From the NCBI RefSeq assembly GCF_013391105.1, contig NZ_CP058335.1, forward strand, positions 744,001 through 808,000: a stretch of 64,000 nt of DNA. The letters are read 5' to 3'. This document shows, one piece after another, positions 1 through 64,000 of this stretch. The first letter of the stretch is position 1. The number at the start of each line of letters is the position of its first letter. The translations under genes and the position numbers were made by a program. The stretch is from Natronomonas salina (GTDB lineage: Archaea > Halobacteriota > Halobacteria > Halobacteriales > Haloarculaceae). Below the pieces are notes generated by a model, which saw only the letters and a list, made by a program, of their open reading frames with translations, was not told the origin of the DNA and ran no database searches.

Positions 1-268
1 GACAGAGTTCGCCCCCGACGCCGTCGCGGTGGTCGAACCCCGGCGCTGCCGGATCTACGACGGCGAGCGGTACGCGAAGTCCTGCGAGGTCGCCAGCGGC
101 AGCGCCCACGAGGGGCGCCTCGAGGAGCGCGTCGACAACGTGCTGGAGCTACTCGACCCCGCGGCCGCGCTGACCCTGCCGGCGCTGTCGAGCGACGAGC
201 GCGACGACGTCGGCGCCGTCGCGGACGCCTACGAAACGGCGTACGACGAGTTGCTCGCGGCGGTCTGA
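1..268 (+). CDS. C-terminal fragment of an unidentified protein (cut by window start)
   Basis: An open frame enters from the left edge (codons starting at base 2) and ends with TGA at 266-268, giving about 88 residues. The tail is acidic and helical, rich in Asp, Glu and Ala, as is usual for haloarchaeal proteins. I recognise no motif and cannot assign a family from this part alone. The coding reading rests on strong third-position GC bias and on the absence of a better frame on either strand. Confidence 0.6.
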   Translation, partial: TEFAPDAVAVVEPRRCRIYDGERYAKSCEVASGSAHEGRLEERVDNVLELLDPAAALTLPALSSDERDDVGAVADAYETAYDELLAAV

Positions 269-310
269 ACCGGGGCACAGTTCTTTAGGGGACCCGCCAG
301 AGTCGGAGGT

Positions 311-685
311 ATGGTGCTGGACGACGGGCGCTCGGAACCGCTGACCGCGCCGACCGTGGTCGGCGCGCTGGACGACGAGCAGTGCCGCGACCTCCTCTCG
401 GAGCTGTCCGAGCCGACGAGCGTGAGCGACCTCGCCGAGCGGGCGGACGTCCCGCTGTCGACGACCTACCGGAAGGTCGCGCGGCTGAAGCGCGCCGAAC
501 TGGTCGACGAGCGCACCGAGATCCGCGAGGGCGGCCACCACCGGACGCGGTACGTCCGGGACTTCGAGCGGATCGTCCTGGAGATGGACGAGGCCGACCG
601 GCTCGACGTCGCCATCAACCGGCCGCTCGCCGAACCGGAGCAGAACCTCGTCGACATGTGGACCGAGGTCCGGGACGCGACATGA
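311..685 (+). CDS. Winged helix-turn-helix transcriptional regulator
   Basis: A 124-residue protein with an ArsR/MarR-like winged helix: residues about 20-90 hold the helix-turn-helix (SVSDLAERADVPLSTTYRKV) followed by a wing rich in charged residues (EIREGGHHRTRYV). It probably binds DNA as a dimer; the ligand or target is unknown. Its TGA at 683-685 overlaps the ATG of the next gene (ATGA), so the two are translationally coupled. In haloarchaea such small regulators are often paired with a short membrane protein, as here, which suggests the pair senses a membrane or envelope signal (inference). Confidence 0.85.
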   Translation: MVLDDGRSEPLTAPTVVGALDDEQCRDLLSELSEPTSVSDLAERADVPLSTTYRKVARLKRAELVDERTEIREGGHHRTRYVRDFERIVLEMDEADRLDVAINRPLAEPEQNLVDMWTEVRDAT

Positions 686-975
686 TCGCGGCGACCATCT
701 CGGCGGAGACCGCACCCGCGGTCGTCGCGCTCAAGGCGATCACGCTCGTCCTGGGCGGGCTCATCACCTTCTTCGCGGCCCGGGCGTACCGTCGGACCGG
801 CGCCCGGCCGATCGGCTACCTCGCCGGCGGCTTCGGCTTCGTCACGCTGGGGTCGCTACTCGCCGGCGCCGCCCACCAGGCGTTCGGCGCACCCGTCGAC
901 GTCGTGCTCCTTATCGAGAGCCTGCTCGTCGCCGTCGGGTTCGCCGTCATCACGTATTCGCTGTACAGCGAGTGA
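682..975 (+). CDS. Small membrane protein paired with the regulator (DUF7521-like)
   Basis: The 97-residue protein has three hydrophobic segments (about residues 13-32, 45-65 and 72-92) and no catalytic motif. The start chosen is the ATG overlapping the stop of the upstream regulator; the longer open frame upstream is the regulator read in another frame. Its length and pattern match the DUF7521-type membrane partners that follow winged-helix regulators in haloarchaea, but the family name is from memory. Function unknown; probably works with the regulator encoded immediately upstream. Confidence 0.8.
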   Translation: MIAATISAETAPAVVALKAITLVLGGLITFFAARAYRRTGARPIGYLAGGFGFVTLGSLLAGAAHQAFGAPVDVVLLIESLLVAVGFAVITYSLYSE

Positions 976-1053
976 CGGGGTGGCGTCGGCGTGTGGGACG
1001 GAAGATGATCGGAAGCGGCGCAGAAAGAGATCGTCCAGCGGCCGGGGTCGACC

Positions 1054-1626
1054 TCAGCCGAGGACGTACTCGAGGCGGGGGTACTTCTCGACGAGCGGCG
1101 TGCCGTCGATCTCGTACTGTTCGATGAGCGCGTCGAGCCCGAGGATGCGGCCGGCGCCGAACGCCGCGACCGCCAGGAACACGAGCATGTACGCGAAGTC
1201 GCCGTTGATGAACCCGTGGGCCATGTCCCAGTTCCCGAAGTAGAACATGAGCATCATGAGCGCGCCGAAGAACGCCGCGAGGCGGACCATGGCGCCGACG
1301 ATGAGCCCGAGGCCGATGAGGACCTCGCCCCACGGGACGGCAACGTTCGCGAACTCGACGAACCACGGCGACGACCCCATCCAGGCGAACACGCCGGCTA
1401 GCGGGTTGCCGTTCGCTGCGGCGACGTGGGTCAGGTAGCCGCCGGCGTCGAACGGCTCCGCGGCGGTGAGCTTCGTGAAGCCCGAGTACAGGAACGCGTA
1501 CCCGATCATGAGCCGTAAGGCGAGGACGAACCACGCGCTCAGGCTGTGGGCCTTCCCCGTGACGCTGATGCCACCGATCTTGCTCTCGAAGACGTTCGTC
1601 CCGGCCGACAGTTTCTCTGTTGACAT
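1054..1626 (-). CDS. DoxX family membrane protein
   Basis: A 190-residue protein with four predicted membrane segments. The DoxX signature is visible in the first helix pair (LALRLMIGYAFLYSGFTKL), followed by a periplasm-side loop and the WGEVLIGLGLIVGAMVRLAA segment. DoxX proteins are small quinone- or thiosulfate-related membrane proteins, and many homologues have no proven role. The gene stands alone, transcribed leftward, and ends about 80 bases from the convergent membrane-protein gene at 682-975. A start at 1626 gives a normal family length. Confidence 0.88.
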   Translation of the reverse strand: MSTEKLSAGTNVFESKIGGISVTGKAHSLSAWFVLALRLMIGYAFLYSGFTKLTAAEPFDAGGYLTHVAAANGNPLAGVFAWMGSSPWFVEFANVAVPWGEVLIGLGLIVGAMVRLAAFFGALMMLMFYFGNWDMAHGFINGDFAYMLVFLAVAAFGAGRILGLDALIEQYEIDGTPLVEKYPRLEYVLG

Positions 1627-1744
1627 TGTGATCTCCTACAGTTACAGAGACGCGACACAGGAGCATATATACCGCAGCAGATTCCCAGATTCGTAGAATG
1701 ACCGGATAGAGGCCCGGTAGGGACCGAAATCGGGGACCGAGGTG

Positions 1745-2332
1745 TCAGGCGCTCATCCGGGCCGACTGGAGGGCGAGTTCGACGTGGTGGATCGGGTCCG
1801 TCTCGACGGCGGGACCGTGGCCGACGTACATCGCCGACAGCGAGTCGTCGACGGTCTCCAGCAGGTACTCGACGCTCTCGATCAGCGTCGCCCGGTCGCC
1901 CTCCGGTAGGTCGGTCCGGCCGAAGCCGCCGTTGGCGAAGACGAGGTCGCCCGCGTACAGGGTGCCGGCCTCTTCCGAGTAGAAGCAGAGGTGGTCGTCC
2001 TTGTGGCCGGGCGTGTGCAGCGCGACGTGCTCGTGGTCGCCGATCCGTACCTCGTCGCCGTCGGCGATGGCGCGGTCCACTAGGTCCTGGTCGGGGTCGA
2101 ATCCCCAGACGTCGACGTCGAAGGCCTCGACGACCGGTCCGACGTTGCCGACGTGGTCGGGATGGGTGTGGGTGAGGACGAGGGCGTCGAGGTCGTCGAC
2201 GGCGCTCTCGATCCGCGAGACGGCGTCGAAGTCGTTGCCCGCGTCGACGAGGACGGTCCGCTCGCCCTCGACGAGGAAGGCGTTGCTCGTGAAGCCGCGG
2301 GCACCCTGCGCGATGTTCCGGACGTGGCTCAT
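1745..2332 (-). CDS. MBL-fold metallo-hydrolase (glyoxalase II-like)
   Basis: A 195-residue metallo-beta-lactamase-fold hydrolase. The metal-binding HxHxDH motif is present (LTHTHPDHVG), followed by further ligands in LHTPGHKDDH, in GDLVFANGGFGRTD and in VGHGP near the C-terminus, so the dinuclear zinc site looks complete. The substrate is unknown; the layout is that of glyoxalase II-like or small thioester hydrolases. I chose the ATG at 2332 because upstream in-frame starts would overlap the neighbouring transporter gene and add a basic, non-conserved leader. Confidence 0.9.
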   Translation of the reverse strand: MSHVRNIAQGARGFTSNAFLVEGERTVLVDAGNDFDAVSRIESAVDDLDALVLTHTHPDHVGNVGPVVEAFDVDVWGFDPDQDLVDRAIADGDEVRIGDHEHVALHTPGHKDDHLCFYSEEAGTLYAGDLVFANGGFGRTDLPEGDRATLIESVEYLLETVDDSLSAMYVGHGPAVETDPIHHVELALQSARMSA

Positions 2333-2405
2333 TGGGAGACCTGTCGCCACCGGCGCGTTTGTGCTTTTCCACCTCGGTCTGGGAGCGACGCGGGTCGACG
2401 TGCGT

Positions 2406-3662
2406 TCAGGCACCGTCGCGGACGGTCCGGGCGACGAGGAGCGACAGCCCGAGAGCGACGGCGGCGGTGGCAGCGACGCCGACGAAGGCCGCCCAGACGT
2501 CGGTCTGCTCGATGACGTAGCCGAAGACCGGCGGGGCGACGGCGCCGCCGGCCGAGATGCCGATGGTCATCAGCGCGAAGTTCTTGCCGACGTCGCGGCG
2601 CTCCGAGGCGAGGTCGGTCAGCGTCGAGCGGGCCGGCCGGGAGAGGTCGACCGTGGCGGCAAGCAGGAGGACGACGCCAACGGCGGCGAGCGCGGGGAGG
2701 AGCGCCGTCGAGAGGAGGCCGGCGAGGACGACCAGCGAGCCGTAGCCAGCGAAGAGCATCGGGAGCGGCCCGATGCGGTCGGCGAGGTAGCCCCCACCGA
2801 GGAGGACGACAGCGCCGACGACGAGCATCGCGCTGGCGACGAGGCTGGCCGTGCCGGCGTCGACGCCGTAGCCGGCGTCGAGCAGGGTGGCCGCGTACGA
2901 CCGGACGCCCCAGATGGCGGCGCTGTTGACGAACCACAGCGCGGTGAGCGCGAGGATGAGCGGCGCGCCGGCGAGCATCCGGAGGTAGCCGACGAAGCGG
3001 TCGCGGAGGTCGCGGAGGCGCTCCCGGGGAGTGTCGGCGCTGCCGAACGGCGCCGGGTCGTCCTCTCGGGCCTGCGCGCCGGCGCGGGTGATCGACGCCG
3101 GGAGTCGCCGGACGACGAGGGCGGCGACGCCAGCGTAGCAGAACCCGAGGGCGGCGATGGCGAGGAAGGCCGCCCGCCAGCCGTAGCCGAGCGCGACGGC
3201 CGCGGGAACGGCGGCGTACGGGACGGCGAGGCCGACGGCGCCGGCGAAGCCGTGGGCGCTGTAGGCCCGCGAGCGGTACGATTCGGGGGCGGCGGCGGAG
3301 ATGAGCGGGTAGTGGGCGGGGTGGTGGCCGGCGACGCCGAGGCCCATCACGCCGGCGGCGACGAGCAGCCACTCGTAGGTCGGCGCCAGCGCGGACAGCG
3401 CGCAGCCGAGCGACCCGACGACGAGACAGCCGATCAGGACCGCCGCGTGGCTGTAGCTGTCGGAGATGTACCCCAGCGGGAGCTGGCCGGCGGTGACGAC
3501 GCCGTTGACGACGCCGATGGTGAGACCGAGCGCCGCGAGGGAGGCGTCGAACTCGCCGCTCAGGAGCGAGAACGCGGGCGCGAAGAGGAGCAGGTACGCG
3601 TGGTTGACGACGTGCGAACCGGAGACGAGGCCGACCACGAGCGGCGCGTGACTGCGCGGCAC
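2406..3662 (-). CDS. MFS transporter
   Basis: A 418-residue protein with about 12 hydrophobic segments in two halves. Major facilitator motif A-like loops are seen (GYISDSYSHAAV after helix 2; GGYLADRIGPLPML in the second half). The central loop (about residues 185-220) is charged, as expected for the cytoplasmic hinge. The substrate cannot be predicted. It lies upstream of the metallo-hydrolase on the same strand with a 73-base gap and could be co-transcribed with it. Confidence 0.9.
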   Translation of the reverse strand: MPRSHAPLVVGLVSGSHVVNHAYLLLFAPAFSLLSGEFDASLAALGLTIGVVNGVVTAGQLPLGYISDSYSHAAVLIGCLVVGSLGCALSALAPTYEWLLVAAGVMGLGVAGHHPAHYPLISAAAPESYRSRAYSAHGFAGAVGLAVPYAAVPAAVALGYGWRAAFLAIAALGFCYAGVAALVVRRLPASITRAGAQAREDDPAPFGSADTPRERLRDLRDRFVGYLRMLAGAPLILALTALWFVNSAAIWGVRSYAATLLDAGYGVDAGTASLVASAMLVVGAVVLLGGGYLADRIGPLPMLFAGYGSLVVLAGLLSTALLPALAAVGVVLLLAATVDLSRPARSTLTDLASERRDVGKNFALMTIGISAGGAVAPPVFGYVIEQTDVWAAFVGVAATAAVALGLSLLVARTVRDGA

Positions 3663-3745
3663 GGCCGGGGCTTCGCCGTCCGGTCTGTAAGCCGGTTCGG
3701 TTTCGATTCGTCAGCGGCGCCGGGTGCGGGCTGGGGGAACCGCGG

Positions 3746-3928
3746 TCAGTCGGCGCCGACGGAGATGCGCTTCGGACTGGCGGTGGGCGTCCCGAGGGTG
3801 CCGCCGGCGCGTTCGACGGCTCGCTGGAGGCGCTCGGGCGAGATGCCGGCCTTCTTGGCCGCCGTCTCGGCGTCGAGTGTGCCGCCCTGGTACAGTGTGA
3901 GTGCCGTCTGAAGCGCGTGCTGCTTCAT
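3746..3928 (-). CDS. Small helix-turn-helix protein
   Basis: A 60-residue protein: an N-terminal helical half with a helix-turn-helix-like segment (LDAETAAKKAGISPERLQRA) and a short Pro/Gly-rich tail. The start at 3928 is preferred to the upstream ATG at 4033 because the extra N-terminus would run through the promoter region of this gene and of the divergent gene at 4121. AT-rich stretches (3946-3975) just upstream can serve as the promoter. It resembles short haloarchaeal HTH proteins (DUF7317-like, from memory). Role unknown, probably DNA binding. Confidence 0.7.
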   Translation of the reverse strand: MKQHALQTALTLYQGGTLDAETAAKKAGISPERLQRAVERAGGTLGTPTASPKRISVGAD

Positions 3929-4120
3929 GTCCGGACAAGCGTTCGAAGGGATAATAATAGTATCGAGAGATAATATGCCACAGCATGACCTTATATGCCG
4001 AACCGCACCAAGAATCGTTATATTAAGCGGCACGCAGCTATCCGTCGGTCGGGCCGGTCGGCGTGCGACGGCGTGCCGGAGGCTCGCAACGCTTTAGTCC
4101 GCGCTATCCCGGGTACCCGT

Positions 4121-4609
4121 ATGGACGAGCGCGACGAACTCCTCGAACTGCTGTGCGAGAACGCCCGCTACTCGACGGCCGACCTCGCGCGCCTCACCGG
4201 GCGGGACGAGGAGGCAGTCGAGGAGGCCATCGACGAACTCGAGGCCCAGGGCGTCGTACAGGGGTACACCGCCATCGTCGACTGGGACGCCGTCGGCGAC
4301 GAGCGCGTGCAGGCCCACGTCGAGTGCAACGTCACGCTGGACCGCGAGACCAGCTACCGCGACGTCGCAAAGCGGCTGGCGGGCTTCCCGGAGGTCCAGG
4401 GCCTCCGGCTGGTCTCCGGCGACTACGACTTCGCCCTCGAGGTGGAGGGCCAGAACATGCGGGAGGTCTCGCGGTTCATCAGCGACAAGGTCGCGCCGCT
4501 GCCGGAGATCACCCAGACGGTCACCCACTACATCATGGAGACGTACAAGCAGGGCGGCTACCGATTCGACGACGGCGGCGACGACGATCGCCTGTCGGTC
4601 ACGCCATGA
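4121..4609 (+). CDS. Lrp/AsnC family transcriptional regulator
   Basis: The 162-residue regulator has an N-terminal helix-turn-helix (about residues 3-45) and a C-terminal RAM/AsnC ligand-binding domain (about 60-145) with the typical VSGDYDFALEVEG strand. A TTTAGT box at about 4093-4098 lies 25-30 bases before the ATG at 4121, supporting a leaderless start and rejecting the longer open frame from 3995. The TGA overlaps the start of the aminotransferase, so the regulator probably senses an amino acid and controls the enzyme it is coupled to (inference). Confidence 0.92.
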   Translation: MDERDELLELLCENARYSTADLARLTGRDEEAVEEAIDELEAQGVVQGYTAIVDWDAVGDERVQAHVECNVTLDRETSYRDVAKRLAGFPEVQGLRLVSGDYDFALEVEGQNMREVSRFISDKVAPLPEITQTVTHYIMETYKQGGYRFDDGGDDDRLSVTP

Positions 4610-5748
4610 CGCTGACGCCCTCCGACCGCGTCGCCGAGGTGCCGCCCTCCGGCATCCGCCGGTTCTTCGAACTCGCCGAGGAGATGGACGACGTTATCTC
4701 CCTTGGTGTGGGCGAACCCGACTTCTCGGCGCCGTGGGCCGCCCGGGAGGCTGCCATCACCTCCCTGGAGCGCGGGCAGACCTCCTACACCGCCAACCGG
4801 GGCAAGCGCGAGCTCCGGGAAGAGATCGCCCGCGACGTCCGCCGCTGGAACCTCGAGTACGACCCCGACGACGAGATCCTCGTCACCGCGGGCGCCAGCG
4901 AGGCCCTCGACCTCGCCTTCCGCGCGCTGGTGAACCCCGGCGACACCGTCGCGGTCGCTCAGCCCTGCTACGTCTCCTACGAACCGGGCGTCACGTTCGC
5001 GGGCGGCGAGGTCCTCGACGTCCCCACCCGCGTCGAGGACGAGTTCAAGCTCACCCCCGAGGTGCTCTCCGAGGCCGGCGCCGAGGACGCCGACCTGCTG
5101 GTCTACTGCTACCCGAACAACCCGACGGGCGCGACGATGAACCGCGCCGAGCTGTTCGAGGTCGCGCAGTTCTGCCGGGAGCACGACGTCGACGTCCTCT
5201 CCGACGAGATCTACGCCGACCTCACCTACGAGGGCGAGCACGTCTCCATCGCCGAGTTCGACGGCATGCGCGAGCGGACCGTCGTCTTCAACGGCTTCTC
5301 GAAGGCCTACGCGATGACGGGGCTCCGCCTCGGCTATGCGATGGGGCCGGCCGAGGTCATCTCGGCGATGAACCGCGTCCACCAGTATACGATGCTGTCG
5401 GCGCCGACGACGGCCCAGCACGCGGCCATCGAGGCGCTGCGGAACTGCGAGGAGGAGGTCGCGGAGATGCGCAAGCAGTACGACCGCCGGCGGAACTTCG
5501 TGCTCTCGCGGTTCGAGGAGATGGGCGTCGACTGCTTCGAGGCGACGGGCGCCTTCTACGTCTTCCCGGAGTGTCCGGGCGACGACGCCGAGCAGTTCGC
5601 CGAGGACCTCCTGGAGGCCGAGCAGGTGGCGATGGTCCCCGGGTCGGCGTTCGGCGCCGGCGCGGACGGCCACCTCCGGGCCTCCTACGCGACCGGCCTC
5701 GACGAACTGAAGGAGGCGATGGATCGGCTCGAGCGGTTCGTCGCATAA
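4606..5748 (+). CDS. Pyridoxal-phosphate aminotransferase, class I/II
   Basis: A 380-residue fold-type I aminotransferase that moves an amino group between an amino acid and a 2-oxo acid in the cytosol. Family marks include the N-terminal SLGVGEPDF, the cofactor-stacking region, YCYPNNPTGATM around the conserved Asn, DEIYADLTYEG with the Asp for the pyridine nitrogen, FNGFSKAYAMTGLRLGY with the Schiff-base Lys, and the C-terminal Arg (GHLRASYATG) that holds the substrate carboxylate. Aspartate/aromatic aminotransferase or MalY/PatB-like roles are all possible. It overlaps the Lrp/AsnC gene by ATGA. Confidence 0.93.
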   Translation: MTLTPSDRVAEVPPSGIRRFFELAEEMDDVISLGVGEPDFSAPWAAREAAITSLERGQTSYTANRGKRELREEIARDVRRWNLEYDPDDEILVTAGASEALDLAFRALVNPGDTVAVAQPCYVSYEPGVTFAGGEVLDVPTRVEDEFKLTPEVLSEAGAEDADLLVYCYPNNPTGATMNRAELFEVAQFCREHDVDVLSDEIYADLTYEGEHVSIAEFDGMRERTVVFNGFSKAYAMTGLRLGYAMGPAEVISAMNRVHQYTMLSAPTTAQHAAIEALRNCEEEVAEMRKQYDRRRNFVLSRFEEMGVDCFEATGAFYVFPECPGDDAEQFAEDLLEAEQVAMVPGSAFGAGADGHLRASYATGLDELKEAMDRLERFVA

Positions 5749-5825
5749 CCCCGGGCCGTTCTCAAGCCGCTTTCATCCGCCGATTTCGGGGTCGAGAGCC
5801 AGCCCTTCGGACGAATCGGCCCGTG

Positions 5826-5843
5826 AAAGGGTCACAACCCTTT
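5826..5843. promoter_or_regulatory. Inverted repeat upstream of the pilus operon
   Basis: AAAGGGT-CACA-ACCCTTT is a perfect 7-base inverted repeat with a 4-base centre, 28 bases before the pilB3 ATG at 5872. Its place, where a TATA box and BRE would sit, suggests an operator overlapping the promoter. No other strong TATA-like element is visible in 5749-5871. A terminator role for the aminotransferase gene is the main alternative. Confidence 0.4.
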
Positions 5844-5871
5844 TTCACTGAGATGATGAAGGCTGGTGGTA

Positions 5872-8375
5872 ATGGCTATTGATGAGTCGGATGCGGGAGA
5901 TGCTGGACCTGGGGGGCCGGCCGATGCCGTCGACTCGGATACCACGCCCGGTGCCGACGAAGGGGATGTCAACGGGCGAGAGGAAACGCCCACAGTTGGC
6001 GAGTATGACTGGGAAGATTTCAAGCAAGAGTACTACTACGACGAGGAGGGTGAAGAACCAGAGGACGCGGAGTTCGAACCCGAAGAATTCCTCGGCTTCA
6101 ATCCTGACTCCCTCTCGGATGTCGTCGGAGCGGCCGGCGTCGGGGCGACGCAACTGACCGAACGCGCCAACGAACGGACGGTCCGCGTCGACCCGGATAT
6201 CAACGAAGACGAATTCTTCACCAATCCCGACGGCACGACGACCGTCGCGAACCGCTACGATCTCGAGAAGGCCGTCCCCCAGGAGAAGAAGCACCACTTC
6301 CGGGAGGTCGACCGCTACTGGGTGAACAAGCCCTACGCGTTCGTCGTCATCTTCCACTCCGAGAAGGAAAACGAGAAGAAGTACTACCTCATCGAACCGC
6401 ACCTCACGCCCATCGAGTCGGACCTCCGGGAGTTCATCTCCGGGAAGCTGAAGACTGCGATCAAGTACTCCAGTGACGACGTCATCGTCCAGGGCGACGA
6501 GGACGCCCGCGCCAACGTCATCGAGACCGAGACGCACGCCCTCCTCGACCGCTACGATCTCTACGACGAGGGCGCCAAGCCCGACGAGAGCTTCCTTGAT
6601 GGCATCAAGGGGCTCTTGAACCGCGACGAGGAGGTCGAGGTCGAAGAGGACGAAGGGCCAGCGGAGCTGCAGGGCGTGGCGGCCCGTCCGGAGCCCGCCA
6701 TCATCGAGGAGGACTCACAGACGCTCACGACCTACCAGATCGAAAAGCTCCTCTACCTGCTGAAGCGAGACTTCATCGGCTTCGAGCGCATCGACGGCAT
6801 CAAGCACGACATCAACATCGAGGACATCTCCTGCGACGGTTACAACTCGCCGGTGTTCGTCTACCACGGCGACTACGAGCAGATCATCACGAACGTCTAC
6901 CACGGCGAGGAGGAACTCGACGAGTTCGTCGTCAAGATGGCCCAGCGCTCCGGGAAGGGGATCTCCAAGCGGAGTCCGCAGGTCGACGCCACCCTCCCGG
7001 ACGGCTCGCGCTCGCAGCTCACGCTCGGCCGAGAGGTCTCCGATCACGGGACGAACTACACCATCCGGCAGTTCAAGGACGTCCCGTTCACCCCCATCGA
7101 CCTCATCAACTGGAACACGTTCTCCCTGGAGGAAATGGCGTTCCTCTGGCTCTGTATCGAGAACCACAAGTCGCTCATCTTCGCCGGAGGTACGGCGTCC
7201 GGGAAGACGACGTCGCTGAACGCGGTGTCGCTGTTCATCCCCTCGAAGGCAAAAATCGTCTCCATCGAGGACACCCGCGAGGTCGAACTGCCCCAGCGCA
7301 ACTGGATCGCCAGCGTCACTCGGCCTTCCTTCTCCGACGGCGACAAGGGTGACGTCGACGAGTTCGACCTGCTGGAGGCCGCCCTCCGACAGCGGCCCGA
7401 GTACATCGTCATGGGTGAGATCCGTGGTGAGGAGGGCCGGACGCTCTTCCAAGTCATGTCGACGGGTCACACCACGCTGACGACGTTCCACGCCGACTCC
7501 GTCGGCGAGGTCATCAAGCGGTTCACGACCGACCCGATCAACGTCTCGAAGACGATGTTCACGGCGCTGGACCTCGTGTCCATCCAGACGTCGACGCGGG
7601 TACAGGGCAACAAGGTCCGCCGGAACAAGTCGCTGACCGAGATCAACCACTACGACCCCGAAAACGACGAGATCAACGTCCAGGACGTCTACCAGTGGCA
7701 GGCCGAGACCGACGAGTTCCTGAAGATGGGCGAGTCGAACACCATCGACGAGATCATGTTCGACCGCGGGTGGTCCCGCCAGCAGAGATCGAGGAGGAGA
7801 TCTTCATGCGGGAGATCGTCATCGCCTACCTCATCAGCGAGGGCCTCAACACCTACACGCAGGTCGCGGCGACGCTGCAGGCGTTCATCAACGACCAGGA
7901 GACCATCCTGGCGCTGATCGCCAACGACGACCTCGAACGTTCCCTGGAGGACCTCCGGGAGATGGAGTCCGTCAAGATCGACATCGACCCCGACAAGGAG
8001 GCGATGGTCCCGCGGCCCTCCGCCAGCGAGGAGATGCAGCGGGTGGTCGACGGCATCCTCGAGGACGCCGACGGGCTGCTGGAGCGCTACCGCGGTGAGA
8101 CGCCGGATAAGGACATTGCAGATGCCCTCGTCATCGAGGAATCCGACGACATTGCGGTCGGCGCCGATGATAGCGATGGTGCCGATGATAGCGATGGTGC
8201 CGATGATAGCGATGGCGACGGTGAAGACACCGATGCAAGCGACAGTGACGGCTTCGACTACGGCGGCTTCGCATTCGAGGCAGGTGGTGAAACCGAATCA
8301 AATGACGAGGCGACGACCGACGGCGGTGAAGCCGACGATGGCGTCGATATCTTCGGCAACGAGGACGAGCGATGA
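5872..8375 (+). CDS. pilB3: Type IV pilus assembly ATPase PilB3 (one frameshift)
   Basis: GspE/PilB-type secretion ATPase that powers pilin assembly from the cytoplasmic face of the membrane. An acidic N-terminal region (about residues 1-100) precedes an N-terminal domain and the ATPase core: Walker A GGTASGKTT near residue 439 and Walker B-like YIVMGEIRGEE near residue 510, followed by the His box GHTTLTTFHADS. The frame breaks between about 7768 and 7794: the upstream frame ends in a basic nonsense tail and the downstream frame resumes with EIEEEIFMREIVIAYLI. Restoring one base gives 834 residues. The C-terminal part is very acidic with an ADDSDG repeat. It overlaps pilC3 by ATGA. PilB3-C3 is the pair known to assemble adhesion pili in Haloferax. 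Confidence 0.9.
8163..8216 (+). repeat. Three tandem 18-bp repeats inside pilB3
   Basis: The unit gccgatgatagcgatggt occurs three times head to tail (the third ends in c), encoding ADDSDG three times in the acidic tail of the pilus ATPase. Length variation by slippage would keep the frame. Confidence 0.9.
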
Positions 8376-10387
8376 GCTTCGGCTCGGCCGGTTCCACCGG
8401 CGGTGATGATTCACTCGCCAACGCGTTCTATCCGCTGTACCGCCGAGTCTTCGGTGATAACAGCGACTTCGTCGCCAATCTCGAGCGGAAGCTCGCCGAG
8501 GCTCGCGTCCCCCAGACCGTCGAAATCTATCTCTCGCGGGCACTTGCGATCGGCGTCCTGGTTGGTGCGGGCCTCTGGTTGATTGGGACGCTGCTCGGCT
8601 GGGCTATCGTCACCTTCCTGGTCACGACGCCACCGGTGTTTCTTGGCCTTCCGATGCCCGAGCCGTATCTCTCGATGATTAACGACCTGAAGATCCCCTT
8701 CATCATCGTCATCTCGGGGCTGATATTTGGCTCCATCGGCTTCGGCACCGGCTTCGGTGGAATGGTTGCCAAACCGTATCTCGATTCCGACGCCCGGAAA
8801 CGTGAGATCAACGTTCTGCTGTCGGATTCCATCTCCTTCATGTACGCGCTGTCCGTCGGCGGTCTCAACCAGCTCGAGATTCTCCAGGCGATGGCGAAGG
8901 CCGACGACACCTACGGCGAGGTCGCCCTCGAGTTCCAGTCGATCGTCCTCGAGACGGAGTACTTCGACACCGACTACCGGACCGCGATCCGGAACCAGGC
9001 GATGGAGACGCCCTCCGAAGAGCTCAGTCAGTTCCTGACGGACATGCTGTCGATCATCAACTCCGGCGGGGACATGGAGAGATTCCTCGAGGACCAGAAG
9101 GAAAAGCACATGCGGACCTCCCAGCAGGAACAGGAACTCGTCCTCGAGACCCTCGAGCTGTTCGGCGAGATGTTCATGACGCTGTCGCTGTTCCCGCTGT
9201 TGCTCATCATCATCCTCGTCATCATGTCGATGCTCGGGGAGGCCCAGGACATGCTGCTGTACGGGACGGTCTACGGGCTGATTCCGCTCATCGGGGTCGG
9301 GTTCCTGGTGCTCGTCTCGACGGTCGTCCAAGACGAGGTCGGCGACGGCTACCTGCGGACCGCCGACGGCGAACTCGGCGACGAGTCCAACGAGATCTTC
9401 GACCTCGGCCTCGTCGAGCAGTACACCGGCGAGTACGGTCTCTTCGACCGCATCAAGTCCCGCGAAGGCGTCTACGTCACGCTGAACGTCCTGAAGGAAC
9501 CGCATATCTTCTTCCGGGACCATCCGCTGGCGGTCCTCGCGTTGACCTTTCCGGTGTCGCTCGTCCTGATGGCGTTCTCAGTGATGGCGGGGTTCGCGCC
9601 GACGACCACCGACGGCCTCATGTCCTCGCCTGTCCGGGGGACGTTCTTCTGGGTCTATCTCCCGCTGTACGTCAACCTCCTGCCGCTGACGATCTTCTAC
9701 GAGTGGAACGTCCGCTCGCGGAGCGCCGTCACGAACAGCCTCTCCGACAACCTCCGGAAGCTCTCCAGTGCGAACGATACCGGGATGACGCTGCTGGAGT
9801 CGCTGAAGGTCGTCGCCGACACCTCCTCTGGAAAGCTCTCCGACGAGTTCCAGACCATGTACGCGAAGGTGAACTACGGGACCAGCCTGAAGACAGCGTT
9901 GCGGGAGTTCAACAACAAGTACCACATCCCCCGGCTCGCCCGGACGGTCAAACTCATCTCGAAGGCCCAGGAGGCCTCCAGCCAAATCACGCAGGTCCTC
10001 TCGACGGCCGCGCAGGCCTCCGAGAATCAGGACGACATCGAGCGGGACCGCAAGTCCCGGACGCGGATGCAGATGGTCATCATCATCATGACCTATTGTA
10101 CGCTGCTCGGCGTGATGGCGTTGCTGAAGGTGGAGTTCCTCGACACGATGGCTGGCCTCACCGAGCAGGCGTCCTCCGCGCAGAGCGGGGGTGGCGGTGG
10201 GGGGATGCAGCTCGGCGGCGGCCTCGACATCGACATGCTCACGATGCTGTTCTTCCATGCCGTCACCCTCCAGGGAATCATCTCTGGGTTCATCGCTGGC
10301 TACATCCGTGACGTGAGCCTCCTGGCAGGCCTGAAGTTCGTCGTCGTCCTGCCGACGCTGGCGCTCATCGTCTTCATGATGGTGTGA
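8372..10387 (+). CDS. pilC3: Type IV pilus platform protein PilC3
   Basis: A 671-residue membrane protein of the T2SSF/TadC type that anchors the ATPase and passes pilins into the fibre. Two T2SSF domains are visible, each a cytoplasmic helical part followed by paired membrane segments. The first half has segments near residues 48-75, 105-130 and 270-320. The second half has segments near 385-440 and three at the end (about 570-670). A Gly/Ser-rich loop (SGGGGGGMQLGGG) lies before the last helices. The double-domain layout and the length are usual for archaeal PilC3. The ATGA overlap with pilB3 shows tight coupling. Confidence 0.94.
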   Translation: MSFGSAGSTGGDDSLANAFYPLYRRVFGDNSDFVANLERKLAEARVPQTVEIYLSRALAIGVLVGAGLWLIGTLLGWAIVTFLVTTPPVFLGLPMPEPYLSMINDLKIPFIIVISGLIFGSIGFGTGFGGMVAKPYLDSDARKREINVLLSDSISFMYALSVGGLNQLEILQAMAKADDTYGEVALEFQSIVLETEYFDTDYRTAIRNQAMETPSEELSQFLTDMLSIINSGGDMERFLEDQKEKHMRTSQQEQELVLETLELFGEMFMTLSLFPLLLIIILVIMSMLGEAQDMLLYGTVYGLIPLIGVGFLVLVSTVVQDEVGDGYLRTADGELGDESNEIFDLGLVEQYTGEYGLFDRIKSREGVYVTLNVLKEPHIFFRDHPLAVLALTFPVSLVLMAFSVMAGFAPTTTDGLMSSPVRGTFFWVYLPLYVNLLPLTIFYEWNVRSRSAVTNSLSDNLRKLSSANDTGMTLLESLKVVADTSSGKLSDEFQTMYAKVNYGTSLKTALREFNNKYHIPRLARTVKLISKAQEASSQITQVLSTAAQASENQDDIERDRKSRTRMQMVIIIMTYCTLLGVMALLKVEFLDTMAGLTEQASSAQSGGGGGGMQLGGGLDIDMLTMLFFHAVTLQGIISGFIAGYIRDVSLLAGLKFVVVLPTLALIVFMMV

Positions 10388-10394
10388 ATCTTCC

Positions 10395-10955
10395 ATGTAC
10401 CCCACAGACCACCAGGACGGCCGGGCGCAGACGACGCTGGACTTCGCCATCGCGATGGGCGTGTTCCTGCTCGCCGTCGCGTTCGTCTTCACCTTCATCC
10501 CGTCGCTGACCTCGCCGTTCATCGACGGCAACCAGGAGCAGTCGGCCATCGCCGACCGCGTAGCGAGCAATCTAGTCGAGGGATCGCTGGCCAACCCTAA
10601 CGAGCCATACATCTTGAATACCACCTGCACCACCGGATTCTTCGGAGAAGACGACAGCGCGACGGTCACCGGCTGTGGATACAATACCGATAATGGCGAC
10701 TACAGACAACGAATCGGGGTCAGTGAGCGTCCGAAGATCAACATCTCCCTCGTAGAGATCGACGAAGAGACGCGCGTTCAGAGCTCCCTCTGTTATGATA
10801 AAACAGGTGAAACGGTCGTCACAGTTGCTGAAAGCAGCTGTGATACGCCCTACCGTATTGGCGGCGATTCCGAGAAAGCAGAGTCCGTCACCGTTGCGCG
10901 ACGGGTCGTCAGCATCGACGGTAGAGATGCAACACTGTTCGTGAGGGTGTGGTAA
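10395..10955 (+). CDS. Pilin-like protein (DUF7287-like)
   Basis: A 186-residue protein with a short hydrophilic leader, then AQTTLDFAIAMGVFLLAVAF, a single N-terminal hydrophobic helix of the kind used by archaeal type IV pilins and pseudopilins, followed by an extracellular domain with four cysteines. It starts 7 bases after pilC3. The N-terminal pattern matches the haloarchaeal DUF7287 family (name from memory), always found beside pilB3-pilC3 homologues. Probably a minor pilin or assembly pseudopilin; processing by the PibD peptidase is inferred, not shown. Confidence 0.82.
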   Translation: MYPTDHQDGRAQTTLDFAIAMGVFLLAVAFVFTFIPSLTSPFIDGNQEQSAIADRVASNLVEGSLANPNEPYILNTTCTTGFFGEDDSATVTGCGYNTDNGDYRQRIGVSERPKINISLVEIDEETRVQSSLCYDKTGETVVTVAESSCDTPYRIGGDSEKAESVTVARRVVSIDGRDATLFVRVW

Positions 10956-10956
10956 A

Positions 10957-11553
10957 ATGCGTCCCCCCAGCCAAGCAGCACGAGGCCAGGCATACACCCT
11001 GGAAGCGTTCATCGCCGCGTTACTACTGGTAGCGAGTCTCACGTTCGCGCTCCAAGTGACAGCAGTGACGCCGCTGTCGGCCAGTACTGCCAACCAGCAC
11101 ATCGAGAATCAGCAACGTTCGTCGGCTGTTGGGCTATTGGCTGCAGCCGACGAGAATAGCTCTCTCAAAGAGGCCGTGTTGTACTGGGACCGAACGGAAA
11201 ACACGTTCCATGGGACCACAGGAATGGGCTACTACACGAACGGGTATTCTGAGAACACGTTCGGGAAGATGGTCGACCGGGCCTATGGAGACCGAGGACT
11301 TGCCGTGAACATCATCGTCCACGTAGAGAATCAAACGTCCCCACAGCGGATGGTCTATCACGGCGAGCCCAGCGATAACGCCGCCTCAGCCAGTCGAAGG
11401 GTCACCCTCTATGACGATGACTCGATTCGGGCTGCGGATGGAACGACCGACGTACAACTCTCGACCACTGACGAGTTCTATGCGCCTGACGCCCATCCCG
11501 GAAGCGACGTGTACAACGTCGTGCGTGTGGAGGTGATCGTATGGCGGATGTGA
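10957..11553 (+). CDS. Pilin-like protein (DUF7288-like)
   Basis: A 198-residue protein starting one base after the previous gene. The N-terminus RGQAYTLEAFIAALLLVASL is a pilin-type helix preceded by a short positively charged leader; the segment TAVTPLSASTANQHIENQQ after the helix is typical of the DUF7288 family (from memory). The rest is predicted to be a beta-rich extracellular domain with Asn glycosylation-type sequons. Part of the pilus operon; probably a minor pilin. Its last 13 bases overlap the next start. Confidence 0.82.
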   Translation: MRPPSQAARGQAYTLEAFIAALLLVASLTFALQVTAVTPLSASTANQHIENQQRSSAVGLLAAADENSSLKEAVLYWDRTENTFHGTTGMGYYTNGYSENTFGKMVDRAYGDRGLAVNIIVHVENQTSPQRMVYHGEPSDNAASASRRVTLYDDDSIRAADGTTDVQLSTTDEFYAPDAHPGSDVYNVVRVEVIVWRM

Positions 11554-11849
11554 GCCGGTGGCACTATGATGGGGACCCCTCGTCATTCCGCCGTTTCAGC
11601 GCCGCCAGAGGGACGCCTGTGAGAACCTTTGCTAATGATATGGAACAGCAGGTGAGCGACCCGTTCGCGAGAGAGACCGACGGGACTCACAGGGGACCCG
11701 AGACCTGTTCCGAGGACCACTCTCAACGGTCCACTCATGGAACGTCTTATCCGTGGCAGCAGCCTAATCACGTGGCGATTAATCGCCCTACGGCCATGGA
11801 GATCCCCTGGAAGGGTGACCTGATGTTCGAGAGGGAGGAGCTGGTATGA
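11541..11849 (+). CDS. Unrecognised small protein within the pilin cassette
   Basis: A 102-residue open frame whose ATG lies inside the end of the upstream gene and whose TGA overlaps the next ATG, so its position in the operon is exactly that of a coupled gene. Unlike every neighbour it has no hydrophobic N-terminal helix; it is hydrophilic, rich in Arg, His, Thr and Pro, and lower in acidic residues. It may be a decayed or frameshifted pilin-like gene or a soluble partner. I recognise no family. The coupling supports translation, the composition argues against it. Confidence 0.45.
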   Translation: MADVSRWHYDGDPSSFRRFSAARGTPVRTFANDMEQQVSDPFARETDGTHRGPETCSEDHSQRSTHGTSYPWQQPNHVAINRPTAMEIPWKGDLMFEREELV

Positions 11850-12322
11850 CCCATTTCCAGGCCGACAGTCGAGGTGTCTCACCGGTCTTTAGCTACGTGT
11901 TGACACTGTCGGTCGCCACTTTGCTGGTTGGCGGCTTGCTTATCAGTGCCGGTGGATTCGTAGACGATCAACGAAAGAATACAGCCAGGAGCGAACTCCA
12001 GGTGATCGGCCAACAGGTATCGGCAGATATCTCGGCCGCCGACCGGCTCGCTCGCACCGCGACCACCGAGGATATCGAGGATATCCGGGTTCGGAGAGGA
12101 CTCCCTCAAGAGGTCGTTGGCACACCGTACAGGATAGAGGTGGTTCACAGCGGCGGTTCGAGTGAGCCGCAGCTGCGACTCTCATCGCCCCAACTGGATG
12201 TGGTCGTCACCGTCGGTATCGCGTCGAAAATTGCCGTCGACGGCTCTGCAGATGGTGGAGGCGTCGTAGTGCAGATCGACACGTCCACCGGCGATCCGGA
12301 GGTGAAATTACAGAATGACTGA
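11846..12322 (+). CDS. Pilin-like protein (DUF7266-like)
   Basis: The 158-residue protein begins with SRGVSPVFSYVLTLSVATLL, a classic archaeal type IV pilin N-terminus with a basic leader, a conserved Ser-Pro and one hydrophobic helix, then a small beta-rich domain. It overlaps the preceding open frame (ATGA) and the following gene by 8 bases. Similar proteins beside pilB3-pilC3 are called DUF7266 (from memory). Probably a minor pilin. Confidence 0.82.
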   Translation: MTHFQADSRGVSPVFSYVLTLSVATLLVGGLLISAGGFVDDQRKNTARSELQVIGQQVSADISAADRLARTATTEDIEDIRVRRGLPQEVVGTPYRIEVVHSGGSSEPQLRLSSPQLDVVVTVGIASKIAVDGSADGGGVVVQIDTSTGDPEVKLQND

Positions 12323-13064
12323 TGACCGCGCGGTGAGTGAGGTGGTCGGATTCATCCTCGTGTTCTCAATCATTCTGGGGACCATCAGTTTCGTCTATGT
12401 CGGCGGCTTCACCGGACTGCAGGATACACGTGATCACGAACAGCTGGCGAACGCGGAACGTGCCTTCGACGTCCTCGCGAATAACTTCGAGGATATCGGC
12501 CTCAACAAAGCACCCAGTCGTGCAACCGAGATCAAACTCGCCGACGCCCGAATCACGGTCAGGGATAACGGTCGGATGTCGATAAACGCCACTTCTCTGG
12601 CGACGGCTGCCACGGCTCGACCTCGCCCGATCGTCTATGATGCAGGTGGCGATACCCAAATCGTCTACGAGAACGGTGCCGTCATCCGCGAGGATGGAGA
12701 TTCTGCAGTGATGCTCCGCGAACCCGACTTCATCTTCAATAGTGAGCGAACGGTACTCCGCTACATCGAACCTCGGGGTGGGTCCGAATCAGTCTCTGGT
12801 TCGACGACGGTACTCGTGCGGGCCGAAGAAAGCCATTCTCGCCTCCTTGCCTCCGTCGCTGAACCGAATACAGTGACCCTCAACTTCTCGACCACTCCCA
12901 ACCGGGCACCCGTCTGGGAGAGCTACTTTGAAGCTGAACTTGACGATCTCGGCGGTGATTGCACCATCAATGAATCCGGCTCAGATATCGCCCAGATCGA
13001 CTGCGAGTTCGAGACGAACTACCTTCATGTCGCGCGGTCGAGACTCTGGGTGGACGTAACCTGA
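12315..13064 (+). CDS. Pilin-like protein, last gene of the pilus operon
   Basis: A 249-residue protein: RAVSEVVGFILVFSIILGTI is an archaeal pilin/archaellin-like N-terminal helix, followed by a long extracellular domain with two cysteines near the C-terminus (DCTINESGSDIAQIDC), able to form a disulfide. It overlaps the upstream gene by 8 bases and is the last gene before the convergent region. Probably a minor pilin or pilus-tip protein. This family often carries the DUF7289 label (from memory). Confidence 0.8.
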   Translation: MTDDRAVSEVVGFILVFSIILGTISFVYVGGFTGLQDTRDHEQLANAERAFDVLANNFEDIGLNKAPSRATEIKLADARITVRDNGRMSINATSLATAATARPRPIVYDAGGDTQIVYENGAVIREDGDSAVMLREPDFIFNSERTVLRYIEPRGGSESVSGSTTVLVRAEESHSRLLASVAEPNTVTLNFSTTPNRAPVWESYFEAELDDLGGDCTINESGSDIAQIDCEFETNYLHVARSRLWVDVT

Positions 13065-13466
13065 GAGAACGACACTTGGCACCGTCCCCGGATTGAAGCA
13101 GAAGGATGCTTTCAGGAGTGGGTCAAAGCGTCAACTCTCCCCGAGGGTAACGTCCCCTCCATGGCTGGGTTCGGGGTCATGCAATACCTCTTGGCCCTCA
13201 AGTACGGTTAAGGTATGGCGAGCATCCGAGAGGGAGGCAGTATCCTTTTGTGCCGTATTCGGAACGACGTCACCGCGAACCGTACGAATACAGGCACGGG
13301 ACTCACCCATCATTGAACTATGGAGGGTCACCGATTGTTTGGCCTCCTCCCACCCCTTGAGGGTGGGCTTCCGCTCGCTACATGTCAGTCATATCGGGCC
13401 CGTCGACTTCATCCGTGGCGTGACGTGCGAGACATCCGCCACGGATGTTCCGTATCCGTACGTCGA
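13065..13466. other. Gene-free stretch between convergent pilin genes
   Basis: About 400 bases with no convincing gene. A 66-codon frame on the minus strand (13131-13331) has no recognisable motif and an unfavourable composition. The notable element is the hairpin at 13349-13367, listed separately. Confidence 0.6.
13349..13367. terminator. Hairpin between convergent genes
   Basis: CCCACCC-CTTGA-GGGTGGG forms a 7-bp GC stem with a 5-base loop between two convergent pilin-like genes. It has no T run beside it. It may slow or end transcription from both sides. Similar hairpins also occur at the ends of IS200/IS605-type elements, so a relic is the alternative. Confidence 0.4.
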
Positions 13467-14915
13467 TCAGTCGAATTCGACAGTGACGTTGTTCTCCGTG
13501 ATATGGAGGAACGTGATAACCCTGCCATCGCCTGTATACTGGATATTACCGCTCGAGGCGTCACTGATACCAGCGTTGTTCCCCTCCAGAATATTGAGAT
13601 TCATGTCTCCCATCTCGACGACGTAATATTGGATGAGAGTATCGATGTTCTCGGAGCTCTTGTCACCCGGGTACGTCGTTCCGTCGAAGCTCGTTGAGCT
13701 TTTGTTGGACTCGGCGTCCCCTCTGAATCGCGGCAGGCTCTGTCCATTACCGCCACGTTCGTACACATCCGCCGACGTATAACTCATCTCTGTAGATGAC
13801 AGGAAATCAACCCTGAGCACTGGTTCACTCCCCTCACATTCGATAGTGAAGTCCTGATCATTCTGCCATGTTTCGTAGTTCGCTCCCCCATCTGCGCTAT
13901 AGTACATGACTACATTGACGGGCACTTCACCGGGAGTATCGTCGCTACAATCAGGCTGGCCGTCCGAGGCTTCGATGTAGACCTCGAACTGCTTGTCGCC
14001 TTCCTCAGCGCTCATCGACCATTCGAAGTTGTTGAAACCAGAATTCTGTCCGGCCCCATCCTGATCGACACGGAACGTGAGGTCGAATTGACCACCCTCA
14101 AAGTCCTCAACCCCGCGCATTGTCAGTTCGGGCTCGTTAGCGATGGGGAATTCACCCTGTGTTCCAATCGAGTAGATTTCGGCGGTTACATTCCCATCCG
14201 TACAGCCTGTGACGTTCCCGTCGGTCCGGGTCTCGAAATAGCGCTTCCAGCCCCCGCAATACTGGCTCTGGACAGTCACCTTCATCGTCCCCGAGGAGAT
14301 CGGGTTCTCCATCGCAGTTTCTGAACCGGGGTAATCTTCATCTCTTGGGAAGACGGGATTCGGTGGGCCAGATCGACTCACACGAGCCGAGATATCGCCT
14401 GCGCCGTTCCCCCCACCCGAGACGCGGATGATGGGAAAGGTGAGGGTCGCGTCCCGATAGTGGAACTCCGGTGATGAAACCATAGATGACCCACCGCCGT
14501 CGGACCGCCATACACCGCCACCCTGATAGGAGATCACTGTGTCGCCGAGCGTATAATCGACTGTCCCCAGTGATTTGCTATAGATCACGTCTTCCTCCCC
14601 GTTCCCGGTCCGGTTCTCGTGGACGATGGTCACGTGCCCAGCTTCTGGATCGATCGAATACTGTCCATTAGCACCACCGATCCGGACGGTCTGTACCTCG
14701 GATTCCCCAAGTGCGACTTGCGCTGCTCGAGAGTCGAACTGTGTCATCGCCTGCTCGGCCTGGCCAACTTGTGACTGATGGCGGCCCCCGTCGAGGGCAG
14801 CGCTACCGAACATGACCACAGCAGAGGCTGCAGCTAACGTCATGCCAATGATGAGGACGACGCCGATGACCGAGGATTGTGCTCGCCTCTGGTCGCGTGT
14901 GCGTCCTCTATCCAT
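13467..14915 (-). CDS. Large pilin-like surface protein (DUF7289-like)
   Basis: A 482-residue protein with RAQSSVIGVVLIIGMTLAAA at the N-terminus, an archaeal type IV pilin/archaellin-type helix, followed by a long extracellular part rich in beta strands, Gly, Asn and sequons. Four cysteines sit in the middle (QYCGGWKRYF, GNVTGCTDG, QPDCSDD, FTIECEG) and could make two disulfides. It faces the pilus operon and is much larger than the other pilin-like genes, so it may be an adhesin or tip protein of the same fibre (inference). The DUF7289 label is from memory. Confidence 0.82.
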   Translation of the reverse strand: MDRGRTRDQRRAQSSVIGVVLIIGMTLAAASAVVMFGSAALDGGRHQSQVGQAEQAMTQFDSRAAQVALGESEVQTVRIGGANGQYSIDPEAGHVTIVHENRTGNGEEDVIYSKSLGTVDYTLGDTVISYQGGGVWRSDGGGSSMVSSPEFHYRDATLTFPIIRVSGGGNGAGDISARVSRSGPPNPVFPRDEDYPGSETAMENPISSGTMKVTVQSQYCGGWKRYFETRTDGNVTGCTDGNVTAEIYSIGTQGEFPIANEPELTMRGVEDFEGGQFDLTFRVDQDGAGQNSGFNNFEWSMSAEEGDKQFEVYIEASDGQPDCSDDTPGEVPVNVVMYYSADGGANYETWQNDQDFTIECEGSEPVLRVDFLSSTEMSYTSADVYERGGNGQSLPRFRGDAESNKSSTSFDGTTYPGDKSSENIDTLIQYYVVEMGDMNLNILEGNNAGISDASSGNIQYTGDGRVITFLHITENNVTVEFD

Positions 14916-14937
14916 AGGCTGATACTTCTCTCACTGG

Positions 14938-14946
14938 GATATAAGG
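14938..14946 (-). promoter_or_regulatory. TATA box of the large pilin-like gene
   Basis: On the minus strand CCTTATATC lies 23-31 bases before the ATG at 14915, the spacing of a leaderless haloarchaeal promoter. Confidence 0.55.
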
Positions 14947-15201
14947 TACCTGTCCGATTCATCTGCTGAATTCGACGATTCGGTCGACGCGATGAACGGG
15001 ATTTGACACGGGGATGTATACCGATCAGAGGGTCCGTCCCCGAAGTCCACCGTTGACCAGTCACCCAAATGGTGTTCTGATTCGGGAGAAATAAGAGACA
15101 CTTGCACGCCCAAAATGGCCATCTGTATTGTCACATGCGGATTATCGTCCATTCGCAGAATATCAATATGGTATTAGGTGTTATAGGCAGACTCATGAAA
15201 C

Positions 15202-15208
15202 GGTTAAG
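15202..15208 (+). promoter_or_regulatory. TATA box of a 32-codon gene
   Basis: GGTTAAGTA gives a TTAAGTA core about 30 bases before the ATG at 15237, the spacing expected for a leaderless haloarchaeal transcript. Confidence 0.5.
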
Positions 15209-15236
15209 TACGCCAGATGTGCTACGACCTCACAAG

Positions 15237-15335
15237 ATGGCAGAGAAACAGACCCTCAAAGACATCGATCACACACCGCCGGCCGGCGAATCGGTCTCGA
15301 ACGTCTGGGAACGCGGCAGCGAACAGGCGGACTGA
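15237..15335 (+). CDS. Possible 32-residue small protein
   Basis: A short frame beginning MAEKQTLKDIDHTPP and ending with acidic and polar residues. It is supported by a good TATA-like box at the leaderless distance and by haloarchaeal codon bias, but it has no recognisable family. In-frame ATGs further upstream lie inside or before that box. The stretch 14916-15236 otherwise holds only promoters. Confidence 0.45.
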   Translation: MAEKQTLKDIDHTPPAGESVSNVWERGSEQAD

Positions 15336-15421
15336 GTCAGAGGTCTTCTCCCGGCGGCACCCACCCAGCAAGAGCCATCGCTGTCACGAACGTTCAATAG
15401 GAATCGCTCGTAGTGACGCGT

Positions 15422-15652
15422 ATGGACATCGACACGGACGAACTACTCGCGTCGCTGACCCCCCGTGAGGAGAACTCGGCGATCAAGTCCTACCAGAACA
15501 CGGTCTCGGTCGCCTGCCCGGCCTGCGAGGAGCCCTTCGACGACCTGGTCGTCTGCAAGCAGAACCCCACGAGCCTCAACCTCTCGAAGCAACTCGACCT
15601 CTGCGTCGGCGTCGAGGACGAGCAGGCGTTCATCTTCACGCACAAACCCTAG
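15422..15652 (+). CDS. Small zinc-finger-like protein (DUF7385-like)
   Basis: A 76-residue protein with a CPACEEPFDDLVVC motif, a likely zinc-binding CxxC plus Cys pair, and a further Cys near the C-terminus. It resembles a conserved haloarchaeal small protein family (DUF7385, from memory) with flagellin or housekeeping neighbours in other genomes. The start at 15422 is preferred to the alternative 9 bases upstream. Function unknown. Confidence 0.8.
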   Translation: MDIDTDELLASLTPREENSAIKSYQNTVSVACPACEEPFDDLVVCKQNPTSLNLSKQLDLCVGVEDEQAFIFTHKP

Positions 15653-15665
15653 CCGCGATTCTGCG

Positions 15666-15872
15666 TCACTCGGCGTCCGAGCCTGCGTCCGCCCACGGAC
15701 CGACGCCCCAGATTTGCCCGGCGATCCAGCCGGCCAGCAACGGCAGCACGAAGCAGAGACCGATGACGCCGACGTACCGCATCGGCGGCGCCTGGACGGC
15801 GAGGTACCCGAGGTAGAGCGACCCGACGAACGGCCACGCCAGCCGCAGCCACGACCGGACCTTCGCGAACAT
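15666..15872 (-). CDS. Small two-helix membrane protein
   Basis: A 68-residue protein with two hydrophobic segments (about residues 10-27 and 32-55) and a short acidic tail. It is convergent with the zinc-finger gene, 13 bases away. No family recognised. GC-rich codon bias and intact membrane segments support it. Confidence 0.7.
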   Translation of the reverse strand: MFAKVRSWLRLAWPFVGSLYLGYLAVQAPPMRYVGVIGLCFVLPLLAGWIAGQIWGVGPWADAGSDAE

Positions 15873-15944
15873 ACCCTACCGTCGCCGGCCGACTCAAAGA
15901 GCGTTCCGTGCGACACCCCAATCCTTATATCCGACACCCAATCA

Positions 15945-16011
15945 CGTGCACCCGGTTTCCGGCGGACGGCACATCCCCTGTCCCGTCGTCGCGGCGGAAA
16001 CCGGGTGCACG
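15945..16011. repeat. 16-bp perfect inverted repeat with a 35-base centre
   Basis: The left arm cgtgcacccggtttcc (15945-15960) is the exact reverse complement of 15996-16011. A TATA-like CCTTATAT lies at 15923-15930, about 25 bases before the left arm. No gene covers the stretch 15873-16136. It could be a structured RNA, an operator or a relic of a small mobile element. Confidence 0.85.
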
Positions 16012-16136
16012 CGACCACGCACGTCGCGTGCTTTCTCACGGATTCTCCGTTACAGGAATCCCTCTACAGAGACCCCACATAGGCGACCGTCTATCTTCGG
16101 GGGTACGCTTAGGCCCGACGACCCGAACGGTCGGCT

Positions 16137-16679
16137 ATGCGCCGACGACGGTACCTCTTGCTCTCTGCGACCGCGGTCGCGACCGTCGCCGCCGGATGCT
16201 CGAACGGCGGCGCCGGTGAGGACGGCAGCGGCGAGGGGTTGGACAACGGCATCGTGATAGAACGAATCCGAGGCGTCCTCGAAGAGGAGGGCGTACAGAT
16301 TCACGAGCTGAGGGACGGCGGCAACGTGGTGACGCTCGAATACGCCCCCGGCAAGCTACCCGATGACGCCGGCGAGTCCGAGATCGAGACGCGCGTCGAG
16401 GAGACGATCCGGTCGGTCTCCCAGGAGTACTACCAGCCGATCGTCGGTCCGGGCAGCGGCTGGCAGGCCGACCGGCTCGAGGCGAGCGTGCTGGTCGACG
16501 GGACCGTCGTCGCCAGGTACCGCCTGGAGACGGCGTGGGCCGAGGAGTGCAGCGGGACGGGCGATACGGCCAGCTGCATCGAGGAGCGCGTCCAGAACAG
16601 CGTCGAGCGGCCCCAGGCGAGCGGTGGGGCCAACGGGACCGAGGACACCGAAGGAACCGAGGACGCTGACGGGAACTGA
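16137..16679 (+). CDS. Tat-exported lipoprotein, unknown function
   Basis: A 180-residue protein starting MRRRRYLLLSATAVATVAAG with Cys at residue 21: a twin-arginine signal peptide ending in a lipobox (VAAGC), so it is probably secreted folded and lipid-anchored outside the cell. The mature domain (about 40-155) mixes helices and strands and has a Cys pair (EECSGTGDTASC) that may form a disulfide; the C-terminus is a low-complexity Asn/Gly/Thr/Glu linker. It is convergent with the stress-protein gene at 16686. No enzyme motif seen. Confidence 0.82.
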   Translation: MRRRRYLLLSATAVATVAAGCSNGGAGEDGSGEGLDNGIVIERIRGVLEEEGVQIHELRDGGNVVTLEYAPGKLPDDAGESEIETRVEETIRSVSQEYYQPIVGPGSGWQADRLEASVLVDGTVVARYRLETAWAEECSGTGDTASCIEERVQNSVERPQASGGANGTEDTEGTEDADGN

Positions 16680-16685
16680 CGCGGT

Positions 16686-17591
16686 TCAGCGATCGAAGAC
16701 GCGGCCGAGGAGCGAGCGCTCGGCCCGGCGCTTGGCAATGACGACCGGTGGGGCGGCCTCACGGGCGACGCGCTCGGCGACGGACCCGACGACGCGACGG
16801 GTGAGCGCCCGCTCGCGGGTGGCGCCGAGGACGACGAAGTCACTCTCGGCAGCCCGCGCGACGACGCTGTCGGCGACGTCGCTTGAGGTCTCGACCTCCG
16901 TCCGACAGGTGACGCCGGAGAGCAGCTCCTCGGCAGTCGCGACGTGCTCCTCTGCGGTGGACAGCGTCGATTCGTCAGCGTCTGGGGGCACGTAGGTGAC
17001 CACCGAGACGGCGGCGTCGTTGGCATCGGCGACGGCCGCTACGAGGTCCGTCGCGGGCTCGAGGTGCGGGCCGCCGACGGTCGGGAGCAGAATCTCGTCC
17101 ATCCCGTCGGCGGTCGTGCCGACGCGCTCAACGAACACGTCGCAGGGAGCGCGGCCGACGACGCGATCGACCGTCGCGCCGAGGACGAAATCCGACGGCC
17201 GGGCGACCTCCTGCCACCCGAGGAGGATCGCGTCGGCGTCCGAATCTGCTTGTGCCGTCAGGATGGCCTCGGAGACGTCGCTCCCGACGAGGAGGTGTCG
17301 ACGGATCGGCACCGGGGCGTCCTCGGCGAGTACGGCCGCCCGCTCCAGGAAGGGCGGGCGCCGCTCGTCGTACTCGTCGCGGATAAGATCGCTGGAGAAC
17401 AGCAGGAACGGCGACGTCACGGGCTTGTGGATGACGCTGACGACCAGCACCTCGCCACCCGTCGCGAGGTCCGTCGCGGTCCGCAGCAGCTGGTCGACGT
17501 GATCCGGGTTGGACAGCGCGACGAGGACGGTAGCGCCGTCACTGGAGCCGTCGACAGGTTCGTCCTTGAGGACCGTCCGTACGCCAACCAT
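16686..17591 (-). CDS. Tandem universal stress protein (two UspA domains)
   Basis: A 301-residue cytosolic protein made of two UspA-like halves (about residues 17-155 and 165-290). The second half ends with VLGATRERALTRRVVGSVAE, the GxxxxxxxxxGS-type nucleotide loop, while the first half has a weaker version (LGATVDRVVGRAP). Such proteins bind ATP or sense stress. It stands alone beside the gene-poor 17.6-19.3 kb stretch, with its promoter in it. Intact and of normal length for a two-domain Usp. Confidence 0.88.
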   Translation of the reverse strand: MVGVRTVLKDEPVDGSSDGATVLVALSNPDHVDQLLRTATDLATGGEVLVVSVIHKPVTSPFLLFSSDLIRDEYDERRPPFLERAAVLAEDAPVPIRRHLLVGSDVSEAILTAQADSDADAILLGWQEVARPSDFVLGATVDRVVGRAPCDVFVERVGTTADGMDEILLPTVGGPHLEPATDLVAAVADANDAAVSVVTYVPPDADESTLSTAEEHVATAEELLSGVTCRTEVETSSDVADSVVARAAESDFVVLGATRERALTRRVVGSVAERVAREAAPPVVIAKRRAERSLLGRVFDR

Positions 17592-17678
17592 AGTCTAGCA
17601 CATAGGGGACCTAGTACAAGAAATCCCCGTGCCGACTAACATTCAAACTGAAGACAACCGGAGGTAGCGTCAAATTAT

Positions 17679-17694
17679 TCCGCCTTCAGGCGGA
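17679..17694. repeat. Hairpin resembling an IS200/IS605-type end
   Basis: TCCGCC-TTCA-GGCGGA, a 6-bp stem with a 4-base loop in an otherwise AT-leaning context. Hairpins of this form occur near the 3' ends of haloarchaeal TnpB-type elements. No tnpA or tnpB frame is present. Confidence 0.4.
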
Positions 17695-18838
17695 GATGGA
17701 GGTCAACCTCAAGCGGGCAGTCACTACACCTGCACGATCGGTTGGCGGATGCTGACTCGGTCGACGATGAGTCAACGTCCGAGACCGCGACAGGTCTGGC
17801 CAGCTGCCGGCAACAGAACACACTCCCGAAGCCCGCAAGGCAGCACTAGCCTGCTTTCGTTCGTTGGGGTCCCTCGCTTGACGAGCTCGTAGTGACCATC
17901 TAGGCGCTCTTGATCGTCCTCACCCGGTTAACCCGAGCGAGTTTTTCAGATGCGATTCTCGATATTCATAACCGAGCAGCGATCCCTGCGATCTACTGCC
18001 AACTACAGAGAGCCGCTCATCCGCAAGTATACCCCGGCGAGAGCCCTGTAGTTCACACTCTGAGTGTCGTTTCTAGCCGCAGAATCCAACTTCGACGAAG
18101 CAACCTGGTGAGTGGATGCAGATTCCTCAATACCTCCGAAACGTAGGGTTTTCGACCTCTTCCGTCGGATCTGGGTGCCGCAGTCATCTGCGTCAGGTTA
18201 GAGGTATGAATCACGTTCGAGCCGTGACCTCGAACACCCCGGCAACATCAACTACAGCGCCCCGCCGTCACCGGGTTTCAGGAGATGCGTAACGCCGCGA
18301 TCAAGGAATACACTCTATCAGTGTTTTGCGGGTTTCGACATCTCTCAAGCCCGGGTTCGGCCGTTTGAGGGTTATCGGCCAGCCATCTTGATTTAAAAGA
18401 TATATGATATAATGGCCCATGTTATCCGCGATACTGACAACTACAGGGACTCGCTTTCTATCGATTTCCGAGAACGAGACCAAACACTCCGTTACCTGAT
18501 AATAGTACATCCCATCGCTGAGACCGCGCGATAGCGGCCCTCTATCCGATAATCGCCAGCATCGATATCGTTGGGTTCCCCGGTTGACCTTGAATCCAGC
18601 CGACCATTTACTACAGATTGCTCTGTACAGCCTTTCTTGCGGATAATCCGGTCTCTGTAGTTCGGGTCGGTGACGTAGTGCCCACCCGAGCTCGATTTAG
18701 GACTCGGTGGTCCCCCACTGTCTCCATATTAACCCCAGCCTCTCCCCGTACCCTGGGAATGACCTATCTGAGGGGATAGCGGTCACTCCTGCTTCCGGTT
18801 GAAGAAAGCGTCTGGATTACAGAGATTCGAGGAGAAGG

Positions 18839-18858
18839 CCCACGACGTCAGGCGTGGG
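18839..18858. repeat. Hairpin resembling an IS200/IS605-type end
   Basis: CCCACG-ACGTCAGG-CGTGGG followed by ATGAATCCGAC. This closely recalls the end sequence of haloarchaeal IS1341-type elements (a CCCACGAC...GTCGTGGGATGAATCCGAC-like end, from memory), though no transposase remains nearby. Confidence 0.5.
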
Positions 18859-19145
18859 ATGAATCCGACCACGGGCGATACGATCCATCCTCGATAGCAG
18901 ACCGAGGGTTGCTGAAAGCCCTACACCCGATAGAGATACATAATTGAATACGGTTACAGCAGAGTTGCACGATCTCGATGACGTTCAGGGAATCGACGGG
19001 ACTGGCCCGGACTGGATAACTACCTGCCAACACTATGGGAACGGATTCTCCAGACCGGGCGTGTGACCCGTGCAGGGCATGACTAGGAATCAAACAGTGG
19101 CGCACCAGTCCTGCTGTTGGTTTCCGTTCTTGGCTCCGAGGAGCG

Positions 19146-19345
19146 TTACTGGTCTTCGGACTGCTTGGCCACACACCACTCGAAGATCTCCTGCTTCAAG
19201 TCGTCCGGCGTCTCCCCAAACAGACACCCGAGCCTATACCCCACTCCGACACTCGATGTACTTGGACGATGCACGGCTACAAATCGGCCGCTGTCGGCTC
19301 CATGGTAATCGAGTGGAAGAAAGATGGACTCGCCGGGGCTTCGTC
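19146..19345 (-). pseudogene. Possible gene fragment at the left integration boundary
   Basis: A 66-codon frame on the minus strand without an ATG runs from the attachment repeat to a TAA at 19146-19148. Its last part (GETPDDLKQEIFEWCVAKQ) reads like a real protein C-terminus. It may be the tail of a gene cut by an integration or deletion. No family recognised; the small size makes chance possible. Confidence 0.3.
19323..19337. repeat. Left attachment repeat (attL) of the integrated region
   Basis: gatggactcgccggg is identical to 36754-36768, which covers the last bases of the tRNA-Ala gene, and 13 of these bases recur at 34882. It lies 78 bases from the end of the integrase gene at 19415, the usual place for attL. 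Confidence 0.8.
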
Positions 19346-19414
19346 AAGACGGTGGCCTGCCGAGGCTAGGGTAGAATCGTGTCGTCGCTGTCGTGGAGTG
19401 GAATTCATCAGTCT

Positions 19415-20491
19415 CTATTCCTCCTCGAGAAACTCTCGTCGGATCTCCATCTTCTCGCGCTCTGTCCGCTCGTCGTAGTGCTGATCGAGCACGTCGCTCG
19501 AGACGTTCGAGCGGTCCGACACCACCTCCTGGGGCGTCCCATTCCGAAGGTGGTCCGTGATCGCCCCACGGCGGATACCGTGCGGCGAGCGAGACGACGG
19601 GCAGCCGGCGCGCTTCCCGTGGCTCCGATAGGAGCACGTCTCGGGATCTTTGTTGTGCGGGCAGCCGCCGACCTCGCACGGCTGGGTAACGCGGTAGATC
19701 GTCTCGCGGATCGACCCGTCGCTGAGTCGGCCCTGTGAGCTCGTGATCAGTGGGCGTCGCCCGTGGTCGTCGGTGACCGAATCGCGGTTGTGCTGGAGGT
19801 AGTCCTCCAGGACGCTACAGTAGTACGAGCCGACGGCGATCGACCGCTCCGCCGCGGCCTTGTTCTTTAGAGGTGTCCCGCTCTCCGGCCGGTGCCGGAG
19901 GTCGAGACACCGCGCGTCGGAATCGAAGTCGTCGACGTCGAGCGCGCGGAGCGTCCCGAGCCGGATGCCGGTATGCCAGAGGACCGCGACGACAACGTGG
20001 TCGCGGCTGGCGTACGAGAATTGCTCGAGGTGCTCGAGGATCTCGTCGGCGCGCGCGGCGTCGAGGTGCTCGTCACGCGCCTCGTCCTCGGGCTCGATAT
20101 CGGGGAGCTGGACGCGCTCGCGCATCCCGGGCTCGACGGCGTCGATCGCCGCGCAGAACTCGAGAAACACACGGAACGTCTGGAGCTCGCCGCGGAGCGT
20201 CACGGTCTTCACTTCTTTGCTCCGCCAGACGCGGTACCGGTGGATGTCGCGACCGGTGAGCGCGTTCATGTCGTCGAGATCGTGGCGACTACAGAACTCG
20301 AGGAATTGATCGAGTCGGTAGCGCTGGTTCTGGAGAGATTTCTCTGAGAGTTCGGGGTCGCGTTCGGCGAGGTACCACTCCACGGCCTCGGCAGGCGTCG
20401 TGGGTTCGAGTCCATCGCTCATAGAACCCCGATGCCCGTCTCTCGCCGCGCTGGGAAAGGTACTTCGCCGCTCGTCGCTCTCACTGCTCAT
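19415..20491 (-). CDS. Tyrosine-type site-specific integrase (unit A)
   Basis: A 358-residue recombinase that inserts and excises the element by breaking DNA with a catalytic Tyr. A SAM-like N-terminal core-binding domain (about 30-130) precedes the catalytic domain: Arg177 (WHTGIR), Lys209 (TPLK), His304 and Arg307 (SPHGIR) and nucleophile Tyr339 (LDQHYD) are all present. Four cysteines (272, 277, 286, 297) form a zinc-knuckle-like insert before the HxxR box. The ATG overlaps the TAA of the upstream small gene, fixing the start. It resembles the SNJ2-type integrases of haloarchaeal pleolipovirus-like elements, which use short repeats in tRNA genes (established for that family; assignment inferred). 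Confidence 0.93.
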   Translation of the reverse strand: MSSESDERRSTFPSAARDGHRGSMSDGLEPTTPAEAVEWYLAERDPELSEKSLQNQRYRLDQFLEFCSRHDLDDMNALTGRDIHRYRVWRSKEVKTVTLRGELQTFRVFLEFCAAIDAVEPGMRERVQLPDIEPEDEARDEHLDAARADEILEHLEQFSYASRDHVVVAVLWHTGIRLGTLRALDVDDFDSDARCLDLRHRPESGTPLKNKAAAERSIAVGSYYCSVLEDYLQHNRDSVTDDHGRRPLITSSQGRLSDGSIRETIYRVTQPCEVGGCPHNKDPETCSYRSHGKRAGCPSSRSPHGIRRGAITDHLRNGTPQEVVSDRSNVSSDVLDQHYDERTEREKMEIRREFLEEE

Positions 20492-20703
20492 TATGACGAC
20501 CTCCCCTGAAGGTGCTTCCTCCGGTAGCGGTCGGGGCGATCGCTCCGCATCGCGGCGTTGAGCCGGTCGAGCTGCGAGGCCGTGATATCATCTTCGATGG
20601 ATTGATCGACGCCCTGGAGGGCGTATTCAGCTCGCCAGCCGGCGCTGGCGTCCGGTTCTCCGTCTTCGGGACTGGTCGCGTTTTCAGTGGTGTGTGCGCT
20701 CAT
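20491..20703 (-). CDS. Small protein coupled to the integrase
   Basis: A 70-residue hydrophilic protein; its TAA shares one base with the integrase ATG. The N-terminal half is disordered and acidic, while the C-terminal half is helical and basic (RSDRPDRYRRKHLQG), so DNA contact is plausible. SNJ2-type integrases are helped by small neighbouring proteins in excision, and this could be such a factor (inference). No family recognised. Confidence 0.7.
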   Translation of the reverse strand: MSAHTTENATSPEDGEPDASAGWRAEYALQGVDQSIEDDITASQLDRLNAAMRSDRPDRYRRKHLQGRSS

Positions 20704-20770
20704 TGGGTCGGGAGAGAAGCCCCCGACGACGAGTGAGCCGAAAAAGCGAAATGCACCCAGCCCGTAGGGT

Positions 20771-20783
20771 CGGGTGACACCCG
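20771..20783. repeat. Perfect short palindrome
   Basis: CGGGTG-A-CACCCG lies between the integrase-linked small gene and the ribbon-helix-helix gene, about 70 bases before the former's start. Possible operator or recombination-arm site. Confidence 0.4.
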
Positions 20784-20877
20784 TCGTTAGGGTTGTCTTC
20801 CATTTGGTCAGTCGCGGCGCTCAGGGGCCGTTGGTCCGGTCCCGTCACAGCGCCGTTGATTCTACAATCGGTGAGAG

Positions 20878-21015
20878 TCATCTGTGTGTTTGGGGAGTTT
20901 CTTGCATTAGGCGGTCTAATACGTCCGAATAGCTTTCCTGTCCGCGTTTGAGGGATCTGACTCGGTCCCTCACATCGGGCGTGACAGAGATCGTTGTGTA
21001 TTCGTTCGCCGCCAT
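20878..21015 (-). CDS. Ribbon-helix-helix antitoxin-like protein
   Basis: A 45-residue protein: TTISVTPDVRDRVRSLKRGQ followed by ESYSDVLDRLM matches the short haloarchaeal VapB/CopG-like antitoxins (beta strand plus two helices). Such proteins dimerise and bind palindromic operators. The start at 21015 is chosen because a TATA-like CTTATAACC lies about 25-30 bases upstream on the minus strand; the long frame extending to 21642 is antisense to the next gene. No toxin partner is seen beside it, so it may simply regulate the element. Confidence 0.78.
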   Translation of the reverse strand: MAANEYTTISVTPDVRDRVRSLKRGQESYSDVLDRLMQETPQTHR

Positions 21016-21048
21016 GGTTGCTTCATAGGAGCCATAGGTTATAAGCGT

Positions 21049-21086
21049 CATTACCCCGTTGAGAAGTAATGAGTAATACCCATTAC
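21049..21086. promoter_or_regulatory. CATTAC/GTAATG repeat cluster in a divergent promoter
   Basis: Between the divergent genes at 21015 and 21088 are CATTAC (21049), GTAATG (21066), GTAATA (21073) and CATTAC (21081). The last pair frames an inverted repeat just before the ATG at 21088. A good candidate binding site for the ribbon-helix-helix protein. Confidence 0.5.
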
Positions 21087-21087
21087 C

Positions 21088-21759
21088 ATGACAGAACACC
21101 GAGGCTTTCTCACGGATGTCGACAAGTTGTTTCTCCAAGGCGGGAAGGCATATGACTCTAAACAACAGCGATATGAGCGCAGACGAGCGATTCGAGAACG
21201 CACCAGAGAGGCGTTCAAGGATTTCGCCGTGCTTTACGGGTCGCTCAGCGAGGAAGAACGAAACAAGATATTCGACGTTGGGGAAAGTGTAACCGACCAA
21301 GAGGCGCTGAACGAATTCCAGGACGGACTCGTCGATACGATTGCTTTCATGTACTTGTCTTTGGAGGGGGAAAGCGATTCGGACGCGATCTATCACCGAT
21401 CGTTCCGAGTGCCATTCGATACAATCCTTAAGCAGGGTGTGAAGAAGGGCGAAGCCGATCGGCAACCTGGCGAAACCCTCCGAATCAGGATCGCCGTCGA
21501 TTTCGACGTTGACGTGAGTAATATGGAGATGATCGATGCAGAGCGAGCAATCGATAAAATTGCCCGGCTCCGGGACAACGAACTCACGGAGAAGGAAATG
21601 CAAAGCCTCCTCCATGGATTTGACCCAGCAAGAGGGATTCATGGCGACTGGGACGATTTGTCCGATCGAATCAGGGAGCGTCGCGACGAGATAGAAATGA
21701 CGTTTCCAGCACTTGAGCAGAAACGGAGTGAACAGAATCCCGACACCGACGAGGAGTAG
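21088..21759 (+). CDS. Unrecognised 223-residue protein
   Basis: A soluble, highly charged, mostly helical protein with no membrane segment or signal peptide. It begins with a basic helical region (residues about 20-45) and has a central strand-rich part (GETLRIRIAVDFDVDVSN). No family recognised. It is the only plus-strand gene in the left arm of unit A, divergent from the antitoxin-like gene, and convergent with the small zinc protein at 21763. Its intact length and good codon bias argue that it is expressed. A regulatory or immunity role in the element is possible but unsupported. Confidence 0.75.
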   Translation: MTEHRGFLTDVDKLFLQGGKAYDSKQQRYERRRAIRERTREAFKDFAVLYGSLSEEERNKIFDVGESVTDQEALNEFQDGLVDTIAFMYLSLEGESDSDAIYHRSFRVPFDTILKQGVKKGEADRQPGETLRIRIAVDFDVDVSNMEMIDAERAIDKIARLRDNELTEKEMQSLLHGFDPARGIHGDWDDLSDRIRERRDEIEMTFPALEQKRSEQNPDTDEE

Positions 21760-21762
21760 CAG

Positions 21763-21909
21763 TCACTCGGGTCGGACCGCGACGGGATACTCAGGGGAGA
21801 CATCATCACCCCCGCAGTACGGGCACGCGGTCGGGGTGTCGACGACGTAGAATGCTTTCGAGCAAGCCCCGCAGAACGCGGCGGCCGCGGCCTCGGTATC
21901 GGATAGCAT
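21763..21909 (-). CDS. Small zinc-ribbon protein
   Basis: A 48-residue protein with two CxxC pairs (FCGACSKAF and CPYCGGDD), a compact zinc ribbon. The ATG at 21907-21909 lies just past the TGA of the upstream gene (21911-21913), so the two form an operon. Small zinc ribbons are common in haloarchaeal viruses and plasmids, where they bind nucleic acid or protein partners. Confidence 0.75.
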   Translation of the reverse strand: MLSDTEAAAAAFCGACSKAFYVVDTPTACPYCGGDDVSPEYPVAVRPE

Positions 21910-21910
21910 C

Positions 21911-22153
21911 TCACTCCTCGCGTTCGTCCTCACAGACGACGTCGCGGAGCTCATCGCCGAGGGTGTCGTGATGTTCGTCGAGAACTTCGAGGTCGTCCTC
22001 CAGTTTCTCGATTTTGTCTCTGACGCGCGTGATCACGCGGTAATAGTAACTCTCTGAGACCTCGTCGTCGCCTGCGAGGATTTCTCGCTCTCGGTCGGTG
22101 AGGATCGCCCGGTAATCCTTGTCCGGCACATTTGGGAAGTCTGTAGCTGCCAT
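21911..22153 (-). CDS. Coiled-coil regulator-like protein of mobile elements
   Basis: An 80-residue protein: LTDREREILAGDDEVSESYY and YRVITRVRDKIEKLEDDLEV form an N-terminal helix-turn-helix-like part and a coiled coil. Very similar short proteins recur in haloarchaeal proviruses and plasmids near regulatory regions (from memory). The gene starts beside the triple palindrome at 22186-22247, with a TATA-like CTATTTAGG (about 22176-22184) at the leaderless distance, so it may be the repressor acting on those palindromes (inference). Confidence 0.75.
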   Translation of the reverse strand: MAATDFPNVPDKDYRAILTDREREILAGDDEVSESYYYRVITRVRDKIEKLEDDLEVLDEHHDTLGDELRDVVCEDEREE

Positions 22154-22185
22154 ATTACTCCTTGTGGTAGCATGCCTAAATAGAT

Positions 22186-22247
22186 TACTCTGAGGAGTAG
22201 GCTACTCAGTGGAGTAAGAGTTATATGACTAGCTACTCTATGGAGTA
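22186..22247. promoter_or_regulatory. Three TACTC-N4-GAGTA palindromes in a divergent promoter
   Basis: Perfect copies lie at 22186-22199, 22203-22216 and 22234-22247, with a degenerate fourth at 22156-22169 touching the start of the minus-strand gene. A TATA-like TTATATG (22221-22227) sits between copies two and three and can serve the plus-strand operon, while the minus-strand TATA lies left of copy one. This looks like a multi-site operator or switch between the two directions. Confidence 0.75.
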
Positions 22248-22340
22248 ATAGAGACAGACCGGTCACTCAGGGCGTCGATCCTCGCGAGAAACGCCCGGGT
22301 GTTGCACCACCCAGGCCGGGTGTCTCTGGAGAGACCACCC

Positions 22341-22475
22341 ATGCAGACCCAACATACGGCGAAAGATGAACCCAGCGATGAACTAACCGACAACTGCGGA
22401 TGCACGGCACTGATGTCGTGCTTTGATCACTACCTCACGGAACGCGGCCGCCCCGCAATCCGGAGGATCAACTGA
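22341..22475 (+). CDS. 44-residue leading protein of the small-gene operon
   Basis: A short protein starting MQTQHTAKDEPSDELTDN with a CGC motif and a basic C-terminus (RGRPAIRRIN). GGAGAG ends about 8 bases before the ATG, a plausible ribosome binding site, which fits a leadered transcript from the TATA-like box at 22221. Its TGA shares one base with the next ATG. No family recognised. Confidence 0.6.
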   Translation: MQTQHTAKDEPSDELTDNCGCTALMSCFDHYLTERGRPAIRRIN

Positions 22476-22813
22476 TGGCGGTGACGACCAATACGGTCGA
22501 TGGCACCGAGGACGACGAGCTCGACGCTCGCGCCCTCGGCGAGTACATGACCGTCCTCGATGACGGCGACGTCCGCGCCCGCTCGGCGCCCGACCTCTAC
22601 ACCGTGACGACCCAGAGCGGTCGCGAGTACCTCGTCGATGCCACACTCCCCGCCTGCGAGTGCCCGGATCACGAACACCGCGACCGGATCTGCAAGCACA
22701 TCCGCCGCGTCCAGTTCGCGACCGGGCGCCGCGAGTTCCCCGAGTGGGCCGAGGATCATCACGTCGATCCCCAGCTCGGCATGCACGTCAACGACGTGCA
22801 GGAGGACGAGTAG
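22475..22813 (+). CDS. SWIM zinc-finger protein
   Basis: A 112-residue protein with a SWIM-type zinc motif: CECPDHEHRDRICKHIRRVQ gives CxC...CxH. Before it is a beta strand pair (YTVTTQSGREYLVDATLP), as usual for the fold. SWIM domains bind DNA or proteins, and single-domain forms are frequent in haloarchaeal plasmids and proviruses. Second gene of an operon of overlapping small genes; its TAG is directly followed by the next ATG. Confidence 0.85.
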   Translation: MAVTTNTVDGTEDDELDARALGEYMTVLDDGDVRARSAPDLYTVTTQSGREYLVDATLPACECPDHEHRDRICKHIRRVQFATGRREFPEWAEDHHVDPQLGMHVNDVQEDE

Positions 22814-22954
22814 ATGCCGAAGGTTACCATGAGCGGAGAGGGAGACACGATCATCGAGGCTATCTACGACCTCTCGTTGAACGTCGAGGCCGCCCTTAAG
22901 CGCGCCAAAGCCGCGAGCGACGAAACACCTGACGCTACTGGAGACCGCCCATGA
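22814..22954 (+). CDS. 46-residue acidic protein
   Basis: A small, mainly helical protein (DTIIEAIYDLSLNVEAALKR) starting directly after the stop of the SWIM gene and overlapping the next start by ATGA. No family recognised; the gene chain supports that it is real. Confidence 0.6.
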   Translation: MPKVTMSGEGDTIIEAIYDLSLNVEAALKRAKAASDETPDATGDRP

Positions 22955-23298
22955 CGCACGAACCCACCGAGATCACGATCGAGAGTAACGCCGAAACCAT
23001 CCCTGCCGACGGCCTCGGGGTTGACCTCGAGAACGCCGCCGACCCACTGAACGAGCTCCGGGTTGCAATCGCGAAGCGCGAGCAGCCCGCGTGGAACGTC
23101 ACAACACTCGTCGAAATCGACACCGAGACTGCCGAGCGCTTCCGTCCCGCCTTCGAGCAAGCAGTCAACGACCCCAGCGAGGATCTCCTCGATCTCATCA
23201 ACAACTACGCGGCGACCGACGTCCAGCTCACGATCCACGGGTATGACCCCGAATACTACTTCGAGGAGCGGAGCGAAAAGGAACGTGACCGTCTATGA
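22951..23298 (+). CDS. Unrecognised 115-residue protein
   Basis: Soluble acidic protein with alternating strands and helices; no motif I can name. It overlaps the upstream gene by ATGA and the downstream gene by 4 bases, so it is part of the coupled chain 22341-23855. The gene is GC-rich, unlike the cargo block that follows. Confidence 0.72.
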   Translation: MTHEPTEITIESNAETIPADGLGVDLENAADPLNELRVAIAKREQPAWNVTTLVEIDTETAERFRPAFEQAVNDPSEDLLDLINNYAATDVQLTIHGYDPEYYFEERSEKERDRL

Positions 23299-23501
23299 CG
23301 ACCGACACAATCATTAACGCGCTCGATACCGACGACCCGATCACCTGGGATGAACTCGTGGACGCGACCGGTCTCGACGAGGACACCCTCGACACCAAGA
23401 TCGGGGAGCTCCAGTTCGAGGGCACCGTCCGGGTGCGGGGCCGTGAACCCCACGGCTTCTACCTGACTGACGAGGGAAAGCGTGACAACGACGACGTGTA
23501 G
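23295..23501 (+). CDS. Small winged-helix-like protein
   Basis: A 68-residue protein reading as a short winged helix: ITWDELVDATGLDEDTLDTK as helix-turn-helix, then LQFEGTVRVRGREPHGFYLT as the wing strands. Probably binds DNA. It overlaps the genes on both sides (4 and 20 bases). Confidence 0.65.
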   Translation: MTTDTIINALDTDDPITWDELVDATGLDEDTLDTKIGELQFEGTVRVRGREPHGFYLTDEGKRDNDDV

Positions 23502-23703
23502 GCGCTGCGGGACCACGTTCGATACGAGTCGCGAGCCCGCCACCCGAGGCGCCGACCCCTCGCGCTGCCCCAGCTGCGGCGCGGAGAACGACGCGCCTCG
23601 AGGTGACGGCGGCGACGTCGACGAGACGATCCGCGTCCCCCGTGACGCCGGCGAGATCGAGGTTACTGTGACGCTCACAATCAACAACAGGAGGAATCCA
23701 TGA
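23482..23703 (+). CDS. Small zinc-ribbon protein
   Basis: A 73-residue protein with GTG start, 20 bases inside the previous gene. Two CxxC knuckles (TCRRCGTTF and RCPSCGAEN) form a zinc ribbon, followed by a strand-rich tail (EIEVTVTLTIN). Typical small nucleic-acid-binding protein of mobile elements. An ATG start is not available nearby. Confidence 0.68.
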   Translation: MTTTTCRRCGTTFDTSREPATRGADPSRCPSCGAENDAPRGDGGDVDETIRVPRDAGEIEVTVTLTINNRRNP

Positions 23704-23855
23704 GACGCAACATTACCGACGCCACAATCGAAGAGCGGATTCGCAAGCTCGAGGAAATCGAGGACGAACTTCGACTCGTCGCGGACACCGATTGCGCGTA
23801 CACCAAGCTCGCCCGGCGCTGGCTGAGAGCTCTCAAGGACGTGCGCGGCTACTGA
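23700..23855 (+). CDS. 51-residue helical protein, last gene of the chain
   Basis: Two charged helices (IEERIRKLEEIEDELRLVA and YTKLARRWLRALKDV). The ATG overlaps the TGA of the zinc-ribbon gene (ATGA). No family recognised. The sequence becomes AT-richer directly after its stop. Confidence 0.6.
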   Translation: MRRNITDATIEERIRKLEEIEDELRLVADTDCAYTKLARRWLRALKDVRGY

Positions 23856-23927
23856 GCGCTCAGTCCTCGGTAATATTTCTCAAAAAAGGATGCCAAGGCT
23901 TCGGAGTGAAGTGAGTACTAATGATCT

Positions 23928-24248
23928 TCATCCATCATTTAGTTCTCGTACTTTCATCCGAACTCTTGAAATTATCCACTCCTCAGTTTCCTCCCCCTCT
24001 TCATCAGTATCGGTTACTTTCACATATGTGAACTTCCTGTTTTGGACGATATAATCACTCTCTTTAGTCTCATCCACCAATTCGCCCTGCTCTGAGTTGA
24101 TTGAAGAGAGCTCAACTCTGTCACCCTCATCAGGGATAGGAAATTGATCAGAGACTAGGATAGCCAACAAATCACCTGTTTCCTCAGACAGGAACTCAAT
24201 CCCAATTCGATTGGTGCCAGAAATTTCGAATACTTCGTCGTCAGCCAT
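23928..24248 (-). CDS. Unrecognised 106-residue acidic protein
   Basis: A strand-rich, acidic soluble protein with no motif I can name. The ATG at 24248 lies 8 bases inside the end of the regulator gene, so the two form an operon; the alternative ATG at 24263 would overlap more deeply. Its base composition is clearly lower in GC than the chromosomal genes, marking the start of the cargo block. Confidence 0.68.
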   Translation of the reverse strand: MADDEVFEISGTNRIGIEFLSEETGDLLAILVSDQFPIPDEGDRVELSSINSEQGELVDETKESDYIVQNRKFTYVKVTDTDEEGEETEEWIISRVRMKVRELNDG

Positions 24249-24753
24249 TTTGCTCACCTGCAAGGAACTTGCTTATCTGCTCTTCATCCTGCGTTTTTTG
24301 TGTAGCAGATTTCTCTTTGGTCTCCTGACTAAGCTTCAATGCCTTCTCCACAGTGTTCAAACGAGATTCACCTGCTCTTTCCAGGATTTCGTCCGCATGA
24401 TCGGATAGCTCCCTATGGAATTCGGCTAAGAGCTGAACGACCTCATTTTGCTTGTTGACCTGATACCGAGTTGTTCCCGCCTCATCGTACTCGGTCATGA
24501 TCTCCAAGTCGAGCAGGAAATCTTTGTTACGGCTGAAGGTAGATCTTGAGATATTCGCCTGAGTTGCAATCTGTTCAGCTGTAAGTCTACTTGCGTTTCG
24601 GCGAATTAACGTGTCCAAGATTTTCGCCCTCCCTGGATTCTCAAGTAATTGGACGAATGGGGAGGATTCCGAGAATCTCCAACTCATACCCGGCTTTTCG
24701 TCTCCCCCATCAGGCGTGAGGCTATCTTCTGCCGTGGTTGAGTTGTATCTCAT
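24241..24753 (-). CDS. Winged-helix transcriptional regulator of the cargo block
   Basis: A 170-residue protein. Residues about 30-100 form a winged helix: PFVQLLENPGRAKILDTLIR then LTAEQIATQANISRSTFSRN as recognition helix. The C-terminal half is a long coiled-coil-like helix suited to dimerisation. A TATA-like GAATTATAG about 28 bases before the ATG at 24753 supports this start over the one at 24777. Direct repeats at 24791-24821 in the divergent promoter are likely its operators. Related regulators are common in haloarchaeal plasmids. Confidence 0.8.
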   Translation of the reverse strand: MRYNSTTAEDSLTPDGGDEKPGMSWRFSESSPFVQLLENPGRAKILDTLIRRNASRLTAEQIATQANISRSTFSRNKDFLLDLEIMTEYDEAGTTRYQVNKQNEVVQLLAEFHRELSDHADEILERAGESRLNTVEKALKLSQETKEKSATQKTQDEEQISKFLAGEQNG

Positions 24754-24790
24754 AACGGTGTAGGCCTTCGGGACCACGTCCTATAATTCT

Positions 24791-24821
24791 ATCCATGCAA
24801 TCGTCCCTTCCATCCATGCAA
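24791..24821. promoter_or_regulatory. Two direct repeats in a divergent promoter
   Basis: atccatgcaa occurs at 24791-24800 and 24812-24821, spaced 21 bases (two helical turns). The repeats sit between the TATA-like boxes of the regulator (about 24780-24788) and of the gene at 24869 (CTATAAGT, 24836-24843), as expected for a dimeric regulator's binding site. Confidence 0.55.
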
Positions 24822-24868
24822 AGCGAGCAGCGAATCTATAAGTGTTTTGCAGGGGGTGAAGAGAGTAC

Positions 24869-25147
24869 ATGGCTTCGCTGCGGGACGATGAAAAATTGGC
24901 TCTGAAGGCCATTATCATCGAGCTTGTTGTTTTTAACAGCGGGATGTTCAAGGCGGGCCACTATATATCCGATATTGATAATGTAGTGGATGGATACTCA
25001 CTGAACAATATTGAAAATATGGCAGAGGAATTGAATGGCTCCTACAATTGGGTAAATTATAAAGCAGGCCACATAAATATATCAAATAAAAATAAGGCCA
25101 AAGAGAAATTGAAGGAGCTAAGAGAAGAGTCCTTCTCATCAAGTTAA
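24869..25147 (+). CDS. Unrecognised 92-residue protein of AT-rich composition
   Basis: A helical protein rich in Asn, Ile, Lys and Ser, unlike the acidic haloarchaeal norm. A TATA-like CTATAAGT begins 33 bases before the ATG, giving a leaderless start. No family recognised. The codon use and Lys content suggest recent arrival from a different genome, or relaxed selection in an accessory region. Confidence 0.65.
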   Translation: MASLRDDEKLALKAIIIELVVFNSGMFKAGHYISDIDNVVDGYSLNNIENMAEELNGSYNWVNYKAGHINISNKNKAKEKLKELREESFSSS

Positions 25148-25281
25148 TCTACACTCCTATTCCCGACAGTAGAGATAGCCCCAGCAAAGTAGCCAAGAGG
25201 AGTCTAAGATTAGGACAATCGGCTCCGCATCGAGCAAGACCCACGTAACGCTTTTTCGCACCTCGGTCCGTGACCTCACGT

Positions 25282-25839
25282 ATGGCAATCTACGATGCTC
25301 TTCTGCGAATCCCGTGGTATATCGCCGTGTCTATTCTTCTGTCGCTCACGGTATTGATAGTATCTGCAACTAATCTCTATATGAGCCATTTTCAAAAGAA
25401 ACGCTCTGACGTCCGCATCCGCCAGCGATTCCAAACGGGAGCCGTCATTATGCAGGAAAAACGGTTGGATATCGATCTATTCCTCTATGCAGAGAATAGA
25501 GGCGATCTGAACGCAAAGCTGGCGTATGGAGGGGTGGAGGGTGAGGTGACGTTCCACGGTCCAATTGAGGAGAAGAATGTGGAGTCATCGGAACTCGATC
25601 ATACGAGCGGAGAGCTACAGTTTAACTCCCCGAATGAGGGTCTCCTGCCCCCTTCACACGGCTGTTCGCTGGTACTCCGCTTGTCGTTTCAGAAAGAAGG
25701 TCGAATGCGCGAACTCATCTACGACTATGAGCGAGCGGAGATCCCGTGGACCATCTCGGTGACAGAAGGGAAGAGAGATTACAGGGTCACAGGGCGGGCT
25801 ACTGTCCGGTTATCAAATCCAACCTCGGTAGACGAGTGA
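25282..25839 (+). CDS. Membrane-anchored protein with a beta-rich domain
   Basis: A 185-residue protein: one N-terminal membrane helix (about residues 9-30, IPWYIAVSILLSLTVLIVSA) followed by a basic stretch and a strand-rich soluble domain to the C-terminus. Without a cleavable signal it is probably an N-anchored protein; the soluble domain recalls small Ig-like or CARDB-like folds, but no motif proves it. Its last 27 bases overlap the convergent membrane-protein gene. Start at 25282 preferred to 25270. Confidence 0.68.
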   Translation: MAIYDALLRIPWYIAVSILLSLTVLIVSATNLYMSHFQKKRSDVRIRQRFQTGAVIMQEKRLDIDLFLYAENRGDLNAKLAYGGVEGEVTFHGPIEEKNVESSELDHTSGELQFNSPNEGLLPPSHGCSLVLRLSFQKEGRMRELIYDYERAEIPWTISVTEGKRDYRVTGRATVRLSNPTSVDE

Positions 25840-26220
25840 TTCCCGGATGAATGTTTGAGAAACGAGGTACCCCCAGTAAGCGAAAGAGGCGCCAATCATC
25901 ACAGCCAGCGTTGCTGTAACTCGGAATTGCATTGGCCCAAAATTGGGAATCAGGAGAATACCGATGTAGAGGTATGCAATCGCAATGAGCTCGATAGTTA
26001 TGCCGAATAGGATGCCCGCGATTGCAGCCGGGAGAGATGGCCAGTATCCGCCGAACGTGCTGAAAGGGGCCATTGCTTCTTCCCTTGACATGAAGAGACT
26101 CAGATCTTCATCTGTGGAGTGCTTGAATAGAAGGGTCAAACCAATACCGATGAGGAAATATAACGGTATCAACTCAACGAGCATCCAATATTGGTTTATA
26201 TCTAATTCTCCCATATCCAA
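25813..26220 (-). CDS. Four-helix membrane protein
   Basis: A 135-residue protein with hydrophobic segments near residues 14-31, 62-85, 78-95 and 101-122. The first loop is charged and soluble (STDEDLSLFMSREEAMAP). No family recognised. It converges on and overlaps the membrane-anchored gene at 25282, an arrangement that invites regulation by antisense transcription. AT-rich DNA follows upstream, containing its promoter. Confidence 0.65.
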   Translation of the reverse strand: MDMGELDINQYWMLVELIPLYFLIGIGLTLLFKHSTDEDLSLFMSREEAMAPFSTFGGYWPSLPAAIAGILFGITIELIAIAYLYIGILLIPNFGPMQFRVTATLAVMIGASFAYWGYLVSQTFIRESLVYRGWI

Positions 26221-26419
26221 GGAACGACTTAATTGATATTAAATATAAGGGTTAGATGACAACTGACGCTTATCGATGTCGTCGGCGATTAGAGAATGTC
26301 GTCGTCGGAGTGCTACTCAATGTGTTCATTCTCGCTGAAAGCCTCCCAGTCACATGGATTCAACATCCCGCTTTACAACATGCACCAGGAGAATATTTAA
26401 CACTGATAATCATTTTTAG

Positions 26420-26677
26420 ATGAATATGGCATTGAAGAGAATTATCACCTGGCCATTTCGCTACATCAAACAGACTCTTCGCGTTCTTGTGATGATATTC
26501 CTCGCACCAATCCTAATCATGCTGGATCTGATTCTCTATCTCCCATATCGGATGGTTGTCGGGGGACTCTTCGGTGAAGGTGCTGGCAAAGAAATTGGTG
26601 CAGCAACCGATCGGTGGAAGGGATGGGTTAGGGAGGTCCTCAGAGGACTTTTGAAACTTGTCGGCGTCGGGGAGTGA
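26420..26677 (+). CDS. Small amphipathic membrane protein
   Basis: An 85-residue protein with one or two hydrophobic helices (about residues 20-50), a basic N-terminus and an amphipathic C-terminal helix (RWKGWVREVLRGLLKLVGVG). A TATA-like ATATTTAA (about 26393-26400) is at the leaderless distance. The composition is that of a membrane-active peptide or small holin-like protein, but no family is recognised. 26221-26419 otherwise holds no gene. Confidence 0.62.
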   Translation: MNMALKRIITWPFRYIKQTLRVLVMIFLAPILIMLDLILYLPYRMVVGGLFGEGAGKEIGAATDRWKGWVREVLRGLLKLVGVGE

Positions 26678-26735
26678 GTTCACCGTTTTTGTTGAACAAG
26701 GTTACTGCGACCTACTCTGGAATCCAGGACGTCCC

Positions 26736-27371
26736 TCAGACGCTTGCTGAATCTATTGAAAAGTGGTCAGTATACACATCTAGTAGTTCCGCGACAAAAT
26801 CGAAGAACACCATAGGGTGCGCATCTGCTCCCCCTGCCGAAATATGCGGATTTGAGCCTCTCACCCCCCGGATGGTTGGGGGTGTTTTGCCGCTTAACGG
26901 AGAGTTCCTAACCCGGGTCGGGAACCAGTAGTGGTTGAAGTAAACTATCACCTCAGCAGGTGGCTCAATCTCGTCAACGGCTTTAACTACTGTTTCATAT
27001 GCATCTTTGTACTCCTCTTTCGTCCCCTCTCCTACCGGCGCCGGTGGGAGTCTGACACAAAATTGAGTCACGCGCCAGCCGTTCTTCGATTGTTCAAGGG
27101 CGGCAACACTGTAGGGCGTCCCTGCATTCCGATATGCTACATTGGCTGCATTTGTATGGCTTTTCAGTGATCGTGAGATTTTTGGTTGGAAAAGTAAGAA
27201 GTCGAGAACCGTTTGCCCCCCAATCCTGTGAGAAGATGCCTTAAACGCGAGCCGGTCTGCTCGCCGCTCAATGGATGGTAAATCTCTGATTGGCATCCGT
27301 TTCGACGGACATCCCGCACTGACTTTGTAGGGGTCAGGAACGAACGGAGTTATTTGTTTATAGGGGTCCAT
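26736..27371 (-). CDS. Unrecognised 211-residue protein
   Basis: A soluble, near-neutral protein with mixed helices and strands; no motif I can name. Its start overlaps the preceding low-confidence frame by 22 bases; a second possible start is at 27296. It is the last gene of the AT-richer cargo block and is less acidic than the genes to its right, which suggests a separate origin. Confidence 0.58.
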   Translation of the reverse strand: MDPYKQITPFVPDPYKVSAGCPSKRMPIRDLPSIERRADRLAFKASSHRIGGQTVLDFLLFQPKISRSLKSHTNAANVAYRNAGTPYSVAALEQSKNGWRVTQFCVRLPPAPVGEGTKEEYKDAYETVVKAVDEIEPPAEVIVYFNHYWFPTRVRNSPLSGKTPPTIRGVRGSNPHISAGGADAHPMVFFDFVAELLDVYTDHFSIDSASV

Positions 27372-27787
27372 ACAATAAAAGGAGGCGACGTTACTCTCTC
27401 GCCGAATTCGTCGAGCACTTTTCGATCCGCGCCACCAGTCATGTCCTCTATACTGACAGCGTAATCCTCCGAAATTGAGGTCATGGCTTCTGGGGTAGAT
27501 TCAGATTTGGGGATTCTGGTGAAAGACTGTCGTGCGTGCTGGGGTCGCGCCTGCGACGGATCGGAACGAACACTTCCGGGAGTGGGTTGGCGGTCGTCTC
27601 GAGGACGACACTTGTAGACTGCCGGTCGGATCTGCACCGACCGGCGACGACTGGGACCCAATTTTGGAGAGCGGTCGTCACCCCTCTCGCCAGCGCCCAC
27701 AGACACCGCCGACCGCCGCAGGTATCGCGCCAGCACGCACCACCTCATCGACAGGGCAGGACTGCGCTGTCGATCGCTCTGCGTCAC
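27350..27787 (-). CDS. Doubtful basic protein at the end of the small-gene chain
   Basis: A 145-codon frame with GTG start overlapping the stop of the upstream gene (GTGA). It continues the coupled chain, but the product is Arg/Pro/Ser-rich and basic, unlike all its acidic neighbours, and may be noncoding. Only the last 44 residues (from an ATG at 27484) look protein-like. If this is rejected, 27372-27783 is a gene-free junction between the small-gene chain and the cargo block. Confidence 0.25.
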   Translation of the reverse strand: MTQSDRQRSPALSMRWCVLARYLRRSAVSVGAGERGDDRSPKLGPSRRRSVQIRPAVYKCRPRDDRQPTPGSVRSDPSQARPQHARQSFTRIPKSESTPEAMTSISEDYAVSIEDMTGGADRKVLDEFGERVTSPPFIVWTPINK

Positions 27788-28143
27788 TCGATATCGTCCC
27801 GATATCTCGCTCGTACCTCCGAGGCGTTCTCGTCGAGCTCACCGACGCTCGCCTCGTAACCCGTGCCCCGGATGATGCTCGCGTACTTCCGCTGCTGGCT
27901 CCTCGTCTCCGCGTCCCGGAGCGCCTCGGCGTGCTCCGTTAGCCCGTGCTCCAGGCACTCCTCGTACGCCTCCACAACCCGCATCTCGCCCGCCGTCCGT
28001 CTCGCGCCAGAGTCCTCCAGATCCAGCGGCGCGTTCCGCCGATCCCGCCTCTCGTCCATCCGCGCCGCCACGCTCGCCGGATCAAACCCGTCGTCGTCGG
28101 TCTCGCCACTGTTCTCCTGGTCGGTGTTGTTGGTTCCACTCAT
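27784..28143 (-). CDS. Unrecognised 119-residue acidic helical protein
   Basis: A disordered, acidic N-terminus and a charged helical C-terminal two thirds (VVEAYEECLEHGLTEHAEAL). No family recognised. The ATG overlaps the stop of the next gene upstream (ATGA), part of the chain 30783-27784. Confidence 0.68.
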   Translation of the reverse strand: MSGTNNTDQENSGETDDDGFDPASVAARMDERRDRRNAPLDLEDSGARRTAGEMRVVEAYEECLEHGLTEHAEALRDAETRSQQRKYASIIRGTGYEASVGELDENASEVRARYRDDIE

Positions 28144-28631
28144 AGATGATCGAGCCTCTCCAGTCCGCGCTCCTCACACGCCGCCCCGAACGTCTCCGTC
28201 CCCGCGGCCTCGCACGCCTCCGCCTTCAGCTCCGCCACGTGATCCGCCGGCATCGCACTCCCCGACGACGCGAGCCGAGCATGGATCTCGCCGACCGAAT
28301 CATCAACATCCACATCAATGCCGTACGCCGCGAGCGCCGCCTCGTACTCATCGACGCCCGCGAGGTCGCACGCCTCCTCTCTCAGCGTCGCCTCGAGGTC
28401 GTCCGGCATCGGACCACTCCACCCCGAGAGCTTCGCATGGATCGTCTCCACGCGCTCGCTGGCATGCTCCCAGTCAGCGCTCTCGAGACGCTCGAGTTCC
28501 GACTGCCACTCGAGGCGCGGCTCGCTGTCCCCCGCCTTCGCGGTGAACGTGAGTTTCTTCCGGAGCGTGCTCATCCGCTCCGTTCGATCCGTCGTCTTCG
28601 GTTCCGGTCTGTCGTCGTTCTCAGTGCTCAT
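28140..28631 (-). CDS. Protein with two internal ~45-residue repeats
   Basis: A 163-residue acidic protein. The second half consists of two related units: ETIHAKLSGWSGPMPDDLEA (about residue 61) and GEIHARLASSGSAMPADHVA (about residue 112), each followed by a helix ending in EEACDLAG or AEACEAAG. Such duplication within a small protein suggests a repeated helical binding module. Overlaps its neighbours by ATGA on both sides. Function unknown. Confidence 0.7.
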   Translation of the reverse strand: MSTENDDRPEPKTTDRTERMSTLRKKLTFTAKAGDSEPRLEWQSELERLESADWEHASERVETIHAKLSGWSGPMPDDLEATLREEACDLAGVDEYEAALAAYGIDVDVDDSVGEIHARLASSGSAMPADHVAELKAEACEAAGTETFGAACEERGLERLDHL

Positions 28632-29056
28632 TGGTCGCTCGTTGAATCAGTCGGGAGAGCAGCGAGCTCCTCGTCGGAAACGCGCTCAACCGAGTCTTTC
28701 TGTCGCGCCATCTTCTCCGCCGTCTTCGGATTCCCCACGCGGAGGTACTCGAAATCCGGACGCTTCTCCAGGAGCGCCTCGAGTTCCGACGGCTCGATGC
28801 GCTCGATGCTATCGTACAGGCCGCCCTCGGCGCGCTCCAGCGCCGTCGCCAGCTCCTCCTGGTCGTCACCCGGAGCCACCTCGTAGAACCAGACGCGGTA
28901 TGATCCGCGCGTCGCCGTGTCGAACGAGAGCTTCCGCGCCTCAGTGTTCGGGAGATCCCGGTCGTCCGGATGGACGAGAGTCCCCACGTGTCGCTTGGCT
29001 CGGAAGTAGATCGCATCCGAGTTGATCTCGACGTCGTCGGGATCAATCACCGTCAT
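28628..29056 (-). CDS. Unrecognised 142-residue protein
   Basis: A soluble protein with strands at the N-terminus (INSDAIYFRAKRHVGTLVHP, and a YRVWFYEVAPGD strand) and charged helices after it. No family recognised. Coupled by ATGA overlaps to the genes on both sides. Its composition is typical of haloarchaeal proteins and unlike the cargo block. Confidence 0.68.
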   Translation of the reverse strand: MTVIDPDDVEINSDAIYFRAKRHVGTLVHPDDRDLPNTEARKLSFDTATRGSYRVWFYEVAPGDDQEELATALERAEGGLYDSIERIEPSELEALLEKRPDFEYLRVGNPKTAEKMARQKDSVERVSDEELAALPTDSTSDQ

Positions 29057-29244
29057 CGAACCGCCTCCATGTCCCGCGATTCGTATCTCCGCTCGGTTCC
29101 ATCGTCGGTCTGTGTGTTCGTATTCATGTCTGTGAAATCCGCATTCATTCGCTTGAAAAAGGCCGCGCGAGGCGGCCTCATGGGAGACAACGTAGACGAC
29201 CAGCGATCGCTGGGCTCGCCACGGGTCGCGACTCCCGGGGTCAT
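29053..29244 (-). CDS. Small basic protein in the coupled chain
   Basis: A 63-residue frame starting at an ATG that overlaps the upstream stop (ATGA) and ending with the same overlap. The product is Arg/Thr-rich and not helical, with alternative internal ATGs (MNADFTD, MNTNTQT). Its place in the chain supports translation; the composition is less convincing. Confidence 0.45.
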   Translation of the reverse strand: MTPGVATRGEPSDRWSSTLSPMRPPRAAFFKRMNADFTDMNTNTQTDDGTERRYESRDMEAVR

Positions 29245-29447
29245 CGCCGCTCCTCCGGCGCCGGCTCCATGCCGCTCGCCTCCACGAACTCCCGCCACTC
29301 CCGACGGGCGTCGTCCTCCGTCAACCCGTAGTCCTCCGGCTCCGCATCGCCGTCCTCGAGCTTGATGAAATCGACCCACTCGAGGCTCGCCTCCTCCTCC
29401 ACCTCGTCGAGCGCCTCCTCGATCTCCCGCTTCGACGGACGAGTCAC
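29241..29447 (-). CDS. SKRE-motif paralogue 1 (68 residues)
   Basis: Starts MTRPSKREIEEALDEVEEE, the shared N-terminal motif of four consecutive genes, then an individual acidic tail (EWVDFIKLEDGDAEPEDYG and a helical end). GTG start, with a GTGA overlap with the stop of the preceding gene. The motif predicts a short basic patch and an amphipathic helix, suitable for DNA or protein docking, while the tail would carry the individual function. No known family. Confidence 0.72.
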   Translation of the reverse strand: MTRPSKREIEEALDEVEEEASLEWVDFIKLEDGDAEPEDYGLTEDDARREWREFVEASGMEPAPEERR

Positions 29448-29692
29448 GACTCCAACCCTCCTGTCATCCGGACGTTGTACGAGAACTCGCTATCCGGCTC
29501 CGCGTCCGCATCGAGTTCGTGACCGTCGTCGTTCACGTAGACGCCGCGCTCGCTGCTCCACGTGTAGTACCCGCCGACGTCCGGGTCGGGATCACCACCA
29601 ATCACGAAGTAGTGGAACCCGTCCTCGTCGTCCTCGTCGTCATCCAACTCGTCGAGCGCACTCTCGAGCTCCCGCTTCGACCGCCGAGTCAC
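29444..29692 (-). CDS. SKRE-motif paralogue 2 (82 residues)
   Basis: Starts MTRRSKRELESALDELDDD, then an unrelated acidic, aromatic-rich tail (HYFVIGGDPDPDVGGYYTWS). GTG start in a GTGA overlap. Same N-terminal motif as its neighbours at 29241, 29689 and 29931; the tail has no similarity to theirs. Confidence 0.72.
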   Translation of the reverse strand: MTRRSKRELESALDELDDDEDDEDGFHYFVIGGDPDPDVGGYYTWSSERGVYVNDDGHELDADAEPDSEFSYNVRMTGGLES

Positions 29693-29934
29693 CGACCCTC
29701 ACCTCGCTCGCCGTCTCGCTCCAGCGTCAGCACCTCGGCGCCACCGGACAGCGACGTCGCCGACACCGTCCAGCCGTCCGGGATGTCCACGCCCGACCAT
29801 GGCTCTCGATCCGACTCGTACGTCACGAACTCGGCGGTCACGCTCTCGCGAGCATCGCTGAACTCGCCGGGATCGTCGTCCTCGGCGAGCGCCTCGAGAG
29901 CGCGCTCGATTTCCCGCTTCGACTTCCGCGTCAC
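29689..29934 (-). CDS. SKRE-motif paralogue 3 (81 residues)
   Basis: Starts MTRKSKREIERALEALAED, followed by a strand-rich tail (VTAEFVTYESDREPWSGVDI and SGGAEVLTLERDGERG). GTG start in a GTGA overlap. The first 13 residues are nearly the same as in paralogue 4, and the tail is unique. Confidence 0.72.
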   Translation of the reverse strand: MTRKSKREIERALEALAEDDDPGEFSDARESVTAEFVTYESDREPWSGVDIPDGWTVSATSLSGGAEVLTLERDGERGEGR

Positions 29935-30242
29935 GACGAATCACCCCATAGAACCCGAACCGGATCATCCGCGGCTGGAGCGTCCTCCGCTGGACCGAGG
30001 ATCTCGCGGTCCTCCTCCAGCGCCTGCTCGCGCTCCATCACAACGACCGGGTCGCGTTGCATCACGATCAGCGGGTCAGCGCCCTCGAACTCGTCCTCAG
30101 AGACGCGGTCAGCGTCGTCGCCCTCTCCGTCGTACCACTCCCCGGTCCTCGGATCTTCATAGACGATCGCGGGCGGCGAGTGGCGGTCGCCCTCCAGATC
30201 GTTCAGTGCCCGTTCGATTTCCCGCTTCGACTTCCGGGTCAC
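29931..30242 (-). CDS. SKRE-motif paralogue 4 (103 residues)
   Basis: Starts MTRKSKREIERALNDLEGD, then a longer acidic tail with short strands (ADPLIVMQRDPVVVMERE). GTG start in a GTGA overlap. First of the four in transcription order. The shared start block covers about 39 bases in each gene and differs from the others mostly at third positions. Confidence 0.72.
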   Translation of the reverse strand: MTRKSKREIERALNDLEGDRHSPPAIVYEDPRTGEWYDGEGDDADRVSEDEFEGADPLIVMQRDPVVVMEREQALEEDREILGPAEDAPAADDPVRVLWGDSS

Positions 30243-30505
30243 GACGGATCACACTCCACGGGTAACTCCCGGTCAGCATCGATCCACGGCGGCACGTCCG
30301 CTCGCGGCACGAAGAACTCGAAGACCTCCGTCCGCAACACGCAGACGTCCGACTCGCGCTCCTCCTCGAAGTCACCGAGCCCGCCCTCGAACCCGTTCGC
30401 GAGCGCATCCTCCAGGTACCGTCGCACCCAGCGCCGCGCGTCCGACGCCTCCTTGTCGATCGACTCGAGCACCGTCTCCGCATCGACGTCCGAGACCTGC
30501 GTCAT
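30239..30505 (-). CDS. Unrecognised 88-residue acidic protein
   Basis: Helical N-terminal half (VLESIDKEASDARRWVRRYL) and a strand-rich C-terminal half (VCVLRTEVFEFFVPR). The ATG at 30505 overlaps the stop of the upstream gene (ATGA); the longer upstream frame is the same DNA read inside the neighbour. No family recognised. Confidence 0.68.
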   Translation of the reverse strand: MTQVSDVDAETVLESIDKEASDARRWVRRYLEDALANGFEGGLGDFEEERESDVCVLRTEVFEFFVPRADVPPWIDADRELPVECDPS

Positions 30506-30783
30506 GGCTCCTCGTCCTCCTCTAGCAGTTGATCCACCTTCTCGCCGAGCTCCTCCAGGTCGCGGTCCGTCGTCACCTGCCGACGCACGTTGACCGAGTA
30601 GGCGAGCGCCCGAATCCACTTGATCCGCACCTTCTCGTTCTCCGGATCGTACACCCGCCCGCTCTCCACCTTCCGTCGCGCCTCCTCGATCGCGACGTCC
30701 AGGTCATCCAGCATCGCCTCGTAGTCCTCCAACCGACGCGGCTCCTCGTCGCCTCCCGCGCCTGCGCTCGCGTTGCCGCTCAC
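30502..30783 (-). CDS. First gene of the small acidic chain (93 residues)
   Basis: A helical, charged protein with GTG start: a disordered Gly/Ala leader, then two long helices (DYEAMLDDLDVAIEEARRKV and RDLEELGEKVDQLLEED). Resembles short coiled-coil proteins of haloarchaeal plasmids (DUF8136-like, from memory only). The spacer 30784-30925 upstream holds the likely promoter of the whole chain. Confidence 0.7.
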   Translation of the reverse strand: MSGNASAGAGGDEEPRRLEDYEAMLDDLDVAIEEARRKVESGRVYDPENEKVRIKWIRALAYSVNVRRQVTTDRDLEELGEKVDQLLEEDEEP

Positions 30784-30925
30784 GGAGCGGACACCCCGGG
30801 GGGTCTCGCTGTGATTCGACGGTTCTGAGGTTTCTCGTACATGATTTGGATAGGTTGGTGCGATTTTACTCGCGGCTTGTCAACGGCTACGGGAGGGGCT
30901 ACCTTCGGGGTCGGGGCGTTTTCAC

Positions 30926-31174
30926 TCAGCCGTCCGATTTCAGGGATTTCAGCCCCATTCGGAGGACGTCGACGTCGTCCAGGAGGTGTTTGTGCGTCCC
31001 GCAGTACGGGATGCCAGGGATCGCGTCGTGTTGGCAGCGGTCGCCGGTAGAGTCCGCGTATGCCTCGCACCGATTCTCGTCGGTGCTTGTCGACGTGGTG
31101 AACTCGTCGAGCGGGAGCTGTCGCTCCTCGGCGGCCACGTCGACGGCCCCCGAGTCCGAGTGCTTACCCGCCAT
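30926..31174 (-). CDS. Small zinc-binding protein after the helicase
   Basis: An 82-residue protein with a zinc motif of the form C..C..C..H (RCEAYADSTGDRCQH followed by IPYCGTHKH). The ATG at 31174 lies 11 bases inside the end of the helicase gene, so it is the last gene of the replication operon. The likely role is nucleic-acid or protein binding in replication of the element. Confidence 0.72.
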   Translation of the reverse strand: MAGKHSDSGAVDVAAEERQLPLDEFTTSTSTDENRCEAYADSTGDRCQHDAIPGIPYCGTHKHLLDDVDVLRMGLKSLKSDG

Positions 31175-34100
31175 GCGGGGGTGATCTATCCCCCGGCGGC
31201 TGGCCGCCATCGGTCGCGACCTCCTCGATCGGGGGTTCGTCCGTGTCGTCGCCGTCGTTCGCGCCGAAGTTCATGAACTCCCACGTATAGAGACTACTAC
31301 GTGCCAGTTCACGAACCTCGTCAGCGCCGAGATCGTCGAGAGAGACGCCCTCAAGCTCGACGTCGCCGTGTTCGTTGAGCCGGGCGACGCCACCGTCCCG
31401 CCAGACGACGCGTCGACCGTCGGTGTCGTCTTGGTGGCGCTCGAGCACGCCGAGATCCGCGCGGAGTGTCTCGAGGTGGTCGAACACCTGTCGTTTCCCG
31501 ACGTCGACCCCAGGGTGGGCGGCGATCTCAGCGGACGTGGCGGCGCCGAGGTCGCTGAGGGCGTCGATCACCTGTCGGAGGCCGTCGCTCCAGGTGGAGA
31601 GCACGCGGCCTTCGCCGGCGGTGGGCACCCAGTCGGGCAGCGTGTTGGTGTGGATGTAGACGGCGGCACCGTTGCCGTCGCGCCCGAAGCGCATCGCTGC
31701 CTGGAGGGTCTGATGCTCGCGCATATGGGTGAGGATCTCGTCGCCGACGTCGCCGTAGGAGAGGTCGGCGCCTTTCTCGTCGTTCCGCTCGACGGACTCG
31801 CCGTCGTAGGCGGCCCATTTCTTGATGAAGCCGTCGCCGTAGTGCGTGGAGCCGATGATCGCGCCGACGCGCTTCGATCCGAACTCGTTGCTCCCGAGGA
31901 CGTTCCCGTGGTAGGCGGTGCCGTCGGTGAGCGCGTTGACGTCGACGGCGTCGCTGGCGTCGTATTCGTGGAGCGCGGTGCTCGACGTGATCAGCCCGGG
32001 GGCTTCGCCGTGGTCCTCTTGGATGGCTTCGAGGAGCGCGGCGTCCTGCTCGATGCTGACGTAATCGGGGTTGTTGTAGGGTTTGACGGCGTCCGTCGTT
32101 GGGACGAGCTGGAGGCCGAGGCCGTCTTGGATGTACTCGCGGCGCTCGCTCTCGGAGAGCACCGGGCGGTGATGGAGCCGGGGGGCGCCGAGTGCCCGTC
32201 GCCACATGCGGAGCGTGGGGGTGCCGTCGAGCCCGACGACACCGCGCGTGTACTCCAGCGCCGGGGGATCGAGGAGTCGGAGGGTGCCTTGCTCGCGGTT
32301 GTAGACGGCGCTCGCGTTCTCGAGGTCGTCGACGTCGGCGCTGGAGAGGTCGGTGTGCTCCCAGCCGTTCCCGAGGTCGTCGCTGGCGAGCAGTGCGAAC
32401 GTCGCGATTGGCGCGGCGGCGTGGCCGGCCTGTCCGGCGAACACCTCGTCGGGATCGCGTCGGAGCGCGCCCTCGTCGAGGAACCAGGCGAGCGCGTCGG
32501 CGCGGTCGGCGTCGTCTCGCCGGCGCTCGATCAGGTCGGTGTAGTCGCTGTATGGGAGCTCGTCGTGGCGCTGGAGGAACTGGGTGACGGCGCCCTGGAG
32601 TCGCCCGCCGAGTTCGGTCTCGTAGGCGCTCGCGGGGAACTCGTCGAACACGATCGTTCGGCCCTCGCTGACTTTCGGTTTGTGAGCGTGCGCGTAGTGT
32701 CCGATGAGGACGTCGATCCGCTCGCCGTCCTCGCCGTCGCTATCCGGGTCGAAGTCCCATTTGTGGGCGTACTCGCAATCGTGGGGCTGGCCGTCCTCCG
32801 TGGCCTAACAGGGGAGTGGGCGGCCGAGTTCCTGTTCGGCGTACTTGTGGATGTCCTGAGGGGTGGCGCCGCGGCGGTACCAGTCGAGGACGCGCTCTTG
32901 CCAGTCGTCGCCGTGGTCGCCTCTCGCGGTCGGGCAGTCGTGGGTGAACGCGGGGAGCGTCTTATGGGTGAGGCCCTGCTCGTCGCACCACTGCTCGAAT
33001 TGCTCGTATTGCTCTTTGCGGCCGCGGCCGGTGAGGACGCTGATCGGCTCGTCGGTCGCGGCGGCCGCGCGGATCGTGCCGCTGCTCTTTCCGAGCGTCG
33101 GGAGCGCCTCAACGAGGACGCGCTCGTCGTACGTGTCGAGGGCGTGCTCGAGAACGTCCTGTGTCCGTGCTCTCGCGGCCGTGAGGGGGTCCTCCTGCTC
33201 GTCGTCGGTCGGGCCGGCCTCCCAGTCCCAGACGTTCCGCTCGGCCCGCTCCCGGGGCGTGTCGGGGAGGATGGCGACGTGCTCGACGTCGTCGCCGTCG
33301 TCGACGTACTCGGGGATGTCGAAGCCGAGGCCGCGGAGGTGCTCGACGCCCTCCCACCACAGCGAGCCGCGGGCATCCGAGGGTGCGGCGCCGCGGTCGG
33401 AGAGTTCGCCGGCGTGGATGAGCGCCATGACGACGGGGCCACCGTAACCGCCGCGGCTCCCGGTGTCCTGCCAGATCTGGTCGTCGACGACGTTCGCCGT
33501 TCCGTTGTCGCTGGGACTCCCCCAGGTGGGGATGAACGCGCGTTTCCCGCGGCTCGTCGAGGCGTCGTCGTTCCAGGACCCGACGATCGTGCGGTCGGCG
33601 ACGCGGCGGGCATCGAGCCGATCGAGCGCGGCGAAGACGTCGCGGATGTCGTCGGTTGTCTCGCTGCTGGTCGTCGTCGACGGCTCGTAGTTCTCGAGGT
33701 CAAAGCGCTCGCGGGCGGCTTCGACGTCCGGGCGAGAGTCGGGGAGCTGTCCCTGCTCGTCGAGAAGGGACTCCAGGGCGTCGGCGTCCCACTCCCGAAT
33801 CTCGGTCGGCGTCCCGGGGACGTGCTCGCCGGTCGCGACGCACACCCGCTTACCGGCGTAGATCTCGATCGAGGGTAGGTCGTCGTCGTTCGCGCCCCAG
33901 GGCTCGTCGTCGAGCTCCCAGGCAGCTTGCTTGACGCCGTCGGGGAGTTCACCGCGGTACTGAGCGTGAACGCCGGCGCCGCTCTGGGAGACGTCGGCAT
34001 ACGTGGCGCCGAGCTGCTCGAGGGCGTCGATGAACGCGGGATGGACGGCGCCGGTCTCGGGACACCGGACGTCGTCGCCGTCGACGTAGGCGTAGGGGTC

Positions 34101-34604
34101 GCTCTCCTGCTGGAGGAACGCGCGGCCGTCCAGCCGGTGATCGTCCTCAGCGAGTGCGACGGTCTCGCCGTCACGGTAGAGGTCGGTGATGCCCCACTTC
34201 CAGCGGGCGTCCTCGTCGGAGTCGGCGTCGGGGTGATCGCGGTCGCCCCACGGCGCGAACGGCTTCTTGTCGACGTGACCCATCCATTGCTCGCGCTCGA
34301 GGAGTTCCGTCGGCCACACTCCCGGGGTGGGGTTGCTAAAGTCGGCGTCGCGCCAGATGCACCCTGCGCGATTACGACTATTATCGTCCGATGTGACAGC
34401 ATCGTCGTCGTTCTCCGGAGTTGTCGCCCCGTCGCCCTCTTGCGTTTCAGTCTCGTTATCTATTCCATCGGAGGGGTTCTCGGATGGGGACTCGTCGGGC
34501 GGACTGACATTTTTCGAGCCTCTGGGAATGCAGTCCTCGCAGAGATACCCGTTCCCGAAGGGCTCGAAGCCGGGCGATCCGCACCGGAAGCAGTCGCCCG
34601 TCAT
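31164..34604 (-). CDS. PrimPol-type primase fused to a helicase, split by one in-frame TAG
   Basis: Read through one amber codon (32805-32807, codon 600) this is a 1146-codon replication protein. Order: an N-terminal zinc ribbon (CFRCGSPGF...YLCEDC), a primase-polymerase-like domain (about 75-300; YADVSQSGAGVHAQYRGELP, then the metal-site strand DLPSIEIYAGKRVCVATGEH), a linker, Walker A-like LPTLGKSS near 501, Walker B VFDEF near 652, motif III-like GLDGTPT and motif VI-like LQAAMRFGRDG, then a C-terminal winged helix. Motifs I and II lie on opposite sides of the stop in one unbroken frame, so the gene was once whole. Without readthrough, 599 residues are made and the helicase is lost. ATGA overlap fixes the start at 34604. 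Confidence 0.85.
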
Positions 34605-34708
34605 GCTCGACACCTCCCGTCATCGAGCGCCGGGCAGCGCTTCTCGGCCTCGTCGATCTCGCACCCGCAGTATTCGCAGATTGGGCGCTCGGGGTCGACG
34701 AGACTCAC
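34601..34708 (-). CDS. 35-residue zinc-finger protein leading the replication operon
   Basis: GTG start preceded on the minus strand by GAGGTG, a plausible ribosome binding site about 6 bases away. The product has CEYCGCEIDEAEKRC, a small zinc knuckle. Its TGA overlaps the primase ATG (ATGA). Too short for family assignment. Confidence 0.6.
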   Translation of the reverse strand: MSLVDPERPICEYCGCEIDEAEKRCPALDDGRCRA

Positions 34709-34830
34709 GCTGACCACCTCTGTTCCCTGAAAAAATCGCCAGCGGGCGGTGACCCGCGCTTGGCGGACTGTTGAACTCCCTTTTTCGTGGGAGGAACCTC
34801 CAGCCCAGAAGTGGCGAATCCGACCGTGTT

Positions 34831-34860
34831 GAGGGTTCTATCTTGCGATAGAGAACCCTC
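34831..34860. repeat. Inverted repeat upstream of the replication operon
   Basis: GAGGGTTCT-ATC-TTGC-GAT-AG-AGAACCCTC: a 9-bp outer stem and a 3-bp inner stem with a 2-base bulge, about 125 bases before the operon start. Could be an operator or an origin-linked hairpin for the excised element. Confidence 0.55.
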
Positions 34861-34881
34861 TCCACGGTACTTTATTTCAAG

Positions 34882-34913
34882 TGGACTCGCCGGGATTTGA
34901 GACCCGGGGCCTC
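34882..34913. repeat. Middle attachment repeat (partial tRNA-Ala copy)
   Basis: tggactcgccgggatttga matches 36756-36774 of the tRNA-Ala gene exactly; after one inserted g, acccggggcctc continues the match. This 31-base tRNA 3'-end copy marks the border between the two integrated units. Confidence 0.88.
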
Positions 34914-35001
34914 ACTCCGCGCCTGGAGGCGCTCCGTGAGCAGGCTGATGCACAGCCGGTGATACTGCCTAATCGGCCTCGGTTACCCCAATGGGGGTCG
35001 C

Positions 35002-35015
35002 ATCCCGGCGAGTCC
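35002..35015. repeat. Inverted copy of the tRNA-Ala 3' end
   Basis: atcccggcgagtcc is the same 14 bases as the T-arm and acceptor end of the tRNA-Ala gene, in opposite orientation to the other repeats, about 70 bases before integrase 2. Possibly an arm-type binding site or a rearrangement scar. Confidence 0.65.
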
Positions 35016-35085
35016 CGCTCCGCTGCGCTCCGCGGGGGCCGAGGTTGGCTCTGGTCGTCCGTCTGTTGGTGGCTCAGAGAGAAAG

Positions 35086-36084
35086 ATGCTCGAACCAATC
35101 TCACCACGACGGGCGAAGGAACTGTACCTCGAAGACCGCACTGACCTCAGTGCGACATCGAAGCAAAACCACGGATATCGCGTAGAACGGTTCGTGGAGT
35201 GGTGCGAGGAGAACGACCTCGACAATCTCAACGACCTCAGTGGACGGAATCTCCACGAGTTCAAGGTCTGGCGAGCGCAGGACGTGAACAACGTCACGCT
35301 CCAAAACCAGCTCGGGACCGTCCGACAGTTCCTCGATTTCTGCGAGAGAATCGACGCGGTGCCGAGTGGATTAAGCGGGAAGGTCGAACTCCCTCAACTC
35401 GGGATGAACGAGGACGTGAGCGACGCGGCCATCTCACCCGAGGAAGCCGACGCGATTCTGGACTACCTCGACAAGTACGAGTACGCAACACTTCGGCACG
35501 TCATCTTCTACACGCTCTGGCATACTGGCATCCGAACCAGTACGCTCCGAGCGTTCGACGTGACTGACTTCCACCCCAGTGAGGGCTACATCAAGGCGAT
35601 AAATCGGGAATCCACGGGAACGCCGCTGAAGAACCGTGAACGCGGCGAGCGTGAAATCAACCTTGGGGCAGACCTTGTGGAGGTCATTGACGACTGGGTT
35701 CACGACCAGCACCCTCACGTCGAGGATGAGCATGGACGGATGCCACTCATCTGCACGCCCCATGGCCGTGCTCACGAGACGACCATCCGCTCTCACGTCT
35801 ACAAGGTTACGCGCCCCTGCTATTACACGAACAAATGTCCTCACAGCCGCGATATGGCAGAGTGTGAAGCGGTAAACAACGGGAAGGCCAGCCGGTGTCC
35901 ATCCTCCGTAAGTCCCCACGCGATTCGCAAAGGGTCGATAACTTACCATCGAAACAAAGGCTGGCCGGTCGAGGCGGTCAGTGATAGAGCGGATGTGAGT
36001 AAGGAGGTACTGGACAAACACTACGACAAGGCGTCAATCACCGAGAAGCGCGAAAGGCGGACAGAGTTCCTCGATAGGTTGTAG
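35086..36084 (+). CDS. Tyrosine-type site-specific integrase (unit B)
   Basis: A 332-residue recombinase of the same family as the one at 19415. N-terminal SAM-like domain, then the catalytic set: Arg in WHTGIRTS, Lys in TPLKNR, His and Arg in SPHAIRKG and the nucleophile Tyr in LDKHYDK. The Cys insert (PCYYTNKCPHSRDMAEC and SRCPSS) is also conserved. The gene is intact. It points toward the tRNA-Ala gene, whose 3' end is its likely target. Unit B has no visible replication gene, so it may depend on unit A or be a reduced element (inference). Confidence 0.93.
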   Translation: MLEPISPRRAKELYLEDRTDLSATSKQNHGYRVERFVEWCEENDLDNLNDLSGRNLHEFKVWRAQDVNNVTLQNQLGTVRQFLDFCERIDAVPSGLSGKVELPQLGMNEDVSDAAISPEEADAILDYLDKYEYATLRHVIFYTLWHTGIRTSTLRAFDVTDFHPSEGYIKAINRESTGTPLKNRERGEREINLGADLVEVIDDWVHDQHPHVEDEHGRMPLICTPHGRAHETTIRSHVYKVTRPCYYTNKCPHSRDMAECEAVNNGKASRCPSSVSPHAIRKGSITYHRNKGWPVEAVSDRADVSKEVLDKHYDKASITEKRERRTEFLDRL

Positions 36085-36148
36085 TCTCCTACTCCTTTTT
36101 GACATGATTTCACGATAGGCTGACAAGCCGAGTAGCGATAGCTTCGGT

Positions 36149-36478
36149 TTAGATTGGAGCTGTCACGTAATGGACTACGAAGCCGGTGAAGAAGTAGAGA
36201 AAAGCGGCACCGACGATACCGGCTTTGACTGACTCTTTAGCGCCTTTCACGAGTCCTATTGATGCTACAATTGCTGCACCAATATCTATCGCCACTGCAA
36301 CCTTTGACGTTGGAGCAACTGTCATGACGCCGGCATAAAGAAACCGTGTCGCTTTCTTTGTGTTCTCGACTGTATCAGGGTTAGAATTGATTGAGAAATC
36401 AAACGTAGAGAGCCAAAGAGTAGCAAAAACGAATAGCGCGAATAGAGCACCCAACTTCACCGCTTCTTCCGCGTCCAT
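36149..36478 (-). CDS. Small membrane protein of unit B
   Basis: A 109-residue protein with three or four hydrophobic segments (KLGALFALFVFATLWL, FLYAGVMTVAPTSKVAV, AAIVASIGLVKGA, AGIVGAAFLYFFTGFVV). The start at 36478 is preferred to 36553, since the extra residues are basic and polar and cover the promoter. No family recognised. It is convergent with integrase 2, the only other gene between the middle repeat and the tRNA. Confidence 0.68.
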   Translation of the reverse strand: MDAEEAVKLGALFALFVFATLWLSTFDFSINSNPDTVENTKKATRFLYAGVMTVAPTSKVAVAIDIGAAIVASIGLVKGAKESVKAGIVGAAFLYFFTGFVVHYVTAPI

Positions 36479-36699
36479 ACTTCTTGTTGTATTTCCATAC
36501 CTATTAGTTTGTCGTCGGTTGTGTACGATAGTGTTACCAGATGTCTGATTCAATAATACATCGCAGTCAGTGGCGATAGATTCTTATCGTACCAAAGAAT
36601 CGCTCAGACCACCAGCAGACGGTGACCGGGAGTGGTCCCCGCTTCAAATCACAGCGCGGGCACTACCGGAAACCCAGTTGAAATCCCAAGAGACTGTGT

Positions 36700-36748
36700 A
36701 AAAAGGAGCGAGGAAACCGCCGGAAGGCGGCTCGTCCATCCTCGCTCC
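36700..36748 (-). terminator. Terminator downstream of tRNA-Ala
   Basis: On the minus strand the tRNA is followed by a 10-bp stem (GGAGCGAGGA at 36705-36714 pairing with TCCTCGCTCC at 36739-36748) enclosing an inner hairpin CCGCC-GGAA-GGCGG (36717-36730), then a TTTTT run. An alternative stem GTCCATCC/GGATGGAC (36734-36741 and 36753-36760) reaches the attachment core. Confidence 0.6.
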
Positions 36749-36755
36749 GCTCGGA

Positions 36756-36827
36756 TGGACTCGCCGGGATTTGAACCCGGGGCCTCTCCCATGCCAAGGG
36801 AGTGATCTACCGCTGATCTACGAGCCC
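36756..36827 (-). tRNA. tRNA-Ala (GGC anticodon), integration target
   Basis: A 72-base tRNA on the minus strand: acceptor GGGCTCG pairs with CGAGTCC (one G-U), D-stem GATC/GATC, anticodon stem CTCCC/GGGAG around loop TTGGCAT (anticodon GGC, alanine), T-stem CCGGG/CCCGG with TTCAAAT, discriminator A. CCA is not encoded. Its 3' end is the repeated att core, and the gene is intact after integration, as for most tRNA-targeted elements. Confidence 0.96.
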
Positions 36828-37018
36828 TCGAACGCAGGAGATAGTATCCGGAGGCGATTCATAAACCCATCGAAGCGGCCGGCTCCGTGCCTCGAGAACA
36901 CACGGTCGACGGTCGTCCCGGACGGTCGATTGCAACTCTGCTTGTACTCGCACAATTCCGCCGAGAGCGGTGCCCTCCTCCGTTAGAGTCAAACACCGGG
37001 CGCACGAAGGTGTGTCAC

Positions 37019-37435
37019 ATGAGTACAGAGCAGGAGCAGCGGACGATCCGGTGTCTAGTCGCGAAGGTCGGCCTCGACGGCCACGACCGCGGCGCCCACG
37101 TCATCGCCCGGGCGTTCCGCGACGCTGGCTTCGAAGTCATCTACTCGGGGCTGCACAAAGCACCCGACGAGATCGTCCAGGCAGCCGTTCAGGAGGACGT
37201 CGACGTCCTCGGGATCTCCATCCTTTCTGGCGCCCACGACACGCTCGTCCCGAAGGTCATGGATGGTCTGAAAGAGTACGGCGCCTTCGAGGACACGCTC
37301 ATCCTCGTGGGGGGCATCATCCCAGAGGAGGACCGCGAGGAGCTCTACGAGCTGGGCGTCTCCGAGATCTTCGGGCCCGGCGCCTCCATGCAGGAGACCA
37401 TCGACTTCGTCCGCGAGAACGCCCCAGAGCGATAG
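37019..37435 (+). CDS. Methylmalonyl-CoA mutase B12-binding subunit
   Basis: A 138-residue cobalamin-binding subunit that, with a separate catalytic large subunit not in this window, interconverts methylmalonyl-CoA and succinyl-CoA. The DxHxxG motif that carries the B12-ligating His is present (GLDGHDRGAHVIARAF), and the Rossmann-like SILSGAH and VGGIIPEED loops follow. Archaeal mutases are commonly split in this way. A TTAGAGT box about 30 bases upstream supports the ATG at 37019. The stop is directly followed by the meaB gene, its usual partner. Confidence 0.95.
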   Translation: MSTEQEQRTIRCLVAKVGLDGHDRGAHVIARAFRDAGFEVIYSGLHKAPDEIVQAAVQEDVDVLGISILSGAHDTLVPKVMDGLKEYGAFEDTLILVGGIIPEEDREELYELGVSEIFGPGASMQETIDFVRENAPER

Positions 37436-38479
37436 ATGTCGGTCGACGAGTCGCTCATCGACGACCTGCTGGCCGGCGAGCACCGCGCGCTCGCACGCGT
37501 CATCACGAAGATCGAGAACCGCTCGCCCGGCTACCGCGACCTCGTCTCGGCGTTGCACGAGCACACCGGCCACGCCGAGGTCGTGGGCATCACGGGCTCG
37601 CCGGGCGCCGGGAAGTCGACGCTCGTCGACAAGATGGCCGCGACGTACCGCGAGCGCGGCCAGACGGTCGGCGTCATCGCCATCGACCCGTCGTCGCCGT
37701 TCAGCGGCGGCGCCGTCCTCGGCGACCGCATCCGGATGGCCTCCAACGTCGGCGACATGGACGTCTTCTTCCGGTCGATGTCCGCCCGTGGCTCGCTCGG
37801 CGGGCTGTCGACGGCGACGACGGACGCCGTGAAGGCACTGGACGCCTTCGGCAAGGACAAGATCATCGTCGAGACCGTCGGCGCCGGCCAGAACGAGGTC
37901 GAGATCGTCAAGACCGCCGACACGGTGGCCGTGCTCGTGCCGCCGGGCTCCGGCGACGACGTCCAGATGCTGAAGGCCGGCATCCTGGAGATCGCCGACG
38001 TCTTCGTCGTCAACAAGGCCGACATGGACGGCGCCGACCGCACCGTCACGGAACTCCAGGAGATGGTCCACATGCGCGACGCGTCGCCGATGGCGGGCCA
38101 CCACGGCGCCGACGCCATCGACCTCGGGGAGGAGCGGGTTCCCGACGAGGACGACGAGGAGTGGACGCCGCCGATCGTCGAGACGGTCGCGAAGACCGGC
38201 GACGGCGTCGACGAGTTCCTCGACGTCCTCGACGACCACGTCGCGTGGCTGACCGAGACCGGCGAACTCGAGGAGCAGGCCAGCCAGCGTTACGCCGCGG
38301 AGATCCGGACGCTGCTCCGGGAGGACACAGCGGCGCTCGTCGAGGAGGAACTCGAGGCCCGAGGCGGCCTCGAGGCGAAGGTCCAGGCGGTCTTGGACCG
38401 CGAGACCGACCCCTATGGCGTCGCCGACGAGGTCGTCGAACCGATCGCCGAGTGTCTCCGCGAGCGGCGCGACTCGTAG
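37436..38479 (+). CDS. meaB: MeaB-type GTPase of methylmalonyl-CoA mutase
   Basis: A 347-residue G3E GTPase that protects and reloads the B12 cofactor of methylmalonyl-CoA mutase. P-loop GSPGAGKST (about residues 54-62), the Asp-rich IDPSSPFSGGAVLGDR switch region, VETVGAGQNEVEI and NKADMDGA (guanine specificity) are all intact, with a helical dimerisation tail. It begins on the base after the mutase subunit's stop, so the pair is one operon. Length is normal. Confidence 0.95.
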   Translation: MSVDESLIDDLLAGEHRALARVITKIENRSPGYRDLVSALHEHTGHAEVVGITGSPGAGKSTLVDKMAATYRERGQTVGVIAIDPSSPFSGGAVLGDRIRMASNVGDMDVFFRSMSARGSLGGLSTATTDAVKALDAFGKDKIIVETVGAGQNEVEIVKTADTVAVLVPPGSGDDVQMLKAGILEIADVFVVNKADMDGADRTVTELQEMVHMRDASPMAGHHGADAIDLGEERVPDEDDEEWTPPIVETVAKTGDGVDEFLDVLDDHVAWLTETGELEEQASQRYAAEIRTLLREDTAALVEEELEARGGLEAKVQAVLDRETDPYGVADEVVEPIAECLRERRDS

Positions 38480-38531
38480 CCGGCACCGCTGTCGGCGGTA
38501 GTTCTAAACGCGTTACGGCCGAACTCCCACC

Positions 38532-39476
38532 ATGAACTTCAGGCGACTCGCGAGCGGTGCCGCGGTCGGACTCGGGACGGTTGCCGTCACCAATCGGGCG
38601 CTCCGGGGCGACCCCGGGGACCTCGAACCGCCGCTGGGGCGACCGACGGAGACCTACGGCTGGCGGGGGTTCGAGGTGTCCTATACGGAGGCGGGCGATC
38701 CGTCGGACCCGGACCTCCTGCTGGTACACGGCGTCAACGCCGCGGCGTCGAGCCACGAGTTCCGGTACATCGTCGACGCGCTCGCGGAGAACCACCACGT
38801 CCTCGCGCCGGACCTCCCCGGCTTCGGCTGCTCGGACCGCCCGCCGCTCATGTACTCCGGCTCGCTCTACGTCACCTTCGTCCGCGACTTCGTCCGCGAC
38901 CTGACCGACGAGCCGACCGTGCTGGCCTCCTCGCTGGGTGCCGCCTACGCCGCCGTCGCCGCGGAGGAAGCGGACGTCGGCGAACTCGTCCTCGTCTGCC
39001 CGACGACCACCACCGTCCCCGGACGGCGGGCCTGGGTCCGCTCGCTGCTCCGGGCGCCGGTCGTCGGCGAGGGGGTCTACAACCTGCTCGTCTCGCGGGC
39101 GGCCATCCGCTACTTCCTGCAGGACCACGGCTTCGAGCAGCCCGCCGCCATCAGCGACGAGTGGGTCGAGTACGACTGGCAGACCGCCCACCAGCCCGGG
39201 GCCCGGTTCGCGCCCGCGTCGTTCCTCGGCGGCTTCCTCGACCTGGACGTGGACCTCGGCGAGGTGCTCGCCGGGCTCGACGTCCCCGTGACGATCGTCT
39301 GGGGCCGGAACGCGGAGATATCGCCGCTCGAGAACGGCCAGGAGCTCGCGGAGGCCGCCGACGCGCGGCTGGTCGTCTTCGACAACGCCGACCTGCTGCC
39401 CCACGCCGAACACCCGAAGGCGTTCGTCGAGGAGTTCAGGCGACTACGGAGTGACGCCCACGGTCTCGAGGAGTGA
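38532..39476 (+). CDS. Alpha/beta hydrolase
   Basis: A 314-residue protein of the alpha/beta hydrolase fold: oxyanion-hole [12 protein letters not shown], nucleophile elbow ASSLGAAYA with Ser, and a C-terminal His in LLPHAEHP. At the usual acid position the sequence reads WGRNAEISP, so the catalytic acid is displaced or altered. The N-terminus ([19 protein letters not shown]) is hydrophobic and may anchor the protein. Substrate unknown. Convergent with the response-regulator gene. Confidence 0.88.
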
Positions 39477-39538
39477 TCGTTTGGGGCTGTGAGCAACCCC
39501 ATTCGAGATGACCGATAAGGAGGGGTGGGGAGGGTCGG

Positions 39539-40585
39539 CTACGAGAGCTCGATAGAGACGGCCATCGCCGACGGCGGGTCCTGGTCGAGCAGGTTCTCGA
39601 TGCCGTCGATCTCCTCGCGGACGGCGTCCTCGTCGCCCTCGTCGAGCGCCTCGCGAACCCGGTCGAGCCGGCTCTTCGCCGCCCGGACGTTCTCGCTTTG
39701 GTCGCGCGCCCACTCGCTGGTGAGCTCGTGGCCCAGCCAGTCGCCGAGCAGTTCGACGAACGCCCGCTCCCAGGCGGTGAACTCCGTGCGGTCGCCGCGG
39801 TCGCAGAAGCAGATCGTGCCGTAGCGTCGGTCCCCGACGTAGACCGGCGTCCCGATGTAGGCCCGGAAACCCTCTTCGTCGCCGTCGACACCGTCGACAG
39901 CCACGTCCGTATCGCCGTCGCCGGCGGTGACTGCGACGATGCCACCCTCGACCGTCAGGTCGTCGAGGTCGTCGGCCAGGGGGACGCCCTGGCCGGTCGC
40001 GAACGGGACCTCCCCGTCGACGCTCTCGACGAGCACCTCGGCCTCGGGCCCGTCGCCCTGGACGAGGGCCGCGTACTCGACCTCGAGGGTCTCGCGGCCG
40101 AGTTCGAGCAGTTCGTCGACGGGCGTCGAGACGCTGTCGATGACGGTCCGGGCGAGCCGACGGAGGGCCGACTCGCGGCGCTGGACGGCCGCCTCGGCGC
40201 GGTAGCGGGCGGCGACGTTCTCGATGCGGTTGGCGAGGACGCGCCACTGGTCGGAACCGCGGCGCTTCCGGAAGTAGTCGGTGACGCCCTGGGAGACCGC
40301 GTCGCTGGCGATCTCCTCGCTGCCGCGGGCGGTGAACAGGATGAACGGGATGTTCGGCTCCATCTCCCGGACGTACCGGAGGAGCTCCAGCCCGTTCATC
40401 TCGGGCATGTGGTAGTCGCTGACGACGCAGTCGATGCCGCCCGCGTCGACGACCTCGAGGGCGTCGTTCGGGTCGGTCTCGACCTGGATTGCGAACTCCT
40501 CGCGCAGCCCCCCGAGCTGGTTCGCCATGAGGTCGGCGAGAGAGGGGTCGTCGTCGACGAGAAGGACGCGAATAGGACCGGCCAT
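39539..40585 (-). CDS. Response regulator with a GAF domain
   Basis: A 348-residue signalling protein. A receiver domain (residues about 3-120) has the acidic pocket VLLVDDD, phospho-acceptor Asp in CVVSDYHMP, Thr in LFTARGS and Lys in DYFRKRRG. It is followed by a coiled linker and a GAF-like sensor domain (about 170-300). The C-terminus is a helical coiled coil, and no kinase or DNA-binding domain is visible. It probably relays a haloarchaeal histidine-kinase signal to a partner. The start at 40585 gives the usual receiver N-terminus. Confidence 0.9.
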   Translation of the reverse strand: MAGPIRVLLVDDDPSLADLMANQLGGLREEFAIQVETDPNDALEVVDAGGIDCVVSDYHMPEMNGLELLRYVREMEPNIPFILFTARGSEEIASDAVSQGVTDYFRKRRGSDQWRVLANRIENVAARYRAEAAVQRRESALRRLARTVIDSVSTPVDELLELGRETLEVEYAALVQGDGPEAEVLVESVDGEVPFATGQGVPLADDLDDLTVEGGIVAVTAGDGDTDVAVDGVDGDEEGFRAYIGTPVYVGDRRYGTICFCDRGDRTEFTAWERAFVELLGDWLGHELTSEWARDQSENVRAAKSRLDRVREALDEGDEDAVREEIDGIENLLDQDPPSAMAVSIELS

Positions 40586-40666
40586 TGCCGGAGAGGTGGA
40601 GTTAGTGCGGGTTAATCCTTCCGCCCGACTCACTCGAGAAACACGGAGAGACGGGTTCTCGGCCGG

Positions 40667-41050
40667 TTACCGCGGTCGGAACGCCACGACCCGGTCGCCG
40701 GTCGTGACGGTTTCGGCGACGCCGACGCCGACGACCGTCCCCGGGTCGGGCTCCCCGTCGACGTCGCGGACGAGCCCGGTGAGTCGGACCGGTCCGAAGT
40801 CGATGATGGCGGTCACGTAGGGGGCGTCGTCGGCGAACTGCGGGCCGGCCACGGAGACGGTCGTCGCCGCGACCACCTCGCCGCTGTCCGGCAGCGGCGC
40901 CTCCGCGAGTTCCCGGCTGCCGCACTCGGGACAGACCCGCCGCGGCGGCAGCGAGCCGTGGTCCTCGGGACAGGCGAGGTAGAACCCGTTCCCCTCCTCG
41001 ATGGCGTCCAACAGGTCGTCGTAGCCGTCGTGGCGCATTTCGAAGTTCAT
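40667..41050 (-). CDS. DUF35 OB-fold protein with rubredoxin-like zinc ribbon
   Basis: A 127-residue protein: an N-terminal zinc ribbon (YLACPEDHGSLPPRRVCPECG) and a C-terminal OB-fold domain (about 60-125). In archaea such DUF35 proteins bridge acetoacetyl-CoA thiolase and HMG-CoA synthase and hand over the CoA intermediate. Its start overlaps the stop of the thiolase gene (ATGA), as in that complex. No HMG-CoA synthase is in the window, so a different acyl-CoA thiolase partner role is possible. Confidence 0.92.
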   Translation of the reverse strand: MNFEMRHDGYDDLLDAIEEGNGFYLACPEDHGSLPPRRVCPECGSRELAEAPLPDSGEVVAATTVSVAGPQFADDAPYVTAIIDFGPVRLTGLVRDVDGEPDPGTVVGVGVAETVTTGDRVVAFRPR

Positions 41051-42228
41051 GCGTCCACCTCCGCGTCCTCGGCCTGGAGGACGTGCACCGTCGCGGTCGC
41101 CACCGTCCCGCCGGCGTTGTGGGCGACGCCGACGGAGGCGTTCTCGACGGCGTCAGAACGCGCATGTTCCCCGGCGAGCAGTTCGGTCAGTTCGGCGATC
41201 TGTGCGACGCCCGTCGCGCCGACGGGGTGGCCCTTCGCCTTCAGGCCGCCCGAGAGGTTGACCGGGAGGTCGCCGTCGCGGGCCGTGCGGCCGTCGCGAG
41301 CCGCGGCGAGGCCCTCGCCCGGTTCGAAGAAGCCCAGCGCCTCCGTCGCCAGCACCTCCGCGATGGTGAAGCAGTCGTGGACCTCCGCACAGTCGACGTC
41401 GGAGGACTCGATGCCGGCGTCGGCGTAGGCCTCCGCAGCGGCGTCCTCGGCGGCGGGCGTCCGCCACAGCGAGTCGCGGTCCTGCAGGGCGAGGCGGTCG
41501 CCGCCCTGGCCGGTACCGGTGACCGAGACGGGCGCTTCGACGTCGTTCGCCTCGGCGTAATCCTCGCTGACGAGGACGACCGCCGCCGCCCCGTCGGAGA
41601 TGGGGCAGGCGTCGTAGAGGCCGAGCGGCGTCGCGACGCGCGGCGCCTCGACGGCGTCCTCGATCGTGATCTCCGAGCGGAAGTGCGCCTTCTCGTTCGG
41701 CAGCGCGTTCCCGTGGTTCTTCACCGCGACGTGGGCGAGGTCGTCGGCGTCGACGTCGTTGGCCTCGACGTACGCCGACGCCATCAGCGCGTACGCGCCG
41801 GGGAACGTGATGCCGGCGCCGATCTCGTAGAGGTCGTCCGCGGCGATGGAGAGGCCGTCGGTGGCGCCCTCGGTGCCCATGTCGGTCATCCGCTCGGCGC
41901 CGCCGACCAGGACGACGTCCGCGGTCCCGCTTCTGATCGCCTCGACGCCCTCGCGGACCGCCACGCCGCCGGAGGCGCAGGCGGCCTCGACGCGCGTCGC
42001 GGGAGCGGTCGTTCCGACCGCCTCGGCGACGAGCGGGCCCTGGTGGCCCTGGTGTTCGGCCAGTTCGCCCATGAAGTTCCCGTAGTACAGTCGGTCGACG
42101 TCGGCGGGGTCGACCCCGGCGCCGTCGACGGCGTCGAGGCCGGCCTCGGCGAAGAGGTCCCGCCCGGTCCGCCCGGAGTGCTCCCCGAACGGGGTTAGCC
42201 CCGTGCCGGCGATTCGCACGTTCGTCAT
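41047..42228 (-). CDS. Thiolase family protein (acetyl-CoA C-acyltransferase)
   Basis: A 393-residue thiolase-like enzyme. The nucleophilic Cys is in RVEAACASGGVAVREG, the catalytic His in GGLKAKGHPVGATG, and the C-terminal conserved segment is NAGGTVATATVHVL, where canonical degradative thiolases have CxG; this is usual for the archaeal DUF35-linked and SCP2-like thiolases. It condenses or cleaves acyl-CoA chains in the cytosol. It shares an ATGA overlap with the DUF35 partner. The ATG at 42228 is chosen because upstream residues are not conserved in type. Confidence 0.93.
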   Translation of the reverse strand: MTNVRIAGTGLTPFGEHSGRTGRDLFAEAGLDAVDGAGVDPADVDRLYYGNFMGELAEHQGHQGPLVAEAVGTTAPATRVEAACASGGVAVREGVEAIRSGTADVVLVGGAERMTDMGTEGATDGLSIAADDLYEIGAGITFPGAYALMASAYVEANDVDADDLAHVAVKNHGNALPNEKAHFRSEITIEDAVEAPRVATPLGLYDACPISDGAAAVVLVSEDYAEANDVEAPVSVTGTGQGGDRLALQDRDSLWRTPAAEDAAAEAYADAGIESSDVDCAEVHDCFTIAEVLATEALGFFEPGEGLAAARDGRTARDGDLPVNLSGGLKAKGHPVGATGVAQIAELTELLAGEHARSDAVENASVGVAHNAGGTVATATVHVLQAEDAEVDA

Positions 42229-42337
42229 ACAGGCCGGTTCGGTGATGACTACGTAACGAACTGTCGAAGCCGGCAATCTGAACAGGAAACTTTCTGAAAG
42301 TTTATTCTTGAAGTAACGTCGCCGTCCCCGAATCCAG

Positions 42338-42607
42338 TCACATCCCCATGTCTGCCGCGTCCTCGGGGACCGGGAGGGCCGCGGCGTCCACGCCGAGGAG
42401 TTCGGCGGCGTGGTCCAGCGCCATGTCGAAGCCGTAGTAGCGCTCCAGTTCGTCGCCGGTCGCCGTGGGCCGGACCTTCAGCATCGCGTAGCCCTCGACG
42501 TTCTGGGCGACGGCGGCCGTCCGGCCGTCGGCCTCGAACTCCAGGATCCGTTCCTCCTCGGTCTCCCGGTAACTGGCTGTGATACCGTCGGACTCGACCG
42601 TGGACAT
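42338..42607 (-). CDS. Small conserved haloarchaeal protein (DUF7111-like)
   Basis: An 89-residue acidic protein with a strand-rich first half (ITASYRETEEERILEFEADG) and a helical second half. No motif; it resembles a conserved haloarchaeal DUF (DUF7111, from memory). The start at 42607 is preferred to 42613. Monocistronic, between the thiolase gene and a divergent PadR-like gene. Confidence 0.7.
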   Translation of the reverse strand: MSTVESDGITASYRETEEERILEFEADGRTAAVAQNVEGYAMLKVRPTATGDELERYYGFDMALDHAAELLGVDAAALPVPEDAADMGM

Positions 42608-42708
42608 GCGCAACCGTTGGCCGTCGGCCTACGCCAATCTACCGGTCCGGGCGCGGCCGCGCGGGTCGAGTCGGAGCCCCTTTGCCGACGCCGGGCGGAG
42701 GAGTTGAC

Positions 42709-42981
42709 ATGGAGTGGCTCACCAGCGGCCTGCGCCGCGACGTCTGCGTCCTGCTGTACGGCGAGGAGCGCCGCGCCCAGAAGCTGAAGTCCAGTCTCGA
42801 ATCCAGGTACGGCCGGCGCGTGAAGCCCGACCGGTTCTACGGCGCCCTGGACTCCCTGGAGAAGAACAACTACGTCCAGCAGCGCGTCGAAGGCCTCGAG
42901 GACGTCTACTCGCTGACCGATCCGGGGCGGTCGTCCGTCGAGGCGCAGTTCGAGTGGATGCGAGAGCAGGTCGACGCGTAG
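42709..42981 (+). CDS. PadR-like winged-helix regulator
   Basis: A 90-residue winged-helix protein: LRRDVCVLLYGEERRAQKLK and RYGRRVKPDRFYGALDSL, then YVQQRVEGLEDVYSLTDPG as the wing, with a short C-terminal helix. This is the PadR-like pattern of short haloarchaeal regulators. GGAGGAG just before the ATG at 42709 is a good ribosome binding site and decides the start against the upstream ATG. Convergent with the acyl-CoA dehydrogenase gene. Confidence 0.85.
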   Translation: MEWLTSGLRRDVCVLLYGEERRAQKLKSSLESRYGRRVKPDRFYGALDSLEKNNYVQQRVEGLEDVYSLTDPGRSSVEAQFEWMREQVDA

Positions 42982-43005
42982 GAACGTGCGCCGGGACCCG
43001 TCAGG

Positions 43006-44148
43006 TCAGTTCAGCAGGTCGTTCGCGATCGTGTTCCGCAGGATCTCGCTGGTCCCCTCGTAGATCTCGTTGAGCTTCGCGTCGCGGTAGTAGCGCTCTG
43101 CCGGGAAGTCCTTCGTGTAGCCGTAGCCGCCGTGGATCTGGATGCCCTCGTTGGCGACCTCCCGGGAGATCTCGGAGGCGTAGAGCTTCGCCTGTGCGGC
43201 CTCCTTCGCGAAGTCCTCGCCGCGGATCTTCTTGTCAGCCGCGTCGTGCATCAGCAGTCGCGCGGCGCGGATCTTGGTGTCCATGTCGGCGAGCTTGTGC
43301 TGGATGGACTGGAAGTCCGAGATGGGCTGGTCGAACTGCTCGCGGTCCTGGCTGTACTCGAGGGCGGCGTCGAGGGCGGCCTGCGCGATGCCGATCGACC
43401 GGGCGGCGATGGTGATGCGGCCGCCGTTGAGCGTCTTCAGCGCGTGGACGAAGCCGCGGCCCTCCTCGCCGAGCCGGCGGGACTCCGGGATGCGCATGTC
43501 GTCGAAGCGGAGTTCGGCGGTGGGGCAGCCCTTGTCGCCGAGCTTGTCCTCAGTCCCCTCGACGATGAAGCCGTCGTCCTCCTCGGGGCGGACGATGAAC
43601 GAGGAGATGCCCTTGTTGCCGGCCTCGGGGTCGGTCTTCGCGAACAGCGTGACCGTCTCGGCGACGGAGCCGTTCGAGATCCAGAGCTTCCCGCCGTTGA
43701 CGACGTACTCGTCGCCGTCCTTCTCGGCGGTGGTCTCCATCGCGGGGACGTCGCTGCCGGCGCCGGGTTCCGAGAGCGCGAAGGCGCCGATGTCCTCGCC
43801 CTCGGCCAGCGGCGTCAGGTACTCCTCCTTCTGCTCCTCGTCGCCGAACGCGTAGAGCATGTTGCCGGCCAGCGAGATGTGGGCGGCGACGATGGTGCCG
43901 AGGCCGCCGGAGCCCCGCGAGATCTCCTCCAGTGCCGCGGGGTAGGCGTGGTAGTCGAGGCCGGCGCCGCCGTACTCCTCCGGGAACGGCATCCCCATCA
44001 GGTCGAGGTCCGCGAGCTCCTCGACGATCTCCCACGGGAACTCGTCTTCCTTGTCGATGTCGGCGGCGACGGGGACGACCTCCTCGTCGACGAACTGGGC
44101 GACCATGTCCTTGATCTGCTTCTGCTCCGCCGTGAGACTGAAGTCCAT
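43006..44148 (-). CDS. Acyl-CoA dehydrogenase
   Basis: A 380-residue FAD enzyme that makes 2,3-enoyl-CoA from acyl-CoA, the first step of beta-oxidation. Family signatures [13 protein letters not shown] (substrate and FAD contacts) and the C-terminal [19 protein letters not shown] are present, and the catalytic Glu is in [13 protein letters not shown]. Length is normal. Electrons would pass to an ETF not seen here. It sits among other acyl-CoA genes in this half of the window. Confidence 0.96.
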
Positions 44149-44166
44149 ACCCCGTCGTTCGGTCAG

Positions 44167-45102
44167 TCAGTCCTTTACTTTTCTTATCGCTCTCACCTGC
44201 CCCAGCTCACGCTCGAAGAAGGTCCGCTCGCTCGTGACGACCGTCTCGAAGAGAGCGCCGGTGTAGGGATCGAAATGACCGGCCGGGAACCGCTCCCGCT
44301 CGACGTGGTCGAGTCGCTGGACCAGCGCGTCGACCGTCGACGAGGGGATGATGCTGTCCTCGGTGGCCTCGGCCACATAGACCGGACAGTCCACGTCTCC
44401 GGCGGCGGTCACCGGCCGGTAGAACGCGACGGTCGCGAGGATGCGGGCGGCACACTCGTTGTCGAAATCCTCGGCCCGACCGTCGGGGATCAGGGAGTAG
44501 TAGCCTGGCTTCGCGTCGGGCGTGTTTAGAACCCCGAACTCGTCGGGGTCGGCGACGATTGGTACGTAATGGGGGTCCCGAGCCGTCAAAACCCGGACGC
44601 TCTCCTGGAGGATGCTCGTCGTGGCGCCGACCAGGTAGTCCAGACCGCCCTGTCGGAGCAGGTGGACGGCGTTCCGCAGACCGTCGGTGAACGGCACCTG
44701 CGCGACGACGGCGTCGACGTCCCCGTCGCGCGCGGCCGTCCGGATCACGTGGCCGCCGCTGAAGGAGGTGCCCCACAGGCCCACGCGCTCGCCGTCCACG
44801 GCGTCCAGCGAGCGGACGTGGTCGAGGGCAGCCAGGTAATCCGCCACGTGGCGCCGCCCCGAGACGACGTGCGCCGGATCGCCGTCGCTGTCGCCGAACC
44901 CGCGGTAGTCGAAGAGGAGGGCCGCCATACCGGCCTCGGCGAACCGCTCGGCGAAGGCCGGGAGGCGCGCCTCGCGTTCCCCGCCGAACCCGTGGGCCAT
45001 CACGATCACTGGCGGGTCTTCGACGTCCGCCGGTTCGTACAGCCACGCTGCACACCGAGTGTCGTTGCTCTCGAAGTCGGCGTCTCGTCGCTCGTAATCC
45101 AT
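44167..45102 (-). CDS. Alpha/beta hydrolase (serine aminopeptidase S33-like)
   Basis: A 311-residue hydrolase: oxyanion region VMAHGFGGEREARLP, nucleophile elbow GLWGTSFSGGHVI (Ser in GTSFSG), an acid in the VAEATEDSIIPSS loop and His in FPAGHFDPYTG. The substrate is unknown; esterase or acyl-thioesterase activity is plausible near the acyl-CoA genes. A start at 45102 (ATG) is preferred to a GTG at 45117. Confidence 0.9.
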   Translation of the reverse strand: MDYERRDADFESNDTRCAAWLYEPADVEDPPVIVMAHGFGGEREARLPAFAERFAEAGMAALLFDYRGFGDSDGDPAHVVSGRRHVADYLAALDHVRSLDAVDGERVGLWGTSFSGGHVIRTAARDGDVDAVVAQVPFTDGLRNAVHLLRQGGLDYLVGATTSILQESVRVLTARDPHYVPIVADPDEFGVLNTPDAKPGYYSLIPDGRAEDFDNECAARILATVAFYRPVTAAGDVDCPVYVAEATEDSIIPSSTVDALVQRLDHVERERFPAGHFDPYTGALFETVVTSERTFFERELGQVRAIRKVKD

Positions 45103-45162
45103 ACGACGTCGGCTCACCGCTGCCTGAAGGTGATACAGCCTCCTGTGGGTGGTGTTTTATAC

Positions 45163-45627
45163 CTAATGGCCCTCGCGTCCGGTTCCGTCCGATGCGACGA
45201 CTGCTTCGACCGACCGCCTGTCACGCCCGACAGGTTGACACGCGAGCGCGACGGCGGTCCTGGGGGCCGGCGGGTCCGTGGTGTAGACGGTGACGGGGTC
45301 GTTCAGGCCGTCGACCGCGACGGTCACGCGGTGGCTTGCGTCCTCGCGCGTCACGCGGTCGACGGTCCCGATGAGGTCGGGGTCGGTCGCGCCCAGTTCG
45401 ACGTTCTCCGGGCGGATCGCGAGGTGGGTCTCCCCGGTGATCCCGTCGATCGACTCGAATCGGTCGGCGCGGTCCCCGAGTGCTGCAAGCGGAACGCAGT
45501 TGCTCCCGGTGAAGCGCGCGACCAGGGGCGAGGCCGGGCGCTCGAAGACGTCCACGTGGGTACCGGTCTGGACAACGTGCCCGTCGTTCATCACGACGAC
45601 GGTGGAACTACCTCGGACGACGCTCAC
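45163..45627 (-). pseudogene. C-terminal remnant of an ABC transporter ATPase
   Basis: The frame encodes only the end of an importer ATPase: VVVMNDGHVVQTGTHVDVFE (the segment just after the H-loop) and FTGSNCVPL, then a TOBE-type domain (ETHLAIRPENVELG). Walker A, the signature motif and Walker B are missing, and the only start is a GTG with no good context. It is a truncated gene, most like molybdate/sulfate-type ATPases. No permease or binding protein is adjacent. Confidence 0.8.
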
Positions 45628-45697
45628 CTCTCCGATTTACTGACTTCCTCTAGGCATCAGATATAACCGGCCCGGAGCGCTACGTCAAGGTAGACCC

Positions 45698-45991
45698 ATG
45701 AGTGACAATTCCGCCGAGGGCGAGGCCGACCCCGAGGACGTTCGAGCGGCGGTCGAGCGCGTGGAGACCGAGCGCGAGGAGGACCGCGAGGCGGAGGACC
45801 TCCCCGAGGGCGCCGAGAACGTCCCCGACGACGAGAAGGACGAGGTCGTCGAGGAGCACATGGAGGCCCGCGAGGAGGCGGACGAGGAGCGCGTCGAGGA
45901 GGAGATGGAGGAGGCCGACCAGCGCGAGGAGAACGCCGCCGAAGTCGCCAACCCCGACAACCACCGCGACGAGCCGCCGTTCGAGAGCTAA
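45698..45991 (+). CDS. Highly charged acidic coiled-coil protein
   Basis: A 97-residue protein of which nearly half the residues are Asp or Glu, with regular Arg and Lys (ERVETEREEDREAEDLPEG), so it should form long charged helices or be disordered. A typical haloarchaeal salt-adapted small protein of unknown role. The opposite-strand frames here are shadows. It is convergent with the 3-hydroxyacyl-CoA dehydrogenase gene. Confidence 0.7.
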   Translation: MSDNSAEGEADPEDVRAAVERVETEREEDREAEDLPEGAENVPDDEKDEVVEEHMEAREEADEERVEEEMEEADQREENAAEVANPDNHRDEPPFES

Positions 45992-46050
45992 CGAGGGCTC
46001 GCTCCGCTCGCCCTCGGGTAGATCGAGCGGTGAACGAGGTGAGCCGCGGG

Positions 46051-46914
46051 CTAGTCGTACTCGTAGAACCCCCGTCCCGTCTTCTTCCCGAGGTCGCCGG
46101 CATCCACCTTCCGCTTGAGCAGGTACGCCGGCGTGTAGCGGTCGCCCAGCTCCTCGTGGAGCGTTTCGGTCGCGTCGAGACAGACGTCCAGTCCGATGTG
46201 GTCGGCCAGCTCCAGCGGCCCCATCGGGACGTTCGTCCCGAGCTTCATCCCGCGGTCGATGTCCTCCTTCGTGGCGACGCCCTCGTCGTAGGCGCGGACG
46301 CCCTCGTTGATCCACGGCATCAGGATGCGGTTGGAGACGAACCCCGGTTTGTCGTCGGACTCCCAGGTCTCCTTGCCGAGCGCCTCGGAGAACCCGTGGG
46401 CCAGCTCGACCACCTCGGAGTCGGTCTTCTCGCCGACGACGACCTCGACGCCCTTCATCACCGGGACGGGGTTCATGAAGTGGACGCCGACGACCAGTTC
46501 CGGCCGCTCCGTCGCCGAGGCGATGGTCGTAATGGAGAGCGTCGAGGTGTTCGTCGCCAGCACGACGTCGTCGTCGGTGACGTCGTCCAGGTCGGCGAAG
46601 ACGTCCTGTTTGATCTCCATCTCCTCGACGGCCGCCTCGACGACGAGGTCCGCCTCGCCGAGTTCGGCTAGTTCGGTAGTGCCTTCGATCCGTTCGACCG
46701 CCGCGTCGGCGTCGTCGTCGTCGGACAGGTCGCCGCTGTTCACCTTCCGGTCAAGGCTCGACCGGATCGTATCGAAGCCACGATCGACGAATTCGGACTT
46801 CACGTCCCGCATCACGACGTCGTAGCCCGCGACCGCGGCCACCTGTGCGATGCCACTGCCCATCGTCCCCGCGCCGACGACGCCGACTGTCTCGACCGCT
46901 TCGAGTTCGCGCAT
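46051..46914 (-). CDS. 3-hydroxyacyl-CoA dehydrogenase
   Basis: A 287-residue NAD-dependent enzyme of beta-oxidation or polyester/butyrate metabolism. The N-terminal Rossmann fold has GAGTMGSGIAQVAA; the catalytic His is in VGVHFMNPVPVMKG; Asn and Ser contacts follow in GFVSNRILMPWINEG. The helical C-terminal domain is complete, ending in GRGFYEYD. Length matches the single-function short form (HBD type). Monocistronic. Confidence 0.96.
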   Translation of the reverse strand: MRELEAVETVGVVGAGTMGSGIAQVAAVAGYDVVMRDVKSEFVDRGFDTIRSSLDRKVNSGDLSDDDDADAAVERIEGTTELAELGEADLVVEAAVEEMEIKQDVFADLDDVTDDDVVLATNTSTLSITTIASATERPELVVGVHFMNPVPVMKGVEVVVGEKTDSEVVELAHGFSEALGKETWESDDKPGFVSNRILMPWINEGVRAYDEGVATKEDIDRGMKLGTNVPMGPLELADHIGLDVCLDATETLHEELGDRYTPAYLLKRKVDAGDLGKKTGRGFYEYD

Positions 46915-46995
46915 GGCTCACCGTGGCGGCGGAACCGTCGTAAGCGTACCGTACGGCCGCGAAGAAAATAGCCGGATTCGAAGTCCGAGAGACCG

Positions 46996-48522
46996 TCAGT
47001 AGGCGAAGAGGCCGCCGTCGTCCTCCTCGGTCTCCGTGCCTGAGCCGTTGCCCGACGCGTTCCCGCTCTCGTTGCCGCCGGGGTTGTTCGGGCCTGCGGC
47101 GCCGCCGGGACCGCCCGGCTCGTCGTCTGCCTCGTCGCTCTCGTCGGCCGAGGGGCCACCGCCGGCGTTGCCACTCTGGCCGGGACTGTCGCTGTCGTTG
47201 TCCTGACCTGGCGGGCCGTCGCCGCCGGGACCGCCGGACTCGTTGCCCCGGCTGCCGGATTGATTGCCCTGCCCGGGGCCGCCACCCTGCTGGCCCGGCG
47301 CGTCGTCGCTGCCGAGGCCGGCGTCGGCGCCCTGGCCGTCCTGCTCGAGGACGAGCTGGAACGCCTCCTCGCCGCCCTCGGGCGAGCCGACGGCGTACAC
47401 GGAGTAGGCCTCGCCGGCCTCGAGTTCGACGTCGGCGGTTCCGACCTCGTCGCCGTCGTTCATGTCGGCCGCCTCGCGGACCGACAGCGAGTAGGTGCCC
47501 GGCGGGACGCCGACGTACTCGGTGCCCTGCCCGAACGTGACGCCGTCGAACAGCGTCATGCTCGCTTCGGGGGCGACCACGTCGACGGCCGGCGCGTCGG
47601 GGGAGGCGTGGACGAGTCGGACCTGGGCCGCGTCGTAGTCCTGCAGCAACAGCGTCTGGATGTCGTCGGCCGTCCCGGTCGCGGCGACCGTGTAGTAGGA
47701 CTCGCCGACGGTGACGTCCTCCTCGTAGAGGACCTCGCCGCCGGAGGCCGGGTCGTCGCCGCCCAGACCGCCGCCGGTCTCGTTGCCCGCCGTGTCGTTC
47801 GTCTCGTTGGAGTCGTTGGCGAACTGCAGGTCCTCCGTCGTGTTGTCGTCGGAGGTGTTGCCGCCGGTCTCGTTGTCCTCGCTGTCGTTCCCGCCCGTGA
47901 CGTCGTCGGGGAGCGAGATGATCGGGTCATCGTCGGTGCCGACGTCGGACGTGTTGTCGTCCGTCGTGTTACCGGTCGTGTTGTCGGTGTCGGTCGGGTC
48001 CTCGGTATCCGCCGTCTCCTCGGTGTACTCGACGAGCTGTACCGTGTAGTCGCCAGCCTCGACGCCGGCGTACTCCGAGACGTCGCCGAAGGAGACGTTC
48101 TCGGCGATCAGCTCGCCTTCGCCGTCCGTCGTCCCGCCGTCGGTCGAATCGTCGGTCTCGTTGTCGCCGACGAGCCCCTCGTCAGTCTCGTTGGCCGCCG
48201 TGTCGTTCGTCTCGTTGGAGTCGTTGGCGACCTGGAGGTCTTCCGTCGTATTACCGTTCGTCTCGTTCCCCCCGGCCTCCGTCTCGGTATCCTCTCCACC
48301 GTCACTCCCGTCGGCGGGGACAAGTCGGACGTTCACCGCAGGCGCGCCCGTGACGAAGTGTCCGACTCGGACACCGGCCTCTCCATCCTCGAGCTGCTGG
48401 GCTCCGGGGTTGTCGTCGTCGCTGCCGGGCGAGCCCTGCTGGGCGACCGCGTGACCGCCGAGCATCGCGAGCCCGCTCGCCGCACCTGCCGCTTTCAGTG
48501 TGTCTCGTCTTGTGGGTGACAT
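46996..48522 (-). CDS. Tat-exported DUF4397 surface protein with low-complexity linkers
   Basis: A 508-residue secreted protein. A Tat signal (SPTRRDTLKAAGAASGLAML) ends near AVAQ. Two DUF4397 domains follow, each interrupted by a long Asn/Thr/Glu/Asp-rich insert. The inserts contain the repeated NDSNETNDTAxNETxxGL module. The C-terminal 110 residues are Gly/Asn/Ser-rich and disordered, with no anchor. The linkers are rich in Asn-Glu-Thr sequons, so heavy glycosylation is likely. The start at 48522 gives the RR motif at its usual place; a TTTATT box lies 26-32 bases upstream. Adhesion or cell-wall roles are inferred. Confidence 0.88.
   Translation of the reverse strand: MSPTRRDTLKAAGAASGLAMLGGHAVAQQGSPGSDDDNPGAQQLEDGEAGVRVGHFVTGAPAVNVRLVPADGSDGGEDTETEAGGNETNGNTTEDLQVANDSNETNDTAANETDEGLVGDNETDDSTDGGTTDGEGELIAENVSFGDVSEYAGVEAGDYTVQLVEYTEETADTEDPTDTDNTTGNTTDDNTSDVGTDDDPIISLPDDVTGGNDSEDNETGGNTSDDNTTEDLQFANDSNETNDTAGNETGGGLGGDDPASGGEVLYEEDVTVGESYYTVAATGTADDIQTLLLQDYDAAQVRLVHASPDAPAVDVVAPEASMTLFDGVTFGQGTEYVGVPPGTYSLSVREAADMNDGDEVGTADVELEAGEAYSVYAVGSPEGGEEAFQLVLEQDGQGADAGLGSDDAPGQQGGGPGQGNQSGSRGNESGGPGGDGPPGQDNDSDSPGQSGNAGGGPSADESDEADDEPGGPGGAAGPNNPGGNESGNASGNGSGTETEEDDGGLFAY
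47790..48250. repeat. Two near-identical ~50-bp segments in the DUF4397 gene
   Basis: 47790-47841 and 48198-48250 agree at nearly every base (both contain gtgtcgttcgtctcgttgga). They encode the repeated NETNDTA-type linker in each DUF4397 insert, which suggests duplication of the linker. Confidence 0.8.
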
Positions 48523-49042
48523 TGCGTCCGTGGGGACGAGACGACGACAATAAAGAGGGTCCAATAGTTCAGCCGAAGTATAATATATACGATATGATTT
48601 CCTCGGGCGGCTCTAACGATTCACACCCGCGAGGACCGCCCGCTCGGCGCCGTACTTTCTGTTCGGTAACCTTACCACTATCGGAACGGCACGGAACGCG
48701 AGGTATCCCCGGTAACAGGCCCGACACTAAGTAGTAGTTGAGAAACATGTCCGCATCGTATTGTAAATATACCAGCGACTCACCGACTACTTGTCTTACA
48801 GGTCACCGGGTGATTGTAAGCTTCGGACCGAGTGGTTATCGTTTCAATCTGATACGTAGCGGGAGTTAGTATCGCACGTATACATTTCGGTTCCTCGGTC
48901 GCAGGCTCTCACGGCGCTGGCTGCGGAGGGTCCCGGTTCATCGGGTCGCTTCGCTCCCCGCTCGCCAGTCCGGGGACTCTCACCTCGTTCGAGTCCCCCA
49001 TACCAGAATCTTCTTTGTTCGTCTCGCCGCACGTCCACCCGT
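48523..49042. other. Divergent intergenic region, AT-rich palindrome
   Basis: About 520 bases without a convincing gene. GTATA-ATA-TATAC at 48578-48590 is a perfect palindrome in an AT-rich patch. TATA-like boxes for the DUF4397 gene (about 48548-48554, minus strand) lie beside it. The rest up to 49042 leads to the aldolase gene and shows no further strong element. Confidence 0.55.
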
Positions 49043-49837
49043 ATGATTCCCATCGACGACACCCCGCTGTGCCGGGACGGGAAGGTTCTCATCCTCGCGT
49101 ACGACCACGGCCTCGAACACGGCCCGGTCGACTTCGACGCGGTACCGGAGAGCGCCGATCCCGAGCGGACCTTCGAGGCGGCGACCCACCCCGCGGTCAC
49201 GTCCGTCGCGGTCCAGAAGGGCCTCGCCGAGGCCTACTACCCGAGCTACCAGGACGAGGTCGACCTGCTGATGAAGCTCAACGGCACGTCGAACCTCTGG
49301 ATGGGCGAACCCGATTCGGCGGTCAACTGCACCGTCGACTACGCGGCCGAGGTCGGCGCGTCGGCCGTCGGCTTCACGCTCTACGGCGGCTCCAACCACG
49401 AGATCGAGATGGCCGAGGAGTTCCGCGACGCCCAGGAGCAGGCCCGCGAACACGACCTCCCGGTCGTCATGTGGTCCTACCCGCGCGGGCAGGGCCTCAA
49501 GAACGACACGAAGCCGTCGACCATCTCCTACGCCGCGCGCCTCGCCCTCGAGCTCGGTGCCGACGTCGCGAAGGTCAAGCACCCCGGCAGCCAGTCGGCG
49601 ATGGAGGACGCCGTCCGGATGGCCGGCCCGACGAAGGTCGTCATGTCCGGCGGCTCGAAGACGACCGACCGCGACTTCCTCGAGAGCGTCAAGGAGACCA
49701 TCGACGCCGGCGGGAAGGGCCTCGCGGTCGGCCGGAACGTCTGGCAGCGCGAGGACCCGACGAAGATCCTCGACGCCCTCGAGCAGGTCATCTTCGAGGA
49801 GGCCAGCGTCGACGAGGCGCTCTCGGCGGCCGAATAG
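49043..49837 (+). CDS. Class I fructose-bisphosphate aldolase (DhnA family)
   Basis: A 264-residue TIM-barrel Schiff-base aldolase. The Schiff-base Lys is in GADVAKVKHPG, with the phosphate-binding VMSGGSKTTDRDF and AVGRNVWQREDP near the C-terminus and an N-terminal AYDHGLEHGP. Archaeal members cleave or form fructose-1,6-bisphosphate; close relatives make 2-amino-3,7-dideoxyheptulosonate for aromatic amino acids. The gene directly after it is fructose-bisphosphatase, which favours the sugar role here. Confidence 0.9.
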   Translation: MIPIDDTPLCRDGKVLILAYDHGLEHGPVDFDAVPESADPERTFEAATHPAVTSVAVQKGLAEAYYPSYQDEVDLLMKLNGTSNLWMGEPDSAVNCTVDYAAEVGASAVGFTLYGGSNHEIEMAEEFRDAQEQAREHDLPVVMWSYPRGQGLKNDTKPSTISYAARLALELGADVAKVKHPGSQSAMEDAVRMAGPTKVVMSGGSKTTDRDFLESVKETIDAGGKGLAVGRNVWQREDPTKILDALEQVIFEEASVDEALSAAE

Positions 49838-50692
49838 ATGTCCGACGCCATCGACGAGATACTCGACGCGGTCGCCGCGACCGCCCCGGAGGTCCGGGAC
49901 GGCCTCGCCGGGCGCCGCGTCTACGAGTCCGGGGAGAACCCCTCGGGCGAACAGCAGCTCGAGGCCGACGTCTACGCCGACGAGCTGCTCGAGGAGCGGC
50001 TGCTCGACATCGACGCGGTCGGCAGCTACGCCAGCGAGGAACGAGACGACGTGGTAGAGGACGACCCCGACGCCGAGTACCACGTCGCCGCCGACCCGCT
50101 CGACGGCTCCTCGAACCTGAAGTCGAACAACACGATGGGGACGCTGTTCGGCGTCTACGAGTCGCCGCTGCCCGCCTCGGGCCGCGACCTCGTCGCCTCC
50201 GGGTTCGTCCTCTACGGCCCGATCACGACGATGGTGGTCGCCCGCGACGGCGGGGTCACCGAGGCGGTGCTCGAGGACGATGGGACCAGGCAGGTCGTCG
50301 ACGAGGACCTCTCGTTGCCCGAGGAACCGACGGTCTACGGCTTCGGCGGTCGCGTCCCGCAGTGGACCGACGACTTCGCCGGCTACGTCGACGAGGTCGA
50401 GGACGAACTCAAGCTCCGCTACGGCGGCGCCATGATCGGCGACGTCAACCAGGTGCTCACGTACGGCGGCATCTTCGGCTACCCCGGGCTGGAGGGCCGC
50501 CCGGAGGGCAAGCTCCGTCTGCTGTTCGAGGGGCATCCAATCGCCTACGTCGTCGAGTCCGCCGGCGGGGCCTCCTCGAACGGCGAGCGGTCGCTGCTGG
50601 ACTGCGAACCCGACGGCCTCCACCAGCGGACGCCGCTGTTCGTCGGCGACGACGGCTACATCGACCGGCTCGAGGACGCCCTCGGCGAATAA
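49838..50692 (+). CDS. fbp: Fructose-1,6-bisphosphatase, class I
   Basis: A 284-residue Mg-dependent phosphatase that makes fructose 6-phosphate, the committed step of gluconeogenesis. The metal and substrate site AADPLDGSSNLKSNN is intact; the Glu region (EERDDVVEDDPDAEYH) and the C-terminal SNGERSLLD are as in other class I enzymes. It begins on the base after the aldolase TAG, forming a two-gene operon. Confidence 0.95.
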   Translation: MSDAIDEILDAVAATAPEVRDGLAGRRVYESGENPSGEQQLEADVYADELLEERLLDIDAVGSYASEERDDVVEDDPDAEYHVAADPLDGSSNLKSNNTMGTLFGVYESPLPASGRDLVASGFVLYGPITTMVVARDGGVTEAVLEDDGTRQVVDEDLSLPEEPTVYGFGGRVPQWTDDFAGYVDEVEDELKLRYGGAMIGDVNQVLTYGGIFGYPGLEGRPEGKLRLLFEGHPIAYVVESAGGASSNGERSLLDCEPDGLHQRTPLFVGDDGYIDRLEDALGE

Positions 50693-50760
50693 ACGAACAA
50701 CCCCCAGTTCGTTCATCCCGGATGGAAAACGGTTTAGTGGCAACGCTTGACGATGGTGGT

Positions 50761-52459
50761 ATGAAAGTCCGTATCGGGGGCGACGCCAGCGTCGAGGAGG
50801 CCGAGGCCATCGCCCGGGCGATGGCGAACCACGCCGAGACCGACGTGGAGGTCTACGTCGGCGACGCGGAGGAGCCGGCCGCCACCGGCGAGGCGGACCT
50901 CTCGCCCATCGAGGACGACCTCGGCCCGACGGAACGGGAGGAGCAACTGATCGAACAGATCGAGGAGATCGAACTCGGCGGCCCCGAGAAGTACAAGGAA
51001 CAGCTGCCCGAGCAGGGCAAGCACTTCGTCCGGGACCGCCTGGACCTGTGGTTCGGCGAGGACGGCTTCCTCTTCGAGGACGGGAAGTTCGCGGAGTTCG
51101 ACGCCGACGACGAGCTCCCTGCCGACGGCCTCATCACCGGCGCCGCGGAGTTCGAGGGCCGCGACGTCCACTTCATGGCCAACGACTACACGGTCAAGCG
51201 CGGCAGCATGGCCGCCAAAGGCGTCGAGAAGTTCCTCCGCATGCAGCAGCGCGCCCTCAAGACCGGCAAGCCGGTACTGTACCTGATGGACTCCTCGGGC
51301 GGCCGCATCGACCAGCAGACCGGCTTCTTCGCCAACCGCGAGGGCATCGGGAAGTACTACTACAACCATTCGCGGCTGTCGGGGCGCGTCCCCCAGATCT
51401 GCGTCCTCTACGGCCCCTGCATCGCCGGGGCCGCCTACACGCCCGTCTTCGCGGACTTCACCATCATGGTCGAGGGGATGGCTTCGATGGCGATTGCCTC
51501 CCCGCGGATGGTGAAGATGGGCGAGGACATCGACCTCGACACCCTCGGCGGCCCCGAGGTCCACACCAAGGAGTCCGGCAGCGCCGACCTCGTCGCCCAA
51601 GACGAGGAGCACGCCCGCGCGCTCGTCGAACAGCTGGTGACGTACCTCCCGAACAACAGCGACGAGCAGCCCCCCCGAGACCGCCTCGAAGCCGCCGAAG
51701 CGCTCCCCGGAGGGCATCGACTCCATCGTCCCCCAGGAGCCGAACAAGGGCTACGACATGAACGACGTCATCGAGCGGATCGTCGACCGGGACTCGTTCT
51801 TCGAGCTCCAGCCCGACTACGGCGGCGAGATCCTCACGGGCTTCGCCCACGTCGACGGCCGGCCGGTCGGCATCGTCGCCAACCAGCCCGACCAGCGGGC
51901 CGGCGCCATCTTCCCGGACGCCGCCGAGAAGGCCGCCCAGTTCGTCTGGAAGTGCGACGCCTACAACGTCCCGCTGCTGTACCTCTGCGACACGCCGGGC
52001 TTCATGGCCGGCTCGCAGGTCGAGAAGGAGGGCATCCTCGAGAAGGGCAAGAAGATGATCTACGCTACCTCGGAGGCGACCGTGCCCAAGCAGTGCGTCG
52101 TCGTCCGAAAGGCCTACGGCGCCGGCATCTACGCCATGTCCGGCCCCGCCTACGACCCCGAATCCGTGATCGCGTTGCCCTCCGGCGAGATCGGCATCAT
52201 GGGCCCCGAGGCGGCCATCAACGCGGTCTACGCCCGGAAGCTCGCCGAGGTCGACGACCCCGAGGAACGCGCCGAGATGGAGCAGAAGCTCCGCGAGGAG
52301 TACCGCGAGGACATCGACGTCCGGCGGATGGCCAGCGAGGTCGTCATCGACGAGATCGTCCCGCCGTCGTCGCTGCGCGAGGAACTCGTCAACCGCTTCG
52401 AGTTCTACGAGGACGTCGAGAAGGACCGGCCGTCGAAGAAACACGGGACCGTCCTGTAA
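50761..52459 (+). CDS. pccB: Acyl-CoA (propionyl-CoA) carboxylase beta subunit, one frameshift
   Basis: The carboxyltransferase subunit that moves CO2 from biotin to propionyl- or acetyl-CoA. Crotonase-like halves: GLITGAAEFEGRDVHFMAND, SSGGRIDQQTG and GPCIAGAAYTPVFADF, then GFAHVDGRPVGIVANQPD, LCDTPGFMAGSQ and RKAYGAGIYAMSGPAYDPES. The frame shifts by one at the C7 run 51670-51676; removing one C restores a 565-residue protein. N-terminal residues 1-60 are an extra acidic domain. A GTTTAGT box about 24-30 bases upstream supports the ATG at 50761. Together with the B12 mutase and MeaB it outlines propionyl-CoA to succinyl-CoA conversion. Confidence 0.92.
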
Positions 52460-52655
52460 GCTAACCCACGGCTGAAGCCGTTGGATTTCGCGCTGCACAA
52501 CGCTGAGCAGTCGGTTCCGAAGAACGGGGACCTGCCGCCGATCGATGGGGGAAGAGTCCGGCGGCGTCAGAACAGAAGGACTGGACGGCCTAAACGATTC
52601 AGCGGTCTGGCACGAACCGTACACAGGTGCCGCGCCCGGATTTCTACGAGGTGGC

Positions 52656-53153
52656 TCAGAAGCCCGCGAGCAGTGCCTCGAGGCCCAACGCCACCACCAG
52701 CAGGCCACAGGCGTAGACGGCGGAACCGGCCAGCGAGGACGCCGAGAAGCGGGCCGGCGTCGTCTCGGACAACGCCGCCGGGACGGTCAGCGAGCCGCGG
52801 GCGACCGGCAGCGTGTTCGAGACGGCGACGGCCGACAGCCCCCACCGGTCGAACCACTCGTCGAGGCGGCCTCCCTCCAGGCCGTCCGGGCCGGGGAGCG
52901 TCGCTGGACCGGCGGCCGTGTACCGCACGAGGCCGAAGAGCACCAGCTGGCCGAGCGTGGCGCCGACGACCGCGGCCGCGACGACCGCGACGACGCCGTC
53001 GCTGCCGACGGCCAGCACCGCGGCCACGAAGAGCGCGCGGGTCGGGATCAGCTTCCCGACGAGGGCGCCCTCCAGGACGAAGACGACGAGCAGGAGGACG
53101 AGTCCGTACTGGACGATGAGCCCCGCTCCCGTCTCGGTCAGTGCACCGTACAT
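52656..53153 (-). CDS. DedA/VTT family membrane protein
   Basis: A 165-residue protein with four or five hydrophobic segments and the DedA-like GALVGKLIPTRALFVAAVLA and FDRWGLSAVAVSNTLPVARG loops. DedA proteins are thought to move lipids between membrane leaflets. It is shorter than the bacterial norm (about 200), as is usual in haloarchaea. Start at 53153 chosen; upstream ATG would add a polar stretch. The preceding 52460-52655 holds no gene. Confidence 0.85.
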   Translation of the reverse strand: MYGALTETGAGLIVQYGLVLLLVVFVLEGALVGKLIPTRALFVAAVLAVGSDGVVAVVAAAVVGATLGQLVLFGLVRYTAAGPATLPGPDGLEGGRLDEWFDRWGLSAVAVSNTLPVARGSLTVPAALSETTPARFSASSLAGSAVYACGLLVVALGLEALLAGF

Positions 53154-53283
53154 GACCCCTCTTAGGCCGGTCCCCGTACTTACGTCTTGAGGCAGCCGTG
53201 CTAGCGCGACTCGTGACCGGAGGAACTGCACGGCTGGTCAGGCAGCCGGCAGAGACAAGGCCCGTCGCGGCGCAATCGAGGCT

Positions 53284-53811
53284 ATGATCCAGACGGGCCA
53301 GAAGGCCCCCGACTTCGCGCTACCGGGCGTCGAGCGCGGCCGGCCGGACGTCTACGACCTCCACCGCGCCATCGGCGACGACGCCGTCCTGCTGTGGTTC
53401 TTCCCGGCGACGTTCCTCCCGACGGCGACGGCGGAGCTGTGTGCCATCCGCGACGCGGGCTGGCACGACCTCGACGGGCTGGCGGTGTGGGGCGTCTCGA
53501 TGGACAGCATCTACGCGGCGTCGGCCTACGCCGACGACTTCGACCTGCCGTTCGTGCTCCTCGGCGACGGCGGCAGCGCCGCCGAGTACTACGGCGTCCG
53601 GTACGAGGAGTGGGAGGGCCACTACGGCGCGCCGAAGCGGGCGGCGTTCCTGGTCGGCGACGACTGGACCGTCGACACGGCCTGGGCGAGCGACGACGCC
53701 TTCGAGCGGTCTGACCCCTCGCCGGTCGAGGCCGTCGCCGACAGCGTCGGCGAGTCGTTCCCCGAAGCCGACACCGACGTCTCCGTCGACTACGACGCCT
53801 ACTTCGGCTGA
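53284..53811 (+). CDS. Peroxiredoxin-like protein lacking the peroxidatic Cys
   Basis: A 175-residue thioredoxin-fold protein of the AhpC/TSA (peroxiredoxin) family. Where peroxiredoxins have the motif FxVC, this protein reads ATFLPTATAELCAIRD: the catalytic Cys is replaced by Ala, while the second Cys (ELC) remains. It is otherwise complete (GVSMDSIYAASAYADDFDLP and a C-terminal VDYDAYFG). A redox-sensing or structural role is more likely than peroxide reduction. It is convergent with the PH-domain genes by 13 bases. Confidence 0.88.
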   Translation: MIQTGQKAPDFALPGVERGRPDVYDLHRAIGDDAVLLWFFPATFLPTATAELCAIRDAGWHDLDGLAVWGVSMDSIYAASAYADDFDLPFVLLGDGGSAAEYYGVRYEEWEGHYGAPKRAAFLVGDDWTVDTAWASDDAFERSDPSPVEAVADSVGESFPEADTDVSVDYDAYFG

Positions 53812-54338
53812 GCGTCGACGAGACGCCGGATCGCCCGCAGTTCGTCCCGGACCGCCCGCCACTGCTCGACGGTTCCCGGGATCGACTCCCGCGCGCCGCT
53901 CAGGCGCTCGACGAGCCGCCGCACGTCGTCGGGATCGTAGACGTCGTAGAACCGGAGGTCGCTGCCGCCTGCCACCTCGATCTCGACGGTCCCGTAGCCG
54001 AAGGCGTTCCCGAGGACGCCGCGCGCGGAACGGGTGTTCTGGACCCGGTCGAGTTCGACGGTTCGGATGTCGACGCCGACGATGCCCCGCTTCCGGTGGA
54101 CGCTCCGGTCGGTAACGACGAACCGCGTATTGACGACGCGGAGGTAGCCGTAGAGTCCCGGTGCCGGTGCGACGAGGAGGGCGACGAGCGCGAGCGGGTC
54201 CAGGGCGGCGGCATCCCCGAGAGCGACCGCAGCGATAACGAGGCTCGCGACGACCGCCGGCGCGGCGCGCATGAGCCGCGGCCGGGCCGCCCACTCGACC
54301 GCCTCGCCCGGATCGAGGACGAGCCAGTCGTCCGTCAT
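53799..54338 (-). CDS. PH-domain (bPH2-type) membrane protein
   Basis: A 179-residue protein: an N-terminal leader, two membrane segments near residues 25-67 and a bacterial-type PH domain (about 70-150; TRFVVTDRSVHRKRGIVGVD, VELDRVQNTRS, GYGTVEIEVAG). The C-terminus is a helical tail. Such pairs resemble YdbS/YdbT-like proteins of unknown, envelope-linked function. Overlaps the upstream paralogue's stop by ATGA. Confidence 0.88.
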   Translation of the reverse strand: MTDDWLVLDPGEAVEWAARPRLMRAAPAVVASLVIAAVALGDAAALDPLALVALLVAPAPGLYGYLRVVNTRFVVTDRSVHRKRGIVGVDIRTVELDRVQNTRSARGVLGNAFGYGTVEIEVAGGSDLRFYDVYDPDDVRRLVERLSGARESIPGTVEQWRAVRDELRAIRRLVDAQPK

Positions 54339-54847
54339 CGGTCGTCCTCGAGGGCGGCCCGGATCGCGCGGAGTTCCTCGAGGACCTCGTCGAGGACGTC
54401 CGTCTTCTCGTCGCGCGAGGGGTCGGCGGTCTTGATCTGCCGGTTGATCCGCTGCTGGACGCCGGCGGGGTCGGGCACCGACCGGAACCGCATCTCGACG
54501 CCGCCGCTGCCGGCCGTCGAGACGTCGACGTTGCCGTAGCCGAAGTACGAGCCGACGGCGCTCTGACTGTAGGAGGTGTTCTGGACCTTGTCGAAGCCGA
54601 TCTTCTGGACGTCCCGCGAGAGGATCCCGGTCTTCTTGTACAGGCCCTGGTCGGTGACGACGTAGTGGGTGTTCGTGTACGTGAGGTAGGCGCCGACCAC
54701 CAGCGGGATGCCGATCAGGACGAACGACAGCGGGATGCCGACGACGAGGGCCGGGACGAGACTGCTCCGGTGCGGTCGGCTCGACCACAGGAGTTCCTCG
54801 TCGCCGTCGAGGGTCAGCCAGTCGAACGTCGGAGGGTCCTCGGACAT
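54335..54847 (-). CDS. PH-domain (bPH2-type) membrane protein
   Basis: A 170-residue paralogue of its neighbour: WSSRPHRSSLVPALVVGIPL and LIGIPLVVGAYLTYTNTHYV as membrane hairpin, then the PH core (VVTDQGLYKKTGILSRDVQK, FDKVQNTSYSQSAVGSYFGY). First gene of the pair. The start at 54847 avoids an upstream ATG within the promoter. Both proteins probably form a membrane complex (inference). Confidence 0.88.
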   Translation of the reverse strand: MSEDPPTFDWLTLDGDEELLWSSRPHRSSLVPALVVGIPLSFVLIGIPLVVGAYLTYTNTHYVVTDQGLYKKTGILSRDVQKIGFDKVQNTSYSQSAVGSYFGYGNVDVSTAGSGGVEMRFRSVPDPAGVQQRINRQIKTADPSRDEKTDVLDEVLEELRAIRAALEDDR

Positions 54848-54947
54848 GTCACGGGCTTTCACGGAGGGCTGGTATAAATGAGAGGCCCGTTCGGAATCGG
54901 GAAATCGGAAGCGGAACGCCGAAATCCGTCGGTTCCGGACGGGGGGT

Positions 54948-55439
54948 ATGGAGACGACCCGCCACTTCGTCGCGACCTGCTACGTCGTCAACGACGGCGC
55001 GACGCTCCTGCACGAACACGATACGCTGGACATGTGGCTGCCGCCCGGCGGCCACGTCGACCGCGACGAACTCCCCCACGAGACCGCGCTCCGCGAGACC
55101 TACGAGGAGACCGGCCTCGAACCGGACCTGGTCGCCGACGCCGGCCCCTACGACACCGGCCAGGTCGAGTCGCTGCCCCGCCCGACCGCGTTCCTGCTCG
55201 AGGACATCGACGTCCGCGAGGACGGCACCGTCGCCCACCAGCACGTCGACTTCGTCTACGTCGGGCGCGTGGACACCCGAACCGTCGACCCCGCCGGCCG
55301 CGACGAGGCCCCGGCGGACGCCTGGCGGTGGGTAACCCCGGCGGAGCTCGACGCCGAGGCCGACCGATTCGCCGACGACGTTCGCGACGTGGGGAAGCGG
55401 GCGGTCGATCTCGTCGAGCGGAACTCGGCGGGAGTATAA
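54948..55439 (+). CDS. NUDIX hydrolase
   Basis: A 163-residue pyrophosphohydrolase with a complete Nudix box: GGHVDRDELPHETALRETYE followed by ETGL. It removes a nucleoside-diphosphate-linked group, but the substrate is not predictable. The flanking strands (FVATCYVVNDGATLLHEH) fit the fold. Its stop is 26 bases from the next universal stress gene, which may share its promoter. Confidence 0.93.
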   Translation: METTRHFVATCYVVNDGATLLHEHDTLDMWLPPGGHVDRDELPHETALRETYEETGLEPDLVADAGPYDTGQVESLPRPTAFLLEDIDVREDGTVAHQHVDFVYVGRVDTRTVDPAGRDEAPADAWRWVTPAELDAEADRFADDVRDVGKRAVDLVERNSAGV

Positions 55440-55465
55440 TAGGGATCCCCGCCGTAGCCCCGGCC

Positions 55466-55858
55466 ATGACGCACGTGGTGCTCGCGGTGGACGACGACGA
55501 AGACCGGGCGATTCTACAGGCCGAGCGGATCCGGGACCTCGACTGGGCGCCGGACGAAATCCGGGTGACCGTCCTGCACGTCTTCACGGAGAACCGTGAG
55601 GGCGCGTCGGTCAGTCAGTTCGGCCCCGCCAGGGAGGCCCGGGACGTCCTCGAGGACGCCGGGATCGAGGTGACCCTCGACGAGCGGAGCGGCGAACCAG
55701 AGGTCGAGATCGTCCGGTACGCCGAGCGGGACGCGGACCTCGTCTGCGTCGCCGGCCGCAAGCGCTCGCCGGCCGGGAAGGCGATGTTCGGCAGCGTCTC
55801 GCAGTCGATCATGCTGGACACCGACCTGCCGGTGCTGTTCTGCCCGTTCGACGAGTGA
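55466..55858 (+). CDS. Universal stress protein (single UspA domain)
   Basis: A 130-residue UspA protein: HVVLAVDDDEDRAILQAERI at the N-terminus and the ATP-loop GRKRSPAGKAMFGSVSQSI near the C-terminus. Function is in stress response; ligand unknown. The long frame extending to 54878 is a shadow of the NUDIX gene. Confidence 0.92.
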   Translation: MTHVVLAVDDDEDRAILQAERIRDLDWAPDEIRVTVLHVFTENREGASVSQFGPAREARDVLEDAGIEVTLDERSGEPEVEIVRYAERDADLVCVAGRKRSPAGKAMFGSVSQSIMLDTDLPVLFCPFDE

Positions 55859-55877
55859 GCTGACCCGCGGTCGCGGC

Positions 55878-56945
55878 TCAATCGAGCAGCGAGTCGACGT
55901 ACTTCCCGACGTGGTCGTCCATCCGGCGCTTGAACCCCGCCTGGCGGGCCAGCCGGTCGAGTTCGCGGGCGACGTAGCTCCCGTACTGGACGGCCTTCTT
56001 GTCGCGGTCGCGCACCTCTGGGGGCAGGAAGTCGGCGGCCCGCCTGAGCGCGACCTTCCGTTCCTCGCCGTCGATCAGGAGGCGCCCCGGCAACCGGAGC
56101 GCCGCCGCGACGACGCGGTCGTGGAGCAGCGGCGCCACCGGCTCGACGCCGGCCGCCCGCAGCGTCAGCACGTCCCGCTCGAGCTGTGCGGGCAGCGAGG
56201 TGACGACCTCCCGCGTCGCGCCGCGGACGGTGTCAGCCTCGACCCGCGGGTCGTCGGGGGCCTTCGCCACCTTCGCGTAGCCGCCGAACAGCTCGTCGGC
56301 GCCCTGTCCGACAGCCAGGCGGTCGTGGCCGTCCGCGGCCGCCCGCTCGGCGACCAGGTACAGCGGCAGGGCTATCTGGACGTCCATCGGGTTCGAGCGA
56401 CCGGTCGCGCGGACGATCTCCGGGACCGCGCGCTCGAGGTCGGCGTGAGAGAACTCCACGACGCGCACCTCCCGTCCGAGCGCCTCGGCGGCCGACCGAG
56501 CGGCCTCGACGTCGTGGCTGCCCTCGAACCCGCCGACGTACAGCGGCCCGTCCAGGCGAGCGGCGAGGATCGATGAATCGACGCCGCCCGAGAAGGCGAT
56601 CGCCGGCGATCCGTCGACGCCGTCGACCGAGTCGAGGACGGCTCCTCGGACCTCGCTGACGGCCCGCTCGTCGTCGACGTACGGGTCCGGGTTCGGGAGC
56701 GTCCAGATCCGGGACTCGCCGTCGGCGTCGCGTCGATGGCCGGCCGGCACGGCGTCGGGTTCGTCGAGGTCCGTCGGGTCGGCGCTCCACGTCGAGCGGT
56801 CGCCCGCCTCGGAGAACAGCGGGTACCGCCCAAGGACGTCGCGGACGAGGGCCCCGTCCCGTTCGCCGGCGAAGCCGCCCGTCCCGGGCAGCGGGTCGCG
56901 GTCGTCGATGGCACTTCGGACCGTCCCGGGGTCGGCGCCCTGCAT
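55878..56945 (-). CDS. Asparagine-synthase-like ATP pyrophosphatase
   Basis: A 355-residue protein of the asparagine synthetase C-terminal (PP-loop ATP pyrophosphatase) family: AIAFSGGVDSSILAARLD binds ATP, and GQGADELFGGYAKVA is the conserved aspartate/ATP site. The glutaminase domain of AsnB is absent: the N-terminal 100 residues contain no catalytic Cys, so ammonia or another nucleophile would be used, or the enzyme modifies a different carboxylate. The start at 56945 is preferred to the upstream ATG. It follows the PHP-domain gene with a 2-base gap, so the two form an operon. Confidence 0.88.
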   Translation of the reverse strand: MQGADPGTVRSAIDDRDPLPGTGGFAGERDGALVRDVLGRYPLFSEAGDRSTWSADPTDLDEPDAVPAGHRRDADGESRIWTLPNPDPYVDDERAVSEVRGAVLDSVDGVDGSPAIAFSGGVDSSILAARLDGPLYVGGFEGSHDVEAARSAAEALGREVRVVEFSHADLERAVPEIVRATGRSNPMDVQIALPLYLVAERAAADGHDRLAVGQGADELFGGYAKVAKAPDDPRVEADTVRGATREVVTSLPAQLERDVLTLRAAGVEPVAPLLHDRVVAAALRLPGRLLIDGEERKVALRRAADFLPPEVRDRDKKAVQYGSYVARELDRLARQAGFKRRMDDHVGKYVDSLLD

Positions 56946-56947
56946 CG

Positions 56948-57625
56948 TCACCACGGCAGCATCGAGGCGACCCGGCGGGTCACGCCGCCGCCGAACTGCT
57001 GGATGCTGATGAACCACGGCGTCCGCTTGCCGACGACAGTGGTCCGGCCCTCCCTGATCGCGTCGAGGACGGCCTCGGCGCTGGGGTGGTAGGCGTCGAC
57101 CTCGGTGGTCGCCTGCCCGATCATCTCCGCGATGTGGGCGTCGCTGCCCGCCGTCATCGGGACGCCGTGTTCCTCGGCGAACGCCTCGGCCTGCCGGTTC
57201 GACCGGCCGGTGAACAGCCGGGAGTTGTACACCTCGATGGCGTCGGCGCTCGCGAGCTGCTCGGTGGTGACGTGCGGCGCGACGCCGTGGCGGGACTTCT
57301 GGAAGGGGTGGGGGACGACGGCGATGCCGCCCAGTTCGCGGATGCGCTCGAGGGTCTCGTCGAAGCCCAGCCCGGCGGGGACGAGCTCCTCGACGCCCAG
57401 CGCGAGGACGTGGCCCGCAGCGCTGGAGACCTCCATCCCCGGGATGCCGACCAGCCCGTAGTCCTGGGCCTTCGCGGCGGCCTCGAGGGAGGCCTCGATC
57501 TCGTCGTGGTCCGTGACCGCGAGCGCGTCGAGACCCACGGCTTCCGCCTGCTCGAGCAGCAACTCGACGGGGTCGCGCCCGTCGTACGACAGTTCCGAGT
57601 GCGCGTGGAGCTCGACCGACAGCAC
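56948..57625 (-). CDS. PHP-domain phosphoesterase
   Basis: A 225-residue metal-dependent phosphoesterase: motifs HAHSELSYDGRD, VTDHDEIE, GMEVSS, VVPHPFQKSRHG and TAGSDAH give the full PHP metal site. Close homologues hydrolyse nucleoside 3',5'-bisphosphates or histidinol phosphate-like substrates; the substrate here is not known. First gene of the operon with the asparagine-synthase-like gene. Confidence 0.92.
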   Translation of the reverse strand: MLSVELHAHSELSYDGRDPVELLLEQAEAVGLDALAVTDHDEIEASLEAAAKAQDYGLVGIPGMEVSSAAGHVLALGVEELVPAGLGFDETLERIRELGGIAVVPHPFQKSRHGVAPHVTTEQLASADAIEVYNSRLFTGRSNRQAEAFAEEHGVPMTAGSDAHIAEMIGQATTEVDAYHPSAEAVLDAIREGRTTVVGKRTPWFISIQQFGGGVTRRVASMLPW

Positions 57626-57674
57626 GGCCGCGGCTTCGACCGCCCCCGAGAAAAGCGCCCCGGTTGCGGCGGCG

Positions 57675-58475
57675 CTACCGTTCTCCGCCCGTCTCCCGCT
57701 CGTACCAGCCGGGCGCGACGACCGGGTCCGGCCGCGACAGCCAGTAGACGTCCTGGGTCACCGAGACGTTCTCCCCGTCCAGGGACGCACCGTACCGCGC
57801 GGAGACGTGTGGGACGTGCCCGTCGGCACGAACGGACGCACGCACGGTCGCCCGCCGCGGGTCCGACAGATAGTCGGGCACGGCGGCCGGTGCGACGGTC
57901 GGTCCGACGAGCCGGACGGACCCCTCCGTCCGTTCCTCGACCGACGCGTTCTCGAGGAGCGCGGCCACGAGCGCCGCGTCGTCGAGCTCCGGGACGGCCG
58001 GGACGAGCGGTGGCACGGATCCCCCGACGCGATCCGTCCGTCCGTCGACGGTCCGCCGATGGCCGACCCCCTGGTCGCTGGCGTACCGCTCGGACCGGGC
58101 AGACGTCGCGTCCGGGTCGTCGGGCACGAACCGCGCCGTTCCGGGCCCCTCGTAGATCCGGGTCCGGAGCGACGCGTTCGAGACGCCGACGATCGTCGTC
58201 TCGCGGTAGTCGAGGTAGATGCCGTCGGGACCCGAGACGTGGACGTGGACGACCCTCGTGTAGCCGCCCTCGAGGGAATCGGCGTGGGCAGCTCCGAGAC
58301 CGGCTCCGTCGACTCGGTCGCCCTCGACGCCCGGGACGTCGCTTCCGGACTCGGCGCCCTCCGGAACGGGTGCCGCCGTGAGCGTCTCGGCGTCCTCGGT
58401 CGACCCGGTCGGGACCGTCCCGCTACAGCCGGCGACGACCAATACGAGCACGACGCCAACGACGCGCCCGTACAT
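57675..58475 (-). CDS. Lipoprotein of unknown function
   Basis: A 266-residue protein with a signal peptide ending in a lipobox (VVGVVLVLVVAGCSG), so it is probably anchored to the outer face of the membrane. The mature protein is polar with strand-rich segments (YTRVVHVHVSGPDGIYLDYR). No family recognised. Divergent from purL, sharing the 97-base promoter region. Confidence 0.82.
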   Translation of the reverse strand: MYGRVVGVVLVLVVAGCSGTVPTGSTEDAETLTAAPVPEGAESGSDVPGVEGDRVDGAGLGAAHADSLEGGYTRVVHVHVSGPDGIYLDYRETTIVGVSNASLRTRIYEGPGTARFVPDDPDATSARSERYASDQGVGHRRTVDGRTDRVGGSVPPLVPAVPELDDAALVAALLENASVEERTEGSVRLVGPTVAPAAVPDYLSDPRRATVRASVRADGHVPHVSARYGASLDGENVSVTQDVYWLSRPDPVVAPGWYERETGGER

Positions 58476-58572
58476 ATGTCCGTGTTAGTCCGTGACATCC
58501 TAACGGTTTCGGATACCGCACGAACGTGCACATGAAAAGCGATTTATCCGGCGGAAGGTAGCATACAGGTGA

Positions 58573-60765
58573 ATGAGCCTCTCGCCGTCCGACCGGGAAC
58601 TCGTCGAGGACGAACTCGGGCGGGACCCCACCCCCGCCGAAGCAGCGCTGTTCGAGAACCTCTGGAGCGAGCACTGCGCGTACCGCTCCTCGCGGCCGCT
58701 GCTGTCGGCCTTCGACAGCGAGGGCCCGCAGGTGGTCGTCGGCCCCGGCGACGACGCCGCCGTCGTCGCCCTCCCCGACCCCGAGACCGGCGAGAACTCG
58801 GACGTCTATATCACGATGGGCGTCGAGAGCCACAACCACCCCTCCTTCGTCGACCCCTTCGACGGCGCCGCGACGGGCGTCGGCGGCATCGTCCGCGACA
58901 CCATGAGCATGGGCGCCTACCCCATCGCGCTCGCCGACAGCCTCTACTTCGGCGACTTCGACCGCGAGCACTCGAAGTACCTCTTCGAGGGCGTCGTCGA
59001 GGGCATCTCCCACTACGGCAACTGCATCGGCGTCCCGACGGTGACCGGCAGCGTCGCCTTCCACGAGGACTACGAGGGCAACCCGCTCGTGAACGTCGCC
59101 TGCGTCGGCCTGACCGACGCGGAGCGCCTCGTGACGGCGGAGGCGAAGACCCCCGGGAACAAGCTGGTCCTCGTCGGGAACGCGACGGGCCGGGACGGCC
59201 TCGGCGGCGCGTCCTTCGCCAGCGAGGACCTCTCGGAGGACGCCGAGACCGAGGACCGGCCGGCCGTCCAGGTCGGCGACCCCTACGCCGAGAAGCGCCT
59301 GATCGAGGCCAACGAGGAGCTCGTCGACGCCGACCTGATCCGGGCGGCCCGCGACCTCGGCGCGGCCGGCCTCGGCGGCGCCTCCTCCGAACTGGTCGCG
59401 AAGGGCGGCCTCGGCGCCGACATCGATCTCGAACGGGTCCACCAGCGCGAGCCGAACATGAACGCCCTGGAGATCCTGCTCGCGGAGTCCCAGGAGCGGA
59501 TGTGCTACGAGGTCCGCCCGGAGGACGTCGACGCCGTCGAGGCGATCGCCGAGAAGTACGACCTCGGCTGCTCGGTCATCGGCGAGGTGACCGAGGGCAA
59601 CTACGTCTGCACCTTCGACGGCGAGACGGTCGTCGACGTCGACGCCGACTACCTCGCGGAGGGCGCGCCGATGAACGACCTCGCACACGAGGAGCCCGCC
59701 CAGCCCGACCGCGACCTCCCCGACGTCGACCTCCGGGAGGCGTTCGAGGCGGTCGTCGCCTCGCCGAACACGGCCTCCAAGTCCTGGGTCTACCGCCAGT
59801 ACGACCACGAGGTCGGCACCCGGACCGCGATGAAACCCGGCGACGACGCCGCGGTGATGGCGATCCGGGAAGCAAGCGTGCCGGGAAGCGGCACGGACAC
59901 GTCGAGCGGCGACAGCCGCGAGACGGGCGTAGGACTTGGCTTCTCCTCGGGCGCCGACCCCAACTGGACCGACGCGGCGCCGTACGACGGCGCCCGGGCG
60001 GTCGCCCTCGAGAACGCCACCAACCTCGCGGCGAAGGGGCTGACGCCGCTGGCCGCGGTCGACTGCCTTAACGGCGGCAACCCCGAGAAGCCGGGCGTCT
60101 ACGGCGGCTTCCGCGGCATCGTCGACGGCCTCGCCGACATGTGCAGCGAACTCGACGTCCCCGTCGTCGGCGGCAACGTCTCGCTGTACAACGACTCGCC
60201 GTCCGGCCCCATCCCGCCGACCCCGACGCTGGCGATGACGGGGACGAAACCGGGCTACGACGCGCCGACAGCCGCACTCGACGGCGAGGGCGACCTGCTC
60301 GTCGTTGGCGGGGCCGACGACCGCGCCCTCGGCGGGTCGGAGTTCCTCGCGCAGTTCGGCGGGGCCGACCGCTTCCCGGCGGTCCCCGACGACGCCGGGG
60401 AACTGGTCGCGGCCGTCGCCGACGTCGCAGGCCTCGAGAGCACGCTGTCCACCCACGACGTCAGCCACGGCGGCCTCGCGGTCGCGCTGGCCGAGATGGT
60501 CGGCGAGAACGGCGCCGACGTGAAACTCGCCGGCGCCGGGACCGCCGCCGAGCGGCTGTTCTCCGAGGCGGCCGGTCGCGTGGTGGTCGAGACGACCGAC
60601 CCGGACGCGGTCCGCGACCGCTTCGAGGGCGTCGCTCCCGTCGAACGGATCGGCGAAGCCGACGAGAGCGGTCGGCTCGAACTCGCCGTCGACGGCGTGG
60701 AACTGGACTACGCGGCCGACGAGCTCGCGGCGCTCCGCGACGTCATCGCGTCCGAACTGGAATAG
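58573..60765 (+). CDS. purL: Phosphoribosylformylglycinamidine synthase II
   Basis: A 730-residue ATP-dependent amidotransferase of purine synthesis (FGAR to FGAM), acting with PurQ and PurS, not in this window. Landmarks are [40 protein letters not shown], and the second AIRS-like half with [19 protein letters not shown] and [16 protein letters not shown]. Length is normal for archaeal small PurL. A TTTATCC box about 28 bases before the ATG fits a leaderless start. Confidence 0.97.
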
Positions 60766-61633
60766 CCTCGCGGAGCGTGCGGAGACCCGCCCGCAGACGG
60801 TCGAACCGCGGCGGCGTGTCCTCCATGTGCTGGCCGAGCCGGACGCTGATCCAGCCCAGCACGATGCCGAAGGCGGCGTCGGTCGCCCAGTGGATGCCGA
60901 GGTAGACCGTCGAGATGACGACGCTGACCGCCAGGACCGCCGAGACGGGTACCCACAGCGGGTACTCGTGGCGGGTCGTCCACGCGAGCAGGGCGGCGGT
61001 GACCGCCATCGACGTGTGCAGCGACGGGAAGACGTTGGTCTGGTCGTTGACGGCGGTCGTCACGAACTGGTACTGGGAGTACTGGGTGTACAGGAGAGCC
61101 TCCGCCGACTCGACGATGAAGTTCCGGGGGCCGTAGGCGATGAAGACGATATAACAGGTCACGCCGAGGAGGTAGTTCGCGCCGTAGGCGACGATGGTGC
61201 GGCGCAGCGGCTCCGGCTGCGGGAGCGCGAAGTACGCGATGAGGGGGAAGACCAGGAGGAAGACGTAGCCGTAGATGTAGGTAAAGGAGAAGTAGGCGGT
61301 CAGCTCCGGGGTCGCCATCGACTGCAGCCACGTGACGACCTGCGGGGTGTTCCCGGGGTACAGCGGCCACAGGATCATCCCGTCGGCCTGCCGCAGATGG
61401 CCCGTGATGCTGATGCCGATGAGCCACGAGATGTCCGGGCCTACGTCGCGGGCGACCTTGTTCGCGACGAGGACGATCGCCAGCAGGCCGACGTACGGCG
61501 CGACCGAGGCGAACCGCTCGCGGTACTCGTAGCGCGTCCGGATGAGCCGATCGCGGCCGACCAGAGAGAGGCTCGCGACCGCGAGTAGCGCGACCACGAC
61601 GACGAGCAGTTGCCCCAGGACGACCGCGAGCAT
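60743..61633 (-). CDS. PAP2-type phosphatase membrane protein
   Basis: A 296-residue membrane protein with about six hydrophobic segments. The phosphatase motifs are PSLHTSM (Ser-x-His) and [16 protein letters not shown], with an RNF-containing loop before. It probably removes phosphate from lipid substrates (phosphatidate or isoprenyl phosphate). The start overlaps the stop of the substrate-binding gene (ATGA), an odd partnership. Its 3' end overlaps the end of purL by 23 bases in antisense. Confidence 0.9.
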
Positions 61634-63420
61634 CAGGACCCACCTCGCCTGACGATCCGGTCGTCCTGGTAGGTGTAGCCCGCCTCACGGAAGGCCTCCC
61701 GCGCCGCTTCGGCGTCGAGTTCGCCGTCCTCGCCGAAGAAGGCCAGCTCCGGGGCGTGCTCGGGGTCGTCCCACCGGAGTTCCTCGGGGGTCCACGGGTC
61801 CTTCAGCGGCGTCTCCGTCGGCGTGGCGTACCCCGCGAAGGACTCCGAGACCAGCCACTCGCGGTCGAGGAGCCGCGCCACGACGCGGCGGAACCGGGGG
61901 TCCGACAGCGGCGCGTTCCGGCAGTCGTAGCCGACGTGGTAGAACTGGCTCGACCGGCTGATACTCAGCGATATCGTCTCGTCGCGACCGATCCGGGGGA
62001 CGACCGACGCGCCCAGGCTGTCGGCGGTCGCGTCCGCGTCGTCGGACTCCAGGACCTGGACGGCCGCGTCCGGCGACGGCATCACCTGGAAGCGGACCTC
62101 CTGGAACGGCAGTCCCTGGGCGTACGACTCGGGGATCTCCTCCAGGCCGTCCCCGCCGGCCGAGTTGAGGAAGTGGTCCTCGAAGGTGGTGAGGACGATC
62201 TCCTGGTCGGCCGCCGCGGACTCGAACTGCAGCGGTCCGCTGCCGACCGGCTCCTCGTTCGTGAACACGACCGCCTCCGTCGTCTGCCCGCCGATGTCGA
62301 TGCCGGCGAGGTCGGCGCTGCTGGTCAGGTCCTGCCAGACGTGCTTCGGGAGGATCGGCACCTCAAACGCCCGACCGGCCACCTCCTTCGAGGCCGCGCC
62401 GAAGTCGAGTCGGACGACGTCGTCCGCCGTCGCCTCGGCGGCCTCCACCAGCGAGACGCGGCCGCGGCGCCACGGCGTCGGCACGGGCGAGTCGAACTCG
62501 CCGAGCGACGTGTCGTTCAGGAAGTCGTACGTGAAGGCGACGTCCTCGGCCGTGAGCGCTTCGCCGTCGTGCCACGGCGTCTCCCGCAGTTCGACTGCCG
62601 CCGTCAGGGACCCGCCGCCCTCGTCCCACTCGATCGCGCGGGCGAGCCACGGGACGGGGTCGCTGCCGTCGCTCACCGTCCGCACGAGCGGTTCGTACAG
62701 CAGGTCGGTCACGTGCCCCCGCGTGCGGTGCTCGGGGGCGATCGGGTTCCGGTTCTTCGTGATGCGGCCGTCCCCGAGCAGCATCTCGAGGGTGTCGGCG
62801 TCGCCGACGCGCTCCAGCCGCAGGTAGTCGGTGAGCCGCTCGGGCCCGCCGGCCGGCCAGCGTTCGAACCGGTCGGTCCGGTAGCTGGCGATGCGGTCCG
62901 GAAACGCGAGCGTCGTGAACGGCTGCTCGCGGACGACCTCCCGCTGGATCTCGTAGATCGTCTCCCGGCGGGTCTCGCCGGCCTGGGACCGCTGCTCGGC
63001 CAGGAGCTCGTCGACGCGGAGGTTGCTGTAGCCGAACGGGTTCTGCCAGCCGCTCTCCTCGCCGTAACTCGAGTGCAGGAGCGTCCGGAGTTCGTCGGGG
63101 CTACCCTCGCTGGGGTAGCGGGAGATGTAGATGTCGAAGTCCTGGTTGATCAGGACGTTCCGGAGGAGGACGTCGGGGCTCAGCAGGTCGACGAACGTGG
63201 CGATGCCGGCCTGTTCGAGGTGGTCGGACAGCCGATTGGCCACCCGGACCGCGTAGGGGTCGTACGACGCCGGCGTCGTCGCGATGGACAGCTCCAGCTG
63301 GCTGGTCGACTCCCGACCCAGGAGGTTCCTGAGTTCGCCGACGCAGCCGCTCGTGGCCGTGAGCGTCCCGGCGGCTCCCGCGAGCAGCGCTCGGCGCCGG
63401 AGGGAGGGTCCGGGGGACAT
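61633..63420 (-). CDS. Extracellular substrate-binding lipoprotein (SBP family 5)
   Basis: A 595-residue oligopeptide/nickel-type substrate-binding protein. A Tat signal (SLRRRALLAGAAGTLTATSG) ends in a lipobox Cys. The mature protein has the family-5 layout, with TAAVELRETPWHDGEALTAE the signature segment. No permease or ATPase genes are adjacent, so it may use a transporter elsewhere. The start at 63420 leaves a TATA-like TTTATAG about 30 bases upstream; the ATG at 63462 would lie before that box. Coupled by ATGA to the PAP2 gene. Confidence 0.9.
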   Translation of the reverse strand: MSPGPSLRRRALLAGAAGTLTATSGCVGELRNLLGRESTSQLELSIATTPASYDPYAVRVANRLSDHLEQAGIATFVDLLSPDVLLRNVLINQDFDIYISRYPSEGSPDELRTLLHSSYGEESGWQNPFGYSNLRVDELLAEQRSQAGETRRETIYEIQREVVREQPFTTLAFPDRIASYRTDRFERWPAGGPERLTDYLRLERVGDADTLEMLLGDGRITKNRNPIAPEHRTRGHVTDLLYEPLVRTVSDGSDPVPWLARAIEWDEGGGSLTAAVELRETPWHDGEALTAEDVAFTYDFLNDTSLGEFDSPVPTPWRRGRVSLVEAAEATADDVVRLDFGAASKEVAGRAFEVPILPKHVWQDLTSSADLAGIDIGGQTTEAVVFTNEEPVGSGPLQFESAAADQEIVLTTFEDHFLNSAGGDGLEEIPESYAQGLPFQEVRFQVMPSPDAAVQVLESDDADATADSLGASVVPRIGRDETISLSISRSSQFYHVGYDCRNAPLSDPRFRRVVARLLDREWLVSESFAGYATPTETPLKDPWTPEELRWDDPEHAPELAFFGEDGELDAEAAREAFREAGYTYQDDRIVRRGGS

Positions 63421-63497
63421 GCTGTAGGTACCTGACAGGCGAATAGCTATAAACTTCTTCATAGGCCCACCACGTCGGCGGTTCCCCCGACGCGCGG

Positions 63498-64000
63498 TCA
63501 GAGGTAGCCGAACAGCGGCGCGAGCAGCGCGAGCGCCCAGCCCGCGAGGCCGACGTACAGCGGCGGGGCAATCGACTCGGACTCCGCGGTCGCGGCGCCG
63601 CCGAGGGCCACGAGCCCGACGGCCAGCAGCACGGCGCCCCGGTGGAGGGCGACCCGCAGCGGGACGACCGAGACGCCCATCACGGCGTAGTCGACGACGA
63701 AGGCCGCCCCCAGGCCCAGCGCGGCGAACGCGAACGCCCAGGACCGGTCGGAGCCCCGCCCCAGGACGTACGCGATCGACGGGGTACCCACGACCAGCAC
63801 GAAGTAGAGGAACGCGGCGATGATCTTCGGGTTCAGCCCCGGGAACAGCTGTTCGCCGGCGATGCCCAGGTGTCTGATCGTGGTGAACAGCGCGAACAGC
63901 CCGGCGCCGAGGGTCAGTTCCCGGCTGCGGCGGTCGAGGAACCGCCGCACCTCCCGCTGGGCGCGGCGCGTCCGGATCGTGATGCCGACGAGCACCAGCG
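63498..64000 (-). CDS. Multi-span membrane protein (cut by window end)
   Basis: At least 165 residues with five or more hydrophobic segments (LTLGAGLFALFTTIRHL, IIAAFLYFVLVVGTPSIAYV, WAFAFAALGLGAAFVVDYAV, GAVLLAVGLVALGGAATA, YVGLAGWALALLAPLFGYL) and a basic cytoplasmic start. The frame runs on past 63995 to the right edge, so the N-terminus is outside the window. No family recognised. Confidence 0.75.
   Translation of the reverse strand, partial: LVLVGITIRTRRAQREVRRFLDRRSRELTLGAGLFALFTTIRHLGIAGEQLFPGLNPKIIAAFLYFVLVVGTPSIAYVLGRGSDRSWAFAFAALGLGAAFVVDYAVMGVSVVPLRVALHRGAVLLAVGLVALGGAATAESESIAPPLYVGLAGWALALLAPLFGYL

Follow-up and report, generated by a model that had tools for sequence, protein, structure and literature searches.

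In P22, residues 1-58 of TerL form the minimal TerS-binding domain and the C-terminus of TerS binds TerL, and the TerS of T4-like phages, a simple helical hairpin, lacks a canonical HTH (PMC9611059). Bacterial satellites turn their own TerS, or the small TerS-binding proteins Ppi and Rpp, on the terminase of the helper (PMC6739421). A literature search turned up neither a description of satellites of tailed archaeal viruses nor a small terminase made up of a core plus exchangeable adaptor proteins. Here we describe a haloarchaeal gene module that is compared with these systems below; its genes were read at a set of loci numbered with the prefix L and in the window, the 64,000-nt stretch at positions 744,001-808,000 of the Natronomonas salina chromosome in which the module was noticed.

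The array and its element in Natronomonas salina

Positions 19323-34900 of the window are an integrated element of about 15.6 kb at a tRNA-Ala gene, because copies of the tRNA 3' end flank the segment and an integrase lies at one end and a primase-like gene at the other. The features are as follows.

19323..19337 (+), att repeat at the distal element end, 15 nt, GATGGACTCGCCGGG, a copy of the tRNA-Ala 3' end
19415..20422 (-), the element's own tyrosine integrase gene (PF00589, E 7.5e-11)
29241..29447 (-), SKRE gene 4, 68 aa, head MTRPSKREIEEALDEV
29444..29692 (-), SKRE gene 3, 82 aa, head MTRRSKRELESALDEL, tail homologue at L140 7826-8068
29689..29934 (-), SKRE gene 2, 81 aa, head MTRKSKREIERALEAL, tail kin the L058 gene 9136-9321
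29931..30242 (-), SKRE gene 1, 103 aa, head MTRKSKREIERALNDL, tail kin in L123, L140, L059 and L063
30239..30505 (-), 88-aa ORF between DUF93 and the array, with neither head nor family match
30502..30783 (-), DUF93, 93 aa, the conserved partner that immediately precedes head-bearing genes
31164..34613 (-), replication (primase-like) gene, 46% identical to the intact 1077-aa gene of L058
34882..34900 (+), att repeat at the proximal element end, 19 nt of the tRNA-Ala 3' end
36756..36827 (-), tRNA-Ala(GGC), the integration target

A single in-frame TAG splits the replication gene into same-frame ORFs at 32805-34613 and 31164-32651, and because of this stop the window copy of the element may be defective, perhaps unable to replicate. 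The Natronomonas salina genome contains no TerL at E 1e-20, hence none is present in the element. A second integrase gene (35086-36084, +), between the tRNA-Ala gene and the inner att repeat at 34882, looks like the remnant of another element at the same site. Two further genes, one for a 72-aa protein containing LDEHHDTLGDELRDVVCED (21911-22129, -) and one for a CxCPDHE..C.H zinc-finger-like protein (22475-22813, +), have relatives in other DUF93 elements (L058, L064, L067) and form a second conserved block in the backbone that these elements share.

The operon is on the minus strand and runs from DUF93 through the 88-aa ORF to the four SKRE genes, all linked by 4-nt overlaps. As the sequence-only reading had it, the four consecutive genes at 29241-30242 open MTR[KRP]SKRE[IL]E, and each has a GTG start in a GTGA overlap with the preceding stop. 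The opening leads into a short, basic, capped amphipathic helix, and this unit is the head. The shared block of about 39 bases named in that reading is a fair summary of the core of a repeat family that a repeat search defined as four copies of 69 nt with 62-78% identity. The 3.75-Mb single-contig chromosome holds four heads, all of them in the array; two further pattern matches are internal to unrelated ORFs. Heads are absent from 19 sampled genomes of the genus. Because the chromosome holds just these four heads and the 19 genomes none, the shared block is not due to chance.

Beyond the heads, the four proteins are mutually different, as had been noted, but three of the four tails have relatives elsewhere. 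Compared tail to tail, the 82-aa protein matches an L140 protein at E 7.5e-15, the 103-aa protein an L123 protein at E 1.5e-9, and the 81-aa protein an L058 protein at E 2e-4; no relative of the 68-aa protein's tail was found in this comparison. An AlphaFold2 prediction for the 82-aa protein is of low confidence (pLDDT 56) and gives only a helix at residues 4-17, which is the head, and short strands. Sequence searches of Pfam, PHROGs, NCBIfam, PADLOC and the PDB returned nothing for the SKRE proteins or DUF93, and none of 10 proteins matched a PADLOC defence model.

Heads, DUF93 and their elements among haloarchaea

Of 391 genomes of the class scanned for the head pattern, 31 had matches, and the genuine heads were often tandem, in sets of two or three. 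When all frames around the loci were read, 42 SKRE proteins were recovered from 17 loci, with 1-6 per array; gene calls were mechanical and heads were read from the raw frames. The Arg, the Ser, the RE pair and hydrophobic residues at positions 5, 9 and 12 are conserved in the 42 proteins, and the Ser-x-x-Glu would be a helix cap. The hosts include Haloferax, Haloarcula, Halorubrum, Halorussus, Halarchaeum, Halegenticoccus and Halobellus. The idea that the head is a general N-terminal motif of haloarchaeal proteins was considered and rejected; null genes do not score. Outside the cellular genomes, a head-only tblastn search of phages and plasmids gave no match and pattern scans of viral contigs gave no true head arrays; the DUF93 search of viral contigs identified two contigs.

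The partner gene was sought without reference to the head, and DUF93 homologues were found in 41 of the 391 sampled genomes. With a leave-one-locus-out head profile, trained without the tested locus, a head was present within the first three downstream genes at 43 of 50 DUF93 loci, where about 1.5 were expected, and at 31 of the 38 loci that had been reached by way of DUF93 only. What follows DUF93 varies. In many loci the next gene encodes TerL, with a start such as MTNPTKREIERLLEELKRE; in others it encodes a 217-239-aa protein starting MTKRRLERDLE; in further loci there are small proteins opening MKRNIERRLDTLEE or MTRRSLANRVGDLED, the latter being the head on the L140 7826-8068 protein, the tail homologue of window gene 3. 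Across loci, the similarity of DUF93 proteins correlates with that of heads (Mantel r 0.48, 0 of 5000 permutations), a value to which shared ancestry, not controlled for, could contribute; such a correlation would be expected if all the heads of one locus had to fit the same DUF93.

The neighbour order integrase, primase or replication gene, DUF93, array is recurrent, and one locus is a complete, free 8.9-kb plasmid of Halorientalis litorea with DUF93, a single 190-aa head protein and no virion gene. Within the stretches read, the elements have single virion-assembly genes and no capsid set, and many arrays sit in an element without any other virion gene. Among these genes are TerL and, in L136, a prohead protease. 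In L048 the stop of a SKRE gene overlaps the start of a TP901-type tape measure gene (5020-7960; TIGR01760, E 2.7e-45), and tape-measure-like genes are present in L059 (10839-14186) and L067 (5814-7604), both 3' of the arrays, and in L101 (1430-2854). In each of these four loci the tape measure or tape-measure-like gene, beside a SKRE array or DUF93, is the only tail gene in the stretch read.

The arrays are carried by small integrative elements and plasmids that look like satellites of tailed haloviruses. Of the features by which satellites are recognized, the window element has an integrase with att at a tRNA gene, and a replication gene of its own, here with an in-frame stop, without a complete virion set in the stretches read. 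As in PICIs and SaPIs, a small integrative element carries an integrase, a replication gene and small proteins that would be aimed at terminase. Unlike those, the haloarchaeal elements have archaeal hosts, show no sequence relation, and carry an array of putative adaptors with one constant, presumably docking head. A different setting is found at L103-L120, a recurrent chromosomal locus in which a Cdc6/Orc1-like ATPase gene and DUF93 precede either a solitary TerL gene or the gene for the 217-239-aa MTKRR-head protein, with no other virion genes nearby; it is possibly a domesticated or an unfamiliar mobile packaging module. At L121, DUF93 is followed by a TerL gene broken by several stops, a decayed DUF93-TerL pair.

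TerL, TerS and the tails

The TerL proteins were identified by phrog_2 (E 1e-21 to 6e-26) and PF03237. All 12 TerLs with an N-terminal extension of about 50 residues that bears the head have DUF93 in the locus, and no halovirus or proviral TerL without the extension has it; the DUF93-type TerLs may be one clade, so this correlation may reflect one event. Two of the loci, L147 and L148, were reached only via the TerL search, and DUF93 was then found in both. Extension-free TerLs, among them those of HSTV-1, BJ1, Humcor1, HRTV-28 and the Deep Lake virus, have just 5-25 residues ahead of the ATPase core, and where the upstream gene was in reach it encodes a classical TerS. In L103, L104, L106-L109, L135, L137 and other loci the gene directly upstream of TerL is a DUF93 homologue. 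Given the linkage of heads to DUF93 and the correlation between TerL extension and DUF93, therefore, the most likely role of the head is that of a helix docking on DUF93, which itself occupies the small-terminase (TerS) position where, on the simplest reading, it would do the work of TerS. The placement recalls P22 TerL 1-58, in that the TerLs encoded next to DUF93 carry the head at their very N-terminal end; unlike the P22 domain, the putative docking helix is also present on 1-6 small non-ATPase proteins.

DUF93 itself is predicted by AlphaFold2 to be a two-helix hairpin (pLDDT 84) with a disordered N-terminus; hairpins match many unrelated folds, and fold searches with this one gave generic helical matches only and no TerS. 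No HTH is predicted, and no match above chance was obtained with Pfam, PHROG, NCBIfam, TerS profiles or solved TerS. The protein ends after helix 2 and so has no TerL-binding C-terminal tail. In sum, DUF93 resembles TerS (BJ1 ORF48, T4-like gp16, P22 gp3) in its place upstream of TerL and in its predicted helical hairpin, and differs in lacking a TerS-model match and an HTH and in that many of the elements have no TerL. The C-terminus missing from DUF93 has a counterpart on separate head proteins, for the tails of one SKRE class carry the sequence of halovirus TerS C-termini.

In this class, the SKRE tails IICRDHVVETPWEPSEDTE (L063), VIELRDTVVATPWEPTEGE (L140), IVMSETIVETDWELNQ (L059) and IVINDIVVPTDWERDQ (L058) can be set beside the C-terminal end of BJ1 TerS, VEVEFHEEVVETPWNPDEDTE, and the similar TerS ends of L158 and L155. 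Scored against a profile built from 13 TerS C-termini, 7 of the 75 tails lay above the 99.9th percentile of real-protein windows, as against 0.08 expected, and profile-profile comparison (hhalign) of the tail class with halovirus TerS C-termini gave E 3.6e-6 and a probability of 87.5. The motif [VI]V.T[PD]W is present in 6 head proteins and 3 halovirus TerS C-termini, and a scan of 230,140 other residues found it in one unrelated protein, apart from a head protein that had been called a second time. In all, about 8 of the 75 tails resemble TerS C-termini and about 67 do not. The window's four tails gave no direct match to the TerS profile (best p 0.06); the 103-aa protein links to the TerS-like tail family via L059 and L063 (E 1e-4 and 2e-3). 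A second tail class (xVTIxxHRVDEDGE) is like other TerS ends by eye, but the profile comparison with TerS gives it only a 13% probability. Searches of phages with the tails gave no credible match.

The same tail families occur on very different heads. Compared without their heads, 46 of 70 tails group into cross-locus families. The tails of L068 and L119 match at E 2.6e-34, yet their heads have a similarity of 0.27; for the window gene 29444-29692 and L140 7826-8068, matched through the tail as given above, it is 0.38. Head similarity is 0.54 within a locus, between proteins with unrelated tails, versus 0.46 across loci between proteins with related tails (p 0.0014, the pairs being non-independent). 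In a natural head-plus-domain fusion, a domain that stands alone in L052 (189-710) is joined to an SQRE head in L063 (1368-1871). The proposal of a constant docking head with variable tails, made from the window's letters, is thus supported in that the head is shared beyond the locus, nearly always near one partner gene, and in that tail families recur on different heads. The result that would have spoken against that reading, tails that are all conserved single-copy genes together with a head shared nowhere else, was not obtained.

Explanations for the module

We tentatively favour a split, modular small terminase in satellite-like elements, in which a DUF93 core would be joined to the TerLs of helpers by SKRE adaptors. 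The window's four genes would be one array of a haloarchaeal module consisting of DUF93 followed by genes with a DUF93-docking helix. DUF93 would be a TerS-like core, a helical hairpin in the TerS position without the usual TerL-binding C-terminus; the SKRE heads would plug into it, and the tails would be interchangeable. TerS-like tails could then bridge the element's DUF93 to the TerLs of different helpers and so redirect packaging, and other tails might recruit a helper TerL or another assembly protein. In an element or provirus with a TerL of its own, the head would be on TerL itself and an adaptor would be unneeded. With several tails, one element would be served by several helpers, and a change of helpers would bring with it the gain, loss and exchange of tails. 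The further suggestion that the rack of interchangeable adaptors, each fitted to a different helper motor, gives a broad and quickly evolving helper range is put forward with somewhat greater reserve. Docking of the heads on DUF93, a TerS function for that protein, redirection of packaging, a satellite way of life, and an adaptor role for the window's own tails are all inferred.

Other roles for the same proteins can be envisioned. DUF93 might be a general hub rather than a small terminase, with TerL as one client and the SKRE proteins as clients of diverse tasks, such as anti-virus or anti-host effectors. The many tails unlike TerS, several of whose families have no virion-protein relative, the Halorientalis litorea plasmid with its lone head protein, and the Cdc6-linked loci in which a protein of unassigned kind replaces TerL all speak for a hub. 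We nevertheless consider it somewhat less likely, as the TerL extension and DUF93 are fully correlated, one class of tails is like TerS, and an effector role finds no PADLOC, Pfam or PHROG match. A good deal less probable is that the SKRE proteins are packaging inhibitors, mimics of the TerL head that occupy the DUF93-type TerS of competing viruses much as SaPI Ppi does. The head is indeed common to SKRE proteins and TerL, and bacterial satellites do encode Ppi and Rpp, but an array encoded with the element's own DUF93 would bind that protein too, and inhibition alone needs neither 1-6 different conserved tails nor TerS-like C-termini. That the SKRE proteins are tail-assembly chaperones, encoded by small genes just before the tape measure gene, is the least credible of these roles: the position fits in three elements (L048, L059 and L067), but a tape measure gene is missing from most arrays, including that of the window, there is no family match (Phage_TAC_12, at E 0.24, is far below the cut-off), and the constant neighbour is DUF93.

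The sequence-only reading had likened the array to cassette systems assembled by recombination at the common block, and this part of it found little support. The set of genes in an array does change fast. Over 4.1 kb, up to 35 nt before the DUF93 stop, L058 and L059 have 86% identity, and beyond this homology their arrays, of three and six genes, do not align; L128 and L133 have array genes in common in an altered order. Both observations would suit a 39-base recombination site that swaps tails. The heads, however, use both TCN and AGY serine codons, and their synonymous differences within arrays (0.57) are at the level of a random codon draw (0.56); because of these two properties, the head is conserved as protein and not as DNA. 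The window (0.38 versus 0.54) and L058 (0.17 versus 0.53) are exceptions with lower synonymous differences, which speak for the cassette idea there and make newer copying of heads possible. Against a recombination site are also the several arrays with non-SKRE heads (MKRNIERRL, MTRRSLANRV) that have no conserved DNA block, and the end of the L058/L059 homology, which is before the head and not at it. We therefore regard a DNA-level cassette system as very improbable.

If the split small terminase is correct, it would show how a parasite of viruses can extend its range of helpers through the gain or exchange of a single small gene, a function would be assigned to unannotated gene families, and the arrays would be a natural toolkit for the study of recognition between small and large terminases. 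Should the packaging model fail, the pairing of DUF93 with heads would still offer a clean and testable case of protein docking, one found repeatedly in many genera of haloarchaea.

Follow-up and report, generated by a model that had tools for sequence, protein, structure and literature searches.

A primase-helicase gene of Natronomonas salina interrupted by an in-frame TAG: probably a recent nonsense mutation in an integrated plasmid-like element

Small haloarchaeal plasmids can encode large proteins that are probable replication primase-helicases, as in Halorientalis litorea (8.9 kb, WP_247010820.1), Halomarina sp. BCD28 (10.8 kb, WP_254538944.1) and halophilic archaeon DL31 (phalar02, Halar_0011). 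In the 64,000-nucleotide stretch of Natronomonas salina DNA analysed here (the window), we located a gene that shares with these three proteins a helicase half (58–60% identity), the LPC-x-C region and the form of one long open reading frame (ORF). However, the plasmid proteins are uninterrupted and carry Gln where the window has a TAG, and the N-terminal part of the Halomarina and DL31 proteins does not match that of the window. The phage NrS-1 PrimPol (PDB 6a9w and others) and the DNA primase in PDB 7ola resemble the window’s protein in the primase domain only; the helicase half, unlike the primase domain, has no sequence match among solved structures. A further comparison is offered by the pyrrolysine (UAG) genes of methanogens, in which an in-frame UAG is likewise followed by conserved coding sequence, although here no pyrrolysyl-tRNA synthetase was detected in the genome, the stop is unconserved and the residue replaced is Gln.

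The split frame lies on the minus strand (window 34613–31164) and starts at GTG 34613 or ATG 34604. Counted from the ATG, 599 codons are followed by the TAG at codon 600, in the context CCC TGT TAG GCC and outside any homopolymer, and the same frame then continues for 546 sense codons to a TAA at 31166–31164. An earlier note on this DNA had described a single frame cut by an in-frame amber codon without giving a strand; the stop and its continuation were found as described on the minus strand, and the plus-strand reading of 31164–34604 was discarded, as the frame is absent there. The parts of the gene are as follows:

32805..34613, minus strand: 5′ part of the primase-helicase gene, with the primase domain and the start of the ATPase including Walker A, ending at the premature TAG
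32805..32807, minus strand: premature in-frame TAG, codon 600, Gln (CAG/CAA) in close relatives
31164..32804, minus strand: 3′ part of the primase-helicase gene, with Walker B, a motif VI-like segment and a C-terminal winged-helix-like region, ending in TAA

In one frame, both halves align over their full length with the same set of relatives, and their GC3 is alike (0.865 in the 5′ half, 0.870 in the 3′ half), so the arrangement is not a chance continuation. At the sequence level both halves read as one primase-helicase, and the earlier proposal that one enzyme spans the stop is borne out by their matches to the same continuous relatives.

An AEP/PrimPol-type primase domain occupies approximately residues 87–300, as assigned from profile matches together with catalytic motifs. 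The N-terminal half matches a PHROG DNA primase profile (1.8e-7), while a profile built from five members retrieved the NrS-1 phage primase and the DNA primase 7ola from the PDB at E of about 1e-10 (NrS-1 about 5e-11) over residues of about 150–300. In the five-member alignment the primase motifs (acidic DxD, SxSGxGxH and E.Y..TG) are represented by the invariant D175/D177, S208-G209-G211-H213 and E247/Y249. All the ATPase motifs named in the earlier note are likewise present and contain residues invariant in the same alignment: Walker A, LPTLGKSS (residues 501–508; G505, K506 and S507), lies 5′ of the stop, and Walker B, VFDEF (652–656; D654 and E655), and the motif VI-like QAAMRFGRD (968–976, within LQAAMRFGRDG; Q968, R972 and R975) lie 3′ of it. 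With Walker A, Walker B and motif VI in one chain, the C-terminal part would be a candidate superfamily 2-like helicase; searches of this half against Pfam, NCBIfam and the PDB gave no helicase match. An AlphaFold model of the read-through protein reached a mean pLDDT of only 30.5 and was set aside. Also invariant in the five members are three cysteines located between the two Walker motifs (557, 599 and 610; window 32775–32936, minus strand); as a guess, they might bind a metal or an Fe-S cluster, recalling such a site in SF2 helicases.

To place the stop among homologues, as the earlier note had proposed, relatives were aligned across the junction; they run continuously, and the close ones have Gln at codon 600. 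The search returned 75 matching frames, a count that includes the window’s own halves (four frames) and several relatives twice. Fifty-one fetched frames (some representing the same gene twice) cross residue 600 in one alignment with no stop, and the codon at the junction is a sense codon in every relative in which it could be read, about 40 different sequences in all. Every relative with more than 50% identity across the junction has LPC followed by Gln, encoded by CAG or CAA, from which the TAG reads as a single C-to-T transition of an ancestral CAG. More distant relatives carry Gln, Asp, Glu, Asn, Met, Ser or other residues at this position, and never a stop. An order-wide search of 392 genomes found a relative in 104, with an internal TAG at codon 600 in the window only; in those flagged relatives that were read out, the stop falls at the protein end, at the protein start or within a copy that is plainly broken. 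The stop is thus lineage-specific at a site where intact relatives have a sense codon, the pattern of a nonsense pseudogene. A second isolate of the element was looked for and not found, and the viral contigs searched held no close relative.

Haloarchaeal plasmids of 8.9, 10.8 and 23.7 kb each have one large protein, and these proteins are among the intact relatives, which makes the primase-helicase most likely the replication protein of a mobile element. The surroundings of the gene contain the following features:

19323..19337, plus strand: probable far attachment site next to the left integrase, 15 nt that repeat the tRNA-Ala 3′ end and flank exactly
19415..20491, minus strand: left-end tyrosine integrase of the element
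30502..30783, minus strand: small ORF downstream of the replication gene, 63% identical to the ORF that follows the replication gene of the Halorientalis litorea plasmid (8.9 kb)
34882..34913, plus strand: attachment-site-like stretch of 32 nt, nearly identical to the tRNA-Ala 3′ end
35086..36084, plus strand: second tyrosine integrase, between the replication gene and tRNA-Ala
36756..36827, minus strand: tRNA-Ala (GGC), probable integration site

The replication gene is therefore flanked by two related tyrosine integrases, and the tRNA-Ala 3′ end occurs in three copies, of which the third (36756–36782) is in the tRNA gene itself. Together, the integrases and the copies suggest one element of 15–17 kb, or two in tandem. 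Between 29397 and 30252, four similar 48 nt repeats, spaced by 242–308 nt, lie where consecutive small minus-strand ORFs end, which suggests serial duplication of a small gene.

We consider it probable that the interrupted frame is a replication gene of such an integrated plasmid-like element, broken recently by a nonsense mutation while selection on it was relaxed. An element resembling a small haloarchaeal plasmid, with its replication primase-helicase, would have integrated at tRNA-Ala, and a C-to-T transition would then have converted CAG (Gln, position 600) to TAG, truncating the protein within its ATPase domain. As the host would copy the element in its chromosome, the element’s own replication protein would be unneeded (and is probably dispensable while integrated at tRNA-Ala), such that a mutation of this kind could drift; the remaining frame would be intact since the mutation is recent. 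The position of the stop, its Gln ancestry, the unbroken relatives, the single lesion and the ordinary use of TAG are established by the analysis; this account further infers a real mutation and not a sequencing error, relaxed selection following integration, and loss of function.

The condition of the 3′ half bears on the age of the change. Of the 174 columns downstream of the stop in which six relatives all share one residue, 156 are kept in the window, the same number as in the closest intact relative; of 61 such columns in the ATPase part upstream of the stop, the window keeps 53. The 1146-codon frame carries no second lesion; about 3.1% of single substitutions in the gene yield a stop, so that a further one should on average appear once some 30 neutral changes have accumulated. 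It follows that either the stop arose recently or the base is in error. A 3′ half without decay is also compatible with misreading of a single base in an intact gene, or with efficient suppression. The main rival is a single-base sequencing or assembly error in a gene that is intact with Gln at codon 600; in its favour, the TAG is one substitution from the close relatives’ residue within an otherwise intact and conserved frame. We nevertheless hold such an error to be unlikely, as isolated substitution errors should be rare in a single-contig, 99.8% complete genome and the site is not a homopolymer.

If the UAG were subject to programmed readthrough or suppression, a minor full-length primase-helicase would be made beside an abundant 599-residue primase; the earlier note had raised the option that this sets a primase:primase-helicase ratio. 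Conservation of the 3′ half to the same degree as in intact relatives would fit, as would a truncated product that would keep the whole primase domain, given that primase-only relatives of about 590 codons occur (L011, L012). We regard this explanation as improbable, however, and the ratio proposal is not supported: no relative carries the stop, which sits between Walker A and Walker B inside the ATPase, off the natural border at about residues 435–480, and neither the decoding machinery nor the downstream RNA supports it. The tRNAs were collected with Rfam (41 matches, with some expected tRNAs missing) and their anticodons were read by ARAGORN, which made no call for two of the matches; a CUA anticodon was found in none of the 40 readable tRNAs (39 fetched plus one in the window). 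Scanning by pattern for CUA anticodon arms gave 13 matches against 14 in the reversed control, and the one match within a tRNA was a tRNA-Arg(TCT) in shifted register. The best match in a PylS search scored 31.6 bits against a cut-off of 178, and control genomes that lack PylS also gave sub-cut-off matches; pyrrolysine coding was accordingly rejected. The search suggested earlier thus found no suppressor tRNA within this incomplete tRNA list and no pyrrolysyl-tRNA synthetase above cut-off in the genome. RNA 3′ of the stop is less folded than shuffles (z +1.37), with no stimulating structure and no conserved RNA element, and the archaeal stop readthrough listed in a review is confined to selenocysteine and pyrrolysine (PMC8211752). 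That a near-cognate tRNA-Gln reads UAG at a useful rate, so that stand-alone primase and full primase-helicase would both be made, seems to us highly improbable. Among the options first offered, a nonsense mutation or a base error fits these results; readthrough or suppression is not supported by them.

General reassignment of TAG to Gln was also rejected, because conserved genes end in this codon: PurL, 3-hydroxyacyl-CoA dehydrogenase, an aldolase and the element’s own left integrase are all TAG-ended at their expected length. TAG closes 10 other gene-like frames among the 41 chosen in the window, in agreement with the earlier statement that it is not generally reassigned; the frames cited then (15652, 22813 and 49837) do end in TAG, and at least one of them, 49043–49837 (the aldolase), is a real gene. 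Two other in-frame TAG continuations, at 37435/37436 and 49837/49838, are not split genes, as each pairs different genes with the TAG directly followed by ATG. These same-frame neighbours are a methylmalonyl-CoA mutase C-terminal domain and MeaB at the former, and the aldolase and a fructose-bisphosphatase at the latter.

The remaining alternative, a functional 599-residue primase plus a separately started helicase, is one to which we give hardly any credence. Stand-alone helicase-type relatives of about 600–650 codons are known, but they start at about residue 460–500 and include Walker A, which in the window lies 5′ of the stop. Primase-only and helicase-only relatives divide before Walker A, 120–165 residues upstream of the stop. 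The first possible in-frame start after the TAG is the following:

32649..32651, minus strand: first ATG/GTG/TTG after the TAG in frame, GTG 32651, the V of VFDEF (Walker B)

A restart at this GTG could not give a working ATPase, since the start codon is itself part of Walker B, and reinitiation was rejected on this ground; in its strong form the two-protein reading stands refuted. With the stop between Walker A and Walker B, two separate functional proteins appear very unlikely from the sequence. The refuting case named in the earlier note, in which homologues would be gene pairs whose second member starts directly behind the stop, was examined and is contradicted by their continuity.

For annotation, the two ORFs should be treated as a single interrupted replication gene belonging to an integrated element, and not as evidence of stop-codon recoding. 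Beyond annotation the case carries little weight, being most likely ordinary gene death (or a sequencing error) and no new decoding trick, although the locus is useful as a negative control in scans for recoded stop codons. Elsewhere in the same genome, a second relative (L129, C1:2236389-2239151) of about 30% identity is uninterrupted over 1195 codons and lies near a tRNA-Cys, probably as another integrated element. Other relatives of the primase part are broken as well, namely L162 (G346:C100), by a stop and a frame change, and L014 (G098:C125), by a frame change.
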